From the NCBI GenBank assembly GCA_011947345.1, contig JAAVTG010000725.1, positions 1 to 64,000 on the forward strand: a DNA stretch of 64,000 bases, read 5' to 3'. The notes under the pieces are model-generated. The model worked only from the letters and a program-made list of their open reading frames with translations. It had not been told where the DNA came from and did no database searches. How positions within the stretch are numbered: the first letter of the stretch is position 1; every line of letters starts with the position of its first letter. This document shows, piece after piece, positions 1 to 64,000 of the stretch. This DNA is from Phytophthora quininea. Taxonomy: Eukaryota > Oomycota > Peronosporomycetes > Peronosporales > Peronosporaceae. A program made the position numbers and the translations under genes.

Positions 1-1222
1 CGGAATACTTGGCATTGCGAAAACGGAAAATAAACAAAAAATTGGCAAGGATGGAAGAGCTGAAGAGTGCTCCTAGGAGCTGCACGAAGATGGCGTAGAC
101 CGTCTCCGCATTTGACACCGGCGTGACGTCGCTGTATCCCAGTAGTACCAGTGTTCTCGACGCCCAGTACAGCGTTCGACCGTATTTCCGCGAGATCGAA
201 GCTCCAATTAGCTGATCCCTGATCACCCAGCTCGTCTCAACATTGGGGTTGCACGCATCAAAGGAAATACCGCACTGTAAATGTGCAATAAACATATATC
301 CGCAAGCTGCTAAATGACATGACGCAGCACAAAAGGCGATAGTGCGGACAAGACTGTTAAAACCAGCGGATGAGAGGTGTTGGACCCAGGGTCGATGCGA
401 GTAGATCGAGCTGAGCCGAGAAAAGCACCGGCGGAGTTTGTAGACGCGGCACAGCTTGTTAAATCGGACGAGATGAAGCGCGTTGAACTGTCGCGAAACA
501 AGCGGAAAGATTTCCAACGGCAAGAGCGCAACAATTTCCAGCGCCAACTCCCAAGTTCGCCCGAAGTGTTTGTGTGTGTGCATTCCACTCTCTCCTTCAT
601 CGCGTATCTCCAAGGTGCATCGGATACTCGCCAGTGTCCATTTGGTTTTATCGTGCTTCTGCCCTTCTGCATCACGCTTTAATTTAATATCCTTCTCCAA
701 TCCATTGATCTCTTCTTCGTACGAGATGGCATTTCTCCACAGACGGTAAACTTTCACAAACTCAACAGCGCCAGCAATATCTGCAATCACATCCAGCGGG
801 TATAAAACACTAAGCCGCCAAGTCCAGCGATTATAGCCGCTGTCAATTTCACCAAAGGGATCATAGAGAAAGCCAATCCGGAATGGCACAGAAATGAATA
901 AATACAACAGTATCGAGAGCTTGATAACATCGTTGATCGATTGCCTCGTCGTCCACGAAGTTAGTGCGTACTTGTTGGCCACAGCAATACGCAAGCGACG
1001 TCGAATTCGATCCATTTTTCCTCCAGAACTTTGGCTAGATACCGCCATTTTCATGAATTCATGCTTCGAACGAGAAACTGGCGACGACCCACTCGAGCTG
1101 CCAGCAATCGCCAAAACTTCCGCATCCTCGTCGTCGTAGCCAGCCACGTAAACTTTTCTCAGGGTCATACGATCAACACGGCAGTCTCCAACGCCCCCCA
1201 CAAAATTTCTACCGAGAATCAT
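1..1222 (-). CDS. Cyclic-nucleotide-gated-type K+ channel, N-terminal part (runs off window)
   Basis: The minus strand is open without a stop from an ATG at 1222 to the window edge. It encodes about 100 cytoplasmic residues, then an S1 helix (SVPFRIGFLYDP near 860-900), an S4-like helix with spaced basic residues (ALHLVRFNKLCRVYKLRR near 425-480), and a pore with LYWASRTLVLLGYSD. The selectivity filter GYSD lies at 128-139, followed by the start of S6. It is clearly a paralogue of the first module of the large channel gene at 26046-34134 (same order, pore LYWAARTIVLLGYGD). By family it is a plasma-membrane K+-selective, cyclic-nucleotide-binding channel. GYSD instead of GYGD is unusual. An alternative start is the ATG at 1168. 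The rest of the gene, including any CNBD, is outside the window. Confidence 0.85.
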   Translation of the reverse strand, partial: MILGRNFVGGVGDCRVDRMTLRKVYVAGYDDEDAEVLAIAGSSSGSSPVSRSKHEFMKMAVSSQSSGGKMDRIRRRLRIAVANKYALTSWTTRQSINDVIKLSILLYLFISVPFRIGFLYDPFGEIDSGYNRWTWRLSVLYPLDVIADIAGAVEFVKVYRLWRNAISYEEEINGLEKDIKLKRDAEGQKHDKTKWTLASIRCTLEIRDEGESGMHTHKHFGRTWELALEIVALLPLEIFPLVSRQFNALHLVRFNKLCRVYKLRRCFSRLSSIYSHRPWVQHLSSAGFNSLVRTIAFCAASCHLAACGYMFIAHLQCGISFDACNPNVETSWVIRDQLIGASISRKYGRTLYWASRTLVLLGYSDVTPVSNAETVYAIFVQLLGALFSSSILANFLFIFRFRNAKYS

Positions 1223-1766
1223 CCGAAAGCAGCAGTTTCACCAATCTAGAAATAGTCGTCATGGACAGCATTGCCCTGGAAGCTGCCATCCCTGTTGATC
1301 GGTACTTTGAAAGATGCAAGCCAAGAACCCTAACAATCTCGCGGCATTCGAACGCCCGGCACTTGGAAGATTGGTCGTAACGCGGCTGCAGATCCCTTGC
1401 GGATCGGCGCGCTGAGCGTTTCTTGGGGAAGGTGTCTGCATGGGCGTGTCAAGGAGGGCATCGTCGTTAGATACGCTTCAGCTTGCAACATCTTGCAACA
1501 ATCCCAGGGCACGGCTCCGAGTGGTTGACTACTAGATCGCCGATTCTACCACTGGCACGGCCCAGTCATCAAAGTTAAGCAATTGAAACTCTCTGATGCC
1601 GCCGACAAATGCATTAACGAAAAATACAATAAATTACTCCGGGTAAAACTATGCTGAGGTTGGAGAGAAGCGCACAGCCCAGCCCACAACTGGTCACTAC
1701 CGGTAATCACCAGTACGATATTGCTGCTATACGTCAATCCCAGTGTGTTTGTGCCTGCTAACCTCG
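1223..1766. other. Intergenic stretch, no gene seen
   Basis: No open frame here reads like a protein and I see no clear repeat. It is the 5' flank of the channel gene and the left flank of the Gypsy element, whose 5-bp target duplication (cctcg) occupies 1762-1766. Confidence 0.5.
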
Positions 1767-2045
1767 TGTAGTGCGTCCACGGTAGACGAACGTTGACACA
1801 GTGTTTGGGAAGCTGGCACTTCCGAATGTTGTACTTGCCGAGTGTATTGCTTAGATGAAAGCAAAAAGGAAAGTGTCTAAACTACCCCGGCAACTCGCCA
1901 CTGCGAGCAGCACACCATGGAGCCCATGGTGTGTCTTCGAGTTCAACTGCAACTGCAAGTTGGTACCAGCTGATAAGGACTGCAACCGCATTCCTTCATC
2001 GAAGTGTAACGAGGGCAAGGCTTTCAACCTGAACCACGCGCTACA
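1767..2045 (-). repeat. 3' LTR of the Gypsy element
   Basis: This 279-bp copy matches 7007-7284 almost base for base. It differs by one extra A in an A-run, and by A/G and A/C substitutions near the middle and end. It is the downstream LTR because the element is transcribed on the minus strand. Confidence 0.93.
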
Positions 2046-2436
2046 ATTCCCCCAAGCCTTGCTTTCGGCAGCTTGAATTGAGTTGGCAGCGGAATTGCTT
2101 CAATGTCATATAGGTACACTGTACCATATTGACTGGTACACTATACCACACAAACTACTGAGATATTGTTATTTGATGTATTGATCAAGTAAATGACCGT
2201 CACGTGGCTACTGCCATGCATGACGCGTCAACTACTGTTGCTGATCACATCGGTTAGCACGGCTATCCAAAACGTTGCTTTATGTATCTGCAACAACCCA
2301 CACTGTGGTTTATTATCGTGACACTGTCAGGATATTTCAAGTTGCTGTAGAAAATTGGTACTACCAGCAAAAAGGTTGCAGCAACCGCTGTACAACCTTA
2401 AGCAACCGTAGAGTTGCTACACTGTAGCACGAGAGC
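2046..2436. other. Gypsy 3' untranslated region
   Basis: Non-coding part between the pol stop and the 3' LTR. It holds short imperfect repeats: ggtacactgtacc / ggtacactatacc near 2110-2150, and several variants of gttgcagcaacc around 2270-2420. The polypurine tract is next to the LTR. Confidence 0.6.
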
Positions 2437-3890
2437 TTAATCTGAGCTCATCTTGTCGAATGCTGAAGCTAATTTGCTGTCGCTGGCTGCGGCAACGTAG
2501 GCTCGGACCAGAGCAGGGACATCCTTGCTCAGCGACTGCAGAGGCTCCCAGGAGTCCTCTATAGACTCTAATCCGCACCAGCTCACAAGCAACTCAAAGC
2601 GTTGGCTTTGTTCATTCCAGCGGTGCTTGATAAGTTGCTCGATCTTAAGCACAATACCTTGTGCAGCGACATGCTCCAAAAGTTCATCCGTGACCTCCAA
2701 ATCACTGTCAGCGTAGAACTTTAGACGAGAGGCGTGAACATCTTGCTCAGCACCGGTGATGAGGTGGCGAACACGGAAGGAGTGCGAGTCTGCACGGGTG
2801 ATAACGTAGGGACCGACCCATGTCACGAGCAACTTACTGTGTCGTCGCTCATCGACACGTGATTGGAGGACATAATCACCCACAGCAAAGTTGACGATTT
2901 GTGCACCTCTGGACTTTCGCTTGTTCAGGAGCGTTATCTTTTCACGTTTGTCGGTGACAGCACGATGCATCTCTTCAATACTCTTCCGTAGCTGTTCAAG
3001 CTGCTTCACAATTGTTTCACTCGAAATCGAGATTTCCTTTAGTTGCTCATTGGGTAGGTAGAGCAAGTAGGCTGGAGAGGGGCATGGAAGTCCCGTGAAG
3101 ACCTCAACGGGCGCTTGATTGGCTAACGAAGCCACTGGGGAGTGATTCATGTTCGCTTGAACAAGAGGCACTAAGTAGATCCAGTCCTGATGCGATAATT
3201 TGTACTCCATGATCATAGCTCGGAAAACTTGCAGAATATCGCGGTTCGCACGTTCTACCGAGCCGTTAACCCACGGGCTGTATGCCACGATAAACTGCTG
3301 TTGACACTTCAGTCGCCGGCACAGGTCAGCAACAACTTGGTTCTTGAAGTGCGATCCGTTGTCGCTAACCCATACCGAAGGAATACCGAAACGACTGTGC
3401 CACCCGAGCAACGCCTCAACTGTTACCTCACTTGTTGGTGTATCACATGGCACAAGTTCGCAGTAGTGCGTGAAGTTGTCCTTTAAAACAAGCAGGTACT
3501 TGCAATTACCGAAGCCCTCGCCGAGGTATAGATAGTCGAAGTGTATTGCGCCGTTTCGAATGTCAGCACGATAAAGTTCACCCCAAGGTCTTGGCACTAT
3601 CCTGCCTCCCTTGATATGCTGACAGAGTAGGCAGGAGCGCAGGAAACGACGCACTAGTTGCGTTAGATTAGCGACCGAAAAATTCTCCGTAGCTGGTTCA
3701 GTACGACGGCCTCGCCGCGGTGACCCTGGGCGCCGCAGTGAGCAATGATCATGACACGCAGGAGTAGTGATTTAGCAGTAAAGGGTATCCAAATCATTCC
3801 TTGGACTCGATGCACTCCGTGTTCGACGGTCTCCGACTCTGCCGGCAGCAAAGCTGCATGCGCTTTCTGCGTCGCCGCAATTTCCTTCAA
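2437..3890 (-). CDS. Gypsy pol, integrase and chromodomain
   Basis: The H2C2 zinc-binding part (IAHCGAQGHRGE, then FLRSCLLCQHIKGG) spans two frames joined by a one-base loss in a T-run near 3685. The catalytic core shows HFDYLYLGEG (first Asp), VWVSDNGSHF (second Asp) and VNGSVERANRD (Glu), i.e. a complete D,D-E set. The C-terminus (about residues 300-390 of the 405-residue frame) contains FELLVSWCGLESIEDSWEPL, a chromodomain pattern that in chromoviruses directs insertion to marked chromatin. The 405-residue frame runs 3654-2437. Confidence 0.9.
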
Positions 3891-3915
3891 AGTTGGCCAC
3901 GTGAAGCCTTCATCG

Positions 3916-4457
3916 TCAAGAGGGCGCAGTACCGGCCGCTGCGAAGCTTTGGCTGCAGAGCGGCGTCAGTCGTTTGAAATGCGCTGATGGAGATGCCGAC
4001 AACGGTGGAGATCCAGCGCCGCCCCAGCGGCTAATCATATCCGCCCACAAATTGTGTACACCCTCGATGTGGACGATAGTGTAGTTGTACTCCATCAATT
4101 TTACCGCCCAACGCAATAATTTACCGCGCACATGCTTTTTAATTTCGCCACCAGGCGAGAAAACATGGACCAGGTTCCTATGGTCGCAAAAGACTTTGAA
4201 GCCATCGGTCTTAGCAGTAAGTAATCCAGATCTTCGCAGGACAGCACTATTGGATACGCCTCTTTTTCAATTACGCTCCAATGAAGCTGAGCGCCAGTGA
4301 AAGTGCCGCCCTTGCAAATGAGCAATTCGTGCTTCTGATCAGTGATGGCTACGCCTTGTTCCCATTCCACAACTTGTGTCAAGATGGAGGCCCATCCCGT
4401 GTCGCTGGCGTCTGCAAACAAGCAGAATGTCGCTCTATCCTGTGGGTGAACCATCAT
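3916..4457 (-). CDS. Gypsy pol, RNase H region (frame-shifted)
   Basis: The frame 4457-4101 begins MMVHPQDRATFCLFADASDTGWASIL, where FADASDTGWA is the Gypsy RNase H D-box. It passes in the -1 phase near 4115-4131 to a frame containing YTIVHIEGVHNLWADMISRW, the usual C-terminal H..G..N..AD..SR signature. The two frames together make one RNase H domain that removes RNA from the RNA:DNA hybrid. The break is a single-base loss. Confidence 0.8.
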
Positions 4458-6331
4458 TGCTGAGCGGCGAAGGAGGGTTTTACTTGGTCAAAACTTGCCA
4501 ACCCTTCCGTCGACATGGTAATGCTGATACCCGAGGCGACTCTCTTTGTTTTGCGTTTGCCAGTCAACGCTCGGTCTAGTAGCAGTTGAAGAGGGCGGAT
4601 GATGCGCGCGTAGTCGACGAGACTATCACGCATCCAGTTGCTGGCGCAAATAAATTGCTGCAGTTGACCGGCGGTGGCTGGCGGAGGCATCGCTGAAAGA
4701 GCATCGATCCGTTTAGGGTCATGACGGACACCTGTTGCATCTATGACTTTGCCACACCACGTCACAGATTGTTGGTAGAGCGAGGACTTCTTGAGACTCA
4801 GCTTCAATCCGAACTTGTTGACCAGGTCAAACAGTCTTTCAAGTATTGTAAGGTAATCAGGAATAGTATCCGCAAACGACAGTAAATCATCAATCCAGAT
4901 GAGCAAGTGCTCGTTCAGTAATTCTGCAAAGCAATTCTCCATCGAAACTTGAAAATGCAACGCTGAGTCGCAGCTGCCTTGCATCACACGAGTTGGTGTA
5001 AATACACCTTCATCTGTCATGTAGGAGAGTAGTTCTCTGCTGTCCGGATGCACTCCAAGCTGCCAGAAGCTGCGAATAAAGTCGAAGAGACCGTAGTGCT
5101 TTTTACCGCGAAGTCGCTCTAGTTTAGTCTTCAAGTTCGGCATCACACCTGCAATTGGTTCTGTCATCGAGTTCAGCGGTTTGTAGTCTACTGCTTGCCG
5201 GAACTCGTCGACCTTTGGCTTTCGCACAGGCAACGCTGCACACGCCCAGCGGCTACTTGGGTTTTTATAAACCCACCCAAGTTCAACAAGAGACTGGTTG
5301 AATTCACGTAAGAACTTGGTCTGCAGCGGCGCATACTGCCGAGCTTTGCATCTGAAAGGACGTGCATCCGGCTTGAGGCGTAGTTTGTATGGGGGAACCT
5401 TTGCGGGCGGATCGTCACATAGTACTACCCGCCAAATGTCGTGCTTCGTAGTGATTCGGCGTAGCTCGGCCAATGCGTCTATTGGAAACCCGTTTTCCAA
5501 AGCCGCAGACAATAATCTCTCGATACCATCACGAATATCATTGTCATTTGCATGGCCAGGACGGAGCTCGTCGTCGTTGTCGAATGGGTCAACATCTTCC
5601 AATTGGCTACCAGCTAATTGTTCTAGTTGACGCTCCACGTCAATCCCCAAGGACAACAACACGTCTTTTCCCACGATAAATTCATCCTCTTGTTGCTCGA
5701 TGATGAGGCAGGACACGGGGTCCGCAGGCTCAACAGGACCCGCAGCAGTGTGAAGGCGGATTCTCACTTCAACTGATTCACGAGCTTCGACGTCGTGTCC
5801 ACCGACAGCCTTGCCGACGACCGCTCTACCCAACTGGGTAGAAATCACTCCACTATCACGTTTGACAAGTTCTTCATAGTTGGTCCTACTAATCAAGCAC
5901 CTGTCCGAACCTGTGTCGGCACAGTACTGTAGCCCCAGAACATCGTTTAGGAGGATTGTACTGACCCCACCTAAGCGTTCCTTAAGTCGCTTCATACGAG
6001 ATTTATCTGGTCGGCGCGAATGAAACTTCTTTGGAAGCTCCTTTTTCTCGGAGGTCGAAGCTGAGGGACAAGAGGCCACATAATGTGCACTACCACACTT
6101 GAGACACCCGTCTTTTGGCGTTGCTGGCCGAGTCTTTTCCACTGCTGGATTGGCGACAACACGATCAGAATCACCGGAGCGAGAGACATTCATGTTGTGG
6201 CCGCTGCGCTGGCCTCGAGCCCGTTGCTCCTTCGTGCGCGCCTTTCCCTGTAGCTTAGGTGCTTTGTCGGGCTTGGCGAGCTGCTCATCGTAGCGAGCGC
6301 TTGCGGCGACGGAATTCTCGGTCCTGCTCAA
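4454..6331 (-). CDS. Gypsy pol, first part: zinc knuckle, protease, reverse transcriptase
   Basis: A 625-residue frame. A CCHC-like knuckle (CLKCGSAHYVASC) is near residue 75, an aspartic protease motif (YCADTGSDRCLIS) near residue 137, then the reverse transcriptase with palm motifs including FRQAVDYKPLN and the catalytic WIDDLL. The usual Gypsy form is YVDD or YIDD; tryptophan in the first position is uncommon. The connection domain (VTWCGKVIDATGVRHDP, then SAMPPPATAGQLQQF) follows. The frame stops at 4454 and RNase H continues in the -1 phase in the next frame, consistent with one missing base. Confidence 0.9.
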   Translation of the reverse strand: MSRTENSVAASARYDEQLAKPDKAPKLQGKARTKEQRARGQRSGHNMNVSRSGDSDRVVANPAVEKTRPATPKDGCLKCGSAHYVASCPSASTSEKKELPKKFHSRRPDKSRMKRLKERLGGVSTILLNDVLGLQYCADTGSDRCLISRTNYEELVKRDSGVISTQLGRAVVGKAVGGHDVEARESVEVRIRLHTAAGPVEPADPVSCLIIEQQEDEFIVGKDVLLSLGIDVERQLEQLAGSQLEDVDPFDNDDELRPGHANDNDIRDGIERLLSAALENGFPIDALAELRRITTKHDIWRVVLCDDPPAKVPPYKLRLKPDARPFRCKARQYAPLQTKFLREFNQSLVELGWVYKNPSSRWACAALPVRKPKVDEFRQAVDYKPLNSMTEPIAGVMPNLKTKLERLRGKKHYGLFDFIRSFWQLGVHPDSRELLSYMTDEGVFTPTRVMQGSCDSALHFQVSMENCFAELLNEHLLIWIDDLLSFADTIPDYLTILERLFDLVNKFGLKLSLKKSSLYQQSVTWCGKVIDATGVRHDPKRIDALSAMPPPATAGQLQQFICASNWMRDSLVDYARIIRPLQLLLDRALTGKRKTKRVASGISITMSTEGLASFDQVKPSFAAQQ

Positions 6332-6974
6332 GTGCCTTTTCTAGGATCAGGTCGTGGAGCTTTTGCTCGTCGTTGCGGGCTTCAGGAGACTGAAACCGGA
6401 TTGCCGTTTTAACGTCAGCCTTCAACTCATTGGGCGACAGCGACTCAATTAGCAGTTTGCACTTTTCTTTGGGACCGTCCGCGCCTTCAAAGCACGTTAC
6501 CAGTCCGTGATCATCGATCACGCGGCTGCAAGTCATGAAATACTTCAAAACTCGCTCCGCAACGTCGGTCTCCGCCATATCGAGACGGAGTTCTTTTGCG
6601 AACAGTTGGTCGACGTCCGGTAGAGTGTCGTTTTTGACACTATTGATGATGATGTCTATCTCAGTCGTAATCCGTGCATCCGTCACATCATTCTTCGCGA
6701 TCTTCCACCGGTAAGTGCAAAGTGCGTCCAAGAGCTTGTCGTCGAACGTGCTCTTGATACTCTCGCACAGGCGATCATACAGCTCTTGGTCACCCTTGCT
6801 CCGGGCCTTCACGCTTTCTTCATATTCCGCTCGGGCTTTCTTCCACTTGATTAACTCAGAGTGGGACGTCGACGAAATTCGCGGTGCGACGACCGGAGCG
6901 AACAGCGGGACACTCATGGTCTTCGTTTCTTCAGCATCGCCCGAAGTTTCGCCGTTGTTGTTACGAGTCTTCAT
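6285..6974 (-). CDS. Gypsy gag polyprotein
   Basis: A 229-residue, charged, largely helical protein at the 5' end of the element, just inside the 5' LTR. Its position and its lack of catalytic motifs make it the capsid protein that packages element RNA. It ends 47 nt inside the next frame (pol), which lies in the +1 phase, so pol would need +1 frameshifting or separate initiation. The zinc knuckle (CLKCGSAHYVASC) is in the pol frame rather than here. An indel error at the junction is the alternative explanation for the split. Confidence 0.8.
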   Translation of the reverse strand: MKTRNNNGETSGDAEETKTMSVPLFAPVVAPRISSTSHSELIKWKKARAEYEESVKARSKGDQELYDRLCESIKSTFDDKLLDALCTYRWKIAKNDVTDARITTEIDIIINSVKNDTLPDVDQLFAKELRLDMAETDVAERVLKYFMTCSRVIDDHGLVTCFEGADGPKEKCKLLIESLSPNELKADVKTAIRFQSPEARNDEQKLHDLILEKALEQDREFRRRKRSLR

Positions 6975-7006
6975 CGTGTGAACGCTGGGTTCACTAAAGT
7001 TAACTT

Positions 7007-7284
7007 TGTAGTGCGTCCACGGTAGACGAACGTTGACACAGTGTTTGGGAAGCTGGCACTTCCGAATGTTGTACTTGCCGAGTGTATTGCTTAGATGAAA
7101 GCAAAAGGAAAGTGTCTAAACTACCCCGGCAGCTCGCCACTGCGAGCAGCACACCATGGAGCCCATGGTGTGTCTTCGAGTTCAACTGCAACTGCAAGTT
7201 GGTACCAGCTGATAAGGACTGCAACCGCATTCCTTCATCGAAGTGTAACGAGGGCAAGGCTTTCAACCTGAACCCCGCGCTACA
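7007..7284 (-). repeat. 5' LTR of the Gypsy element
   Basis: This 278-bp LTR is immediately followed on the minus strand by a short leader and the gag ATG at 6974, so it carries the promoter. The first bases after it (rc of 6985-7006) should be the tRNA primer site; I do not recognise which tRNA they match. Confidence 0.92.
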
Positions 7285-7448
7285 CCTCGCTAATATTCTC
7301 ACATATCGACGAGGGCAGATGGCGGCTGCCAAGCCAGCGCTAGATGCAAAAATAAATTCATATCACCTGAACCAGTATATTTAAAAAATCCTACCCCAGT
7401 ATTCGCGTAGCAAGCTCTCCACAGCGCGATCCATAGAAACAACACGAT

Positions 7449-7673
7449 TCACATCGTCACATCCCAGTGTTTGCGATGACCGCCAACAGAGCTCAGGGAC
7501 AGTCGTTTGACCGTGTCGGCATCTGTCTGCAATGCTCTGTATCCTCTCACGGGAAGCTCTACGTGGCACTGTCGCGCGCAAGGTCGAGAAAGGACATCAC
7601 GATCATGGTGGACGACTCTGCCATGCGGCGCAAGCAATTCCCAGTGTTTCCTGTGGAGGAAATCTGGTGATGT
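7449..7673 (+). pseudogene. Helitron PIF1-type helicase remnant
   Basis: Starting at 7467 the plus strand encodes a 67-residue peptide with FAMTANRAQGQSFDRVGI and then LYVALSRARS, the paired C-terminal motifs (V/VI) of PIF1-like SF1B helicases. In oomycete genomes this segment is typical of Helitron transposases. Everything upstream of these motifs is missing, so this is the last ~70 residues of a dead element, directly beside the right end of the Gypsy insertion. Confidence 0.72.
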
Positions 7674-10600
7674 TTTCCGTCCAGGGGTGGTTGTTGCACA
7701 GCGCGAGCTGCGGCAACGTGGCCAGGATCTTGGTGAACTGAGATCAGTTGCGGACTCCTTCAGCGACGATTTTGGAACTGCCACTGAAGGATTGGCGTGT
7801 GCACCTCGCGAATCCCTATAGGTTCGACCCTTCGATTCCGTGTTTAATCCACCGGATGACCTTTCACCGTCAAAGACACAAAGAGTATTAGATGGATTAG
7901 TTTACCCACAATTCGTTCTCCTGCAGCCCACTTTTCTTGGGCGGTAGTTGAAGAGACAGGGTTCTTGGACTGCAAGTTCAAGAAGAACTAGCAACCACAG
8001 ATAATCAATATACAGAGAGATCCTTATGCAAATATACAGTCGACACTTATGTGGTGATGTTGATTTGGGTTTTTCTATGGATAGCAATCCCCGCGCTGTG
8101 ATTGGTTGGATATTAACTTAGGGGATGAGTGGTTGTGGCGACGTGTGACTAGTTGGGACAAGGCTGTGGCGGGAGTCCTACCAAGGATGGTCCCTAGGTT
8201 TCGGAAGCTTGCGTCGGGAGTATGTAAATCCCGAAACGCACAGGAGGCTCGGTCGAAGCCGCACCTCGTCCGTCAGCAAGTGTCTAAGAGTGGGCAGAAA
8301 TCACATTGAGGGAACGTATCCCCTCTGTGCCTTGTGTAGCCTTGGCCCCAAAGCGCACGATGAGTGTGACGCTAAGGGCTCCCAAGACCTAGTCTCTCCC
8401 CAACAAAGCACGTGTTGCACAACACACTACGTTTCCAAGAAGTTGCTACGCTCGATGAAAGTGGATTTCCCGATACGCTAGGACTCTAGAACCGGATTCG
8501 GTATCCTGGACGCAGATTGGCGTTCCAGGATGACCAATCCCTGAACCGCGAATCTGGATGTATGAAGTTGTGGAAGTCCCTATACAAACTTCAGGTGAAG
8601 AATCAATCCCCAGTGCGAGTGATGTGGAGCGCCTGGAGTTGAAGTTGCGAGAGGTCACCCCGTTTGGGAATCTTGACCCCCATTGAGCAATGGAGATGCT
8701 CCAGGATTGCGCACCCAGTGATGACTCCATAGTCAGACCAAGTCACTGACACCGTCCATATTCAAGTCAAGATATTGTTAGAAGATCGTTCAAGATTCGT
8801 ACTTAGTATTGCATAGCTAGTTTGTATGAGATTTTACCAGAGTTCGATTTCCCCCAAGTGCTCAAGTGCTCCGAGGAAGCGGAGGCCGCATTGGGCGTTA
8901 AGGGCACCTTGGCTTAGGGGCTAGCCTCGCGTGGAACTCCCCCGTGTTCAAGTCCAGTTGGGAAGGGGAGTTCTAGGGCGTGCCGCTCCTGGATTGACCC
9001 CGACCCATTCCATATCCTAGTTGGGCCGTCGGTACATCCGGGCGTCACCCATTTCATATTGACCCGACCGTCTTGTGTAGCTGGATAGCAGTGACCACCA
9101 GGGCGTTGACACTAACTGCGTTGTGAATCGACTGGCCTAGGCTTTGTAACCGAGTGCTGTATCTGTTGCTCCGCGAGGAGCTGGTGCGCGAACGTCGGGG
9201 TGTTCGAGACCTTCCAGGTGTCCCGAACCGCATACGCCCCATCGATCCTGGACGAGGACCCACCACCCGAGGGTCCAAAGAATAAGTGGTGGCTGCATAT
9301 CGGTATCGAACACTATATTGACACGATGTGCCCGTAAAGTCTGGCGGATTGTGGATGGATGGTGACGCGCAACAAGTAGCGCGACAGTAACCGAGAGCGT
9401 GGAGAGAACTCTCACTGCCTGTCTAGCAGGGGACAGGTGATTGGGCGCTGTGGAGTAATGATGTGAACGGGCTCCAAGCGAAGCAAGCTAAGTCCCGGAC
9501 CGAGTGCCGCCGGCCAAGGACCGTACAGATTCTGAGTTAATCTGAGAAACATGCTCCTGGCGGCCGCTTGCAGCGTTCCCCAGAATAGAGCCCCATAGAT
9601 CTCAGGATGGTGGCAAGCTCCCATAATCTGGGAAATCCCAGTCAATCTGGAGATTTTCCGTGGTATCTTTGGAAACGACTGTTCAAGCACGATCCCCTGA
9701 TTTGGCAACTGCCCGAGGATGCGCACTGGATTCCTGCCAGGAGTACCTTTAGTTTGCATGAGATCTTTAACCAGACAGAGTTCGTTTTACCTTCTAAGTG
9801 GCAAGCCGGAAGATTGGCCCGGCGGAAGCGGCTCCACGTCCGTCAAGTTATCCTAAGGTCAAAGAGGTGGGCGTAAGAGGCGTTCGACTGCTAGTAGCCT
9901 TATTCCATATCTACGTGCTGTCAGGCCCCGGTGGGGTAGGCAGTGCGCTATATTACGGGGAGCTTTGCTTCCTAAGAGTGACTTGCATAGTGTTCTGGGC
10001 TGAAAAGCCGATATTGTGTGGGTTGCTGTCCTCTCGGGGACTGGTGCGCGTGCTAGCCTTGGGTCTGGGCTAGGAGTTAAACAAAGAGACCCTTTAAGGC
10101 CCGAGTCCTGGGCCTTTCAAAGAACAGAGGACAAAGAGAGTTTTGTGTAGTGTATAGCTTTATTGGTTAAGTAGTCTTAGTGCCCAAGACTACAAGGTTC
10201 AAGTCAACCGGTCAAGACACCCCCTGACGCGGGCTCGGTACGCTGCCTGGAAGAAGTTATCCCCCAGGGATCACCACGCTGCTACTTCGTCTGGCCACAC
10301 ACGCCTCGGACAACTTTTCCTGAATTCGCAGCGCCACAATATTGTTAATTGTTATCTTGTACAAGGTTTGGCTGTGTGGTCCTGGAGTGCGACCACAAGC
10401 TACCTTCTAACTCTTCTAACCCGCTCTCTGTAGCAAGCGCGTTCGGGGAACTCCCTAACCGCAGTACTAACCTACCCGTTACCTGTATCCTGAGCAGGTG
10501 TGCTCCTGGTCGTCGAGTCCAGCGATTCGAACCCTTAGGGATTGCACACAAGGTACACGCCAACGGCTCCGGGTAGCTGAAGGCCTTCTGGAACCGCTCC

Positions 10601-11289
10601 CCGGCAGACCAGTTCATTCGGGTCGCGCCACTGTACACCCTCCTGGGCGCAAGTTTTTCACCGAGCTTCGCCACGCTTATTCTTATAGACCCTTGGTCGG
10701 GGAGTCTCATACCAGGTTCAATCCAACGCCCAAGACACCTGGAAAGTCTTGGGCTTGGTTCAGCGAACGCGCACCACCTTCAATCGAAGTAGCACACAGA
10801 TCAGTCAATACAAATCCCAATACAGAACGTTGTAAGACGCAGTCTCAAAGCAAACTCAAGCGGCGACTGCTATCCAGCCGCTTGAGCGTAGTTTTAATAT
10901 GAAATGGGTTGGCCTGCAAGACAGACGCCCAACTAGTAAACGAAATGGTCGGGGCGCCTAGACTCCCTCCCAATTGGACTTAACAAATAGGTGGGGAGCA
11001 GCAAGTCACTTTAGCACTAACACGCAAAGAGCACCGACTGGCGCTTGTGTAGTACAGGGCAAAAGAACTCTCTGATTGATATCTCTTATAGCTAGTAGAT
11101 CTGCAGCTCTTCCGCAGATGTTGGGCGCAGTCATTAGGATACGAATTAGTCTTGATCTTAGTATACTTGACTTGATGACGGCCACTTATCGTGGATTCGT
11201 CGCTCTTTAAATCATCTGTGGCGTGAACATTCTGGGTACAAACCACTGGGTTCATGGTGAATGCGAATTCTCGCTAAGTGCCAGAATCC
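7674..11289. other. Gene-free stretch, repeat-like
   Basis: About 3.6 kb without a protein-like frame on either strand. Composition is mixed, with many CTTGG and CCCAAG words, e.g. around 8330-8420, 9990-10080 and 10730-10760. It may be a degraded non-coding retroelement; I could not pair terminal repeats by eye. Confidence 0.4.
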
Positions 11290-11760
11290 ACGACCAAGAG
11301 AAAATCTCCATTGAAGAAATTTCCATCGAAGAAATGGCCGCCCAAGAAATATACTCTTAGAATGTTCATCCAAGAACTTCTTGGGTCTTGGGCGACAGCT
11401 GTGCTTCTTGGGTCACTTGGGCAGCTTGGGATTTACAGGTCCTTGCCTCACACATCGTGAGGTTAGCCAAGGCGAGACGGGTTGCACACTGGAATACCTT
11501 TCACTGTGGCAATTTATACCTTGGTTCTTGGCGACCCGTTTAAGGACGAGGGGTGACCAGGACGTAACGTGCGCTCACGCTCAAGGCAATGTGCCCTTGG
11601 GCGTACATTCCAAGAGCGGAGATTCCTCCAGCGCGCATTCCTAGAGCACGCCATTTCTTGGGCGTGCCTTTCAAGAACAAATTTTCTTGGGTGCACTTCC
11701 TGGTCTTGAGGGCCCATCCTTGGTAGGACAGCACACACCCGCCTTCTCCCAAGCGACACA
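11290..11760. repeat. Degenerate short-motif repeat rich in CTTGGG / CCAAGA
   Basis: The motif CTTGG or its G-extended form occurs about ten times between 11385 and 11730, with CCAAGA counterparts between, at irregular ~20-40 bp spacing. This looks like a decayed tandem array. No function can be assigned. Confidence 0.45.
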
Positions 11761-11906
11761 TTTTATCACACACTTCTTACACCGACGGACAGAACGCAAC
11801 AGCCACTTTCCCGTCGGGTCAACAGCTGTCCAGTGATCATAGCCTTTTATTTCAAGTAACGAATTAGTAAGAGTTTGAGCAAAATTAGAGGCAGCTGTAT
11901 TTTGCG

Positions 11907-13147
11907 CTAAAACTCGGTTTTGAGTGCTTTGTTAAAAGCACTGGTGACAGTTTCAGCCTTGATGGATTCCCAAGCGACAATTGCACGCTTTATTGTAGCT
12001 AGCCGTTTTTCCTTAGCGGTCGTAGCTGTAGAGTTCTCGAATAGCCATAGCGCCTTGAGCTTCGCCTTTAATGGCCCCATGATACCGACATCTAAGGGCT
12101 GGCACACGGATGTAGCATTTTTGGCAACGGCTGGAGAACTGCCATAAGCTCCTCCAAGACAATCGCCTCGGATTCACCTGATACATGGCATTCTCAGTTA
12201 TCCACGAGCAGCAAAGCAAAACGTGTAATATGCAGCTTGACTAAGGAGCGTAGGTAAAACTTCCACACCCGTGTGTCCATCCAGGCTTTAGTCTGCACAG
12301 TATAAACATGCCCTTAAAAATAAAATTAGCAAGCTGGTTTAAAAAAAAAAAACTGCGACTCACCTGGAGGGTATGTCGGTAGTTCTTCCTTTTCTATCGT
12401 TCCATTTTGCTTTCCACGCAATATGAAAAGCAGTGGCAGTTTTATCCCGTCAGCACGAATCGTACAAACCGTGGTCAGGCGAGCAGAATGTTTCTGCTGA
12501 GCAGTAATAGCCGATGACTGTCCCTTCTCGGCCAAAATCTTGCCTGGCGGTGCATCAAAGTAGATGCCAGTCTCATCACAGTTAAAGACTTCGCTAGCGG
12601 CGTAGCTGCTGTAATTAGCCTTGAAAAGCTTAGCAAATTCCTCATGCACTTCTAGTAAGTTCTCCTGTTTTTCCTATAAAAATGCCAAATAAATTCATTT
12701 AGTTACAATTTAGTATCATACCATTTTCAATAGTTTTTACCTTCAAGCCATGCGGCGTGAGCTGCGTGAACCCGTGCCGATATACAAAACGTTGCAGCAA
12801 CCTCAAAAGAGATTGATACGCCGTGAATTCATCCTTCTTTGCCTTTGCATACTCCTCCAACCAGTCAGAGTGCTCCTGACGTACGTAGGCCGCCATCATT
12901 GACGCGGTGAGTGGTAAGGATTCACGCCGTGTGTCCTTCATGTAGGTGACGAGTTCTACTATAAACGGGATGATCTCAGGACGACCAGGCGCTCTTGAGA
13001 GTGTCTTCTCACTGCCTCGAAAGGCAAAAATGTCGTCCTCGTTTTCCGCCACGAAAATAGCGTCCTCCGAGGAATTTTTTGAGCCCTGGCTGCCTGGCAC
13101 TGACTGAGAACTTCGGTGGCTAGGAGTGCGTGTCGCTTCTGCTTCAT
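11907..13147 (-). mobile_element. Pogo/Tigger-type DNA transposase (DDE_1), broken
   Basis: Reading minus, exon 1 (13147-12741) has an N-terminal helix-turn-helix (MKQKRHALL..IPRRTLFSW) and a stretch ending LTPHGLK. An intron of 67 bp follows (12740-12674, GT..TAG). Exon 2 (12673-12364) carries VFNCDETGIYFDAPP with the first catalytic Asp. A 51-bp intron follows (12363-12313), then HVYTVQTKAWMDTRVW, the second Asp in LLLVDN, and QPLDVGIMGPLK typical of the superfamily, to the stop at 11907. Defects: a one-base loss in an A-run near 13028, an in-frame TGA right after LLLVDN (about 12200), and another A-run loss near 12120. Terminal inverted repeats were not found and the 5' end is uncertain. 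Confidence 0.78.
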
Positions 13148-13945
13148 GCTGTAGTGGATCCTCCGCTGTTTTGGCCGAGAGAAAACCTCGCAGAGGAGTG
13201 CCGCAATGGCGATCTCCTCTGGCTGCTGCAGCGCTCTATCGGGTGGTGGAGGCTCCGCGGGGGCTCGGACGCTGCCTCCATTTTGCCAAGTGAATGGTTC
13301 AGAATAACAACTGTGATTTAGCGTTGCGATGCAACACTTTGAGTAGTTTGATTGGTTAAAAAAGATGGTCGCACGGTCCATATCGCTTTTTGCCCGCTTT
13401 TCGTCGAGTTTTGCTGGCTGTTGCATTCTGTCCGTCGGTGTTGTCTCTTGAACGTAATATCCAACACTATATCCATAGTAAACTCCATATGAAGGTCCAA
13501 GATACTGAGACAGTGTTCTGATTCGAAAAATTCCTAACACCATTAGAAGTATCTAGAATATCCATATTATAATAACTATCCAAAACATAATTATTATGGT
13601 TTCGGTTGTTACTTGCTTGACGAGGGTTGTCATCTCCAGTTCCAACATCCTACACCACACTATCGCTCTAGGCACTGACGGTTCACGCTGTATACCCTTT
13701 CTTATGGGACCCAAAAAGCGTAGACAGGTGACCATCAACAGATCGGTTGTAAAGTTATTTTTATCAGTACATTTAGTAAAAGGGAAATAATTAAAACGGA
13801 GCTGGGGCGGGCTGGCTGCGCCGCAAAGCGGTGCAGCAAGATCGCTTGTGTTCCGTTATTCAGGGCATTATTCATTTTCGAGGAAACACTCCCGTCAGTA
13901 AAATCCGTATTCGCCACCCCTGCTCTCATCCAACATCTCATTCAG

Positions 13946-14230
13946 CGAAGCCATGGAGTCTGGGTTTGCAACGCAGAAGACGAAGAAAATACGCTTTGAC
14001 AATACACGGTCAGTGATGCTGCATTATAGGTGCAACATAATTTACCATCGAGTCGAGATTGCACGTGAACTTGGTGTGCTCACCGACATCCATGAACAGC
14101 TGGAAAGACAACTCATGTAATGTTTCAAATGAAATGGTAGGCAAGTTACTGGGCGTCTCCGTCCTCTGCCTCCGAGTTCATTCAAACATTTCAAGTACGA
14201 TGGACAAGTCTAGCATTGACAAGAGCTTGT
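13946..14230 (-). pseudogene. EME1-like pseudogene fragment with internal deletion
   Basis: Two blocks on the minus strand match the intact EME1-like gene at 22194-23766. The block about 14200-14030 encodes LHELSFQLFMDVGEHTKF and neighbours, equal to EME1 sequence at about 23270-23405. The block about 14010-13946 encodes LSKRIFFVFC..NPDS, equal to the EME1 C-terminus at about 23705-23760. The ~300 bp between them in the intact gene is missing. This is a dead, diverged, dispersed copy. Confidence 0.75.
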
Positions 14231-16979
14231 CCAGTAGCCGAAATACGGCGGAAAGCTCCCGGGAACCGGTACCATTCCGTGGCGTGGAAGGCCAAATTCC
14301 TGGTTCACTTGAAGGCGCCGTCCGACCAGCATGTTATCGAAGAGCTTACGGCAGGGCGAGACCAGCCGGCATCGTGATTTGGAGCGCTGTCGAGCGTCAA
14401 TACACCATAAACATGGCGTCCGGCGTGGTGCAACTTGTGACGGGATTGGAAGAAATTGTGGACTTGGACGAAGAATCTGAGCGACCTTTTCTACCACCTT
14501 AGCGTTGTCTGTGGACAGGTTAACCGCTGTTCGACTGATGCGCTAGGAGCCGGCATGACCCCGTCTCAGCTGATGCTAGTCGAGATCCTGGCCGTGCTCT
14601 AGTCCACCTCTGCGCGGCTATTATCTTCAAGCCCGAAGAATTTGTCGTGGAGAAGGTTGGAGTCAAGTTGTGTGCTATCAACAAGAGCACGGCAGCGGTA
14701 ATGAGTTAAGGAACGGGTGTTCCAGTGAACTACGTGCAGGCGCGATCGCCTGCTGCGCTGCACGCACCACGCGCATCAGCGCTTGGTAAGTGGTAAACTT
14801 CGTCTGCTTTTGGCTGTGATGACCATCACAAAACTTAGGACACATGAAGTGTCACAATTATGCAGGAGTGACCAATGATCTCCAGGGAATCTTTAAGGCG
14901 GCCTGCATTAAGAGGAAGATGGATCATGACGCTCACGACTATCGTCGGAGCATCTGGAGCTACTCAAGCACGAAGATGCTGCAAGTGCAGGCTCAACCAA
15001 TGCCCAAGATGGCTAGACAAGGCCAGGGTAACACCAAAGAGAGGCACGAGATCCCCTGGCTGAATGTCTGCCGCAAGAAGTTCCTTGCAAAACGGTCCAC
15101 GCTGAGCAGCCTCTGAGCCCAGCTGTTTCAATCTCGCCACCGCCTTCCAGCTTTGACGATTAGCTGTCGCCCGGATCCGCCCTTCCGGATTTTGAGCCAA
15201 CGGACACTGACAGTCCGATGTGATCCTTCAACGCGGCGGCCAGAGACGTGTCGGCCAATGTCGGGGCTGTCGAGATAGGACAGCCTCTCGCGGACGATGA
15301 TCAAGCGATCGCTGGGCACGCTGACAAATTTGATAAGGCAACCACGGAGCTGGAGGACACGGTAAGATCTTTATGCCCAACTTTATTGAGTCAGACCGAT
15401 TGATTGACATTTGATTCGTGGGTTCTGGACTCAAGATGCATCTTTGGGCTGGCAAATGAAGCAAGCAAGCTAATAGAGAGCAAACCCGATAATGGATATG
15501 TATTTACACGTACAGGAGGGTCTAAATAAAATAAGGCACATATTGGTACTGTGAAACTATATTTGAGTAGACCAAAGGACACAAAGCCATTTCTTTACGC
15601 AAAAACGAATATACTAAGCTAACCGGTTAAAAAGGAGTGGACATAGAATTGTAGAGTCCCCATCGGGTGAACTAAAATTTGTACTCTACAACCGAGAGTT
15701 AGTAAGCCCTGAGAATAATCGATGACAGCACGTCGTGGCGCTGGGCGTACGTCCTTCGGAACAAGAAGGAGGTAAATGAGAAAGTAAAAGAGCTCCTTCT
15801 TCACCTAGAGCGCGAAGGAAGGTTTACAATTTGTTGGATGTGGTCTGACGGAGGAACGGAATTTGTAAACTTGGTCGTCGAAAAAGCAGGGATTGTCAGA
15901 TTTTTTGTACTGTTCCATTTTAGCCTGACTGCATGCATTTCATACGTTTTAACATGTTTTACAACATGTTAAGAAATATGGCTATCTTGTCTTGTCCAAC
16001 ATCTGCGATAGGGAGGAGATAATATAAAAATTATAGTCCATTTTTTAATATTGGATTTTTAAAGTCATTACTTTATTTTAAAAATAAAACAATAATTTAA
16101 ATTATAGATTGCCTATCAGGATTGATGGTGACACAGCCCGTACGTAGAATTTGATGGTATTAAGAGCTCTCATCTTTCAAAGCTGATCAGGGTTTTTGTG
16201 ACGGCAAGCACAAGAGTGAGAAATATATTATCCGATGACAACAACAGTTGCTGATGTGTAACCGTCTGACTCTAAAACTTTGAGGACGCAAATCAACAAA
16301 ACAAGTCTTCAGACCGCATGTCCCATTACGATTATTGTCAACTATCAGCACCAGAACCTACAACCATGTACATGTATAACGCTCGTTTTCGGCATAAGTT
16401 TAGTTATGCAACGGGCTAATAAGCCGTTACCGACGTACACTCGCGCGTTGGTTAGTTGGTAGGAAATCGAACTCTATTTGAATATCGAGACGGCTTCGAC
16501 ACGCAAGTCCGTCATGACAAGTAACTCTAGCGAGTTGTTGATTAGCCACCGTGCTTGATAGGGTGGCATTGTGTGACAGGGAACATGTCACTAGTTATAC
16601 CAACCGTAAAACCTTCAACAATATGACAGTAAAATATAGAAAATGTAAAATGGGGAAACAGAAACAATAAAAACAGTCTACCTCTAACCCAGGTCCGGGC
16701 ATTGAGCCGTTGTCGAGTCGCTTCCCGATGATGAGAATAGGAAGTCAGCAAGTTTCGCGTGGTAACGGTGATGGCAAGCACGAGCACTTTGTACCGGCAG
16801 TGGCCTCACAGGTATCCAGTATGCTGGTGGTAGCCTTAAGGACACTTGCAGCGTCCTCGTGGACACTCGTGGCGACTCCACGTACACTCGGCGCGGCGGT
16901 GGCGAGTTCCCATTCCCGAATAGGGAATGCCGCCAGCATGTCCACAGATAGAAGCTTCTGGAGTGCTTCGCAATAGCCT
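14231..16979. other. Gene-free stretch
   Basis: No convincing coding sequence. 15900-16110 is strongly AT-rich and contains a perfect 10-bp inverted repeat (ttaacatgtt, 15949-15958, and aacatgttaa, 15963-15972). Other frames are short and lack recognisable motifs. Confidence 0.4.
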
Positions 16980-17183
16980 CTATGTCGGTCCCGGTATTTG
17001 GGCGACGACGTCCCGGCACAGATCATCTGTAACGCTGCCGGTGATCATGACGCCGAGCGCATTGGCCTTCTTGGACTGAGTCATTAGAATACCATTGTCA
17101 TACATATGATAATACCAAGGTTCTGATTCCCATTCTTTCATTTGGGTATTTCGATTTATAGTTGCAATAATGCTTTTATGCAT
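16980..17183 (-). pseudogene. Possible retrotransposon gag fragment
   Basis: A 67-residue frame with WYYHMYDNGILM and KKANALGVMITGSVTDDL resembles the helical N-terminal region of Copia-type gag proteins, where a residue count such as KALAxI..S..D precedes a conserved Trp. The match is weak and isolated, and neighbouring frames add nothing clear. It could be chance. Confidence 0.25.
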
Positions 17184-18539
17184 CAGATCATTTGTATTGC
17201 AGTGACGAATACTAATATTGTTCTCTAGCGTCCAGATGCCTGAAATCCAAACGTTTTGTGGATTCTTCGTTATACTGCTTGCAGCGGTGTTATCACACGA
17301 TCATTGAACTGGCGTCTTCAGCGTGTGTCCTAATTTGTTTTAGCGGCATTCGGGTAGCTAAACAGTAAGTCTTCCACGTCGCGCTTAAACTCTACCAGCA
17401 TCACATCGCCAAGACTCCGTGGATCGAGGAGATTGGGAAAGCCATAAGCCACTCCCTAGATCAGTGAAAGGGGGCTTTTGCTCGATCAGAAAGGTATAAC
17501 AAATCGGCTTTACTGAAGCTGAGAACGGTTCAAAACTTAGTTGGAAGCGGATAAAAAGCCTGGAAAATTCGGAATCGGAACCAAATCGCTTTGAAACAAC
17601 GTGATGTACTAATCAATCGGCTGCAGGAGTGCAATGTCCTCGTTCAGCTTCGTTGGAAAATATTATCACTGACTGACGCTTTGACTTCAGCTCGTTTTGT
17701 TCGTTGTGCAGCAGTACTGATGACATATTCTCGATCAGCGACTTTGGCAGTAATTATTAAATACGATTCCTTAATAGTCTCGAATCAGCGTTGGTAAAAT
17801 CCCCATTTGGTGCTTGCTGGACATGCGAGGTGCCTTTTGTTCTCAGCATCTTGAGCCGCCTCGAGTTTTGCCTTGACGACATGATCATACGAGAGAAAAA
17901 AATCAACCATTTTTTTCACTCTACAGCAAAGTGAAGAAGAGCCTCAAACGGGTAACCTTCAGGGTACTGTGTTGTCGAGTCATTCTCTTTGCAGACTGTC
18001 GCCCCAATCGACTGTATTACCCAACCCAAATCAGACGCAATCCACTCCGCATTTTCCCCTATCCACCAGTTGCCACCGAGCTGATGAAAGCTGCCTCATC
18101 TGGGGCCACAGCCATGTAATTCCTAATATGCTCGTTCGATATGTCTGATCAGCCATCCAACGTCGAGCAAACATGATTGAATGATGTCTGTAGAAACGAC
18201 TTTACACTTGCTCAACGCCATCAAAGCATTGGGTGAATAGTGGCTTCAGCAGCCCCAACAAACTAAACGTATGTAGCAAAAATACCGTCGCACTTCAGCG
18301 TTTTGTTACTCCTGTAACAGACAACGCCTAAAGTAAATGTCCATGCAAATCAACATGGTCGACCTTGACAGCACCGCGAGCCTTCGCTCAAAGATCGATC
18401 TTGGCGCCGAGGCTTAGAGACATGGGCGCTCGCACGTCGTCATGTGGTAGAAAACGAAGAACTAGGGTTGTTCCTGCTTCTTGAGCTCGAGCGATTGACA
18501 GACACGCCTTTTTCGTATAGAGATCGTATTCTGATGCCA
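17184..18539. other. Gene-free stretch
   Basis: Only short unremarkable frames on both strands; no motif recognised. Confidence 0.4.
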
Positions 18540-18960
18540 TAGTTTCGGCTGAATGTCCTCGCCATGACGGACTCCAAAGCCGAGGACCAGCTTCGCTTTA
18601 CCACGAGTGAGTTGCAGATTGTTGTGCGGTACATGAAACCCCCAGACCCTATCATCACGAAGGAGGGTGTTCGCTCGACAACTCTGGATGCGCTGGCTGT
18701 CTGCATGAGACGAAACGATGTTTCTTCATCGATGGATCTATATGGCAGCAATGTTAGAGCGAGCCCCGTCGGCGCTCTGTAACGATTTCTACTTTGTCTT
18801 GGAGCATATCCAGGAGAACTTCTCGGATATGCTGTACTTTCATGAGGATCGGATCGTCCGCAACTTGGGAGGAAAAATCGAAAGCAGCCCAACATTGAAC
18901 TGCAGTGCCCTCGTATGGGTCTTCTGCACCCTCGATGTGGACTGGCCTACTTTACCATGA
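18540..18960 (+). pseudogene. PIF/Harbinger-type nuclease remnant
   Basis: Two overlapping plus-strand frames read as the N-terminal half of a Harbinger (DDE_4) transposase. The first holds ELQIVVRYMKPPDPIITKEG and then TTLDALAVCMRR. A shifted frame continues WIYMAAMLERAPSALCNDFYFVLEHI and later FHEDRIVRNLG. The pattern 'ALAVCxRR..W.DM...F.R..SALC.IFY' is characteristic of this family in oomycetes. The catalytic half is absent and the frame is broken near 18715, so the copy is inactive. Confidence 0.65.
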
Positions 18961-19176
18961 CCACGGCTAATGCACCCATGATTTGATGGTTGTTTTAGGT
19001 AACATTAATGAGCAGCGCTGATTGGTTCGCTAGCACCTACATGTGTTAAGCATTGCATGGATAAAGTATTCATGGATGCGCAGTTTGTCGATCTACTGCC
19101 AATGCTGCGGGTTCAGTGGTTTTGGTTTCGCACTCTGCAACATTATTATCTTACTATGCCTCCAAAATAGCTATAG

Positions 19177-20261
19177 GTGCACTGCTTCACTAACACAACC
19201 GAAAAAGACACCAGCTACACCGCCAGCGGCGGGATCTCTGGGATGGAAACGGTATACGGAGACCGACCTCCATGGCTACTTGAACTCATCGAACAGATTG
19301 GCCCAAAGAGTATTGTAGCTGGGGACTATATCATGTATTACGGTCCAAACACGGTTACGGAGCCGCAGTGGCTCAGGACTGCACGCGTGTTGCGTGTAGA
19401 ACCTGGCGTCAAATACCTGCTGCACCTCGACAGCCACGACAAAATCGATTGTATCATAAATAGGTAAGTGGTATTGTGATGGCACTGGAATTGTGAACAC
19501 CGCTAGCCAGAGCAGGGCTGCTTTCAGCTGACAGTACGATGACAGGTACTTAAACTCGTTGGTTGGCAAGCTGCCGCGTGACGCAACTGTGTTCAACGCG
19601 CAACTCTATTTCTTGTCCCTTCATCGTGTGCGGCTAGCCCACCTGGAAAAGCTAAACGGATTAGTCGCAACGCCAAATTCACAGCTACCCTGGCACGCTC
19701 CTTTCTTGTTATGAAATGACTGGCTTCTGAACGACAAAAGTTTCTTATGGTTGTGTACAGATCGCAGCTATTCGTGTCAAATACGCGTTCAATTGCAAAA
19801 TATTTGTCCACAACGGCTGGAAATGTTCTCATGTGATAGCAGCCATGGTGCTGCAGGGTGATCTCAAGATTTCAGGAATGCTTGCGGCTGTGTTCGTCCA
19901 CAAAGCAGCGGGGGACAGCGTAAACGGAATTGTCCCCTCGTTGCCAGCAAAAGCAGACTCGCATCAGTTTTCAGTGGATGTCTTGACGCAATATTTTCTC
20001 CTTCACCCTCTTTATCGGGTGAATTGGACTGTCATGAAAGAAGTCCCATTACAATGACGACATCAATGGACTGACGCACTACTGGCAGGGCAAGTTGACC
20101 TTGTGGAGAGAAGTTCAGGGCCGTTACTACTGGTTGCTCAGGTTTTCTGACTTGCGTCGTCTTCAGGTCGACTGCAATACGCTGTCAGAGGTGCTTCACG
20201 ACGCGTATATCCACGGAGCGGATTTCACAGGGCCCATTTTCTTCGAGCCTGGACCTTAACC
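19177..20261 (+). pseudogene. Degenerate open-frame series of unknown type
   Basis: Three plus-strand frames look protein-like but are out of phase. 19177-19467 has DRPPWLLELIEQIGPKSIV and LRTARVLRVEPGVKYLLHLD. 19833-20057 has LAAVFVHKAAGDSVNGIVPS. 20065-20261 has GLTHYWQGKLTLWREVQGRYYW and ends FFEPGP before a TAA. I do not recognise the family; its location suggests a transposon-borne or dead gene. Confidence 0.3.
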
Positions 20262-22193
20262 GGTCACAAAGCTAGCGCCTAAGCTATTGATAAAGCATAC
20301 TTCCTATCACCTTGGTGTCATTATTGCAGTTCTTCGCGCGATCTTCGCAAGTACAGAATCACGAATCCTTGTTGAGAATCATTTTTGCACGGCACCCCTC
20401 GATTAGCATACGTTTTCTAACGTTACTCGGTTAGAATCCATGTGTACTCGAAATTAACACCCGCCCCGCCATAGTACCAGCGTATATGGCAGTGAAGTCA
20501 TCCAGTTGTGCGTCGTTGATAAATTGCTCTGCCGTTGGCACATTCGTCGGAATGTCGCTGCTCAGGCCAAAACGAGACGGAAATACTAGTTAGATGCCGA
20601 TCGCTTCATTGCTAGTTTCGATGGTGCTGTATCGGCGACGACTGAGGATGAATTTAACACTCGTTGTGCTGGTCTCCGGATATCAAGCGCAGAATTGGCA
20701 GATTACTTAGATTTTACCTGGTGGCCGCACGAAAAGAAAATAGATGCCTTCTGGACGAATTGCTACACTCATTTCGGCTGCATCTACGGTGGAACGCACT
20801 CATGACAAAATGAAAAGCTGATTATATAATTCCCAGGGCGATTTGTTCTGAGTTTTTCAAAACTTGCTGCCTTATTGGATGAAGCATGTGCCTCGAAGGA
20901 CATCTGCAGTATTCCAACGATATTCCACGGCAAGTCAAGGTACTCTTGTGTGGTGAAGACCATCAGTGTGTGGGCAATCACACAGGCAAATAAGCTGTGG
21001 CAGAAGGTTTACAAATTGCGTGTCCGGCTTAGAAAGGAGCGTTTATGACGGGCCTCCATGATCTAATAGAGATAATAGCAGCAGAAATTGATGTTAATTT
21101 TACCGTACCGCTGAGCTCGCTGACGAATTATCGGAGCTCCGGGAATGTTGGTTGAGTTCACCATGAATTTTACGGCGTTGAAAGAATACCAGTCAGCACC
21201 CTCGTGTTGGGAGCTTTGACGTAGAAGTAATTATTTTTCCGTGAAGGATCTATTGGGCTTGCTCTACGTCAGTCCCGATAAGTAATCTCTCCTTCCTCTT
21301 CATCCGACGACACAAACTCAACGTTGCTGCAGATGCTGTCCCCGTTGTTCGTTTGAAGCGATGACTATGCCGAACACTCTGGGGATATTTGCTGATTTGA
21401 GAAGCGGATGGAGCGAAGAGCGGAAATGGATGTTCGTGCACGAGCGAAGCACGGCCTCACTTCGCTTTTGCCGCTGCTGCGCCGAGGTCGACTACCCACC
21501 CACCTCACCCCAAGTAGTAAAGGGTTCCGCTTTCGCGGGACTCCGTGCACACACAGAGCAATAAACCTTTCCCTCTTCCTTTCGTGCTGAACGAATGTGT
21601 GCAGGAAGCTGTCAATGAAAGGATCGCAAAGGGAAATTACACTCCGTTGCGGTCTTAATTTAAGCGCCGGAGCAGATAATGTTTTTCAGGGGTCGTTGAT
21701 GTAATGACTGGCTGTTAATAAAGTGGCAGCATCACTCACCAAATCGCCAAAGCACGATTGGTACTCGATTTTCACACTTTCTTTGTTTCCTCGATTAGTT
21801 GGCGTTGTTTACTCGGTAATAAGCTACACCCGTACTATGGAATCCATTTTTAGCTACCGCCGGGAACGCTACAGACTCGTACGGTGTTGAAGCCTCCGTA
21901 GACACTGCTACCAGCAGAAGACCACAACACAACAATGATCCGAGCAACCTGGAGAACAATACGGACTCATCAACGCGGCGATACCAAAGCTGTTAAAGTC
22001 ATCTTACACCTTATGACGCGCTGTGCCATATAGCAGTGCTTTCTGTGTTCATGGTGCTCCCATGAGAGTGCTCCTTAGCAACTCCCGAAACATTGATCTG
22101 AGGAAATCGTTGTTAAAAAATACAAATCTATTTTTCCAGTATTCTATAAAACAATTCAAATTCGCATTTGAAATTTCACTATTCGGCGCAATA
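20262..22193. other. Intergenic stretch upstream of EME1
   Basis: About 1.9 kb with no recognisable gene on either strand. Short frames near 20780-20980 and 21250-21590 have no motif. The last ~150 bp are AT-rich and are likely EME1 5' sequence. Confidence 0.4.
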
Positions 22194-23766
22194 ATGGACG
22201 TCACGCCGCCTGCCATTGCGCGCTCTCGGCGTCCCCCGCGAGGCTCTCTCTCCGCCTCGGACGACGACGAGGTCCTCGACGCCATGCTGGTGGAGCTGGG
22301 CCTGCCAAACAGCGGCGAAAAGCGGCGCAATAGCGACAGAAACGAGATCATAGAGCTCATCACGCCGCCGCAGCAGAAGAAACCCAGGAGTAATGGTCGG
22401 GCGGATGAAGTGGTTGACCTCACGACACCACCACCGTCGCCGCATACAGAGGACGGGGCCGCTCTAGACGACAACAGCAGCTCATCGCAGGAGGACACTG
22501 TAGATTTCTCCTACTCGCCGAACACATCCCCGCGCTATATGATGATACACGAACCACAAGAACAACAAGAAGAGCAAGAGCAGATCAGGCTGTGGCGTCT
22601 CCAGTTGTTAGGACACAAAAGCCACCAGAGAGAGGACTGCAGCAAAGATCAGGACCCAGGCAGGCTAGGAGACTCTCTAGAAGACTGCGAGACCTCCACG
22701 CAGAGGCGAGCAGAGATGTTGAAAGTGCTGCAGCGTCGACATCTATTAGACAATCAGGGCGTGGCAGAGGTGGGCCAAAGGCAAAGGCAGCAACTTCACG
22801 AAGCCGCTCGAAAGCTGGACAAACGATCCCCAGTTCCGTTGCCATGGCTGTGGTGCAGATGGAGAGGTCGCTTGACGCATCTAGTGCGGGGAGAGCATTC
22901 GAACTGCACTAAAGGAGCATATTTACAACGGCAAACCCGTGCCGTACCGAGTGGAGGCTGCGTTAGATTGCCGCCACGCTGGCGTGATTCGATGGGAGCG
23001 TCGCCAGGGAGAGACAGCGGCGGGAACTCACGTGTCGTGCGCCATTTACTACCAGGCCGAGGATTTTCTACAGATGCTAAAGAGGAAGAGCTATACAGAA
23101 CTGGTGAACGTGGTGCGTTACCTACAGACACTGGTGCCTACGCAACGACTTGTAGGCAAGAACAAGCAGCAAGACGAAGCGGAAGAACCGAGCAAGTTCT
23201 TTGTTATTGTTGAAGGCATGGATCGCGCGCTCATTGAGCTGAAGAAGCAGCAGAAAAAGCAGAAGACGGGGACAGCCATCGATTCGCCTGCCATTTCATT
23301 CGCAGACTTACACGAGTTGTCTTTCCAGTTGTTTATGGATGTCGGGGCGCACACCAAGTTCACGTGTGACCTGGACGCGACGGCAAACTATGTTGCATTA
23401 CTGACTCGTGAGCTGGTGGTGGCGTCCTATCGAGCAACTGCTTTAGAAGAGTTCTTGGAGTCTGTTCCTCGGTATAATTCATTTCGAGTAACCCGTGCGG
23501 GAGGTACAGCCAGTGACTGTGCGAATGCGTGGCTGCGCATGTTGCAGGTGGTTCCGGGAGTGAGCGAGGACAAAGCGCAGAGCCTATTGGATCACTTCCC
23601 AACGTTCGACAGCCTCATGCGCGCGTACCGCGACCCGGATATGTCGCGTGAAGAAAAAGAGGACCTCGTGAGTGACAAACTGCACGATGGTCGCATTGAA
23701 CGCGCTTTGTCGAAGCGTATTTTCTCCGTCTTCTGCGAAACAAACCCAGACGCCGTGATTTCGTAG
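22194..23766 (+). CDS. EME1: EME1/Mms4-like subunit of the MUS81 structure-selective endonuclease
   Basis: ATG at 22194 (MDVTPPAIARS). The first ~230 residues are low-complexity and acidic/basic, with two ELITPP / DLTTPP motifs that resemble SUMO-interacting patterns. The ERCC4-type nuclease-like domain follows (AIYYQAEDFLQML, then KFFVIVEGMDRALIEL), without the ERKxxD catalytic motif of MUS81, as expected for the non-catalytic partner. A C-terminal helix-hairpin-helix part (LQVVPGVSEDKAQSLLDHFP) resembles human EME1. The complex cuts stalled forks and Holliday-junction intermediates in the nucleus. Two one-base losses (near 22582 and in the G-run 22888-22891) shift the frame; bridging them gives a continuous protein of about 525 residues. 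MUS81 itself was considered and rejected for lack of the catalytic motif. Confidence 0.8.
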
Positions 23767-23937
23767 CAAGCAATGTCAGTGCATTATGTCCAAAGGCGCA
23801 AAATTAAGTGCAGCGCGAACTACCCAAGGAGTTGAGCTTACTGCTGCTCAAAAACACCAAGGTAAACAGTCAAGTGATCGCCCTTACGGGGATACCGGCT
23901 CTTCGCTCGTCTTTAAAACTTGCTCATTCGTGGACGC

Positions 23938-25539
23938 TTAAAACTCCAGCACCAGCAGCCAGTCGAAGTCGACACCACCGCTCGAAGGAGGAGTGAAGTC
24001 AACGCGGGTGCTGTTACCACTCTCAGGGACATTCACTGTCGCGTCCGCAGAATACTGGCCATCACGCGGGTTGAGCCAGCGAGCAATTCCTGAGCGAGCG
24101 CCGGAGCCGTTGTCCAGCTGCAGGCTGAAGCTGTCGCCGTAGCCGGTGTAGACGTAGTAGCAGTCGCGGCTCTGTGAAGCGAGCACGGAAATGTAGCGCA
24201 TTCCTTCGTAAGTGTTGACGGACTTACCAGTGTGACCACTGGGGCTAGCGAGGAGCTCGCGAGCAGGCTCAAGCTTCTCCAGGATGGCGTTGGACAAGTG
24301 TTGCAGAGGCTTCGTGACGTACTGGATTTGGTACGCTCCTTCGAGATGGAGGTCCCTGCGCCAGGAGCTCGTTGCGTTCTGGTTGATCTGCGGCTCGTAG
24401 TAGTTGGCGTCGCTGACTAGGTCAGAGCGTGGCTCGTACATTTGCCAGACACTGTTGCAACCATAAGTGAATCCGGAGGCACCGCCATAAACGCCGTGGT
24501 AGAGTCCAGTTCGGACGTGGGAGGCGTTCCAAATGGGCTTGGCCAGCTCGAAGCCGTCGTGCGCACCTTCGTAGTGGTTTTCCAGGTCAAGTACTGGGCC
24601 GGTGAAGTCATCGCGCATGCCTGCAATCAGCTCGTAGTTCTTCGTGGCATCCCAGCCGATGGCAACCGAGAATTTGGACGTCGGATCAGGCGTGCCGTGC
24701 CCTGACTGCACCGCATCAATGGACACGCGATCTTCCTCGTTAGGTAGCATGTTGTGGCCGTAGGCAAGTGGCGTTATCTCGGGTTTCACGATCCAGCCGG
24801 CAGCAGGGTGATAGATCACCACGGATTCATATCCGCGGGCACTCTCGGCCTCCTTGAGGCCACGCCGCATGCTCGCCCAAACGGCCGATGTGTCCTCAAT
24901 AGGAGCCAGCAAAGACGCTAAGTCCTGGTCCGGATCCTCCGCGTACGCAGCCTGCACCTCCGACATGTTCCACGACCACAGCGCGTTCGAGTCGCCGCCG
25001 AGGATCTTGGGCAGACCGGGGTAGCGGTCGCCAATGTACTTGCCCCAATCGTACGCGTTCGACTCATTGAAGATAGGGGTCGTGCTGTGCCAACCGCCGT
25101 TGACGTACATTCCCCACGTCGGCACTAGAGCGATCAAAATGCCGTAACTTGCAGCGAGGTCGACGGCCCAGTCCACGAATTCAAAGTATTCTTCGTTGGG
25201 CTTGGTTGGGTCCGAGTTGTTGAACGGCAGGTGACCGTAGAAATTGGGACGCGTCGTGCCGTCTAGCTCCGAGACGATCTCCACCTGTGCGACATTGTAG
25301 CCTTGCTCGGCTCGAGTACGCAGGTAGTAGTCGATGGAGGTCTTGTTGAGGCGGTGGGTAAGTTGCCAAGCCGTGTCGGCCTGCCAGAGGAAAGGTTCCT
25401 CCGAAGCAGTACGATACAGATATCGTCCATGGCGTGGCGCAGTGATAGCGAGGTGGTGCCAAGACGGTTCGGCTTCGACGTCGTTGGCAGCAAGACCAGT
25501 CACTGCGGCGAGACCAGCAACTACAGTGAAGACCTTCAT
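23938..25539 (-). CDS. Secreted DUF4038-type glycoside hydrolase (GH140-like)
   Basis: 533 residues from the ATG at 25539, chosen because it begins a clean signal peptide (MKVFTVVAGLAAVTGLA) and gives the same length as the paralogue at 57102. An upstream in-frame extension to 25716 has no support. The DUF4038 core reads FLWQADTAWQLTHRLNKTS, then YLRTRAEQGYNVAQ, PTWGMYVNGGW, KILGGDSNALWSWNMSE and GPVLDLENHYEGAHDG. The last Glu and the Asp of GGD are the likely catalytic pair by analogy with GH140 apiosidases. The C-terminus ends DFTPPSSGGVDFDWLLVLEF, matching the small beta domain often attached to DUF4038. Several N-glycosylation sites fit secretion. Substrate unknown; a plant pectin side chain is a reasonable guess. 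The frame is intact. Confidence 0.88.
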   Translation of the reverse strand: MKVFTVVAGLAAVTGLAANDVEAEPSWHHLAITAPRHGRYLYRTASEEPFLWQADTAWQLTHRLNKTSIDYYLRTRAEQGYNVAQVEIVSELDGTTRPNFYGHLPFNNSDPTKPNEEYFEFVDWAVDLAASYGILIALVPTWGMYVNGGWHSTTPIFNESNAYDWGKYIGDRYPGLPKILGGDSNALWSWNMSEVQAAYAEDPDQDLASLLAPIEDTSAVWASMRRGLKEAESARGYESVVIYHPAAGWIVKPEITPLAYGHNMLPNEEDRVSIDAVQSGHGTPDPTSKFSVAIGWDATKNYELIAGMRDDFTGPVLDLENHYEGAHDGFELAKPIWNASHVRTGLYHGVYGGASGFTYGCNSVWQMYEPRSDLVSDANYYEPQINQNATSSWRRDLHLEGAYQIQYVTKPLQHLSNAILEKLEPARELLASPSGHTGKSVNTYEGMRYISVLASQSRDCYYVYTGYGDSFSLQLDNGSGARSGIARWLNPRDGQYSADATVNVPESGNSTRVDFTPPSSGGVDFDWLLVLEF

Positions 25540-25576
25540 CAGTTGAAGACACGAAGCGAAGAGTGATGCACAAGGC

Positions 25577-25590
25577 AGATTGAAGAATGA
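25577..25590 (-). promoter_or_regulatory. Oomycete initiator (INR plus FPR-like block)
   Basis: Read on the minus strand this is TCATTCTTCAATCT, one mismatch from the TCATTYYNCAWTTT core described for oomycete promoters. It lies about 40 nt upstream of the hydrolase ATG at 25539. Confidence 0.65.
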
Positions 25591-26045
25591 CCACTTGGGC
25601 TGGACGAGCAGGCTACTGAGTCTCGTCTTGAGCTTGGCTGCTTGGGCCCCGAATTCTTGCACTACTTGCACTTCAACAACTAAAATGACCACGCAGCGGG
25701 ATCGTCGGGTAATCAAATGTAAAGGAGTGGCGAGGTGATCACGTGGTCGCTGATTAAGCCGACTTCAACCACGCTTCCACAAGTGGCAGTACAGAGAGAC
25801 CCGTCTCACTTTGAATGGTTTCTCGTGACAAGACATGCTGTCATCGTGGATTCGTGGATGCGGTCTTTGTCGTTCAAGGAATGTAGAAGTAGCTGTCATA
25901 CAATATCTGTGAGCGTGCAAGTCGAGAGAAGCCTTGTCCTCTCTCAACTACTTCGTAGTAGTGGTCGGGCCTGCGGTCGGGATACTAAATCCGCACGCGG
26001 ACGGCGAAACTTCTCAGACAGTCCCCACAGAGAGTCGCCCAGAGC
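25591..26045. other. Divergent intergenic region
   Basis: About 450 bp between the minus-strand hydrolase and the plus-strand channel gene; both promoters should be here. No other gene seen. Confidence 0.5.
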
Positions 26046-29000
26046 ATGGGGCAGAATAAAGTTTGTTCAGAGGCCTTCGAAAACGTGAAGGTGGTGATAA
26101 ATGGAAGCACGGACGGCCATGTGGAGACGACGTCGAGGTCGGTGCATAATAAGGGGAAGATACCTCAGCCTTCAGAAGGGAAGTTTTCTCGCTTTTGTCG
26201 GAGACTGCAGCACCATGCAACCAGTCGCTACAGTTGTTTTACCTGGACCACTCGGCAAACGATCAACGAGATCACCCGGCTTTTGCTCTGACGTACGTGT
26301 TGATTTCGGTACCATTTCGAGTCGGATTCCTCTACAACCCGTCCGACAAAACAGGTTGGACATCGGATTTGAGTGCATTTACGTCGTTGGATGTGCTGGT
26401 CGATGTGGTTGGTATGGTGGAGTTCTCACATGTTTATTATTTGTGGAGGGCTGGAATTTCGTGGCAGACCGAGGCCGACAAATTCGAGCAAGAGGTCAAA
26501 CGCAATCGACATGCGAGAAACGCTGAGCTGACGCCAACGCGAAATCCTGAGGGGGCACAAAAAGGAAAAGTCAAGTGGACTCTAGCGAATATTGGGCGGC
26601 CAGCGATCGTTAACGAAGCTTCTACAGATGCTTTTACTTTTCAAAACCTCACGGAGGTAGAAATTGGGAAATCCTTCTGGAAGGCATAGCACTTTTACCA
26701 CTGGAAGTGGGTGCGTTAGCGTGGGGTGCATTTAATGCGCTTCATCTCGTGCGATTGAGCAAGTTGTGCCGTCTATATAAATTTCGACGCTGCTTCGCAC
26801 GTGTCACCGTCATATACTCCGATCGGCCGTGGATACAAGAGCTCTCTTCCACGGGAATTAACAGTCTGGTACGAACCATCGGGTATTGTGTAGCGACTTG
26901 CCATTGGGCTGCCTGCGGATACATGATTACCGCACACACTCAATGTGGCACCTCTCTGTTGCGCTGCGACCCTGACATTGAGAGGAGCTGGGTGGTTCGA
27001 GACCAGCTATTCGGAGCCACGGTGGCGCGAAAATACAGTCGCGCTCTCTACTGGGCGGCCAGAACCATTGTGCTGCTTGGGTATGGCGATACCACGCCAG
27101 TTTCCACTGCCGAAACCGTGTATGCTATGGCTGTACAATTCGCTGGAGCCCTGCTTTGCTCGTCAATGCTCGCCAATTTCGTATTTATCTTCCACTTTCG
27201 CAATGCCGGGTACTCTGCATTTTCTAGACATGTTGACAACGCACGCGATTACATGCGCTTGAAGGGGATACCACGTGCAATCTGTCTTCAGGTAATTGCG
27301 TATTTAAATTACTCGTGGAACACTCACCGCAGTCTTGACAGTGAAGAGGCTTTGCATCTGATGCCCGAGCACCTTCAATCGAAAGTGATTTCAACCCTGA
27401 AGGCTACGTTAATCACGCAAGTGTGCTTTCTTGCAAAAGAGAGCGTGGAGTTCATTAACCTGCTTGCTTTGAAACTCGCGAGACGGGTGTATTCCCCTTC
27501 TGACCAAATTGTCGAGCCAAATACGACCCCTCAGATGTTTTTGTTATCCGAGGCGATGTTATCGTCTCGTCAGTAAACGGATTGAAGACCAGGAAATGTC
27601 AGAGTGGTGACTATTTTGCTGAGAGTTGTCTGCTGTACCCAGAGCAATACGACGAGAAAGCGGTGGCTAGAACCTTTTGTGAGCTGTACGTTCTCGACAA
27701 AGTAAACTTTGATGGAATTGTAAGCCATTGTTATCGTGGCAGTGAGATGGCCATCATAGCGCAGATGGCCGAAATACTAGACAAGCACTCAACGCAGCAG
27801 CGTAAAACGCAGAAGCTGTTAGGACAGGGTGAAAGGACCAGCGTGAGCTCGGTCAGTCATCACGAATCCGGGTACCGAGCAGGCAGAAGAAAGCGGATTA
27901 AGTGGAATCTACCTGACTCGACATTCAGAACGATTTGGGACGCGATGCGGCTGATAGGAATCATCTACGTTGCATTCGAGGTCCCTTATTACTCTGTGTT
28001 TGTATCAATGACCGAAGACGAGAACATCTTCCCGACTCCATCGCTTGTTGGGTTTCGCTACGTGTGCACACTGCTATTTGAAGTGTTTTTCGCGGTCGAC
28101 ATCGTGCTACGAGGACGATATCTAGCCTACCTTGATCCAGTTGTGATGTTGAACGTCGTGGACCCCACCTCATCTTTGCGGCATATCGAGAAAGTGGGTT
28201 TTACCTGGACCTCGTAGCATGGCTGCCAATTGGCCTTGTGATGGAATCCATGCCAAGTAGTGCAGCACGACAGATCTCTTGGGTACTACAATTGCCTCGT
28301 TTGCTTCGATTACGATCTCTCCCAAAGTTACTGCGAGATCTGAGCGAAGCGTACGGTATCAGCTCTCAACTCCGCTTGGTTCTGTATCTGCTACTTAATG
28401 TAGCGCTACTGCTGCACATCGTAGGTTGTGCATGGTTTGAGATGGCTTGGATACCGAAGACTGCACAGAGCAGGTCGCATGAAAGCATAGAGTTTCAAAA
28501 CCTCACCACGTCGGAGTGTCTTCGGCGTGCTACAGTGGATAATAGCTGCTCTTGGGTCAAGTTCGACTGTTTTGCGCATATTGGAGCTGTTTTTCAAACA
28601 GAGGACGATACATCGTTGTACGATGGAGGATTTGCATATGTACGAGCGGTGTACTGGGCAGTATCCACTCTGACCGCTGTGGGCTATGACGACATCCTAG
28701 CCTTTTCGACTGCCGAGAGCTATTTCGCTGCAATGTGGATTTTTATTGGTGGTATCATTAATTTTGGCGTTGTTGGCGCTATGTCTCATGCAATCTCCAG
28801 CATGACGGAGGCGAGCCATTCCCATTTGGAGACTTTGAATACCCTCAGTAGGATCATGGAGCGAATGGGCATTTCAAAGAAACTGAGCGCCGAAATCTGT
28901 CGGTTTTACAACAACCACTTTATGGGGCGGAAGCTAGCCTACGAATCCCAGCTTCTGGCAAACCTCCCGGACCAGCTCTGCTACCAGATTTCTTCTTTAC

Positions 29001-32000
29001 TGCACTCCAATGCCGTTAAAAGGGTCGATCTCTTTGATTCAGCCACCGTTGAGTTTCTCCAGGATGTAACAGGTAAATTTCGCCACCGAACTTACGATAA
29101 TGGCGAAACGATTTGTATGGAAGGCGACGTGTGTCGTGAATTTATCGTACTTCTTCAAGATAGTAAAATCGACGTCTTCTTCCGTTCGCGCGCAGTGCCA
29201 GTGCGCGCTCTTCACGAAGGGATTGCTACGGCGTGTATGAATTTCTGCTTAAGCGTGCACACCCCGCGACATTGATTGCAGCATCATCCGTCCACGCTTC
29301 CGTAATGACTACCGAACAATTTGATGGGATTCAAAGGAAATTCGACGGAGATCTGCGGGATATGAAGATTGAAGCTCAGTCACATTGGTCCGAACAACAA
29401 ATTTTGTTGCGGCACATTGCTACCAACCTGGAAAGGGTGAAATTGAAACCTCACGTAATGGCAACTCCTACTTTGTTTTACCACAAAGAAATCAATGCAG
29501 CTAGCGGCAGCAACCGAGCGATTCGGCGCGAAGTAGCTTCCGCCCGCACACTATTCACATCCGCCTGGACCGCGGGTATCGCCATTTGGAACGCATACAA
29601 CGCTTTTTCGTGATCTTCCGCATAGGATTTCACTCGCACCTGCGTTTCTCCACTACAATAAGTACGTTTGTGTGGCTTGCGGATTTTTGTGGGGATTTAT
29701 CCTATGTGGCAGACATTTACCTTCGTCTGTACTTCTTCAGCTTCCCAGACGCCGGCATTGATAACCTCTTCCGTCGCAGATACATCGATAACATTTATCG
29801 TCGCAGTTCAGGATTTAAATGGGCTGTTATGGCATCGTTGCCACTTTATGTACCGCTCTCTAGTGACTCTCTAGCTGTCAGCCTCTGCCGGTTACCAAGA
29901 CTCGTTCGATGTGTCGACTTATGGGGGTATATGGATGAGATGATTGTTCAAGTGCAGCAGCATTTCGCGTCTTGGGATGTGTTAGCGTATCTGAGACCTG
30001 TCAAGTTGGTGATTGGCGTCGTTTTTGCCGCTCATGTCGGCGGATGTATCTTTGTTCTCTGTTCAGGCAGCGAATGTGCTACAATTTCGACCTGCTGGCT
30101 GGCCGAATACGACCTACTTGACAAGTATGGGAAGGACGTTTGGATGGTATACGGTGAGATCATGTACTGGGCTGTGACGACTCTACTTCAGATCAATACT
30201 CCCGTTGACATTGTCCCTCGCAGTATCATAGCAACAGCCTGGACCGTTGTTATCTGTTTAGCATGCACCTTTGCCATGGGCTACGGAGAAATAACAGACC
30301 TCCTCTTGGGGTTTGGCAAAGAACTGAAGGAATTTAAACCCGCGTTGCTGGTTTTGAAGAGTTTGCCAAGGCGAATGAGCTACCCGAAACTCTACGCAAA
30401 CGAATCCGTTTCTTCTTGCGCTTTCAGTTTGACAACACAGAGAGTGATGAATTGACACACATGACCCATCACCTATCGACAAATCTTCGACTCAAGCTTA
30501 ACATGGAAATTTACGGCCACGTGATCGCTCGCCTTCCGATCAGCCATTTTTTTCATCGACTCAGATCAGCAACATATCTCAACGACTGAAGTCTGAGCTG
30601 TTTATCCCTGGCGACTCTATTCTAACCGAAGAGAGTCTCGGTAGTCGGATGTTTATTTTACGCAGAGGGACAGCAACAGCTTGCTGGGCCAGCTCGGTGA
30701 CGTGTGTGGCTGTGCTTCTGGAAAATGCTCTCTTCGGAGAAATAGCTTTCTTCCTTCCAAATCAACGTCGGCTGATAACAGCTCGCGCTACCTCATCGTG
30801 TGAGGTTCTCTTCCTAACTAGACGTGACTGGGAAGAGCTATGGACACCTACCGGCGATCCGTCAGATGACCAGATACAAAAGCGTGCTCTTTCTTCAATC
30901 CTTGACTGGGTCAACAGCCGTATTCAACGGTATCAGCGACAGTGTCTTAATGTGGCCTGGAATGCTAGGCGCGAACTCGCGGCACGGCAAGAACTTGCAA
31001 ACTCAGTGGCCAAGCCGAAACGTTCTTTAAAATCTGCATCGCGAGCGATCATGCTACAACTCACTCGTCGGAAAAGCAACAGTGCTGAGAACCAGCCAAC
31101 GACATTCAATTTGCCACCTCAAATTCAAAACCCCACACCAAGGCAGCCCTCCGTTGCTCCCGACGCATTGACATTCGAGCGCAAAATGAAATATCTCCTC
31201 TCGAAGACGGATACGCACCGCAAACGCTTCGGGTCGGTTGTGGACGCCAAGCAAAAGGACAATCCGAACATCGTGCTTCATGCGCCGCCTACAGTGGAAA
31301 GTCCGCCTCGGCGAGGTGGATCGTCTACATCTCCTCGCAAAGTCCGTAGCAATTCAGCTCAAGAGGTGGCTTCGCTCGAATTCATCATCGACCTCAACCC
31401 CGTGAACAAGCAGATTTGTGAAACATTAAACGATGAACAATTACTTCGCTTGAAGCTGGAGTGCTGGCGCCGCTTTAAACGTTATACAGTTGCACAAGAC
31501 GCACTCCGCGAGATGATAGCCTCATTGGTTCCAGCCAAGCAAAACCCGAAGAGAAATACCGCATTTTCTCCTGCGAAACCGCGTGGCAAAAAAAAGTCGT
31601 TGAAATGGAAATCGGAGCGAAAAGGCTCCGTTGATCTGCAGGAGATTAAGATGTTCAAACAAAAGTGAAGCTCCTGACGAACCGCTCGAAGACAAGTTCG
31701 AGCTTAGACAGAGTCAAAGATATTCCAACGGCGGCAATCCTGAAGAACAAACGGACTCCGTTTAGTCGACGGATATCGAAGATCGATTTCAAAAGACAAG
31801 CGGACCCAAGCTCAGACAGCTTGGACGGTCCCAATCTTTGCCTTCGTTCGGTCGCCAATTCTTCAAGAAGGCTCGAGATGAGCTTGCTCGAGGGAAATCA
31901 ACTGGAGACGGATGGCCTGCTGGTGCCCAGATTGATTTCGAGACGCTCCAACGCCACCAGCGCCCGCAGTACGAAGGCCATCTACGGTTATATCGCGCGT

Positions 32001-34134
32001 ATCGCACCTGGAAAGATCGTGGTATGAAGTTGCGCGATCTTTTTCCTGTCAACCAGAAGGATGAAAACAAAGTTCAGCCTGCTGTTCCTTTGCTCGGATC
32101 AAACGTCTACGCTGGAAGCATGCGGCGTCTAAATTCTGGAACAGCACCGAGAACTGGAGGGATTGCAGATGAAGGCAAGCTTCAGCGACGAAGAGGCCGG
32201 TTGCAAGGGTTTGCCATGACTGACAGCATGACGAGAGACTTCGTAGCTCGTGTGAAGCGGTTTGGCAAGATGTGGGACACAGCCCAGCTACTAGTGGCTG
32301 TCTACTATGTCATCATCACACCCTTCAAGATATGTTTTTCTGGTGATTTGACTGCGTTCGGTGATGACGTGTTGTGGGTCTGGGCAGCGATAGAAACCTT
32401 TTTGGATACTCTGTTGTTTGTTGATGTTGCCTACAAGATTCGCTACGCCTTCAGAAGCCGTAGTACTGGTATGAAAAAGACACGTTTGAGTGTGAGAGAG
32501 ATTCGACAGATTTTTGTGACGAATCGTGGACTACAGGCAGATGTGATGGCGATGTTTCCTTTTGAACTATTGGTTCTCGTGCCCAATGTGCGAGCATCAC
32601 TAGAGTATCACTCAGATGGAGACTCAGCCTGGTGGGCTACTCGGTGGATACTGCGGGTAAACCGAGTGCTTTTGGTTGGCGAATTGAGCCGCTTTCAGAA
32701 AGCTTACTTCAGTACGTTGTGTACGACTGCAACGTCAGCGTGAGTGCGTTGTTGTTTAATTTTTGGCGATCTTTGGCATCCTATGTTGCGGCGGCTCACT
32801 TTCTAGCTTGCATTTGGTTTGCATCGAGCGCGTATTCGTTGCATCAATACGGAGAATCCTGGCTGTCAACTTCTGGCATGCTGTTATTTATTCCTCCAAC
32901 TGTATCCTCCCCACCGAGCGACGCATTTTGGGCCTTCTTTGCTGGCATCCCTCTTAGTCGCAAATATGTGCGGTCTCTCTTTTGGAGTGCAGTGCGTGAC
33001 GACTCTTCTTTACGGCGATATCATCTCAGTGACTCGATTGGAATCGATTGTAGAGATCACGATATCAGTCTGGGGGATTTATGTGTTTGCAATTTTTGTC
33101 GGAGTGCAAGAGGAGCTGTTCAATGCACGCATTAGACAAGAAGCCATCTTTGAGCAGCACCTCGCAAGTTTGCAGATGTATCTAATTCAGAACGGGGTGC
33201 CCAGGACGCTGAAACTACAGGTTAAAGCTTACTATGCGCACATGTGGCATCGGACGCGCGGCGACGCTGATTTTGCTGCTATTGAAGGCGTCTCGACCGT
33301 CCTCCGGGAAGATGTCGTGTTCACAACACTGAGAGACTTTGTGGAACGAGTGGAGATTTTCCGCGGCTTGGATGAGCCATTTCTTCGCGCGCTGCTCGTG
33401 TGCTTGCAGTACGTTGTTTGTTCTGAAGGAGAAAACGTAGTAGTTGCCGGAGATGTAGATCGTAGCATGTATTTCGTCGCTCAGGGGCAAATTTTGATTG
33501 AACTTGGAGCCGCCGAGACCACACGGGAGCAAGGGGAATACTTTGGTGAGTTGTCGTTGTTGTATGGAGTCTCAAGGCTGAAGACGTGTGTGGCAGTAAC
33601 AGTGTCGGAGCTCTATCGACTCGATTACGAGCCTTATGAGCGGCTACTGGCGGAATTCCCAGAGTACCGTGTCCGCAATCGAATTGCATGGACTACAACG
33701 CCGTTTGAGAGAAGATCATTGCTGAAAACCCTGAATGAGATGCGATGGCAAGGGCCGGCCGTGGCTTTACTCAACACTCACGAACAAGACCATAGTGCCG
33801 GTTTAACTCAAAAGCGACTAGGATCGAGTCGGAGCTCTCTCGTTCGTACGTTTACCTTTCTGCGATGAAGATGCTAGCTCGAGTCCACGATATAGATCCG
33901 CTGGAAGCCAAGGACGTTGTTATGAAAGCGCGCGTCGGTGGCTACAAGCACATCAAAGCTCGTCGAAGTTCATCCAAACTTCACGACTGCGGAGACCCAG
34001 ATGAGCAGGCTGTTGACGACATGATCTATCGCTTTGGATACATCCCGAGAGATCCCTCCATACGAATCATACACGTGAACCACCAGGCCTCAGCCGATGG
34101 ACAATGGCGAATAGATACTAGTAGTAAGACGTGA
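26046..34134 (+). CDS. Four-repeat cyclic-nucleotide-binding K+ channel in a single polypeptide
   Basis: Bridging single-base shifts gives one protein of roughly 2,690 residues with four S1-S6 plus CNBD modules. Module I: S4 near FNALHLVRLSKLCRLYKFRR, pore LYWAARTIVLLGYGD (filter 27079-27090), CNBD near GDYFAESCLL. Module II (from 27880): pore VYWAVSTLTAVGYDD (filter 28682-28693), degenerate CNBD. Module III (from 29520): pore MYWAVTTLLQINTPV (30195-30206), no GYG; CNBD with FGEIAFFLPNQ and TARATSSC. A basic, Ser-rich linker covers about 30900-32200. Module IV (from 32210): pore TTLLYGD (33008-33019) and CNBD FGELSLLYG. A pseudo-tetramer like animal CNGK channels is the expected form, in a membrane. 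Frame shifts occur near 26285, 26675, 27540, 28200, 29220, 29606, 30338, 30550, 31662, 31792, 32700, 32995 and 33811; all but 32995 are one-base losses. No in-frame stop remains after bridging. Two or more separate genes is the alternative. Confidence 0.8.
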
Positions 34135-34158
34135 GGTTTGGAGTGCACTTTTATAGGA

Positions 34159-35968
34159 CTACCGCTGACATGGCAACACGACAATCTGTGCCAATCCGCG
34201 ATGAACCTGCGCAACTAGTGATGGCCCAGACATCAGATGCCCATCGACGCACAATCTATCGGAGGCATGTGCTGGCTGGAGTTTTAGAGCTCTTGTCCCG
34301 ATCTGTTGGACTGCCGATCGATCGAGATGTTTCCCAGACTCGAGAGAGAAGAGCATTCGCCAAACTTCGCTTCGAGGGTGGGTGCCGTCGATGACAGTGA
34401 TGTACGTGTAGCCATCGCCAAGCTGCGCGCTGGGAGCGACAAATGCCGATGGTGTGGCGTGGCTGGTGTTGTTGATCCAAGCACTTCGAAACGGACCATG
34501 CAGTTCTACCCACTTTCCTCGTCCTAAGTCGGACGAAAAGAGCTCTTGACCAGGAAGTTGATCACTCTCCTCTTCGTCAGATTCTTGCTGAAAATATTGA
34601 GGTGGTTGGGCATCGTCGGAGTCGTGGCGTAAGTACCAAATTCTACCCAAATATGTTGGTGTCCTTGCCACGTGCTGACCCACAGATTTTGCCAAGTGCA
34701 GATCGACCAGCACACGAGATGCCAAATGGGCAGGAACGGCGGCCTGGTCTTCTTCTTCCGACAAAGCCCATTCCAGTTTAAGGAACGAATAGCGCGTCTC
34801 AGTTCCATTGCAAACAGAGGTGAGATCCAGATCCTGCGGTCTGCCCTTGACAAGCGTGAACGCTGCATTCTCCAGATCCAAACATTCGTGGCTCTGGCTT
34901 GCAATTGAAGCTGCAAGGCCATTCGAAGACATTTTGTCAGCAGGTAAGATCCCTAGTGGCTGTCGAATCGCCTTCTTCCAGTCCGGTCTCGCCATTAAGC
35001 CTTGAATGACTGAGAAAGAAACAAAAAGGTGCCTGTCAGTGACGATAAAGCACAAAATAAGCGAGTATGGTCGAATACTTACACTCGTGGAGATAGCTAT
35101 CGCCTCCAGTTGCAACGACGCACTCGAATCGATCGAGTGGCAACTCTGTGGCGATCTCGCGGAGTCGCTGAGAGTCTGCAGTGATCTCGACTGTCGTCTC
35201 GATGTTGGCGACTCGAAACATGGGTGCTACAAACTGCTCGTACTTGCAGAGACCTTCGTTCGGGTCGACCAATACTCGAAACTTCCGTAAGGAACCAGAC
35301 AGGTTGTCCTCGGGATTCATGAAGGCCAAATGTTTCATGTCCTCCGGAACTTCGCGTCGAGGGTCTGCAAACCTGTTGAGTGCGTGGTGCAGCTGAGTGA
35401 CTCGCTCAATCTCGTCGCCAAAGAACCGGAACGTCCATTCACGTAGATGTCGTTCAGTCGGCAAGTTGTCTTTGTGATGCAGATGGAGATGGTGGTGGTA
35501 GGTCTGGTCAGGTGGACATGCATACAGTGCAAGAATGTAGACTCTGCGAGGCACGATCGAGCGTCGACAGAGCGGCTGGGCGTCTGCTGTTTGCAAATGC
35601 GCACCTAGCACCTCTTGCCACGCCAGCTTGAGGAAAATCGGGTCGCGGGACTCCTCTCCTTCCGAGCTGCTGCTGCTCGTAGATGCCTTGTCACTATTGC
35701 CGGTAGTTGCGACCTTCTCACTGCTGCCACTTGGTGAAGTTTTCTCGCTGCTTGTAGATTGTTGGCCGTGCGGAGCGTCCACCTTCTTCCTTTTGGTTCG
35801 TCTATTGGGCACGATACGAAGCGTGCAGTGTGTTCTGGAGAAGTCGAACTGTACCAGCGGGTGCTGCGCATGCTGAGAACGTCGGTGCAGCCATGCGAAT
35901 CGCTCCTCCGGAGGCTGAGTGCTCTCTAGGTGAATGTACTCGAGCAGTTCGGACAGGGAGGTTGCCAT
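34159..35968 (-). CDS. Sphingosine-kinase-like pseudoenzyme
   Basis: ATG at 35968 in a good context. Exon 1 is 35968-35083 and exon 2 is 35009-34159, with a 73-bp intron (gtaagt...ctcag) at exactly the same codon position as in the sphingosine kinase gene at 43233. Overall similarity to that gene is clear (e.g. HALNRFADPRRE, IQGLMARPDW, DGYTYITVIDGTHPR). The phosphate-binding LVNPVSGQGKA has become LVDPNEGLCKY, GGDGSLYE has become GGDSYLHE, PGGSGNGLA has become PADKMSSNGLA, and the IADVDIGSEKLR block is gone. A Ser-rich insert lies near residues 75-115. The frame itself is intact. Kinase activity is therefore unlikely; a regulatory or scaffold role, or early decay, is inference. It converges on the channel gene with a 24-nt gap. 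Confidence 0.85.
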
Positions 35969-36341
35969 GGTGTGTGGAACGAGGTGAATTCAGGAATACC
36001 AGCGCTTCAAGTTTGCTCTGCACCAAGTAGCGTAGCCATGCAGTACAGATGGCCATAACGTCTGCGGAAACTGAAGCACGTCACACGTTTCTGCTTGGTG
36101 ATCAACATAGGTCATGAAAGGACGTGTCCGTTAGCTGTCGTCTGGTTGGGATGCGGTAAGTCTGTCCTCAACAAAGCGCAGCGCGCCGTCCAGTGAATTC
36201 CTGCGGCGCTAAGATATGTGGCCGACTGTTTCGCACGGGATCCCATATTTGTTGTCCGCATTAAGGACTTGCGCTGCGATTAGAAGTTGAGCTGTTGCGA
36301 TATTCGACGCCAATCTCTCGACTGCAAAATTTCCTTTTCAT

Positions 36342-36940
36342 GTGCTCACTACCTCGCACTGTGTGCTTGGTGACATTCACTGGGTTTCGATCGGCTCACA
36401 TTTCAGAAATGGCACTAGAGATGGCGAGCATATTCGGGTGCAGGCCATCCTGAACCACTCCAACTACTCGAAGGACGTTGACGGTGCCAACGACTTCATG
36501 GTGTTGAAGCTTATGAAAACAGGCTTGAACCGGCCTGTGAAGCTCGCTGCAGCCGACGACTCGGATTTTGACGCGGTAAATGGGCGGCTACAATGGGCTG
36601 GGGCTGGGACGCAGAGCAGAACGGCTCGTATTCCGACGAACTGCAGGGCCTTGATGTCCAACTGGCTAGTGACGAAGCTTGTGCCAAGCACGCGACCGTC
36701 TACTTCAGTATGGTGTGCGCCGGAGGAGTTGTGAACAAAGGTTCGTGCACCGGAGACTCGGGTGGTCCGCTCATTGTATGCGGAGCCAACTCAACCGATG
36801 ATGTCGTGGTGGGGCTGGCGAGCTGGGCGGAGAACGAAACGTGCGCGAGGGCAGGCTACTATGACGTCTATTCTCGCGTGTCAAGTGCTCGTCAGTGGAT
36901 TGATTCCGTGACAAAAGGCAACAACACATGCATCAATTAA
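36342..36940 (+). pseudogene. Trypsin-like serine protease (glucanase-inhibitor family), 5' part lost
   Basis: Begins mid-domain with VLTTSHCVLGDIHWVSIGSH. The chymotrypsin-fold triad is present: His at 36357-36359, Asp at 36492-36494 (NDFMVLKL), Ser at 36758-36760 (GDSGGPL). A one-base loss near 36583 splits it between VNGR and MGWGWD. The C-terminus (YYDVYSRVSSARQWID) is normal. No signal peptide, propeptide or IVGG-type activation site can be read upstream, where 35969-36341 is degenerate, so the gene is truncated at its 5' end. In Phytophthora this family includes inactive relatives that inhibit plant endoglucanases; here the triad itself is intact. Confidence 0.65.
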
Positions 36941-37006
36941 ACGATCGAATAAATGCTGTGGTTTTCAACGGCACGGGTATACACTTGGTGGAGGCACCTT
37001 GCTGTT

Positions 37007-37849
37007 TCAGAAGCGAAAGCAGTTGATTTCGACTGTGTCGGGGTACTGTTTCTTGAGGATGCCAATCACAACCGTCAGTGCTGTGACCGCCGAGACTGCG
37101 ATGCCTGCTATTTCGCCGGCCCCCATTCCTGAGCCGCCACTTCCTGACGACGAAGATGTATGGACGTTGTCTGTGGCTGGAGCGATGGTGCTCTCTGTGC
37201 CTGTTGCTGATGTAGCTTTTGGCGTGTCGGTCGTCGTTGATTCTCCCTGAGAACTGCTACCTGGGTCTGTTGAAGTGACTGCAGCCAGCGGTGCTGCTGT
37301 GTTGCCTTGGTTAGTGAACCACTGGACCTCATTCTCGCACGCCTCGGTGTTAACTGCCGCTTGGTCTGCGTGGTCCGTCGACAAGAAGAGGTCGTCAGGT
37401 GAGCACGCTTTCGACGTGAAATACTGCACCGTGGCCGACCCATTGCTTTCAATCTTTGCCACAACCCAGTCGGTGTAACCAGCTTCGCACTTCCCTGACG
37501 CGAGATAAGCTCGAGCGTAGGCAAAGTTCGAGCACACGCTGTCGTGGTAGACCGCTAGAAGAATGTACACGGAGCTGCCGAAGCGTTTCCAAATTTCGTT
37601 CTGGTAGTCTTGCGTACATGTCGTCACGGCAACTCCGTCGTACAAACCGTTGGCGGATGCAGCACAACTAGAGTTCGTGCATTCGCCTTGAGTGTCTTCG
37701 TTCACTTCGATTCTGTACGGAGTGTTGCTGCAGGAAGTGTCCGCGTCGTAGTAGTGCGTCGTGACCGAGTACGTCATTGCAGCCACGTCCAGTACGTTGA
37801 GTGTTGCTAGAGTGAGCACCAAAATGAACACGCATACGAGATGATGCAT
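37007..37849 (-). CDS. Secreted single-pass surface protein with Cys-rich ectodomain
   Basis: 280 residues from the ATG at 37849, chosen because it opens a signal peptide (HHLVCVFILVLTLATLNVL). The ectodomain (about residues 26-195) has at least eight Cys, in spacings such as DTSCSNTPYR, TQGECTNSSCAAS and ACSPDDLF, plus N-glycosylation sites. A Ser/Thr-rich stalk (about 200-250) leads to a hydrophobic helix (GEIAGIAVSAVTALTVVIGIL) and a short tail. The ectodomain resembles that of oomycete TKL-type receptor kinases, but no kinase domain follows. The ORF upstream to 37918 is only an in-frame extension. It converges with the protease remnant (66-nt gap). Function unknown. Confidence 0.75.
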   Translation of the reverse strand: MHHLVCVFILVLTLATLNVLDVAAMTYSVTTHYYDADTSCSNTPYRIEVNEDTQGECTNSSCAASANGLYDGVAVTTCTQDYQNEIWKRFGSSVYILLAVYHDSVCSNFAYARAYLASGKCEAGYTDWVVAKIESNGSATVQYFTSKACSPDDLFLSTDHADQAAVNTEACENEVQWFTNQGNTAAPLAAVTSTDPGSSSQGESTTTDTPKATSATGTESTIAPATDNVHTSSSSGSGGSGMGAGEIAGIAVSAVTALTVVIGILKKQYPDTVEINCFRF

Positions 37850-37893
37850 TTTCTCCCTTGTTTCCGCTTGGCCAAGTCTTGAACAAGGATGTC

Positions 37894-37905
37894 TTTGCGA
37901 AATGA
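37894..37905 (-). promoter_or_regulatory. Oomycete initiator-like site
   Basis: Minus strand reads TCATTTCGCAAA, matching the YCATTYY initiator, 45 nt upstream of the ATG at 37849. Confidence 0.55.
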
Positions 37906-38432
37906 GTTGTTGTTGCATGCTTGGTCATTCTGGACTGCTCGCGTGTCCGTCGCACTATCAAGAAAAGTAGGCAATGGAAAAATAGTTGACGATTGAACAC
38001 TGCTTCATGTTTTTCTTTGGAGTCCTGTACAAGGTGGTTGCATACCCACTCGAAGCAAAGTCGGTAGTCGAGGCTAGTGGTCTTGAGCGTCTTGAACGGG
38101 ATCAAGCTGGTCGAACAGTAAAAAGTCAAGTGTGAGCTGTTGCTCATATCTTTACGCGATTCCGGACTTGCAGATCGGAGCAAGTGAACGTTTTTCATAG
38201 CGAACGATTTAGTTTTTATTGCGGCTATTGGTGTTGCTAGTGGTGACGGCGCATGTGTGGGTTGTTCATCCCGTGAAGGTCGTGAGGACTGGAGGTTTTC
38301 CCCACGATAGTGGAGTTTGTCCTTCAGAGGTTTATCCAACACAATCGATTTCGCAAGTGTTTTGAATCAAAACTTTTGATAAATCGCGCGCGAAATAGTT
38401 TATATTTTCCATACAAACATCAAGTAATTGCC

Positions 38433-40300
38433 ATGGAGAGCACGTCGCCGACGTCCAAGCGGTCGCCGTCTGGCGGCGCGTCTTCGCCCTCCAGCAAGAA
38501 GCGGCGGCTGTCTGCTTCTCCTCAAGACGGAGCTGTACGTGACGGTACGCTCCGCATCGTGGCGGAGATGCTGCGAGCCGAGAACAAGACGCTGCAAGGC
38601 GAGCGGGAGGCGCTCGAGAAGGACAAGCAGACGCTGCAGAAGCGACTGGAGAAGAGCCAAGAGAGCTTGAGGACCCTCGAGGACGACGTGGCGCGCGTGT
38701 ACAAGCAGAAGCAGACGGAGGTGGACGCTCAGAGACGCTCGTTCAAGCAGGAGAAGCTCCAGTTGCTGCAACAAGTGCAACTTTTAGAGTCTCAGCAGCG
38801 TCCAGGAGGACAATTGAAGGACAATTTCATGTCCAAGGAGACGACCAAAGAGATGGATAAGTTTCTCAAAAGCTGCGAGCAGTGGCAGGGCAGACTGACG
38901 ACGTTAAGTGGCCACTTGCAGACCCAAGCGGCCAAATTGGAGACCCAAGAGGTGGGGAGCATAGTGAGGGACCTGGTGACGAGCGTAGAGATGCAGACGA
39001 TGCACAGGGAGCTGGAGACGAAGGAGCAGCTGCTGCAGTGGGCCAAGTGGATGCAGGAGGAGACGGAGATGTGTCTCAAGGACTGGACCCGCAGTCGCCA
39101 GGAGACGGAGGTGTTTGAGGCCATGGAGAGGCAACTGACGGACGACCGCGTGGTGGAGCTGGAGACGCAGCTAGCGCAGAAGCGCACGATCGAGCGCGAG
39201 AAGGAGATGGAGCTGTCGTCCTTGAGGGCCGATCAGGACGAACTGCTGCGGTCCACCCATGCTGTGCCTAAGGAGGAGTGGGAAGCGCTCGTAAAAGAGA
39301 AAGAAGCGATGGCTGTAGAACTAGAGAAGCTGAAAGAGGAGAGGAAACAGCAGGACGAACAACTTGAGCGCGTGACGGAAGATCGAGAGAGTTTGAAGCA
39401 GCAGACGCAGAGTCTGGTGGAGGAGAGACACAAACTGCGTGAGCAACAGGAGACGCGTGAGTTCGAAGCGACCGCGCTGAGTGTAGAAACAGAGAAGGAG
39501 ATGACAAAGCTGCAGGAGCAGCTGCAGACGGCAAAGAAGAGAGACGCACAGATGTTGGCGCTGCTAAAGACTGCGGAGAAAGAGACTGAGAAGCACAGAC
39601 GTAGAAAGGAGGAGCTCAAGATCCTATACGCCAAGTTCAGCTCCACGATGGATGACGTAGCAGAGAAGACGATGAAAATCGAGGAGTTAGAACAGGAGAT
39701 CGACGAGCTGAAGAGCAATTTGCAGACGCAAAAGCAGCAGTTCGAAGAAGCGCTAAAGGAGGTCGAGACGAAGGCTGAGGACGTTCAAGCCAAGAAAGAA
39801 CAGCTCGAACTACAGCTTGCCCAACTGCATCACGACCAATCGGATCTGTTGGCGGCTAACAGTCAACTGAATGAGGTGAAGAAGCAAGTTGCTGAGCTTA
39901 GTGGCCGTGAAGCTCGCCAGAAAAAGTTGACGAGCAGTATGCAGGCAGAAATCGCTGGATTAAAGGCACAGAACGAGGCACTGCAGCGCCGTAAACTCCG
40001 TCGCGAACAGCAAAGCGTTGGGCAGGAGTCTGTCGAGGGCGATAAGCAGAACGTTCATGGCGGCGATGCCACCAAGGAGGCACTGCAGCTTTTCATTAGA
40101 CGCTACCAGGCTGCTGCCGAAGAAAAGTGCAGTCTGCTGCTCCAGAAAGTAGGGGAGCTAGAGGAACACAAGACGTCGACGCAGAAGCAGGCGCGCAAGT
40201 CGTGCGATCTGTTGCGCAAATGCACGCAAACCAACTCCTGCGACGACTCGCTGCGCGCTCTCTACTGGACGTCATGGCGACCTTGGAAGCGCTACCGTGA
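38433..40300 (+). CDS. Long coiled-coil protein with N-terminal nuclear localisation-type region
   Basis: ATG at 38433 (MESTSPTSKRSPSGG). Residues 1-30 are Ser/Pro-rich with KR and KKRR clusters like a bipartite nuclear signal. From about residue 45 to 600 the protein is almost pure coiled coil, with Glu/Gln/Lys-rich heptads. The open frame runs to 40430, but its last ~45 residues (WTSWRPWKRYRD) look unlike a coil. A one-base loss near 40270 would instead give LRALLDVMATLEALP and a stop at 40300, which fits better, so 40300 is taken as the end. No catalytic domain or RING is visible. BRE1-like or centrosomal/kinetochore scaffolds are possible, none supported. Confidence 0.7.
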
Positions 40301-40484
40301 TCCAGGTTTGAAGTGGCCTACTGACCTCCACATCGCAGTGCAGACAGTGATATTTATCCTCAATCAGTGCAGCATTCCACCATGGCCGCCATTGTATTCT
40401 CGTAGGCGTGGCGAGCCCTGCCTGATGTAACAGTTTTGAAGCAAATGAAAGTATGAGTCAGTGCTTTGTCTGGGACCAGACTAC

Positions 40485-41562
40485 ATGTCGAAAGAACTAC
40501 TGACGACGAAGGAAATGGCTCGTGGGGCTTCTAGTGCTGACTGTGCTGTGCTCAGAGACAAAGTGGAGCTGCCAGATGACATTGCAGAGCTCTGTGCTTT
40601 CCTTGGTGATGAAGGAGTGCAAGAAGAGGAGTTGGCCGACATCGGGGTCTCCACGCCAGTCCAAGGAGCTTTGCAACGCAAGAAGAAACACATCCAGCGT
40701 CTGAAAGGAGAGACCCGAGCCTTGAAGCACGATCTCAAACGGAGCCGTCAAGTTGGACGCGAGTTGGAGAGCGACCTCGCGCGTTTGCAGCGCCAGCGAC
40801 GCAGAGAGCGCGCACACTCACCGAGTTCTTGGCGACCTCCATGTGCAAAAGCGCAAAGCTGCCAACACGCAGCAAACGTACGAACGCTTTCAGTTGGAAA
40901 TGACTCGACTGAAATCCGACTGCGTAAAGAGCAGCATGTTCATGAGCGCGATGAGGTATCTGCAGTTGTAGAAAGGCTGGTAGGGTCTGTAGAGCTGTCC
41001 GTAGCCTCGGAAGTCGCTGCTCAGCGCATGCAACAAGAGTTGACGCGGTCGCGATGCAAGCGGGAAGAGTTGCAGAGGCAGCATCGCTGCTTGGGGATGA
41101 GGTACCACGACTCGAAGTTACAGTCCGTCGCTAACCAGCAGCGTTTGAAGACGCAGCTCCACGACTGTCAGCAGCAGCTTCGCCATCAAGTCACGACCGC
41201 CACGCAGCAGCAGCACGAGCTCACTTGCAAGACGCTCTGCCTGGAGCGCATGAGTCTCGCCAGTATTGCGCTGCTGAACGAGCTTGGCACTAAAATCGAC
41301 CAGATCCGCCAGCTCGAAGCCGAGCGCGACCAGTGGCATTAACAAGCGCGCCAACTTCAACACGATCGGGACGAGCAGCGCCGCCAGCAGAACCTGCTGC
41401 AGGCCGAGATCCTGCAGCTGCAGAGCCACCTCCGCGTCGCGCAGTTGGGCGAGCTCCACAGTCAGCAGCAGCTTCGGACCGCCCGCTTGGCTATTCAAAG
41501 CAGCCAACCTCCAGATGCTCGACAAACTGCACGGGTCAAGGCGGATGGAGATAAATAGGAGG
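40485..41562 (+). CDS. Second coiled-coil protein, frame broken
   Basis: Starts at ATG 40485 (MSKELLTTKEMARG). Heptad-rich from about residue 80 (GALQRKKKHIQRLKGETRALKHDL). Near 40810 the coil passes into another frame (VLGDLHVQKRKAANTQQTYERF) and back near 40915 (LRKEQHVHERDEV), so two indels are present. At 41340-41342 a TAA interrupts a coil that goes on in the same frame for ~72 codons (QARQLQHDRDEQRRQQNLLQ...) to a TAG at 41560. The stop may be a real nonsense mutation or a base error. Gene type and position suggest a relative of the coiled-coil gene just upstream. No function inferred. Confidence 0.5.
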
Positions 41563-41574
41563 CTATTTATTTCG

Positions 41575-42057
41575 TCAAAAAGGCTGCGGACTAGGAGCTG
41601 CTCTGGTCCTGCGGCGGCGAGTACCGACAGGGTCTTGTACGGGCGTAAATCTCGTGCTCGGGGGCGACCAGAAGCCTGCGAGCGGGCAGAAGGCCTGCTG
41701 TCTCTGCAGTCTCGGGTGCGCTCTCGGACACGCTCTCCAGTCGAGTGTGTTTTGCTCCTGTTCCTGTTCCTGCTCCTGCTCCGAGCTCTCTGTGGACGAA
41801 GTGGAGGACGCAGAGCGATGACATGCTCGTCGGAAGTGTCTGTGTCTGTGTCCGACTTCTTCTGTCCCCATGCGCTCGATGCGCTTCCGCCACGACTGCA
41901 GCAGGCACGGCAGCGGCACGGCGTTCTCCTGCGAACTTGACTCGGAGACGCCGAACTTGCTGTCGAGGCAGCGCGCCCGCATGCGCGCTCGGAACTGCTG
42001 CACGCGCTGGCACATAGGACTGTTACTGTCGGACGGAGACTCGACGGGGCCAGGCAT
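41575..42057 (-). CDS. Hypothetical Arg/Ser-rich protein
   Basis: ATG at 42057 opens MPGPVESPSDSNSPMCQRVQQ, followed by LPCLLQSWRKRIERMG and an Arg/Ser/Glu-rich low-complexity tail (a run of EQ repeats near 41770). It is tail to tail with the coiled-coil gene. The other two frames across the tail are also open, so the C-terminal frame is uncertain. No family recognised. Confidence 0.35.
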   Translation of the reverse strand: MPGPVESPSDSNSPMCQRVQQFRARMRARCLDSKFGVSESSSQENAVPLPCLLQSWRKRIERMGTEEVGHRHRHFRRACHRSASSTSSTESSEQEQEQEQEQNTLDWRACPRAHPRLQRQQAFCPLAGFWSPPSTRFTPVQDPVGTRRRRTRAAPSPQPF

Positions 42058-42586
42058 CTTGCGAAGTGTGCGAAGTGGTTCTGCTGGTCCGTGCTCGGGT
42101 TCGATAATGGAGCGGACTGGGAAGAGTTGTTGACGCGGGAATGATGGTAAACGCGAACCTGTGATAAATGATACATGGACGCGGCTATGGCTATGTATAT
42201 CAAGTGTGACAGGAATCCGGAACACAACGCCGCGACTTGGCTTGACTCTATTATAGCGGGCCATGCTGGTTGACTTGACCTCGAGGACGACGACGTTGGT
42301 CCGACAGTTTGTGAACAGCAGCAAAGAGTTCTATGCCTTAAGTTACGGCTGAGAATGATCATGCTCGCGGTTTGAGTCCGTTGTGGCCATGTTGACGAAG
42401 CTCGTCGGCTGTTTCAAACTGGTGGTGGTCGTCATCAATCTCGGAGCATGATTGATGGCGCCACACTTTTTTTTCCTTTGCTGCTCGACTGCAACCAGTT
42501 GCAGGTGCTGCTGGCCAGGTCTTGCCGAGGAATGTTGGGCCGATCGAGCACTTGCTCGATGCGCTGACCGACCAAGAAATAGGAAA

Positions 42587-42790
42587 TCAGAATTTTGGGG
42601 TAAAAAGTTGAGCGAGTTTGTCCACAGGAGCTGCCGCTGCTTCACACATTCCGAGCAGCAAGACAGCAACTATTTCGAGAGTTATTTGGCCACGGAGCAC
42701 ATGATGTCGCTGGCCTTCTTCAGGCTTCAACCCAGTGGACGTTGGCGTGGGTCCAACATAGCGAACCATCGGTTTGGCCACGAAGGTCAT
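42587..42790 (-). CDS. Small single-pass hypothetical protein
   Basis: 67 residues from an ATG at 42790: a polar N-terminus (MTFVAKPMVRYVGPTPTSTG) and one hydrophobic helix (ITLEIVAVLLLGMCEAAAAP). The composition is gene-like and resembles small organelle membrane proteins, but I do not recognise it, and a downstream exon cannot be excluded. Confidence 0.4.
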   Translation of the reverse strand: MTFVAKPMVRYVGPTPTSTGLKPEEGQRHHVLRGQITLEIVAVLLLGMCEAAAAPVDKLAQLFTPKF

Positions 42791-43232
42791 TAGGTTAAGC
42801 AAATCGTCTCCTTGACGCGGTGATTAGTGGCGCTTCCAGAGCACAGTGCCATCATCCTGTAAACGAGCACTGCGCTTTCCCCTTCATTCCCAAACTTGCT
42901 ACGCGGACAGCACACACCTCGATCTCAGCTCTCAAGTAGAGCACGTAGCCAGTGGGGAAAATGGACGCACCAAGATCGACCTAGCCAACTCGACGCGACG
43001 ACACATGCGACTTCATGCGGGAGACAAGCTTTGTCACTACTCGCCTCACTGCGGAGGCGAACCACCAGCCAGCCTCCACCGCCGATCTCGCTTGCTCCAT
43101 CCTGCTTACGGTGTTCGTCGATGACGCCGTCAGCACATACTCTCTCCAAGTCACTCGAGTTTTAGTCAAAAACCAAGGCGATCGATTGTCACTTCGGAAT
43201 TTTCAAGAAGCGCCAAGAAGCTGCGTCAAGTC

Positions 43233-44880
43233 ATGACCGACGGCCCCTTGTCCGCTGTGCTGCAGCAGCTGCAGCTGGAGCAAGTGGTCAAGTCGCTCTT
43301 CGGCCGCAGCCACCAGCCCGTGCGGTTCCGCCTCACGCCGTCCGACCTGCTCGTCGAGAGCGCCGCGACGTCGTCGCTGAGCCTCCAGCTGCCCTGGTCC
43401 TCCGTACTGGGCGCCCACCTGCTCACCGCCGACGGCGTGCACTTGGAAGCGGACGCGACTGCCTCAGTACCAGGCGATGGCAACTTCCTATTGGGCGTCT
43501 TTGCGTGCCCCAGCAAGAGCCACAAGCCCAAGACGCTGCGCAACCGTCGACTAAGCGAGTTCTTCTTCAAGTTCAGTGGGCAGCAGATGCAGCAGGTTCT
43601 GCAATTGCAAAGAGCCATCAACTTTGTAGCAGACCCGAGGCAGCAGCAGCAAGTCCAGCAGCTGACGAGTCTGGACGAGCTGCAAGTGGTGGATACTAGA
43701 AAAAGGAAGTTCCTGGTGCTGGTGAACCCCGTGAGTGGCCAAGGCAAGGCCACGCAGATCTACGAGAACAAAGTGGCACCCATCTTAAAGTTCGCCAATG
43801 TGGAGACGGAGGTGAAGATGATGGAGAGGCAGAACCACGCCATGGAGGTGGTGCAGGAGCTGCCCCTTGGCGTCTACGACTGCGTGGTGGCAGTCGGTGG
43901 AGACGGCAGTCTCTACGAAAGTAAGTTGTGCCAGGAGGATGGTATTTCGTGCAAAGAATTAATATTTTGTTGTTGCTTGCAGTCGTTCAGGGACTGATGA
44001 AGCGGCCGGACTGGAACGCGGCGATTCGGCAGCCGATCGGCATCATCCCGGGAGGCTCCGGTAACGGTTTGGCCCACTCGATCGCTCACCAGAGCGAGGA
44101 GAAGGGCAAGCCCATCAATGCTGCGTTCATTCTCGCCAAAGGTCTTCCGCACGACTTGGACATTACTTCAGTCCGCAATGGGAAGGAGACGACGTACTCT
44201 TTCTTGTCGCTGGAGTGGGCGTCCATTGCGGACGTCGATATCGGATCTGAGAAGCTGCGTGCTCTCGGTGGAATGCGCTTCACGGTGACGTTTGTGAATC
44301 AATTGCTGTTCCAAAGACCAGAGTATCCTGGTAAGGTTTGGTATCTCGAGGAGACGGAGGAGGACGTGCCTCGCTACTTTGAGCAGCACAATGAGAAGGA
44401 AACAGAGCTGCCAAAGATGGATCTGTTTGATGGAGAAGGTCAAGGCCCACTGGAGATGGCAGAACCATCTAGTGAAGGAGATAAAGCAGACGCGCAGGGT
44501 GCTAACGGTAAGTGGAAGGAGCTGGGCGGTCATTTCCGCATCGTCTGGGTGATGAACGTCTCGCACGCGGCTTCCGACGCCCACATGGCACCCGGCGCAG
44601 AGTTTGACGACGGATACAACTACATTACCTTCATGGACGGATCTCACCCGCGTAAGGACTTACTGGCCATGCTGTTGGCCATCGAGACGGGCGAGCATGT
44701 CGCCAAAAGGGCGTGCAGCAAGTGCGCACGAGGGCTTTCAAGATTATGCCCGAGCGGCCGGACGACCTCATGTGTGTGGACGGAGAAGTGGTGGAAGGCC
44801 CGTACTTGGAGGCGCAAGTGCATCGTGGACTAGCGCGGATCATGGCAGTGCCGCGCTGGGAAAGCAAGAACCAGAGCTGA
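43233..44880 (+). CDS. Sphingosine kinase (diacylglycerol-kinase catalytic family)
   Basis: ATG at 43233. Exon 1 is 43233-43920, then a 62-bp GT-AG intron (43921-43982), then exon 2 to a TGA at 44880. It phosphorylates sphingoid bases to the 1-phosphate, using ATP. Hallmarks: LVLVNPVSGQGKA (nucleotide loop), VAVGGDGSLYE (catalytic Asp), GLMKRPDW, GIIPGGSGNGLA, and SLEWASIADVDIGSEKLRALG, the conserved block that marks sphingosine rather than other lipid kinases. A low-complexity acidic insert lies around 44360-44500. Near 44705-44711 (aaaaggg) one base is lost: the raw frame stops at 44833, while the -1 phase continues VQQVRTRAFKIMPERPDDLM and VHRGLARIMAVP, matching the paralogue's C-terminus. 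Confidence 0.92.
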
Positions 44881-44982
44881 GTCGCTGACGTTTGCATTCG
44901 TTCCTTGAAAACACTGTCGTAACGGCTTCGTATTGATAGTTGCCGTACGTTCTCGCATTGGGTGTTGTGGGTCTCAGCAGCT

Positions 44983-46302
44983 ATGGGCAACGTAGGGAGC
45001 CAAGTGCCTGTGCCGGACGAGCGGATGAAGGAGATGATAGCGCAGCTCAAACGTACGTTATGGTCTCTTGCTTGGCTACAACGACTGTGCTAACTCTTGA
45101 GTGCAGTCACTCCCCAGGATATCAAAGTGCTCCACGGTCGATTTTCTCGCTGCGATAGAGAGGTAGAAGACAATCGCCCTGCACCACTAAAGGATATTCG
45201 ATACTGAGCTGTTCTTTCTTGCTGAAATGTATAGTAAGACGTCGCGAAAATGACCAACATCTTTGCTCGACTGAAATTGGTCTTGTCTTGAACAATCTTT
45301 TAGCAAGAGCGGTACAATCGATCGAGGCGAGTTTTACGCCTCCATCGACGAGAAACATTCTGAGTTTGGCGATGCGATCTTCGCATTGATCGGTAAGCGC
45401 TACTGGCGATTGTTGACTGCCCAATCGTTGCCTACAATGGTTTCTTGTACATAACAGATGAAGACAATAGCGGAGTGCTCGACTTTAGCGAGTACGTCGA
45501 AGCCCTGGGCAAATTCTGTCTCCTAAGCAAAGAAGACATGCTGAAATGTATATCGCCATGATCCAACCCTCTCAAATTGAATCAAAACTAACCGCACTGT
45601 TTGCTAGTCTGCTTTAATGTTTTCGACGACGACAAGAACGGCACGATCGAAGGGGAGGAGCTGACGCATCTGATGGAGATCCTGCACGAAGAACAGACCA
45701 GCAACATGAAGACAGCTCTCAAGACCTTCGACTTTAACGGCGACGGCAAGATCGACTTTGAGGAGTTCAAACAGCTTAACGCCCAGTTCCCGAGTTTGTT
45801 ATATCCTGCGTTTCGTATCCAGCAAAACATGCGCATTTTCACGCTAGGAGAAAAGTGGTGGAACCGCAAAATCGACGAGTTGGTGATGCACAGGAACGAC
45901 AAACTGGCGCAGCAATCGGCGCTGGAGAATGTCGAGGACATGACCGACGAAGCGCTGAAGGCTAAGAAGGCAGAGATCGAGCGCGTGGCCATGACGAAGC
46001 GGCAAGAGCAGGCGGTTCGCATCCGCATGGGGTGCATGTACTACACGTGCTGTCCATGTCGACGTAGGCTCTACATCATCGACGACGAAATGGCTGAGGA
46101 CGACGACGATGAAGACGATTCGGATGATGAACGAGCTCGACGCAAACAGGCAGCAGCAGGTTCACCGAAGAAGCGTAACGGTAAGAAGCAGAACATTGTT
46201 CCTGTCGGTCCTCGGAAACCTCTCAGTCAAGAGGAGCGACTGGAACGAGCTCGCAAGCGGCGACTGCGGGACATGCAGGACCGACCGACACGAAAAGACT
46301 AA
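44983..46302 (+). CDS. Myristoylatable EF-hand Ca2+-binding protein
   Basis: Five exons: 44983-45052, 45107-45162, about 45305-45392, 45458-45547 and 45608-46302. The start MGNVGSQ fits N-myristoylation. Four EF-hand loops: DREKSGTIDRGE (across the second intron), DEDNSGVLDFSE, DDDKNGTIEGEE and DFNGDGKIDFEE, as in calcineurin-B or recoverin-like sensors. A long C-terminal extension follows, with a Cys cluster (CMYYTCCPCRRR), an acidic run and a basic tail, which is not typical of those families. The third exon's acceptor (tttag) leaves one base too many (a C at 45304) for the conserved loop, so either an extra base or an unusual acceptor is present. It likely acts as a membrane-tethered Ca2+ sensor; partner unknown. 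Confidence 0.85.
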
Positions 46303-46765
46303 GAGGAAGTCTGCAATGTCAACAGCACGACAAAGACACTGGCGACCTTGTTCTAGCAGGCTTTGCATTAGTCGTTGCCAGATTAAACGTGTTGCTAGCT
46401 ATCAGTGCACAACTTTCATGTCAGGGCAACTGGCGTACAGTTTGGCCACGTGCAGAAACCTCCGACATTGAGGCAGATGGACGTCCATCTTCCTAATTCA
46501 TGGTCGGCTTGCAGCTCTTTGCGTCCTTGCAAAGCTCCAACAACGACAACAAGCCCCAGATCGGCGCTTCGAGCGTCGATGGCTGTTGCTCTCTAAACCA
46601 AGTTATCAAAACTGTGTGTTCAAAGTGTCGGTGATCCGACGGTTCGCCTCCTGTTCGGTGGTGCTCGCACATGGCAAGATGACGACGCCACGACCGTCGT
46701 CATGTTCAAGTCGCTGCTTCGAGGCACCTGCGTTTCTGGGCAGAAGAGATGCCTCTCTACCAGGT

Positions 46766-46797
46766 GCTCATTCTCCAGAGCCTTCATTTCTGAATTA
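46766..46797 (+). promoter_or_regulatory. Oomycete core promoter candidates
   Basis: GCTCATTCTCCAGAG (46766-46780) and TTCATTTCTGAATTA (from 46783) both resemble the GCTCATTYYNCAWTTT start-site core. They lie 50-80 nt before the antiporter ATG. Confidence 0.55.
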
Positions 46798-46846
46798 GCG
46801 TCGAGGGCGTACGTTTCGGCGGTTGTTGTTGTCGCCGAAAGTCCGG

Positions 46847-49532
46847 ATGAAGGACATCGGTCCGAGCCTGCTGCTGCTTGCTGCGCTTTCGACAGTCGCT
46901 GCCGCCCAAGTGCAAGACCGACGACTCAGCAGCGAAGATGACTCGACGGTGCCGTTCAACTCGTGGGGCAACACCGTGGACACGCTGCAATACGGACTCG
47001 CCTTCATCGTGGTGCTGGTGGCGGCCCATCCGCTCGGCCTCTTCTTCCCCAAGCTCTTCAAACTGCCTCTGATCACCGGGTATCTGGTGATCGGCATCAT
47101 CGCCGGGCCGTTCGTCACCAACTTGCTGCCGTCGGAGCTCATCAACATGCTCTCGACATACGTGAGCGCGTTGGCGCTGTCCTTCATCTCGTTCCAAGCT
47201 GGCCAAGAGATCTACCTGCCGGAACTGAGACCGCAGCTCAAGCAAATCTTCACCCTGCTGGCAGTGCTCTACGTGACGGCCATGGTCATCCTCACGTCCG
47301 TGCATCTCCTCGCCAACAACGCCTTCTTCTACGACGACTTCATCACTAACTGCCAACTGGGCATAGCGCTCATGTTCGGGTCCATCTCGGTGTTGGGCTC
47401 ACCGGCGACTGTCATGGCCATTAAGATCGAGCTCAACAGCGTCGGACCCTTCACCAACCTGATGCTGGGGGCGACCATGACGGCCGAGTTCGTCGTGCTG
47501 GTGTCCTTCTCCATCTCGCGGATCGTGTGCTCCATCTACTGCGCCAACTTGAACGTCTCCATGGGCAACCTCTTCTTCACCTTGTCGATCGTGGTGGCCA
47601 ATCTGTTGGTGGGCGCTGTCATCGGCCTCGTCATTATCTTGATCTTCCAGATCCCAGGCAGCACGGCTGAAGAGCACCTGGATCTCCACGCTGCATCGAC
47701 GACAGCGTCGAACTACAGCCAAAAGGTCGACTTGGAGGCTCCACTCGACCCAGATAGGATGCCGCACCCGCACAATGCCTACGTGGAAGACACGGACGGA
47801 GACCGCCAACCGAAGAAGTCGACCTTCTGGACGACGCAAACGTCATTGAACGCCAAGGGCTTCCTGTGGTTGACGATGGGCTACTTGTTCTACATCGGAA
47901 CGACGACGATTAGTGAGGCTACAGTTGCGTCCTACGGACTCTCGTGGGAGGTTAAGTTCGAGCCGCTTCTCGTGTTGATGATGGCCTCCTGTCTCGCCGG
48001 TCACTACTCTTTGATCCGCCACGACATGCACGTGATTCTGGACACCGTGGCGCCGTACATGTTCCTGCCGTTCTTCGTCATGACTGGGGCAGCACTCAAG
48101 CTGGACAAGGTAGTGGATGCCATCCCGCTCATGAGTTTGTACGTCGGTCTGCGCTTCGTGGCGATCTTCATCGCTTGCTACTTTGGTGGTCGCTTCCTGC
48201 TCAAGCTCACCCCACGGCAGTACAACAATCTGTGGCTGACCATGACGCCTCAAGCTGGCGTGGCGTTGGGTCTTGCCAACGAAGTCAAAGCGCTAAGCTC
48301 CGAACCGTGGGCTGGGAGTTCGCAGCGACCATCGTCGCCGCTGTGGTTGTCAACCAGATTATCGGACCGGTCCTCTGCGCGATCGGCCTCACTAGAGCAG
48401 GTGAAAGCATGTACGACCGCGTTGCTGAACCGCAAGCAGGAGACGACGACGGTGAGTCGGACTCAGATAGTGTCGGTGGCAGACCACTACGTCGTCGTCT
48501 CTCTAGCAGCAATCGAACCCAAGGGAACGGAGACCCGCGAGTGCTGCTGCCGTTCACCAAAGTGCGCAGTGCGGTGGTCATTGGTGAAGACGAAGTCGCA
48601 TTCGAGATCGCGCTGGAGCTTTCGCTCTACGGCGCGAACGTGAATGTCCCGCTGCTAGACGAAGAGCTGGCCGACAAGTGGCATCGCATCAACGAGACGA
48701 TTCTGTCGAGGACGGCCAAGGGGGAGCTCATTTCGTACAGGAACAAGTTGAAAGACCGCGAGCATGACGAGCACATGCAAGGAATGTCGTCTGCCGATGT
48801 ATTGATCTTCACGGGTGACGGTAATCGAACAGTGGAGCACGTCAAGGCTATGAAGGCGCTGCTAGGAGAGACCCATCCACGTATGATCGCCGTCATCCCG
48901 GAATGCACGTTCAGCAAGGAGCTCAAAGAGCTGGGCGTGTTGATCATCCAACCCAACATTGCCCTGGCGAATATCGCCACGCGGATGGCGCTGCTGGACC
49001 AGAAATTAGCCGAGTCGCTCTCGAACGAGATCAGCACCACGAGCGACTTCGCCACCGCTTCCTACTTCATGTGTCGCGACTCGATGCACTCACTGTCGGA
49101 CATGAGACTTGATGGTCGTCGTCTAGCGCTCGGCAGAAGCGTTGTGAACCACCACTCGGTCAACTACGACCGACTGGCCGAGACGTTGGCGGCCGAGAAC
49201 TTGCCGATGCCGCCGCCGCCGTCACGAGTGTCCATGTTCGGCACTTCTGCGGCAGGCTTCGACCCGTTCGCAAGACGAGGCGACCAAATGTCGGCCTACG
49301 AGCACTTTGTGGTGCAGGACGAACCCGAACAGAATTCCAACGACACCGGCGTGTTCAACGGACAGTTTGTGGCTCGATCGCCGCGCATGGGGTGTTCCCG
49401 TCGCCACAGGGCGACAACCCGTACATGTTCATGCGGTCGAGGACAGGTCGGAACTCGAGCGGAGGTCGCTCTCGCTTGGGCTCTGGATCGGGCGTTCGCC
49501 AACTCACACGCACACACTCGGACGTTGTGTAG
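46847..49532 (+). CDS. CPA2-type K+/H+ antiporter with C-terminal nucleotide-binding (RCK-like) domain
   Basis: The ATG at 46847 opens a signal-like helix (GPSLLLLAALSTVAAA); an in-frame ATG at 46823 is possible. About 12 membrane helices follow (e.g. LITGYLVIGIIAGPF, LALSFISFQAGQE, FEPLLVLMMASCLAGH, NNLWLTMTPQAGVALGLA) with a polar cytoplasmic loop near residues 280-330, as in KefB/KEA exchangers. The soluble part has VRSAVVIGEDEVAFEIALEL, a Rossmann-type start like TrkA-N. One base is lost near 48286 (membrane part then continues VGWEFAATIVAAVVVNQIIGP). A second is lost in the G-run 49389-49392, after which GVFPSPQGDNPYMFM runs to a TAG at 49532; without it the frame ends at 49587. Role: K+ or Na+/H+ exchange in a plasma or internal membrane. 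Confidence 0.88.
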
Positions 49533-49771
49533 GCCTAGCGAAGAATATGATTTATTAGCCTCACAGCAGGTGTCATCTGGAAGATAAGACGTTGCCGTGC
49601 GCATGGCAATCGTCCAGCAACTGCAACATGCGCATCATTCTCTACAAGAACGGTGTATCTGTGTATTCATCCTGTACAAGAACTTTTACTGAAAGGTCGC
49701 GCGATCTTCGCCCTGGCTTCAGTCGATATTCTGCGCTCAAGAGCTCAAGTCCGCATTGCAGAGTGATTGTC

Positions 49772-52125
49772 ATGGCCGAAGAAGCCCCCGCCCCCGTGTC
49801 CCCCAACAAGCTGGCGCAGCGCCTGTCGTCGGCGCAGCTCACGGACGCCAAGATCACGGGCTTCCCGCAGTTCACGCCCGCGCACCGCTCGCTCATGGCC
49901 AAGCACCTGTCGCCGCAGATCTACGCCCAGCTCAAGGAGGTTAAGACGTCCACGGGCTACACGCTGGAGCGCGCCATCCAGACGGGTGTAGACAACCCGC
50001 ACCTGGGCGTGGGCGTCACGGCCGGCGACGAGGAGTGCTACGAGCTATTCAAGCCGCTGTTCGACCCCGTGATCGAGGGCTGGCACGGCTACAAGCCTGG
50101 GGACACGCACAAGTGCGATATGGACCCGAGCCATGTCACCCACGGCAAGCTGCCGGACGAGTTCATCATCAGCACGCGCATCCGCGCCGGCAGGAACATT
50201 CGCGGCATGCCGCTGCCCCTGCCACGTCCCGAGCGCACCGAAAGGACGTCATGAACCTGCTGCAGAGCGCGCTGGGCGACATGAGCGGAGACCTGAGCGG
50301 CAAGTTCTACAAGCTGTCGGAAATGACGCCAGAGGACGAGCAGCAGCTGATCCAGGACCACTTCTTGTTCCAGAAGCCTGGAGGCGGCACGCTGCTGGAA
50401 GCAGCCGGAGCTGCTCGAGACTGGCCCTCAGCCAGAGGCATCTTCCATAATAACGACAAGACCTTCTTGGTCTGGTGCAATGAAGAGGACCACATGCGAG
50501 TCATCTCCATGCAGGACGGAGGAGACGTCGGTGCGGTATTTGAGCGCTTCTGTCGCGCGATTAAAAGCGTCGAGGAGAGCATCAAGGCTAAAGGGAAGGA
50601 GTTCATGTACAACGAACACTTGGGCTTCATCGGTACCTGTCCGAGCAACTTGGGCACGGGCTTGAGAGCCAGCGTCATGGTCAAGCTGCCCAAGCTGACT
50701 GAAGATGTCCCTAGGTTCGAAAAGATCTGCTCCTTACTGCACTTGCAGCCCAGAGGCACCGCTGGAGAGCACTCGGCCTCTGTGGGAGGCGTGTACGACG
50801 TCAGCAACAAGCAGCGCATCGGCCACTCCGAGGCGGAGCTGGTGCAAACCATGATCAATGGCATCACGCTGCTCATTGCGATGGAGCAGAAGCTCGTGGC
50901 TGGCGAATCCATTGACGCTCTTATCCCCACGGAGTCAGCTGCTCCTGTGATCATTGATGCTGGTGCTCCTCTTGTTGCGTCGAACACTAGCACGGCAGTG
51001 CTGCCGTCCCAGGAGGACAACTACCCAGTCTTCACTCCTAAGCACCGCAGTCTCATGGCGAAGCACTTGACCAAAGAGCTGTATGAGAAGCTCAAAGACA
51101 AGCACTCGAGCAAGGGCTACACACTGGACCAAGCCATTCAGACGGGCATCGACAACCCGCACCTTGGCGTAGGCATCGTAGCTGGAGATGAAGAGTGCTT
51201 CGAAATCTTCAAAGAGATCTACGACCCCGTGATCGAGGGCTGGCACGGCTTCAAGCCAGATGACAAACATCATACCGATATGGACGTGTCGAAGCTGATC
51301 AATGCCGATAAGATCGACAACGCGTACGTGCAGTCGACGCGTGTGCGTGCTGGCCGCAACATTCGCGGCTTGAGTCTGCCGCCTGGCACGACGCGAGCCG
51401 AGCGCCTTGAGGTGGAGAACCTCGTGTCTACCGCCTTGTCTGCACTAACGGACGAGTTAAAGGGCAAGTACTACCCACTCAGTGTCATGACGAAGGAGGA
51501 GGAAGATCAGCTTCAAAAAGATCACTTCCTCTTCCAAAAGCCTGGCGGTGGCACCTTGCTAACAGGCGCTGGGGCAGCTCGTGACTGGCCCAGCGGACGT
51601 GGCATTTTCCACAACGACCAGAAGACCTTCTTGGTCTGGTGCAACGAGGAAGATCACATGCGAGTGATCTCTATGCAGAGCGATGGAAACATCGTCGAGG
51701 TGTTTACGCGTTGGGTCAAGGCCGTGGCGGCCGTGGAGGAGAGCATAAAAGCCAACGGCTACGGCTTCATGCACAACGACCACCACGGATTCATCGGAAC
51801 GTGCCCGTCCAACTTGGGCACAGGCCTTCGCGCCAGTATGTTCGTCAAGCTTGAAAAGCTTGGAGCTGATCCCCATGCGCTCGAAGCCGTTTGCGAGCCC
51901 TTCGGTCTGCAGCCTCGCGGGTCCGCCGGCGAGCACTCGGCTGCGGTGGGTGGCATGTGGGACATCTCGAACAAGGCGCGCATTGGTAAGTCGGAAGTGG
52001 AGCTCGTGCAGACGATGATCGATGGCGTCGGCAAGCTCATCGAGCTCGAAAAGGAGCTCGAGGGTGGCAAGAGCTACGCCGATGTGCTGGCCTCTGTGGG
52101 CGTTACCTCGAATGCTGGCCACTGA
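49772..52125 (+). CDS. Two-domain phosphagen (guanidino) kinase
   Basis: ATG at 49772 (MAEEAPAPVSPNK). Two full ATP:guanidino phosphotransferase domains in tandem (about residues 20-385 and 400-780), about 60-70% alike by eye. Each has RAGRNIRG, the FLVWCNEEDHMRVISMQ block and the reactive-Cys motif GTCPSNLGTGLRAS, so both look catalytically competent. They transfer phosphate between ATP and a guanidino compound as a cytosolic or flagellar energy buffer. Phytophthora enzymes of this family have been reported to use taurocyamine; arginine is the other candidate and the sequence alone does not decide. In the C-run 50216-50219 one base is lost, shifting domain 1 from GMPLP to PATSRAHRKDVMN; otherwise intact. 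Confidence 0.93.
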
Positions 52126-52356
52126 AGCCGACTGTAGTCGCGAGAGCAGACGGGAGCTGATCGCAGAAAAGTCGTCGTTTCTCGCTCGCGGCTACAGACA
52201 ACAAGCGCACTGCCATTGCAATTGGATCCTGAGCTGAGTGCTGCAAACGCCGAGGCATAGTCTTATTCTTTATCTTTTATGCCGATAATGCTCCACCTGC
52301 TGCCCATAATCGATTGAGACGCCCTTGGGACGAACTACCACCACCAATCCGTTAGC

Positions 52357-52792
52357 TCAAAAGCGTGAAAGCAACTCCTGGCAGCTGCAAAGCTCTCGAA
52401 TCGCCTTCACCACTTGCGGGATTTGGACGAGCAGCGACCCGACCGTGCAGCCTTCAGCAGTCATGCTGGACACGACGTTGTCGCCACCTTCGTGCGTTGA
52501 GGTGATGCCATAGAAGACGAAAACGAGGGGCGTCTCCAAAGATACCTCACCACGGCCTCGCAAAGCCGCTCACGATGTTTTGGGGCATGACGACTGCTGT
52601 CTTGACAGCCTCCGGATCGTGCGGCAGTTCGCGCTTTCGCGACGTCAGAACTTCATTTCGTGCTCATACCAATCGCCCAAGAGCAACTCCCAACCAGTAC
52701 AGTGCGGAGACATCCGCCGTTAACCAGTTTTCAATGCAGCTGGCAAGGCCAAAGCTCGGCACTCGACTCTTGGACGATGTCGATGCTGCCAT
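52357..52792 (-). CDS. Possible small hypothetical gene
   Basis: An ATG at 52792 opens MAASTSSKSRVPSFGLASCIENW up to a GT donor (gtatga, 52669). A later minus frame (52563-52357) reads LETPLVFVFYGITSTHEGGDN and QIPQVVKAIRELCSC with a stop at 52357. They could be exons of one protein, but the acceptor and phase are unclear. No family recognised. Confidence 0.35.
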
Positions 52793-53391
52793 GTCACCGC
52801 GCGTTGCAGTTGAGCCATTGGCGATCTGCCGATCGTTTTGAACGGCACTCGGCGATCCGTTTACTCTGCGGGAACATCATCTTTTACATGTTTGCACTGC
52901 CAATTGGCAAGTCTCGGGCGAGAGTTTGTCGCTGCAAGTGTTTAAGCTTCTCGCTGATAGTACATCCGGTTCTCCTGCCCATGTCCATTTCAACTGCAAC
53001 GACAGCGTTTGCTGCTTTCCTCGGAGGCGTTTGTAAACGCTATCCGTGCATTAATCGACACGGTGCATGCATTGTCGAGACTGCAGAGCCTGTAGGTCTG
53101 TTCTCTGGTACATTCCGGCTCGTTGACCAGTTCAACGTCGATGCTTCAAAGCAATTTCCTGGTGCTCCTGTTGTCTGTCTCTGGGGGTGCAACAGGGCGT
53201 CTGCCGGACGGTCTGGAACTTATGAGACCTCACCTCAACGCCTGAAGAGCAGAAGCAAGTCATTCCCAACTTTACCCTGCGACTGGCAAGCGTTCTCGAC
53301 GCCTTGGCGGACTAGTACATGACCCCTTGCTTAGTGGTGGATCTCTAGAGTACCACCTGTCCAGTGGTGCCGCAGTGAGTTATCGGTGATC
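52793..53391. other. Intergenic stretch
   Basis: About 600 bp. A plus-strand frame from 52660 to 53322 is open but has no motif and biased, non-protein-like composition. It probably holds the promoter of the bZIP gene. Confidence 0.4.
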
Positions 53392-54288
53392 ATGTCCGGA
53401 CTTCACTTGATTGTCAATCCGGTCGAGAGGGAGTCGAAGCTGTCGAGTCCGAGTGATGAGCTGTCGAAGCAACTAGTGAGACCGGCAGAACCGAGCCCAA
53501 AGAAGCCGCGAGTCTTACATCCCGATGAGAAGCGAGCCATCCGACGGGAGCAATGTCGAGCTAACCAGGCCCGCTACCGTCAGAAGCAGATGCGGATCAA
53601 GCGACAACTCCGACAGGAAATGCAGCGACTCGAGGAGGAAATGCACGGCCTCCGACTCCAGAAGCGCAGCATCCGGTTCGAGCGAAAGACCACCGACAGT
53701 CCCTGGACGATCGTCGGCGAAGTGTTCCGTCTCATCGAGGACGGCTTTCGGTCGCCGTGGCGACTGGCCAGTCTCGAGGAAATGATGAAGCACGACGAGA
53801 CCCGGCAAACGTTGGAGCGACTGCAGAAGTCGTTCGCTCACGACGTGGCTTTCGGGGAACTGCGCGGCATCCATGCACTCATGGACCAATGGAGACGCTA
53901 CTCGTTGTACTTCGAGGAGCCGCGGCTGGAGCTGAAGGAAGTCAAGGCGGTGGCGACGAATGTCATGAGAGCGACGGCGACGCTCAGTGTCACCGTCACA
54001 GAGTTCACAGTGCGCTGTCTGTTCCCTCACCTCGCGTACGGCGGCAATTCCTCGCTGGACGAACGACTACTGAACCAACGCCTCAACTGCAAAAGCGTGG
54101 TACAGATTTGCTTTGACAAAGGAACGGGTCGTATCGTCCGGTTTGACGTCTCTGTGGACTGGGTGAGACCGCTGTTTCGGTTGCTGGGGAGCTTTGCTGC
54201 TGTGTCGGAGGTGCTCGATCAAGCTCTTATTACTCCGAGCAGTGTGGTCGGGGACATCCCACGACATCTATCCTTTGGTAGCGACTAG
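53392..54288 (+). CDS. bZIP-type transcription factor
   Basis: 298 residues from the ATG at 53392 (MSGLHLIVNPVE). The basic region is RREQCRANQARYRQKQ (about residues 50-68) with the invariant Asn and Arg, followed by a short zipper (LRQEMQRLEEEMHGLRLQ). RANQARYR is the variant commonly seen in Phytophthora bZIPs. The C-terminal ~200 residues (from SPWTIVGEVFRLIEDGF) form a conserved globular-looking region seen in these oomycete factors; its role is unknown. It acts in the nucleus, with target genes not deducible. No introns; the frame is intact. Confidence 0.85.
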   Translation: MSGLHLIVNPVERESKLSSPSDELSKQLVRPAEPSPKKPRVLHPDEKRAIRREQCRANQARYRQKQMRIKRQLRQEMQRLEEEMHGLRLQKRSIRFERKTTDSPWTIVGEVFRLIEDGFRSPWRLASLEEMMKHDETRQTLERLQKSFAHDVAFGELRGIHALMDQWRRYSLYFEEPRLELKEVKAVATNVMRATATLSVTVTEFTVRCLFPHLAYGGNSSLDERLLNQRLNCKSVVQICFDKGTGRIVRFDVSVDWVRPLFRLLGSFAAVSEVLDQALITPSSVVGDIPRHLSFGSD

Positions 54289-54442
54289 GGAGTAGACCAG
54301 CAAGTTTGTGGTAGTGTTTAGAGTTGTGTAATGTAATGTGAACGGGATCTATGCAGTGAATGGAAGGTTGCAGTGGAGGTGTGCTTGCTGGAGGTAAAAC
54401 GAACAATTTTTATTTACGCATGTCATGTTGAAAGCAGCAGCC

Positions 54443-56039
54443 CTAGAGCTGCAGCACTAGCAGCCAGTCGAAGTCGACGCCACCGCTCGAAGGAGGAGTG
54501 AAGTCTACGCGGGTGCCATCACCGCTCTCAGGAACGTTCACCGTCGAGTCTTCCGAGTACTGGCCGTCACGAGGGTTGAACCACTTGGCGATACCGGAAC
54601 GAGCTCCAGATCCGTTGTCTAGCTGCAGACTGAAAGTGTCGCCGTAACCGGTGTAGACGTAGTAGCGGTCGCGGCTCTGTGAAGCGAGCACGGAAATGTA
54701 GCGCATGCCTTCGTAAGTGTTGACGGATTTACCGGTGTGGCCGCTGGGGCTGGCAAGGAGTTCGCGGGCAGGCTCAAGCTGCTCCAGGATGGCAGTCGAG
54801 AGACCCTTTAGCGGCTTAGTGACGTACTGGATCTGCCACGCTCCTTCCAGGTTGACGTCCTTGCGCCATGAACCGGTGGCGTTCTGGTTGATCTGCGGGG
54901 CGTAGTAATTGGCGTCGCTAAGTAGGTCAGCACGCGGTTCGTACATTTGCCAGACACTGTTGCAGCCGTACGTGAATCCGGAAGCACCACCGTAGACGCC
55001 GTGGTAGAGTCCCGTTCGGACGTGGGAAGCGTTCCAAATGATCTTCTCGAGGTTGAAGCCGTCGTGGGCACCTTCGTAGTGGTTTTCTAGGTCAAGTACT
55101 GGGCCCGTGAAGGCATCGCGCATGCCTGCAATCAGCTCGTAGTTCTTGGTCGCATCCCAACCTTGCGTGGGCGTGAACTTGGAGGTCGGATCGGGTGTGG
55201 CGTGGCCGGACTGCACCGCATCGATGGACACACGGTCTTCCTCGTTGGGTAGCATCAAATGGCCGTAGGCTTCCGGCGTCACCTCGGGCTTCACAATCCA
55301 CCCAGCGGTGGGGTGGTAGAGCACCACCGACTCGTATCCGTGGGCGCTTTCAGCCTCCTTCAGACCGGAGCGCATACTGGCCCACACGGACGACGTGTCT
55401 TCGATGGGGGCTAGTAGTGACGGCAGATCCTGGTCCGGGTCCTCCGCGTACGCAGCCTGCACCTCCGACATGTTCCAAGACCAGAGCGCGTTCGAGTCAC
55501 CGCCGAGGATCTTGGGCAGACCGGGGTAGCGGTCGCCGATGTACTTGCCCCACTCGTAGGCGTTCGACTCGTTGAAGATTGGGGTCGTGCTGTGCCAGCC
55601 ACCGTTGACCCACATGCCCCATGACGGGACGAGCGCAACCAAGATGCCGTAGCTGGCAGCCAGATCGACGGTCCAGTCGACGAGCTCGAAGTAGGCTTCG
55701 TTGGGCTTGGTCGGGTCCGAGTTATTGAACGGCAGGTCGCCGTAGAAGTTCTCGCGGGTCGTGCCGTTCAGCTCCGAGATCACCACCGTCTGAACCACAT
55801 TGTAGCCCTGCTCGGCACGGGTACGTAGGTAGTAGTCGATGGAGGTCTTGTTGAGACGGTGGATCAACTCCCAAGCAGTGTCGGCTTGCCAGAAGAAGGG
55901 CTCTTCCGAGGCAGTACGCGTGAGGTATACCGTAGTGAGGTGCGGTGATGGCGAGACCGTGCCAGGACGGTTGGTCCTGACCGGCGTTGGCGAGTCCGGC
56001 GACGGCAGCGAGGCCGACGACTGCAGTGGAGACCTTCAT
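54443..56039 (-). CDS. Secreted DUF4038/GH140-like hydrolase, second copy
   Basis: ATG at 56039 opens a signal peptide (MKVSTAVVGLAAVAGLANA). The mature part has all the core motifs of the copy at 23938 (QADTAWELIHRLNKTS, SWGMWVNGGW, GGDSNALWSWNMSE, PVLDLENHYEGAHDG, TPPSSGGVDFDWLLVLQ). Compared with the copy at 57102, two bases (cg) are missing near 55928 within the HYGRYL codons, shifting the frame just after the signal peptide. This makes it non-coding as written unless the loss is an assembly error. It is divergently arranged with the copy at 57102, 1.06 kb away. Confidence 0.82.
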
Positions 56040-57101
56040 CAAGAGCCGGAGGTTGAAACGACGACTGCTGAACGTGACAAATCGAGGAATGGAAACGGGG
56101 TCATCGCACGGCGGCAAGACCCCATCGTTGAAGATCGCGAGCGTGTTGCACGGGCCTAGTACAAACGCATTAATACGAGGCCCGCTTGATTTCTCTGCTT
56201 GGACCGCGCCAAGGAGAGCATTGCAACGTGCTGCGCAATTCATGCTTCAACTACCGTAACGAAAGAGACCGCGTCGAGCGGAACAGGAGGAGCGCTATCC
56301 GTGAAACGAAATTGCTTCAACTCCAAGATATGTTTTCGGTGCCCGATTCTTCGCACTTTTGGTCTCCAACCACGCTGGTCCTGATCACACGACCGGTTTG
56401 TGCGCGTCCAGGCATCCGCTTGGACCTTTGTACGCCATCGCCGCTTGCAGAGCTATGAAAGTGTTGACGGATTACGTTGGACTCGTTCATACTCTTCATC
56501 AATATCTTCGTCGACCAAGTCGCTTGTCGACTCCTTCCTCGTCAAGATTTTTGCGGTTGTAGTCGCGCCTTCGAGTCCCCTCTCCAATCTCGACGAGCTT
56601 TATGCGCGTCGGGGCCATCTGCAGATCGGTATTAGACACCTCATGACTTGTTGCCGCGGATGTCCCTGCAACCATCTGCTGGTCACCGCGGGGTCCGTGG
56701 ATGCAGTGTGGAAAAGGCGGCTGGTGCAATCGCGATTGGCGAGAACGCGTCGAGTCGAGTTGCCGTCGCCAATACACGAGCAGTGGGAAGCTGCAGATGT
56801 CATGGACCGGTGAGCTTGCCCTCGGTGCTGCATTATCACTTCCAGATACCTTTCGTCATGCAGAACGCTAACCTCTTTGTGAATTACAGTACCGGCAAGC
56901 GGATCAGGCATTATTTTGCGTGATTACTCCTTGAGTCAACACAAAGAAAGTCGAAGCAGCAGCGCTGCGCGATCCAAAGTGCAAACACCAAGCATTGTCG
57001 ACTGGTAAACTTGACGTTTTTGTGCGGATGTCGCCCACGCGCCCCGTAAACTCGTTGGCAAGCAGCCCCCGCCAGTTCATTTCTACTTTCTCCGCTCTAG
57101 G
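56040..57101. other. Divergent intergenic region of the hydrolase pair
   Basis: Contains the two opposed promoters. Several plus and minus frames of 60-137 codons are open but show no motif and mirror each other, so I count none as genes. Confidence 0.45.
57077..57090 (+). promoter_or_regulatory. Oomycete initiator-like site
   Basis: TCATTTCTACTTTC matches the YCATTYY initiator and has a following T-run; it ends 12 nt before the hydrolase ATG at 57102. Confidence 0.6.
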
Positions 57102-58700
57102 ATGAAGATCTCCACTGCAGTCGCCGGCCTCGCTGCCGTCGCCGGACTCGCCAACGCCGGTCAGGACCAACCGTCCTGGCACAATCTCGCCATCTCCGCG
57201 CCGCACTATGGTCGATACCTCTACCGTACTGCTTCTGAGGAGCCATTCTTCTGGCAAGCCGACACGGCCTGGGAGCTGATGCACCGTCTCAACAAGACCT
57301 CCATCGACTTCTACCTACGTACCCGTGCCGAGCAGGGCTACAATGTGGTCCAGACGGTGGTGATCTCGGAGCTGAACGGCACGACCCGCGAGAACTTCTA
57401 CGGCGACCTGCCGATCAACGAGTCCGACCCGACCAAGCCCAACGAAGCCTACTTCGAGCTCGTCGACTGGACCGTCGATCTGGCTGCCAGCTACGGTATT
57501 TTGATCGCTCTAGTGCCCACATGGGGCATGTACGTCAACGGTGGCTGGCACAGCACGACCCCAATCTTCAACGAGTCGAACGCCTACGAGTGGGGCAAGT
57601 ACATCGGCGACCGCTACCCCGGTCTGCCCAAGATCCTCGGCGGTGACTCGAACGCGCTCTGGTCTTGGAACATGTCGGAGGTGCAGGCTGCGTACGCGGA
57701 GGACCCGGACCAGGATCTGCCGTCGCTTTTGGCCCCACTCGACGACACGTCGTCTGTGTGGGCGAGCATGCTCCACGGTCTCAAGGACTCGGAACGCGAG
57801 AAGGGATACGAGTCGATGGTGCTGTATCACCCGACCAATAGCTGGATTGTCAAGCCTGAGGTGACGCCGCTGCCCTACGGCCACATCATGCTGCAGAACG
57901 AGGAGGACCGTGTGTCGGTTGATGCGGTGCAGTCCGGCCACGCCACACCCGATCCGACCTCCAAGTTCACCCCCGTCGCTGGCTGGGACTCGACCAAGAA
58001 CTACGAGAACATTGCCGAGATGCGTGACAAGTTCACCGGTCCGGTGCTCGACCTGGAAAACCACTACGAAGGTGCTCACGACGGCTTCAACCTGGAGAAG
58101 CTCATCTGGAACGCTTCCCACATTCGTACCGGACTCTACCACGGCGTCTACGGTGGCGCCACCGGGTTCACGTACGGCTGCAACAGTGTCTGGCAAATGT
58201 ACGAACCGCGTGCTGACCTACTTAGCGACGCCAATTACTACGCGCCGCAGATCAACCAGAACGCCACCGGTTCATGGCGCAAGGACGTCAACTTGGAAGG
58301 AGCGTGGCAGATCCAGTACGTCACCCAGCCGCTGCAGAACTTGACCACCGCCGAGCTCGAGCAGCTGGAGCCCGCCCGCGAACTGCTCTCTAGCCCCAGC
58401 AACCACACCGGCAAGTCCGCCAACACATACGAGGGCACGCGGTACATTTCCGTGCTGGCCTCCAAGACTCGCGACCGCTACTACGCCTACGCCGGTCACG
58501 GCGACGAGTTCAGCCTGCAGCTGGATATCGGCGCGGGCGCTCGCAATGGCGCTGCTAAGTGGTTCAACCCGCGCGACGGCCAGTACTATGCCAACGCTAC
58601 GGTGAGTGTTCCGGAAACTGGTGACGCCACTCGTGTGGTCTTCACTCCTCCATCCAGCGGAGGCATTGACGAGGACTGGCTGCTCGTACTCGAGTTTTAG
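57102..58700 (+). CDS. Secreted DUF4038/GH140-like hydrolase, third copy
   Basis: An intact 532-residue frame and the best reference copy in the window. The signal peptide is MKISTAVAGLAAVAGLANA. Core motifs are FFWQADTAWELMHRLNKTS, VVISELNGTTRENFYGDLP, PTWGMYVNGGW, KILGGDSNALWSWNMSE, DAVQSGHATPDP, PVLDLENHYEGAHDG and GVYGGATGFTYGCNSVWQMYEP. The C-terminal small domain ends DEDWLLVLEF. At least six N-glycosylation sites. Extracellular; likely acts on plant wall glycans by family analogy (GH140 includes apiosidases), but the substrate is not known. Confidence 0.9.
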   Translation: MKISTAVAGLAAVAGLANAGQDQPSWHNLAISAPHYGRYLYRTASEEPFFWQADTAWELMHRLNKTSIDFYLRTRAEQGYNVVQTVVISELNGTTRENFYGDLPINESDPTKPNEAYFELVDWTVDLAASYGILIALVPTWGMYVNGGWHSTTPIFNESNAYEWGKYIGDRYPGLPKILGGDSNALWSWNMSEVQAAYAEDPDQDLPSLLAPLDDTSSVWASMLHGLKDSEREKGYESMVLYHPTNSWIVKPEVTPLPYGHIMLQNEEDRVSVDAVQSGHATPDPTSKFTPVAGWDSTKNYENIAEMRDKFTGPVLDLENHYEGAHDGFNLEKLIWNASHIRTGLYHGVYGGATGFTYGCNSVWQMYEPRADLLSDANYYAPQINQNATGSWRKDVNLEGAWQIQYVTQPLQNLTTAELEQLEPARELLSSPSNHTGKSANTYEGTRYISVLASKTRDRYYAYAGHGDEFSLQLDIGAGARNGAAKWFNPRDGQYYANATVSVPETGDATRVVFTPPSSGGIDEDWLLVLEF

Positions 58701-59462
58701 ATGGCCCTAGTATGTAGGGGATGTTGATACAAGAAGAAAAGTTATGTGAAATCTGGTAAAACCTTGCTGCTGGATTTCACGCATCACTGCAATAAGTGTC
58801 GCCAGGCACGTACAAGGTCTGCGGGCGAAGTGCTCGACAACTGCAGCGTCAGTTGAAGGCCGAGGGATAACGAATCCCTGCTTGCGAGGGTCAGCTCCCG
58901 TTAACAACACTTTAGCAATTCGCATGGATCTAATCGCGTTTCCATCCATGTGCTCTCTGGGCCAGCAAGCTGGCAACTTGCCAGTCGCAGCTAACGCGAT
59001 ATCATGCCAGGTGATACCACCGCTGGTGATAAATCGTTGCCGACAAGGTTTTGCCTCGCTGTCTACCAGCGAACACAACTACTAACGGCAATACCTTGCC
59101 ATGTTGGCACAGCAAATGCCTACGCTACAGTTTTGAGAGACTACTTGCTGTAATCTCCGATCACGTGTCGAGTTGAAGTCGTTGCCAGCTCAACGATCAG
59201 AGACTTTCACCATTTGCTTGGTGGATGAAGTGAACACTTTTCTCTCGCTCCGCCGGGTCTGTCCAAGCAGAAACGGTGCTCGATTGCGAGCAAACTACAA
59301 CTTGGAGTTGGTCTAAGCACCGGGTTTGTTCACTAATTGGTAAACTGCGTCTTTGCTCGCAAGTTGGTAAGCAGCGGGTGTTGCTGCGGGAACAGTGCGC
59401 TCTCGTTTTGCATTCCTGGATTGCCGAGTCCCGCCCCCGTCAATATCGTCAAGCGACTAACG
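58701..59462. other. Intergenic stretch between hydrolase copies
   Basis: No gene-like frame. Probably the terminator of the upstream copy and the promoter of the downstream one. Confidence 0.45.
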
Positions 59463-61063
59463 ATGAAGGTCTCCGCTGCAGTCGTCGGCCTCGCTGCCGT
59501 CGCCGGATTCGCCAACGCCGGTCAGGACCAACCGTCCTGGCACAATCTCGCCGTCTCCGCACCGCGCTACGGAAGATATCTCCACCGTACCGCCTCCGAG
59601 GAGCCCTTCTTCTGGCAAGCCGACACGGCCTGGGAACTGACTCACAAACTCAACAAGACCTCCATCGACTTCTACCTGCGCACCCGCGCCGAGCAAGGCT
59701 ACAACGTCGTCCAGACGGTGGTGATCTCGGAGCTTGACGGCACGACCCGCGAGAACTTCTACGGCGATCTCCCGTACAACAACTCGGACCTGACACAGCC
59801 AAATGAAAACTACTTTGAGCTGATCGACTGGACGGTGGATCTCGCTTCGAGCTACGGCATACTGATCGCTCTGGTGCCCACGTGGGGCCGCTGGGTGAAC
59901 GGTGGTTGGCACGGGGACGAAGCCTCCATCTTCAACGAGTCGACGGCGTACGAATGGGGTAAGTTCCTTGGTGACCGCTACCCCGGTCTACCGAAGATCG
60001 TCGGCGGAGACTCGAACTGCATTTGGTCCCGCAACATGTCGGCGGCAATGGGGGCGTACGCGACCGACACGGATCAGGACCCCGCAGCTCTGTTGGGTCC
60101 CATCGAGGACACGACGGACATCTGGGTGAGCATGCGCGCGGGTCTGGTCGACGCCGAGGCCGCCCACGGGGTCGAGTCGTTGATTCTCTTCCACCCCACC
60201 GCCGGCAACGTCGCCCACCCGGTGGCCACCCCGAAGCGATCGGCCACTTGATGCTGCCCAAGGAGGAGTACCGCGTGTCGATCAACGCCGTGCAGTCTGG
60301 CCACAACATTGCCAACGGCTCCAACGGCTTCACGCCGTACGCGGAATGGGACTCCCGCAAGAACTACGAGCTCATCGCCAAGATGCGCGACGCCTTCACC
60401 GGCCCGGTGCTCGACTTGGAGAACCACTACGAAGGCGCCAACATTGGCTTCAAGACGTACAACCCCATCTGGAACGCGTCGGAGGTGCGCACGGGACTCT
60501 ACCACGGCGTGTACGGCGGCGCCACCGGCTTCACCTACGGCGCCAACAGCGTCTGGCAAATGTACGAACCGGCCGCCGATCTGCTACATGATAGCGACTA
60601 CTACTCACCCTCGGCCAGCCAGAATGCATCGGGCTCGTGGCGCAGCGACATCTTCTTCGAAGGCGCGACGCAGGCCCAGTACGTCACCAAGCCGCTGCAG
60701 AATCTGTCGGCCGAGATCCTCGAGGACCTCGAGCCGGCTCGCGAGCTGCTAGCCAGCCCCACCAGCTATTCCGATTACTCGGTCAATGCGTTCGAGGGCA
60801 TGCGCTACATCTCGGTCTTGGCCACGCTGTCCCGCGACCGCTACTTTGTCTACACCGGCTACGGCGACGCCTTCAGTCTGCAGTTGAAGAGTGCCGCCGG
60901 TGCTCGGGTGGGCTCGGCCAAGTGGTTTAACCCTCGTGATGGAGAATTCTCCTCGAATTCGACAGTGAGCGTTCCTGAAAGCGGCAATGGCACTCGCGTC
61001 GACTTCACTCCTCCGTCCAGCGGCGGCGTCGACAACGATTGGCTGCTCGTGCTCGAGTTCTAG
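59463..61063 (+). CDS. Secreted DUF4038/GH140-like hydrolase, fourth copy
   Basis: The ATG at 59463 begins MKVSAAVVGLAAVAGFANA. The motifs are as in the family but diverged: PTWGRWVNGGWHGDE instead of the STTP loop, KIVGGDSNCIWSRNMSA, and LDLENHYEGANIGFKTYNP. A one-base loss in the C-run 60229-60232 splits the frame: it reads to AHPVATP, then continues in the -1 phase with EAIGHLMLPKEEYRVS to the stop at 61063, DNDWLLVLEF. This sublineage (with the 61474 copy) differs from the 23938/54443/57102 group. Confidence 0.87.
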
Positions 61064-61432
61064 GTTGTCTATGAGATTTTGACTTGGTAGCTCCTTCGTG
61101 CTGCGCAGGATCGATTTTGGTTTATCAGTAAAAACATATTCAACATATGCGTTTGGCAAGAACCCGATAATTACTTTTTTCCTTTTGTGTTGAAGAGATC
61201 AAATTCGGTCTGAAAGACTTAGTGCCTTCCTTCCAACTTCACCATACGCAGGGGATAACGAATCGAGGATGACCCCACTGCCAGTCGAATCTGTTTCAAC
61301 TGTTTATGCTTGACTTCAAGACATTCTACCAGCGGCAGTATTGATTAACTTAAGAAGCATAACCTGTGGTCTTCAAGCTCGCGGAACTTGAGTCCTTGGT
61401 CACGCAAACTAAGCCCACGCCAAACTCTTTTT

Positions 61433-61446
61433 TCATTTTTCAATTT
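61433..61446 (+). promoter_or_regulatory. Oomycete core promoter (perfect INR+FPR match)
   Basis: TCATTTTTCAATTT fits TCATTYYNCAWTTT at every position and lies 27 nt before the ATG of the fifth hydrolase copy. Confidence 0.7.
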
Positions 61447-62161
61447 AATCCGTCGACCAACAACGCACCTTCGATGAAGTTCTACACTGCCATCTTCGCT
61501 GGCTTCGCCACCATCGCCATCGCTGATCCGTCCTGGCACAATCTCGCCGTCTCCGCGCCGCGCTACGGAAGATATCTCCACCGTACCGCCTCCGAGGAGC
61601 CCTTCTTCTGGCAAGCCGACACGGCCTGGGAACTGACTCACAAACTCAACAAGACCTCCATCGACTTCTACCTGCGCACCCGCGCCGAACAAGGCTACAA
61701 CATCGTCCAGACGGTGGTGATCTCGGAGCTGAACGGCACGACCCGCGAGAACTTCTACGGCGATCTCCCGTACAACAACTCGGACCTGACACAGCCAAAT
61801 GAGAAGTACTTTGCGTTAATCGACTGGACTGTGGACCTGGCTTCGAGCTACGGCATTCTGATCGCTCTGGTGCCAGTTTGGGGCCGCTGGGTCACTGGGG
61901 GTTGGCACAACGACGAGGTCTCGATTTTTAATGAGTCGACTGCGTACGAATGGGGCAAGTACATTGGTGACCGCTACCTGGGTCTCCCAAAATTCTCGGC
62001 GGTGACACGAATTGCGTTTGGTCCAGCAACATGTCAGCAGCAATGTCTGCGTACTCGGCTGATACTACCGTCGACTCGTGGCCCCCGTCGAGGACTCGAC
62101 GACTATTTGGTCGAGCATGTTCACTGGAGTGAAGGAAGCCGAGACTGCCCGTGGATACGAA

Positions 62162-62173
62162 CCGTTAATCATG
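62162..62173. repeat. Left copy of the target-site duplication
   Basis: ccgttaatcatg, repeated at 63548-63559. MULEs usually make 9-bp duplications; nine of these twelve (ttaatcatg) are therefore the likely duplication and ccg may be coincidental. Confidence 0.8.
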
Positions 62174-62180
62174 GGCCAGT

Positions 62181-62240
62181 GCTACCGTCCAGGTTTCCGA
62201 TCCATGTTTGCTCCATGTATCAGGCCAGTTATCGTCCATG
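62181..62240 (+). repeat. MULE left terminal inverted repeat
   Basis: Begins gctaccgtccaggtttccga; exact reverse complement of 63484-63543 over 60 bases. Confidence 0.92.
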
Positions 62241-62510
62241 CATAGCATATATTTTAAATTACTTTCCACCGCTGCGTACACGATACATAATATGTATCAT
62301 TCTTGATATTGTCAAGAATGACTCGGAAGGAGGTTATGCTACAGGACATGTAGTAATGAGTACATGTCCTGGACTACTCTGCTAATATATACTGTATTCA
62401 CCTTCATTGAACGGTGGCTGCTGTATAATATGGAGTAGAAGACCAGCCAAAACGTAGTGTAGTGGAAAGAAGGCATGCTTGTATATTATCTAGCATAAAT
62501 CTTAGACCTC

Positions 62511-62975
62511 TTATCCAAATCGAATCATAGCATCAGCCTCGGTTGCGATAGCGTCATTATGAACACCTCGATTGCCGGTGTACGTTTTGTATTCTTGAGG
62601 ACCTACAGCGTGATTATGCTCGAACACACCATTCTTCACCTCAAGGAACCAGTGGTCGTCGAAATTCATCTGAACTACGAAGCGAAATGGACAGCCAGCG
62701 CTGCGCAAGAATCTCTTGGGCCTAATCCCAACTCCACGGTCTTTGACAGGCCACCCGTGAGTGCAGATATATGTCCGTTGATATACTTTCCAATCGGTAG
62801 GGACGTACATGACCTGTTTGCCTTGTTGAGCAGCTTTCGTCGACGCAAGTTTTTGTTACGAAGCCCACAATTCATTCTTTCGCTAACAGCAATAACTTGG
62901 TATGTTCTGGCTTGGTAATCTTTAAGATAATCAACCCAAGCGTCCCAACTATCGTGGCGTGAAGTGGGGGCGACT
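62511..62975 (-). CDS. MULE transposase N-terminal fragment (FAR1/FLYWCH-like domain)
   Basis: On the minus strand SWDAWVDYLKDYQARTYQV leads, after a one-base shift in an A-run near 62855, to QRTYICTHGWPVKDRGVG and SAGCPFRF.., ending in VFEHNHAVGPQEY. The C..H/C-H-N-H layout is the WRKY-GCM1-like zinc domain that precedes the catalytic core in MULE and FAR1 proteins and binds the element ends. The stop at 62511 follows directly; no DDE core is present. Confidence 0.65.
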
Positions 62976-63483
62976 ACCGGTAAGGAGCGCTGTGAATCTT
63001 CACCGTCCGTCGCGTTGTATTGCGAGGCGTTTTGATCTGTCCAAATGCAAAGGGTGAATGGGTGTTAGTTACCACACACGATGGACAGTCATTAAGACGC
63101 AGCATACCACGACTGCGTCGCTCTGCTCATTTTCCTCTGTGTTTCCCAGCGAACCAGTTCCTGTGAACTGTTCAGCCGGAATGCTTCCTCCATTTGCCAT
63201 GGAAATTGGCCTGTCAGGTGTAGCTCCACCTTCAACATGATCTTCTGCTACAGACGATACCTCCGCTTGCCGTCTTGGTTGCACAGGTAACAACATAGCG
63301 CAGCGAAGCGGTGCTGTGCAGCTCTTTGATGACTTCTGCCGGCAGAGGTGCTTGTGTTAGACTTCTTGATTCCAGGAATAAACGTAAAACTGACTGCCCA
63401 CGCAATCCATGGAGAAAAACTGGAGAGTCAAAATAAATACATGGAGGAACACTGGACGCGAAAGAAAAAGTATAGTTTTCATA

Positions 63484-63543
63484 CATGGACGATAACTGGC
63501 CTGATACATGGAGCAAACATGGATCGGAAACCTGGACGGTAGC
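63484..63543 (-). repeat. MULE right terminal inverted repeat
   Basis: Exact reverse complement of 62181-62240. Confidence 0.92.
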
Positions 63544-64000
63544 AGCGCCGTTAATCATGTTCCACCCCACCGCGGGCCGAGTCGTCCGACCGGTGATCAC
63601 CCCTACGCGTACGGGCATTTGATGCTGCCGACCGAAGAATTCCGCGTATCGATCGACGCAGTGCAATCGGGCCATGCTATTGCCGACCCCACCAACGGGT
63701 TCTCGCCGTATGTAACTGGGGATTCGACTCTGAACTACCAACTCATCGCAGAAATGCGCGACGCCTTCACCGGTCCTGTACTCGACCTTCAAAACCATTA
63801 CGAAGGCGCAACCGTCATTACAGGCGAGACTCTGGACCAGCCCATTTGGAATTCTTCGCAGGTGCGAACGGGGTTGCACCATGGCGTCTACGGAGATGCC
63901 GCCGGGTTCACTTACGGCTGCCACAGCGTCTGGCAGATGTACGAACCACGGGCTGATCTGCTGCGGGATATCGAGTACTACGCCCCTGTTTCCTATTTGA

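What the first reader, a model, noticed from the sequence alone, without database searches (positions are those of the whole stretch)
26046..34134. Whole pseudo-tetrameric cyclic-nucleotide-binding channel in one oomycete polypeptide, with four different filters
Seen: four successive S1-S6 plus CNBD modules on one strand, in one phase once single-base shifts are bridged, with no internal start context or terminator between them. The four filters are GYGD, GYDD, NTPV (no GYG at all) and YGD preceded by Leu. Known: animal CNGK channels (e.g. sea urchin sperm) join four CNG-like repeats in one chain, whereas ordinary plant, animal and protist CNG/KCNH channels are one module per chain. Inference: this is an independent or ancient four-repeat channel whose pore is asymmetric, as in Nav/Cav channels, so selectivity may not be purely K+. 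It could serve zoospore swimming or chemotaxis.
Basis: partly seen in the sequence, partly recalled or inferred. Interest (0 to 1): 0.9.

Follow-up and report, generated by a model that had tools for sequence, protein, structure and literature searches.

The report
Oomycete four-repeat channel with asymmetric pore
One long gene in a water mould encodes a whole ion channel as a single chain of four unequal repeats, part of a family found across oomycetes whose pore is lopsided in a conserved way, which makes it a good place to ask how one-chain channels evolve new ion selectivity.

Summary
Window 26046-34134 (+) is one gene, with no intron-sized insertion, for four 6TM-CNBD repeats. It carries 13 frame breaks (12 of one sign) and no in-frame stop. 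Ten copies in this genome, itself included, show the same kind of break, enriched at homopolymers, so most are probably assembly errors. It belongs to an oomycete family of ~2,700-aa single-chain channels: 57 of 78 related proteins show four repeats; the best, a 2,826-aa predicted protein of Phytophthora fragariaefolia, covers 98%. In the best tree the repeats stay outside the CNGK clade. The asymmetry is set by position: GYG stands in repeat 2 of 57 of 57 members and in repeats 1, 3 and 4 of none. Repeat 3 alone keeps the full cyclic-nucleotide signature. The variable filter residue of repeat 1 (Asp) covaries with its counterpart in repeat 3 (Arg), as expected if the two face each other across one pore. 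The window's gene is a fast-evolving member: GYG sits in repeat 1 instead of 2, and repeat 3 has lost GSRE. The papers I could read report two-repeat CNBD channels in oomycetes and four-repeat ones (CNGK) in animals and choanoflagellates. Function, selectivity and a zoospore role remain untested. New variant of a known kind.

The parts
26046..34134 (+). whole gene: single-chain four-repeat CNBD channel, no intron-sized insertion, 13 frame breaks as assembled
   Evidence: codon 26055 aligns to residue 4 of P0001, which puts residue 1 at the ATG of 26046; in-frame stops upstream; stop codon 34132-34134
26288..27864 (+). repeat 1 (S1-S6, C-linker, CNBD); S4 segment HLVRLSKLCRLYKFRRCFARV with 7 R/K
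   Evidence: module HMM 418 bits over 26636-27864; earlier part by alignment to P0001
27073..27090 (+). repeat 1 filter LLGYGD (family: LLGYDD in 40 of 57)
27606..27635 (+). start of the repeat 1 phosphate-binding cassette; the phosphate Arg is missing (Tyr/Phe in 54 of 57 members, Tyr here)
27903..29509 (+). repeat 2; 21-aa S4 segment with 5 R/K
   Evidence: module HMM 498 bits; PDB sequence matches SthK and CNGA1
28676..28693 (+). repeat 2 filter AVGYDD (family: GYGD in 56 of 57, GYGM in 1)
29227..29271 (+). repeat 2 phosphate-binding cassette, FGE changed to YGV, phosphate Arg missing
29545..30841 (+). repeat 3; 21-aa S4 segment with 3 R/K and 3 D/E
   Evidence: module HMM 136 bits; AlphaFold/Foldseek of 29601-30341
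30189..30209 (+). repeat 3 filter QINTPVD (family: LVGSRE in 42 of 57, GYG in none)
30733..30771 (+). repeat 3 phosphate-binding cassette FGEIAFFLPNQRR, Glu and Arg kept; the following Ala of the family is Ile here
30842..32251 (+). long linker between repeats 3 and 4
   Evidence: between the HMM bounds of repeats 3 and 4
32252..33668 (+). repeat 4; 21-aa S4 segment with 5 R/K
   Evidence: module HMM 190 bits; AlphaFold/Foldseek of 32999-33847 matches HCN and SthK with E ~1e-15 to 1e-14
33002..33019 (+). repeat 4 filter TLLYGD (family: TLFYGD in 44 of 57)
33542..33577 (+). repeat 4 phosphate-binding cassette FGELSLLYGVSR, Glu and Arg kept
33669..34134 (+). C-terminal tail
   Evidence: after the HMM bound of repeat 4; alignment to P0001

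Best explanation
The gene encodes a complete pseudo-tetrameric CNBD-family cation channel: four 6TM-C-linker-CNBD repeats fold around one pore. Shown: four repeats, single predicted proteins with all four in relatives, position-specific filters, covariation of repeats 1 and 3. Inferred: each repeat gives one wall; repeats 1 and 3 face each other; their Asp and Arg at the outer-glycine position of the filter pair across the pore, while repeats 2 and 4 give the near-canonical walls (GYGD, FYGD). Such a filter should pass monovalent cations with weaker K+ selectivity than CNGK. Cyclic nucleotide, if it gates the channel, acts through the CNBD of repeat 3, perhaps also 4; the CNBDs of repeats 1 and 2 are structural. 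The window's copy is a fast-diverging paralog with an altered filter.
For: Four modules in the window gene and in 57 of 78 family proteins; three in 18 and two in 3. P0001, one predicted protein, covers 98% of the query. Over the 57 four-repeat members: GYG in repeat 2 of 57, in repeats 1, 3, 4 of 0; commonest filters LLGYDD 40, AVGYGD 41, LVGSRE 42, TLFYGD 44. Phosphate-site residues of 57: Arg 0, 0, 55, 54 and FGE-Glu 6, 3, 56, 56 in repeats 1-4 (Asp replaces the Glu in 48 of 57 in repeat 1); Ala two after the Arg in 53 in repeat 3, 1 in repeat 4 where Glu stands in 54. Covariation, 78 rows with both letters: R1 Asp with R3 Arg/Lys 59, Asp without 6, non-Asp with 2, non-Asp without 11; on a FastTree tree 5 of 6 independent changes go together, 0 against; mutual best among 429 x 484 columns. 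Sea-urchin CNGK is gated by one cGMP at the third CNBD (PMC4749565 passage, citing Bonigk 2009).
Against: No transcript, protein or current was seen. The sign test reaches only p 0.0625, with too few changes to go lower. In the wider set of 88 rows the pair is first in its row but second in its column. I noticed the covariation by eye before testing it. Six rows have repeat-1 Asp without a basic partner, two (P0077, P0078) a basic residue without Asp. The window gene itself has lost most of these signatures: GYG moved, GSRE gone, Ala to Ile in the repeat-3 CNBD. Hybrid pores can still be K+ selective, so weak selectivity is inference.
Confidence: 0.68

Rival explanations
1. The window's copy is a pseudogene or is decaying, so its odd filters mean nothing, although the family is real.
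For: 13 frame breaks. It deviates at family-conserved columns more than most members: rank 7, 4, 4 and 5 of 58 in repeats 1-4. Longer end branches than P0001, e.g. repeat 3 0.61 against 0.17. No second allele found in the assembly, and contig C757 leaves homology at window 25069. Break density 1.62/kb is higher than in three of five GH genes of the same window (0, 1 and 1 breaks in ~1.6 kb each; the other two have 6 and 3), and 4 of 4 RPB2-family domain hits have no stop inside.
Against: All ten copies examined have 0.73-1.89 breaks/kb, 102 of the missing-base type to 12 of the other, with one in-frame stop in total and none in the window gene. Breaks lie by homopolymers: run of 5 or more within 10 nt in 34% of 113 breaks against 5% of random places. 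Codon-position differences from C664 are 0.33/0.25/0.61, as between other copies; that shows past constraint only.
Confidence: 0.2
2. Vertical CNGK: an orthologue of the animal/choanoflagellate four-repeat channel that later lost K+ filters.
For: Same architecture. AU tests do not reject repeat-1 with repeat-1 (p 0.095) or repeat-2 with repeat-2 (p 0.12).
Against: CNGK repeats form one clade without the oomycete ones, SH-aLRT 99; repeat-3 with repeat-3 rejected, p 0.014. Oomycete repeats 1 and 2 instead group with those of the proteins P0079 and P0118, of unnamed origin (97 and 89).
Confidence: 0.12
3. It is still an ordinary K+ channel; one GYGD and one FYGD suffice and the other walls only tune conductance.
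For: Repeat 2 keeps GYG in 57 of 57 members. PMC7576140 notes that selectivity cannot be read from the motif (passage).
Against: Three of four walls lack GYG in 57 of 57 members, each with its own commonest motif.
Confidence: 0.25
4. Two or more separate genes (for instance two two-repeat channels) that lie side by side.
For: Two-repeat CNBD channels are reported in oomycetes (PMC7576140, passages). Three of 78 proteins have two repeats. The relatives are gene predictions whose DNA was not seen.
Against: 57 of 78 predicted proteins span four repeats; repeats 1 and 3 covary.
Confidence: 0.04

Closest known systems
CNGK channels (sea urchin, zebrafish sperm; choanoflagellates)
   Same: Four 6TM-CNBD repeats in one chain; in sea urchin the third CNBD is the one that counts (PMC4749565 passage); here repeat 3 also has the most canonical CNBD
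   Different: CNGK has GYG or GFG filters (PMC4749565 passage); here 1 of 4 walls has GYG. Outside the CNGK clade in the best tree. CNGK is described as lacking specialisation between domains (PMC6259924 passage)
[quoted passage not shown]
   Same: Tandem CNBD repeats in oomycetes, Phytophthora infestans included
   Different: Two repeats with TVGYG-like filters there (passage); four repeats with degenerate filters here.
Single-repeat CNBD channels (SthK, CNGA, SKOR/AKT1, HCN)
   Same: Sequence and fold of the repeats tested
   Different: Four subunits needed there (recalled)
Nav/Cav four-domain channels
   Same: One chain, asymmetric filter
   Different: CNBDs here; filter related to GYG, not EEEE/DEKA (family motifs recalled and in PMC6259924 passages)
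Oomycete family B (P0085, P0087, P0119-P0121, P0123, P0126)
   Same: Four CNBD repeats, 2,212-2,456 aa; all but P0119, which has no source name, come from named oomycetes
   Different: Separate in the tree and no GYG in any repeat, in the five members looked at (P0085, P0087, P0120, P0121, P0126)

Membership tests
CNBD-channel superfamily | 6TM + C-linker + CNBD in each repeat | tested here: met
   module HMM on all four repeats; models of pieces of repeats 3 and 4 only
CNGK | four 6TM-CNBD repeats in one chain | tested here: met
   the chain is inferred from relatives, the window frame being broken
CNGK | GYG or GFG filter in the repeats | tested here: not met
   family: repeat 2 only (57 of 57; 0 of 57 in repeats 1, 3, 4); window gene: repeat 1 only
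CNGK | repeats fall within the CNGK clade | tested here: not met
   CNGK clade without them, 99; AU rejects repeat 3 (0.014), not repeats 1 and 2 (0.095, 0.12)
CNGK | K+ selectivity; gating by cGMP or pH | not testable with these tools
   needs electrophysiology
two-repeat tandem CNBD channels | two repeats per chain | tested here: not met
   four
two-repeat tandem CNBD channels | phylogenetic place with the published sequences | not tested
Nav/Cav (FVCC) | no CNBD; EEEE-type filter | tested here: not met
   CNBDs and other filters
oomycete four-repeat family A (this work) | filters GYDD / GYGD / GSRE / FYGD in repeats 1-4 | tested here: inconclusive
   window gene is close only in repeat 4 (TLLYGD, also in 1 of 57); yet it sits with P0001 in each repeat clade (95, 99, 98, 97)

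The most novel reading that the evidence does not exclude
Oomycetes evolved, apart from animals, a one-chain cyclic-nucleotide channel in which the K+ filter was broken wall by wall into a fixed asymmetric pore held by a cross-pore Asp-Arg pair between repeats 1 and 3, gated by one CNBD (repeat 3), and then duplicated it into an array of paralogs with differing filters: a Nav/Cav-like path taken inside the K+ channel superfamily.
Probability: 0.4. Interest if true: 0.82.

Novelty: new variant of a known kind. Interest (0 to 1): 0.66.

Why it matters
PMC7576140 states that marked departures from TVGYG are a feature of single channels rather than clades, with metazoan CNG the only exception in its set (plant CNGC, not in its set, also departs); PMC6259924 sees no obvious specialisation of the four CNGK domains (passages). 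This family breaks both patterns and has named members in six oomycete genera, so how a one-chain channel goes from four equal to four unequal walls can be tested on living variants (GYDD/GSRE, GYSD/GSNE, the window's GYGD/NTPVD). The named proteins with these filters are all oomycetes; PMC7576140 makes the point, for two-repeat channels, that hosts lack them.

Tried and rejected
Introns as the cause of the frame changes: rejected, no insertion of 15 codons or more in the window gene. Programmed frameshifting: breaks fall at different places in the copies, are shared mainly between near-allelic copies, and the one hot spot is a T-run that is interrupted in an unbroken copy. dN/dS: synonymous sites saturated between paralogs; for two near-allelic pairs dN/dS is about 0.54 and 0.35, so constraint there is not strong. 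AU test of 'all oomycete A repeats one clade': p 0.29, not rejected; tests for oA R1+R3, oA R1+R2, oA+P0079 and oA+oB did not finish. Trees used the quick or FastTree method. Rows of P0118, P0122, P0124 and P0110 were dropped for the tests, and these and six other proteins. Covariation of other filter positions: 69 filter pairs over six repeat pairs were scored, position 5 of R1 with position 5 of R3 had the highest z (4.66); repeat 2 varies at one filter position only, so it is hardly testable. In one search I had counted the repeat-1 phosphate Arg one column too far; one search recounts it (no Arg either way). Paper searches (PMC open library, listings) showed no title or abstract on four-repeat CNBD channels in oomycetes; I read passages of PMC7576140, PMC4820453, PMC4749565, PMC12223298, PMC5322657, PMC6259924 and PMC11085791, no supplement. 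PMC4820453 lists up to 25 CNGA1 homologues in P. infestans without repeat numbers in the passages seen. PMC12223298 reports ten voltage-gated channels in zoospore membranes; the passages do not say whether this family is among them.
Full report
WHAT IS THERE. Window 26046-34134 (+) holds one gene. In-frame stops precede the ATG at 26046, and the alignment to P0001 starts at residue 4 = codon 26055. The stop codon is 34132-34134. Frame-aware alignment to P0001 matches 2,609 residues at 57% identity with 12 missing-base breaks, one of the other sign, no in-frame stop, and no insertion of 15 codons or more. A module HMM seeded without oomycete repeats 3 and 4 finds exactly four modules. The S1-S6 piece of repeat 3 has no Pfam hit at E<=1, but its AlphaFold model (mean pLDDT 78) matches SKOR, CNGA3 and AKT1; the C-half of repeat 4 matches HCN and SthK.

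THE FRAME BREAKS. Ten copies of the family in this genome (window gene, C664, five places on C573, two on C866, one on C865; three of these are near-copies of others) carry 102 missing-base and 12 opposite breaks and one in-frame stop. Breaks sit by homopolymers: a run of 5 or more within 10 nt in 34% of 113, against 5% of random places. Near-allelic copies share many break places (9, 6 and 4 in three pairs), as a systematic error or an inherited lesion would; a one-sided, nearly stop-free pattern in every copy speaks for error. Against: three of five GH genes of the same window have fewer breaks (0, 1, 1), the other two have 6 and 3, and the RPB2-family domain is unbroken in four of four hits. 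I therefore leave 20% for decay of the window's copy.

THE FAMILY. The protein search returned 89 proteins at E<=0.001; among the first 78, P0001-P0078, 57 have four repeats, 18 three, 3 two. Named members belong to Phytophthora, Nothophytophthora, Globisporangium, Pythium, Albugo and Aphanomyces. Others, from contigs without an organism name, are predicted at 2,709-3,077 aa; the DNA of these relatives was not seen. Across the 57 four-repeat members GYG stands in repeat 2 of all 57 and in repeats 1, 3 and 4 of none; the commonest filters are LLGYDD (40), AVGYGD (41), LVGSRE (42) and TLFYGD (44). The window gene has LLGYGD, AVGYDD, QINTPVD, TLLYGD: one GYG and one GYD per chain, as usual, but in exchanged places. 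It deviates at family-conserved columns more than most members (ranks 7, 4, 4, 5 of 58; mainly Albugo and Aphanomyces rows rank above it). The C664 copy is conventional except GYSD/GSSE.

CNBDs. Of 57 members the phosphate-binding Arg is kept in 0, 0, 55 and 54 and the Glu of FGE in 6, 3, 56 and 56 in repeats 1-4 (in repeat 1 Asp replaces it in 48); the Ala two after the Arg is kept in 53 in repeat 3, while repeat 4 has Glu there in 54. The Arg column of each repeat rests on the alignment. So repeat 3 alone has the full signature; in the window gene its Ala is Ile. In sea-urchin CNGK the third CNBD alone is used (PMC4749565, passage read). If the oomycete channel is ligand-gated, repeat 3 is the first place to look.

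ONE PORE. The fifth filter residue of repeat 1 (Asp in GYDD) covaries with the fifth of repeat 3 (Arg in GSRE): 59 rows Asp with Arg/Lys, 6 Asp without, 2 non-Asp with, 11 non-Asp without, of 78 rows that have both letters (10 of 88 rows lacked one). On a FastTree tree built without filter columns, 5 of 6 independent changes in repeat 1 coincide with a change in repeat 3 and none runs the other way (sign test 0.0625; it cannot go lower with five); taken from the side of repeat 3, 4 to 5 of 8 coincide and none runs against. By APC-corrected mutual information the pair is mutual best among 429 x 484 columns, rank 195 of 207,636 overall. In all 88 rows it is first in its row and second in its column, and has the highest z of 69 filter pairs. 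I saw the pattern by eye first. Repeats 1 and 3 are diagonal in a four-repeat ring such as Nav/Cav (recalled; inference here), so the simplest reading is a cross-pore Asp-Arg pair.

RELATIONSHIPS. In a tree of 113 repeats (quick method) the CNGK-type repeats (36) form one clade, 99; each oomycete repeat position is one clade (100, 100, 100, 99); repeats 1 and 2 of two proteins of unnamed origin, P0079 and P0118, join oomycete repeats 1 (97) and 2 (89). P0079 and P0118 also lack GYG in repeat 3 (VVVIGD), so the broken third wall may be older than oomycetes. AU tests: repeat 3 with CNGK repeat 3 rejected (0.014), repeats 1 and 2 not (0.095, 0.12). Whether the four oomycete repeats arose by duplication from one another is open (p 0.29 for one clade).

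WHAT IS KNOWN. Pozdnyakov 2020 (PMC7576140, passages) reports two-repeat CNBD channels in oomycetes and dinoflagellates and four-repeat CNGK in metazoans and choanoflagellates, and finds filter deviations to be a feature of single channels rather than clades. PMC6259924 (passages) sees no obvious specialisation of the CNGK domains. Seven searches of the PMC open library (listings) showed no report of four-repeat CNBD channels in oomycetes; subscription papers and supplements were not searched. P. infestans cyclic-nucleotide genes, channels included, are mostly expressed in sporangia and zoospores (PMC5322657, passages); no member of this family was identified there by me, so the zoospore role is a guess.

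VERDICT. New variant of a known kind.

Noticed in passing
1-1222 (-): N-terminal part of another paralog cut by the contig start (repeat-1 filter LLGYSD); window 1-1752 is 97.4% identical to C664.
   Followed up: partly
P0085, P0087, P0119-P0121, P0123, P0126: A second four-repeat CNBD family in oomycetes; in the five members looked at there is no GYG, repeats 1+3 and 2+4 pair in the tree (99 each), and four of five repeat-4 filters carry Lys (e.g. VKKGK). Whether this genome has it did not complete.
   Followed up: partly
P0079, P0118, P0122, P0082, P0084, P0125: Proteins of unnamed origin with several CNBD repeats; of these P0079, P0118 and P0122 were in the tree and fell outside the CNGK clade. 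Tandem CNBD channels look more widespread than the papers I read report.
   Followed up: partly
window 25069 / C757:3965: A 99% identical contig (C757) leaves homology inside the GH gene about 1 kb before the channel gene; its remaining 11.6 kb has no megablast match to the window, and no second allele of the channel gene was found. Presence/absence variation or an assembly break.
   Followed up: partly
C573:589500-653500: Four further copies of the channel gene within about 63 kb, in both orientations, with filter differences (GYKD/GSGE in one).
   Followed up: partly
2437-6974 (-): ORFs that look like a retroelement (integrase and reverse-transcriptase-like, recognised by eye). Separately, parts of 8050-13448 recur in many copies in the genome, mostly 91-97% identical.
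   Followed up: no
23938-25716, 54443-55867, 57102-58700, 59337-61063, 61366-62385, 63232-64000: Array of related glycoside-hydrolase-like genes (name by eye, not searched); two copies, at 61.4 and 63.2 kb, are broken more than the others.
   Followed up: partly
34159-35968 (-) and 43233-44833 (+): Two lipid-kinase-like genes (by eye) to the right of the channel gene, each split over two overlapping ORFs.
   Followed up: no
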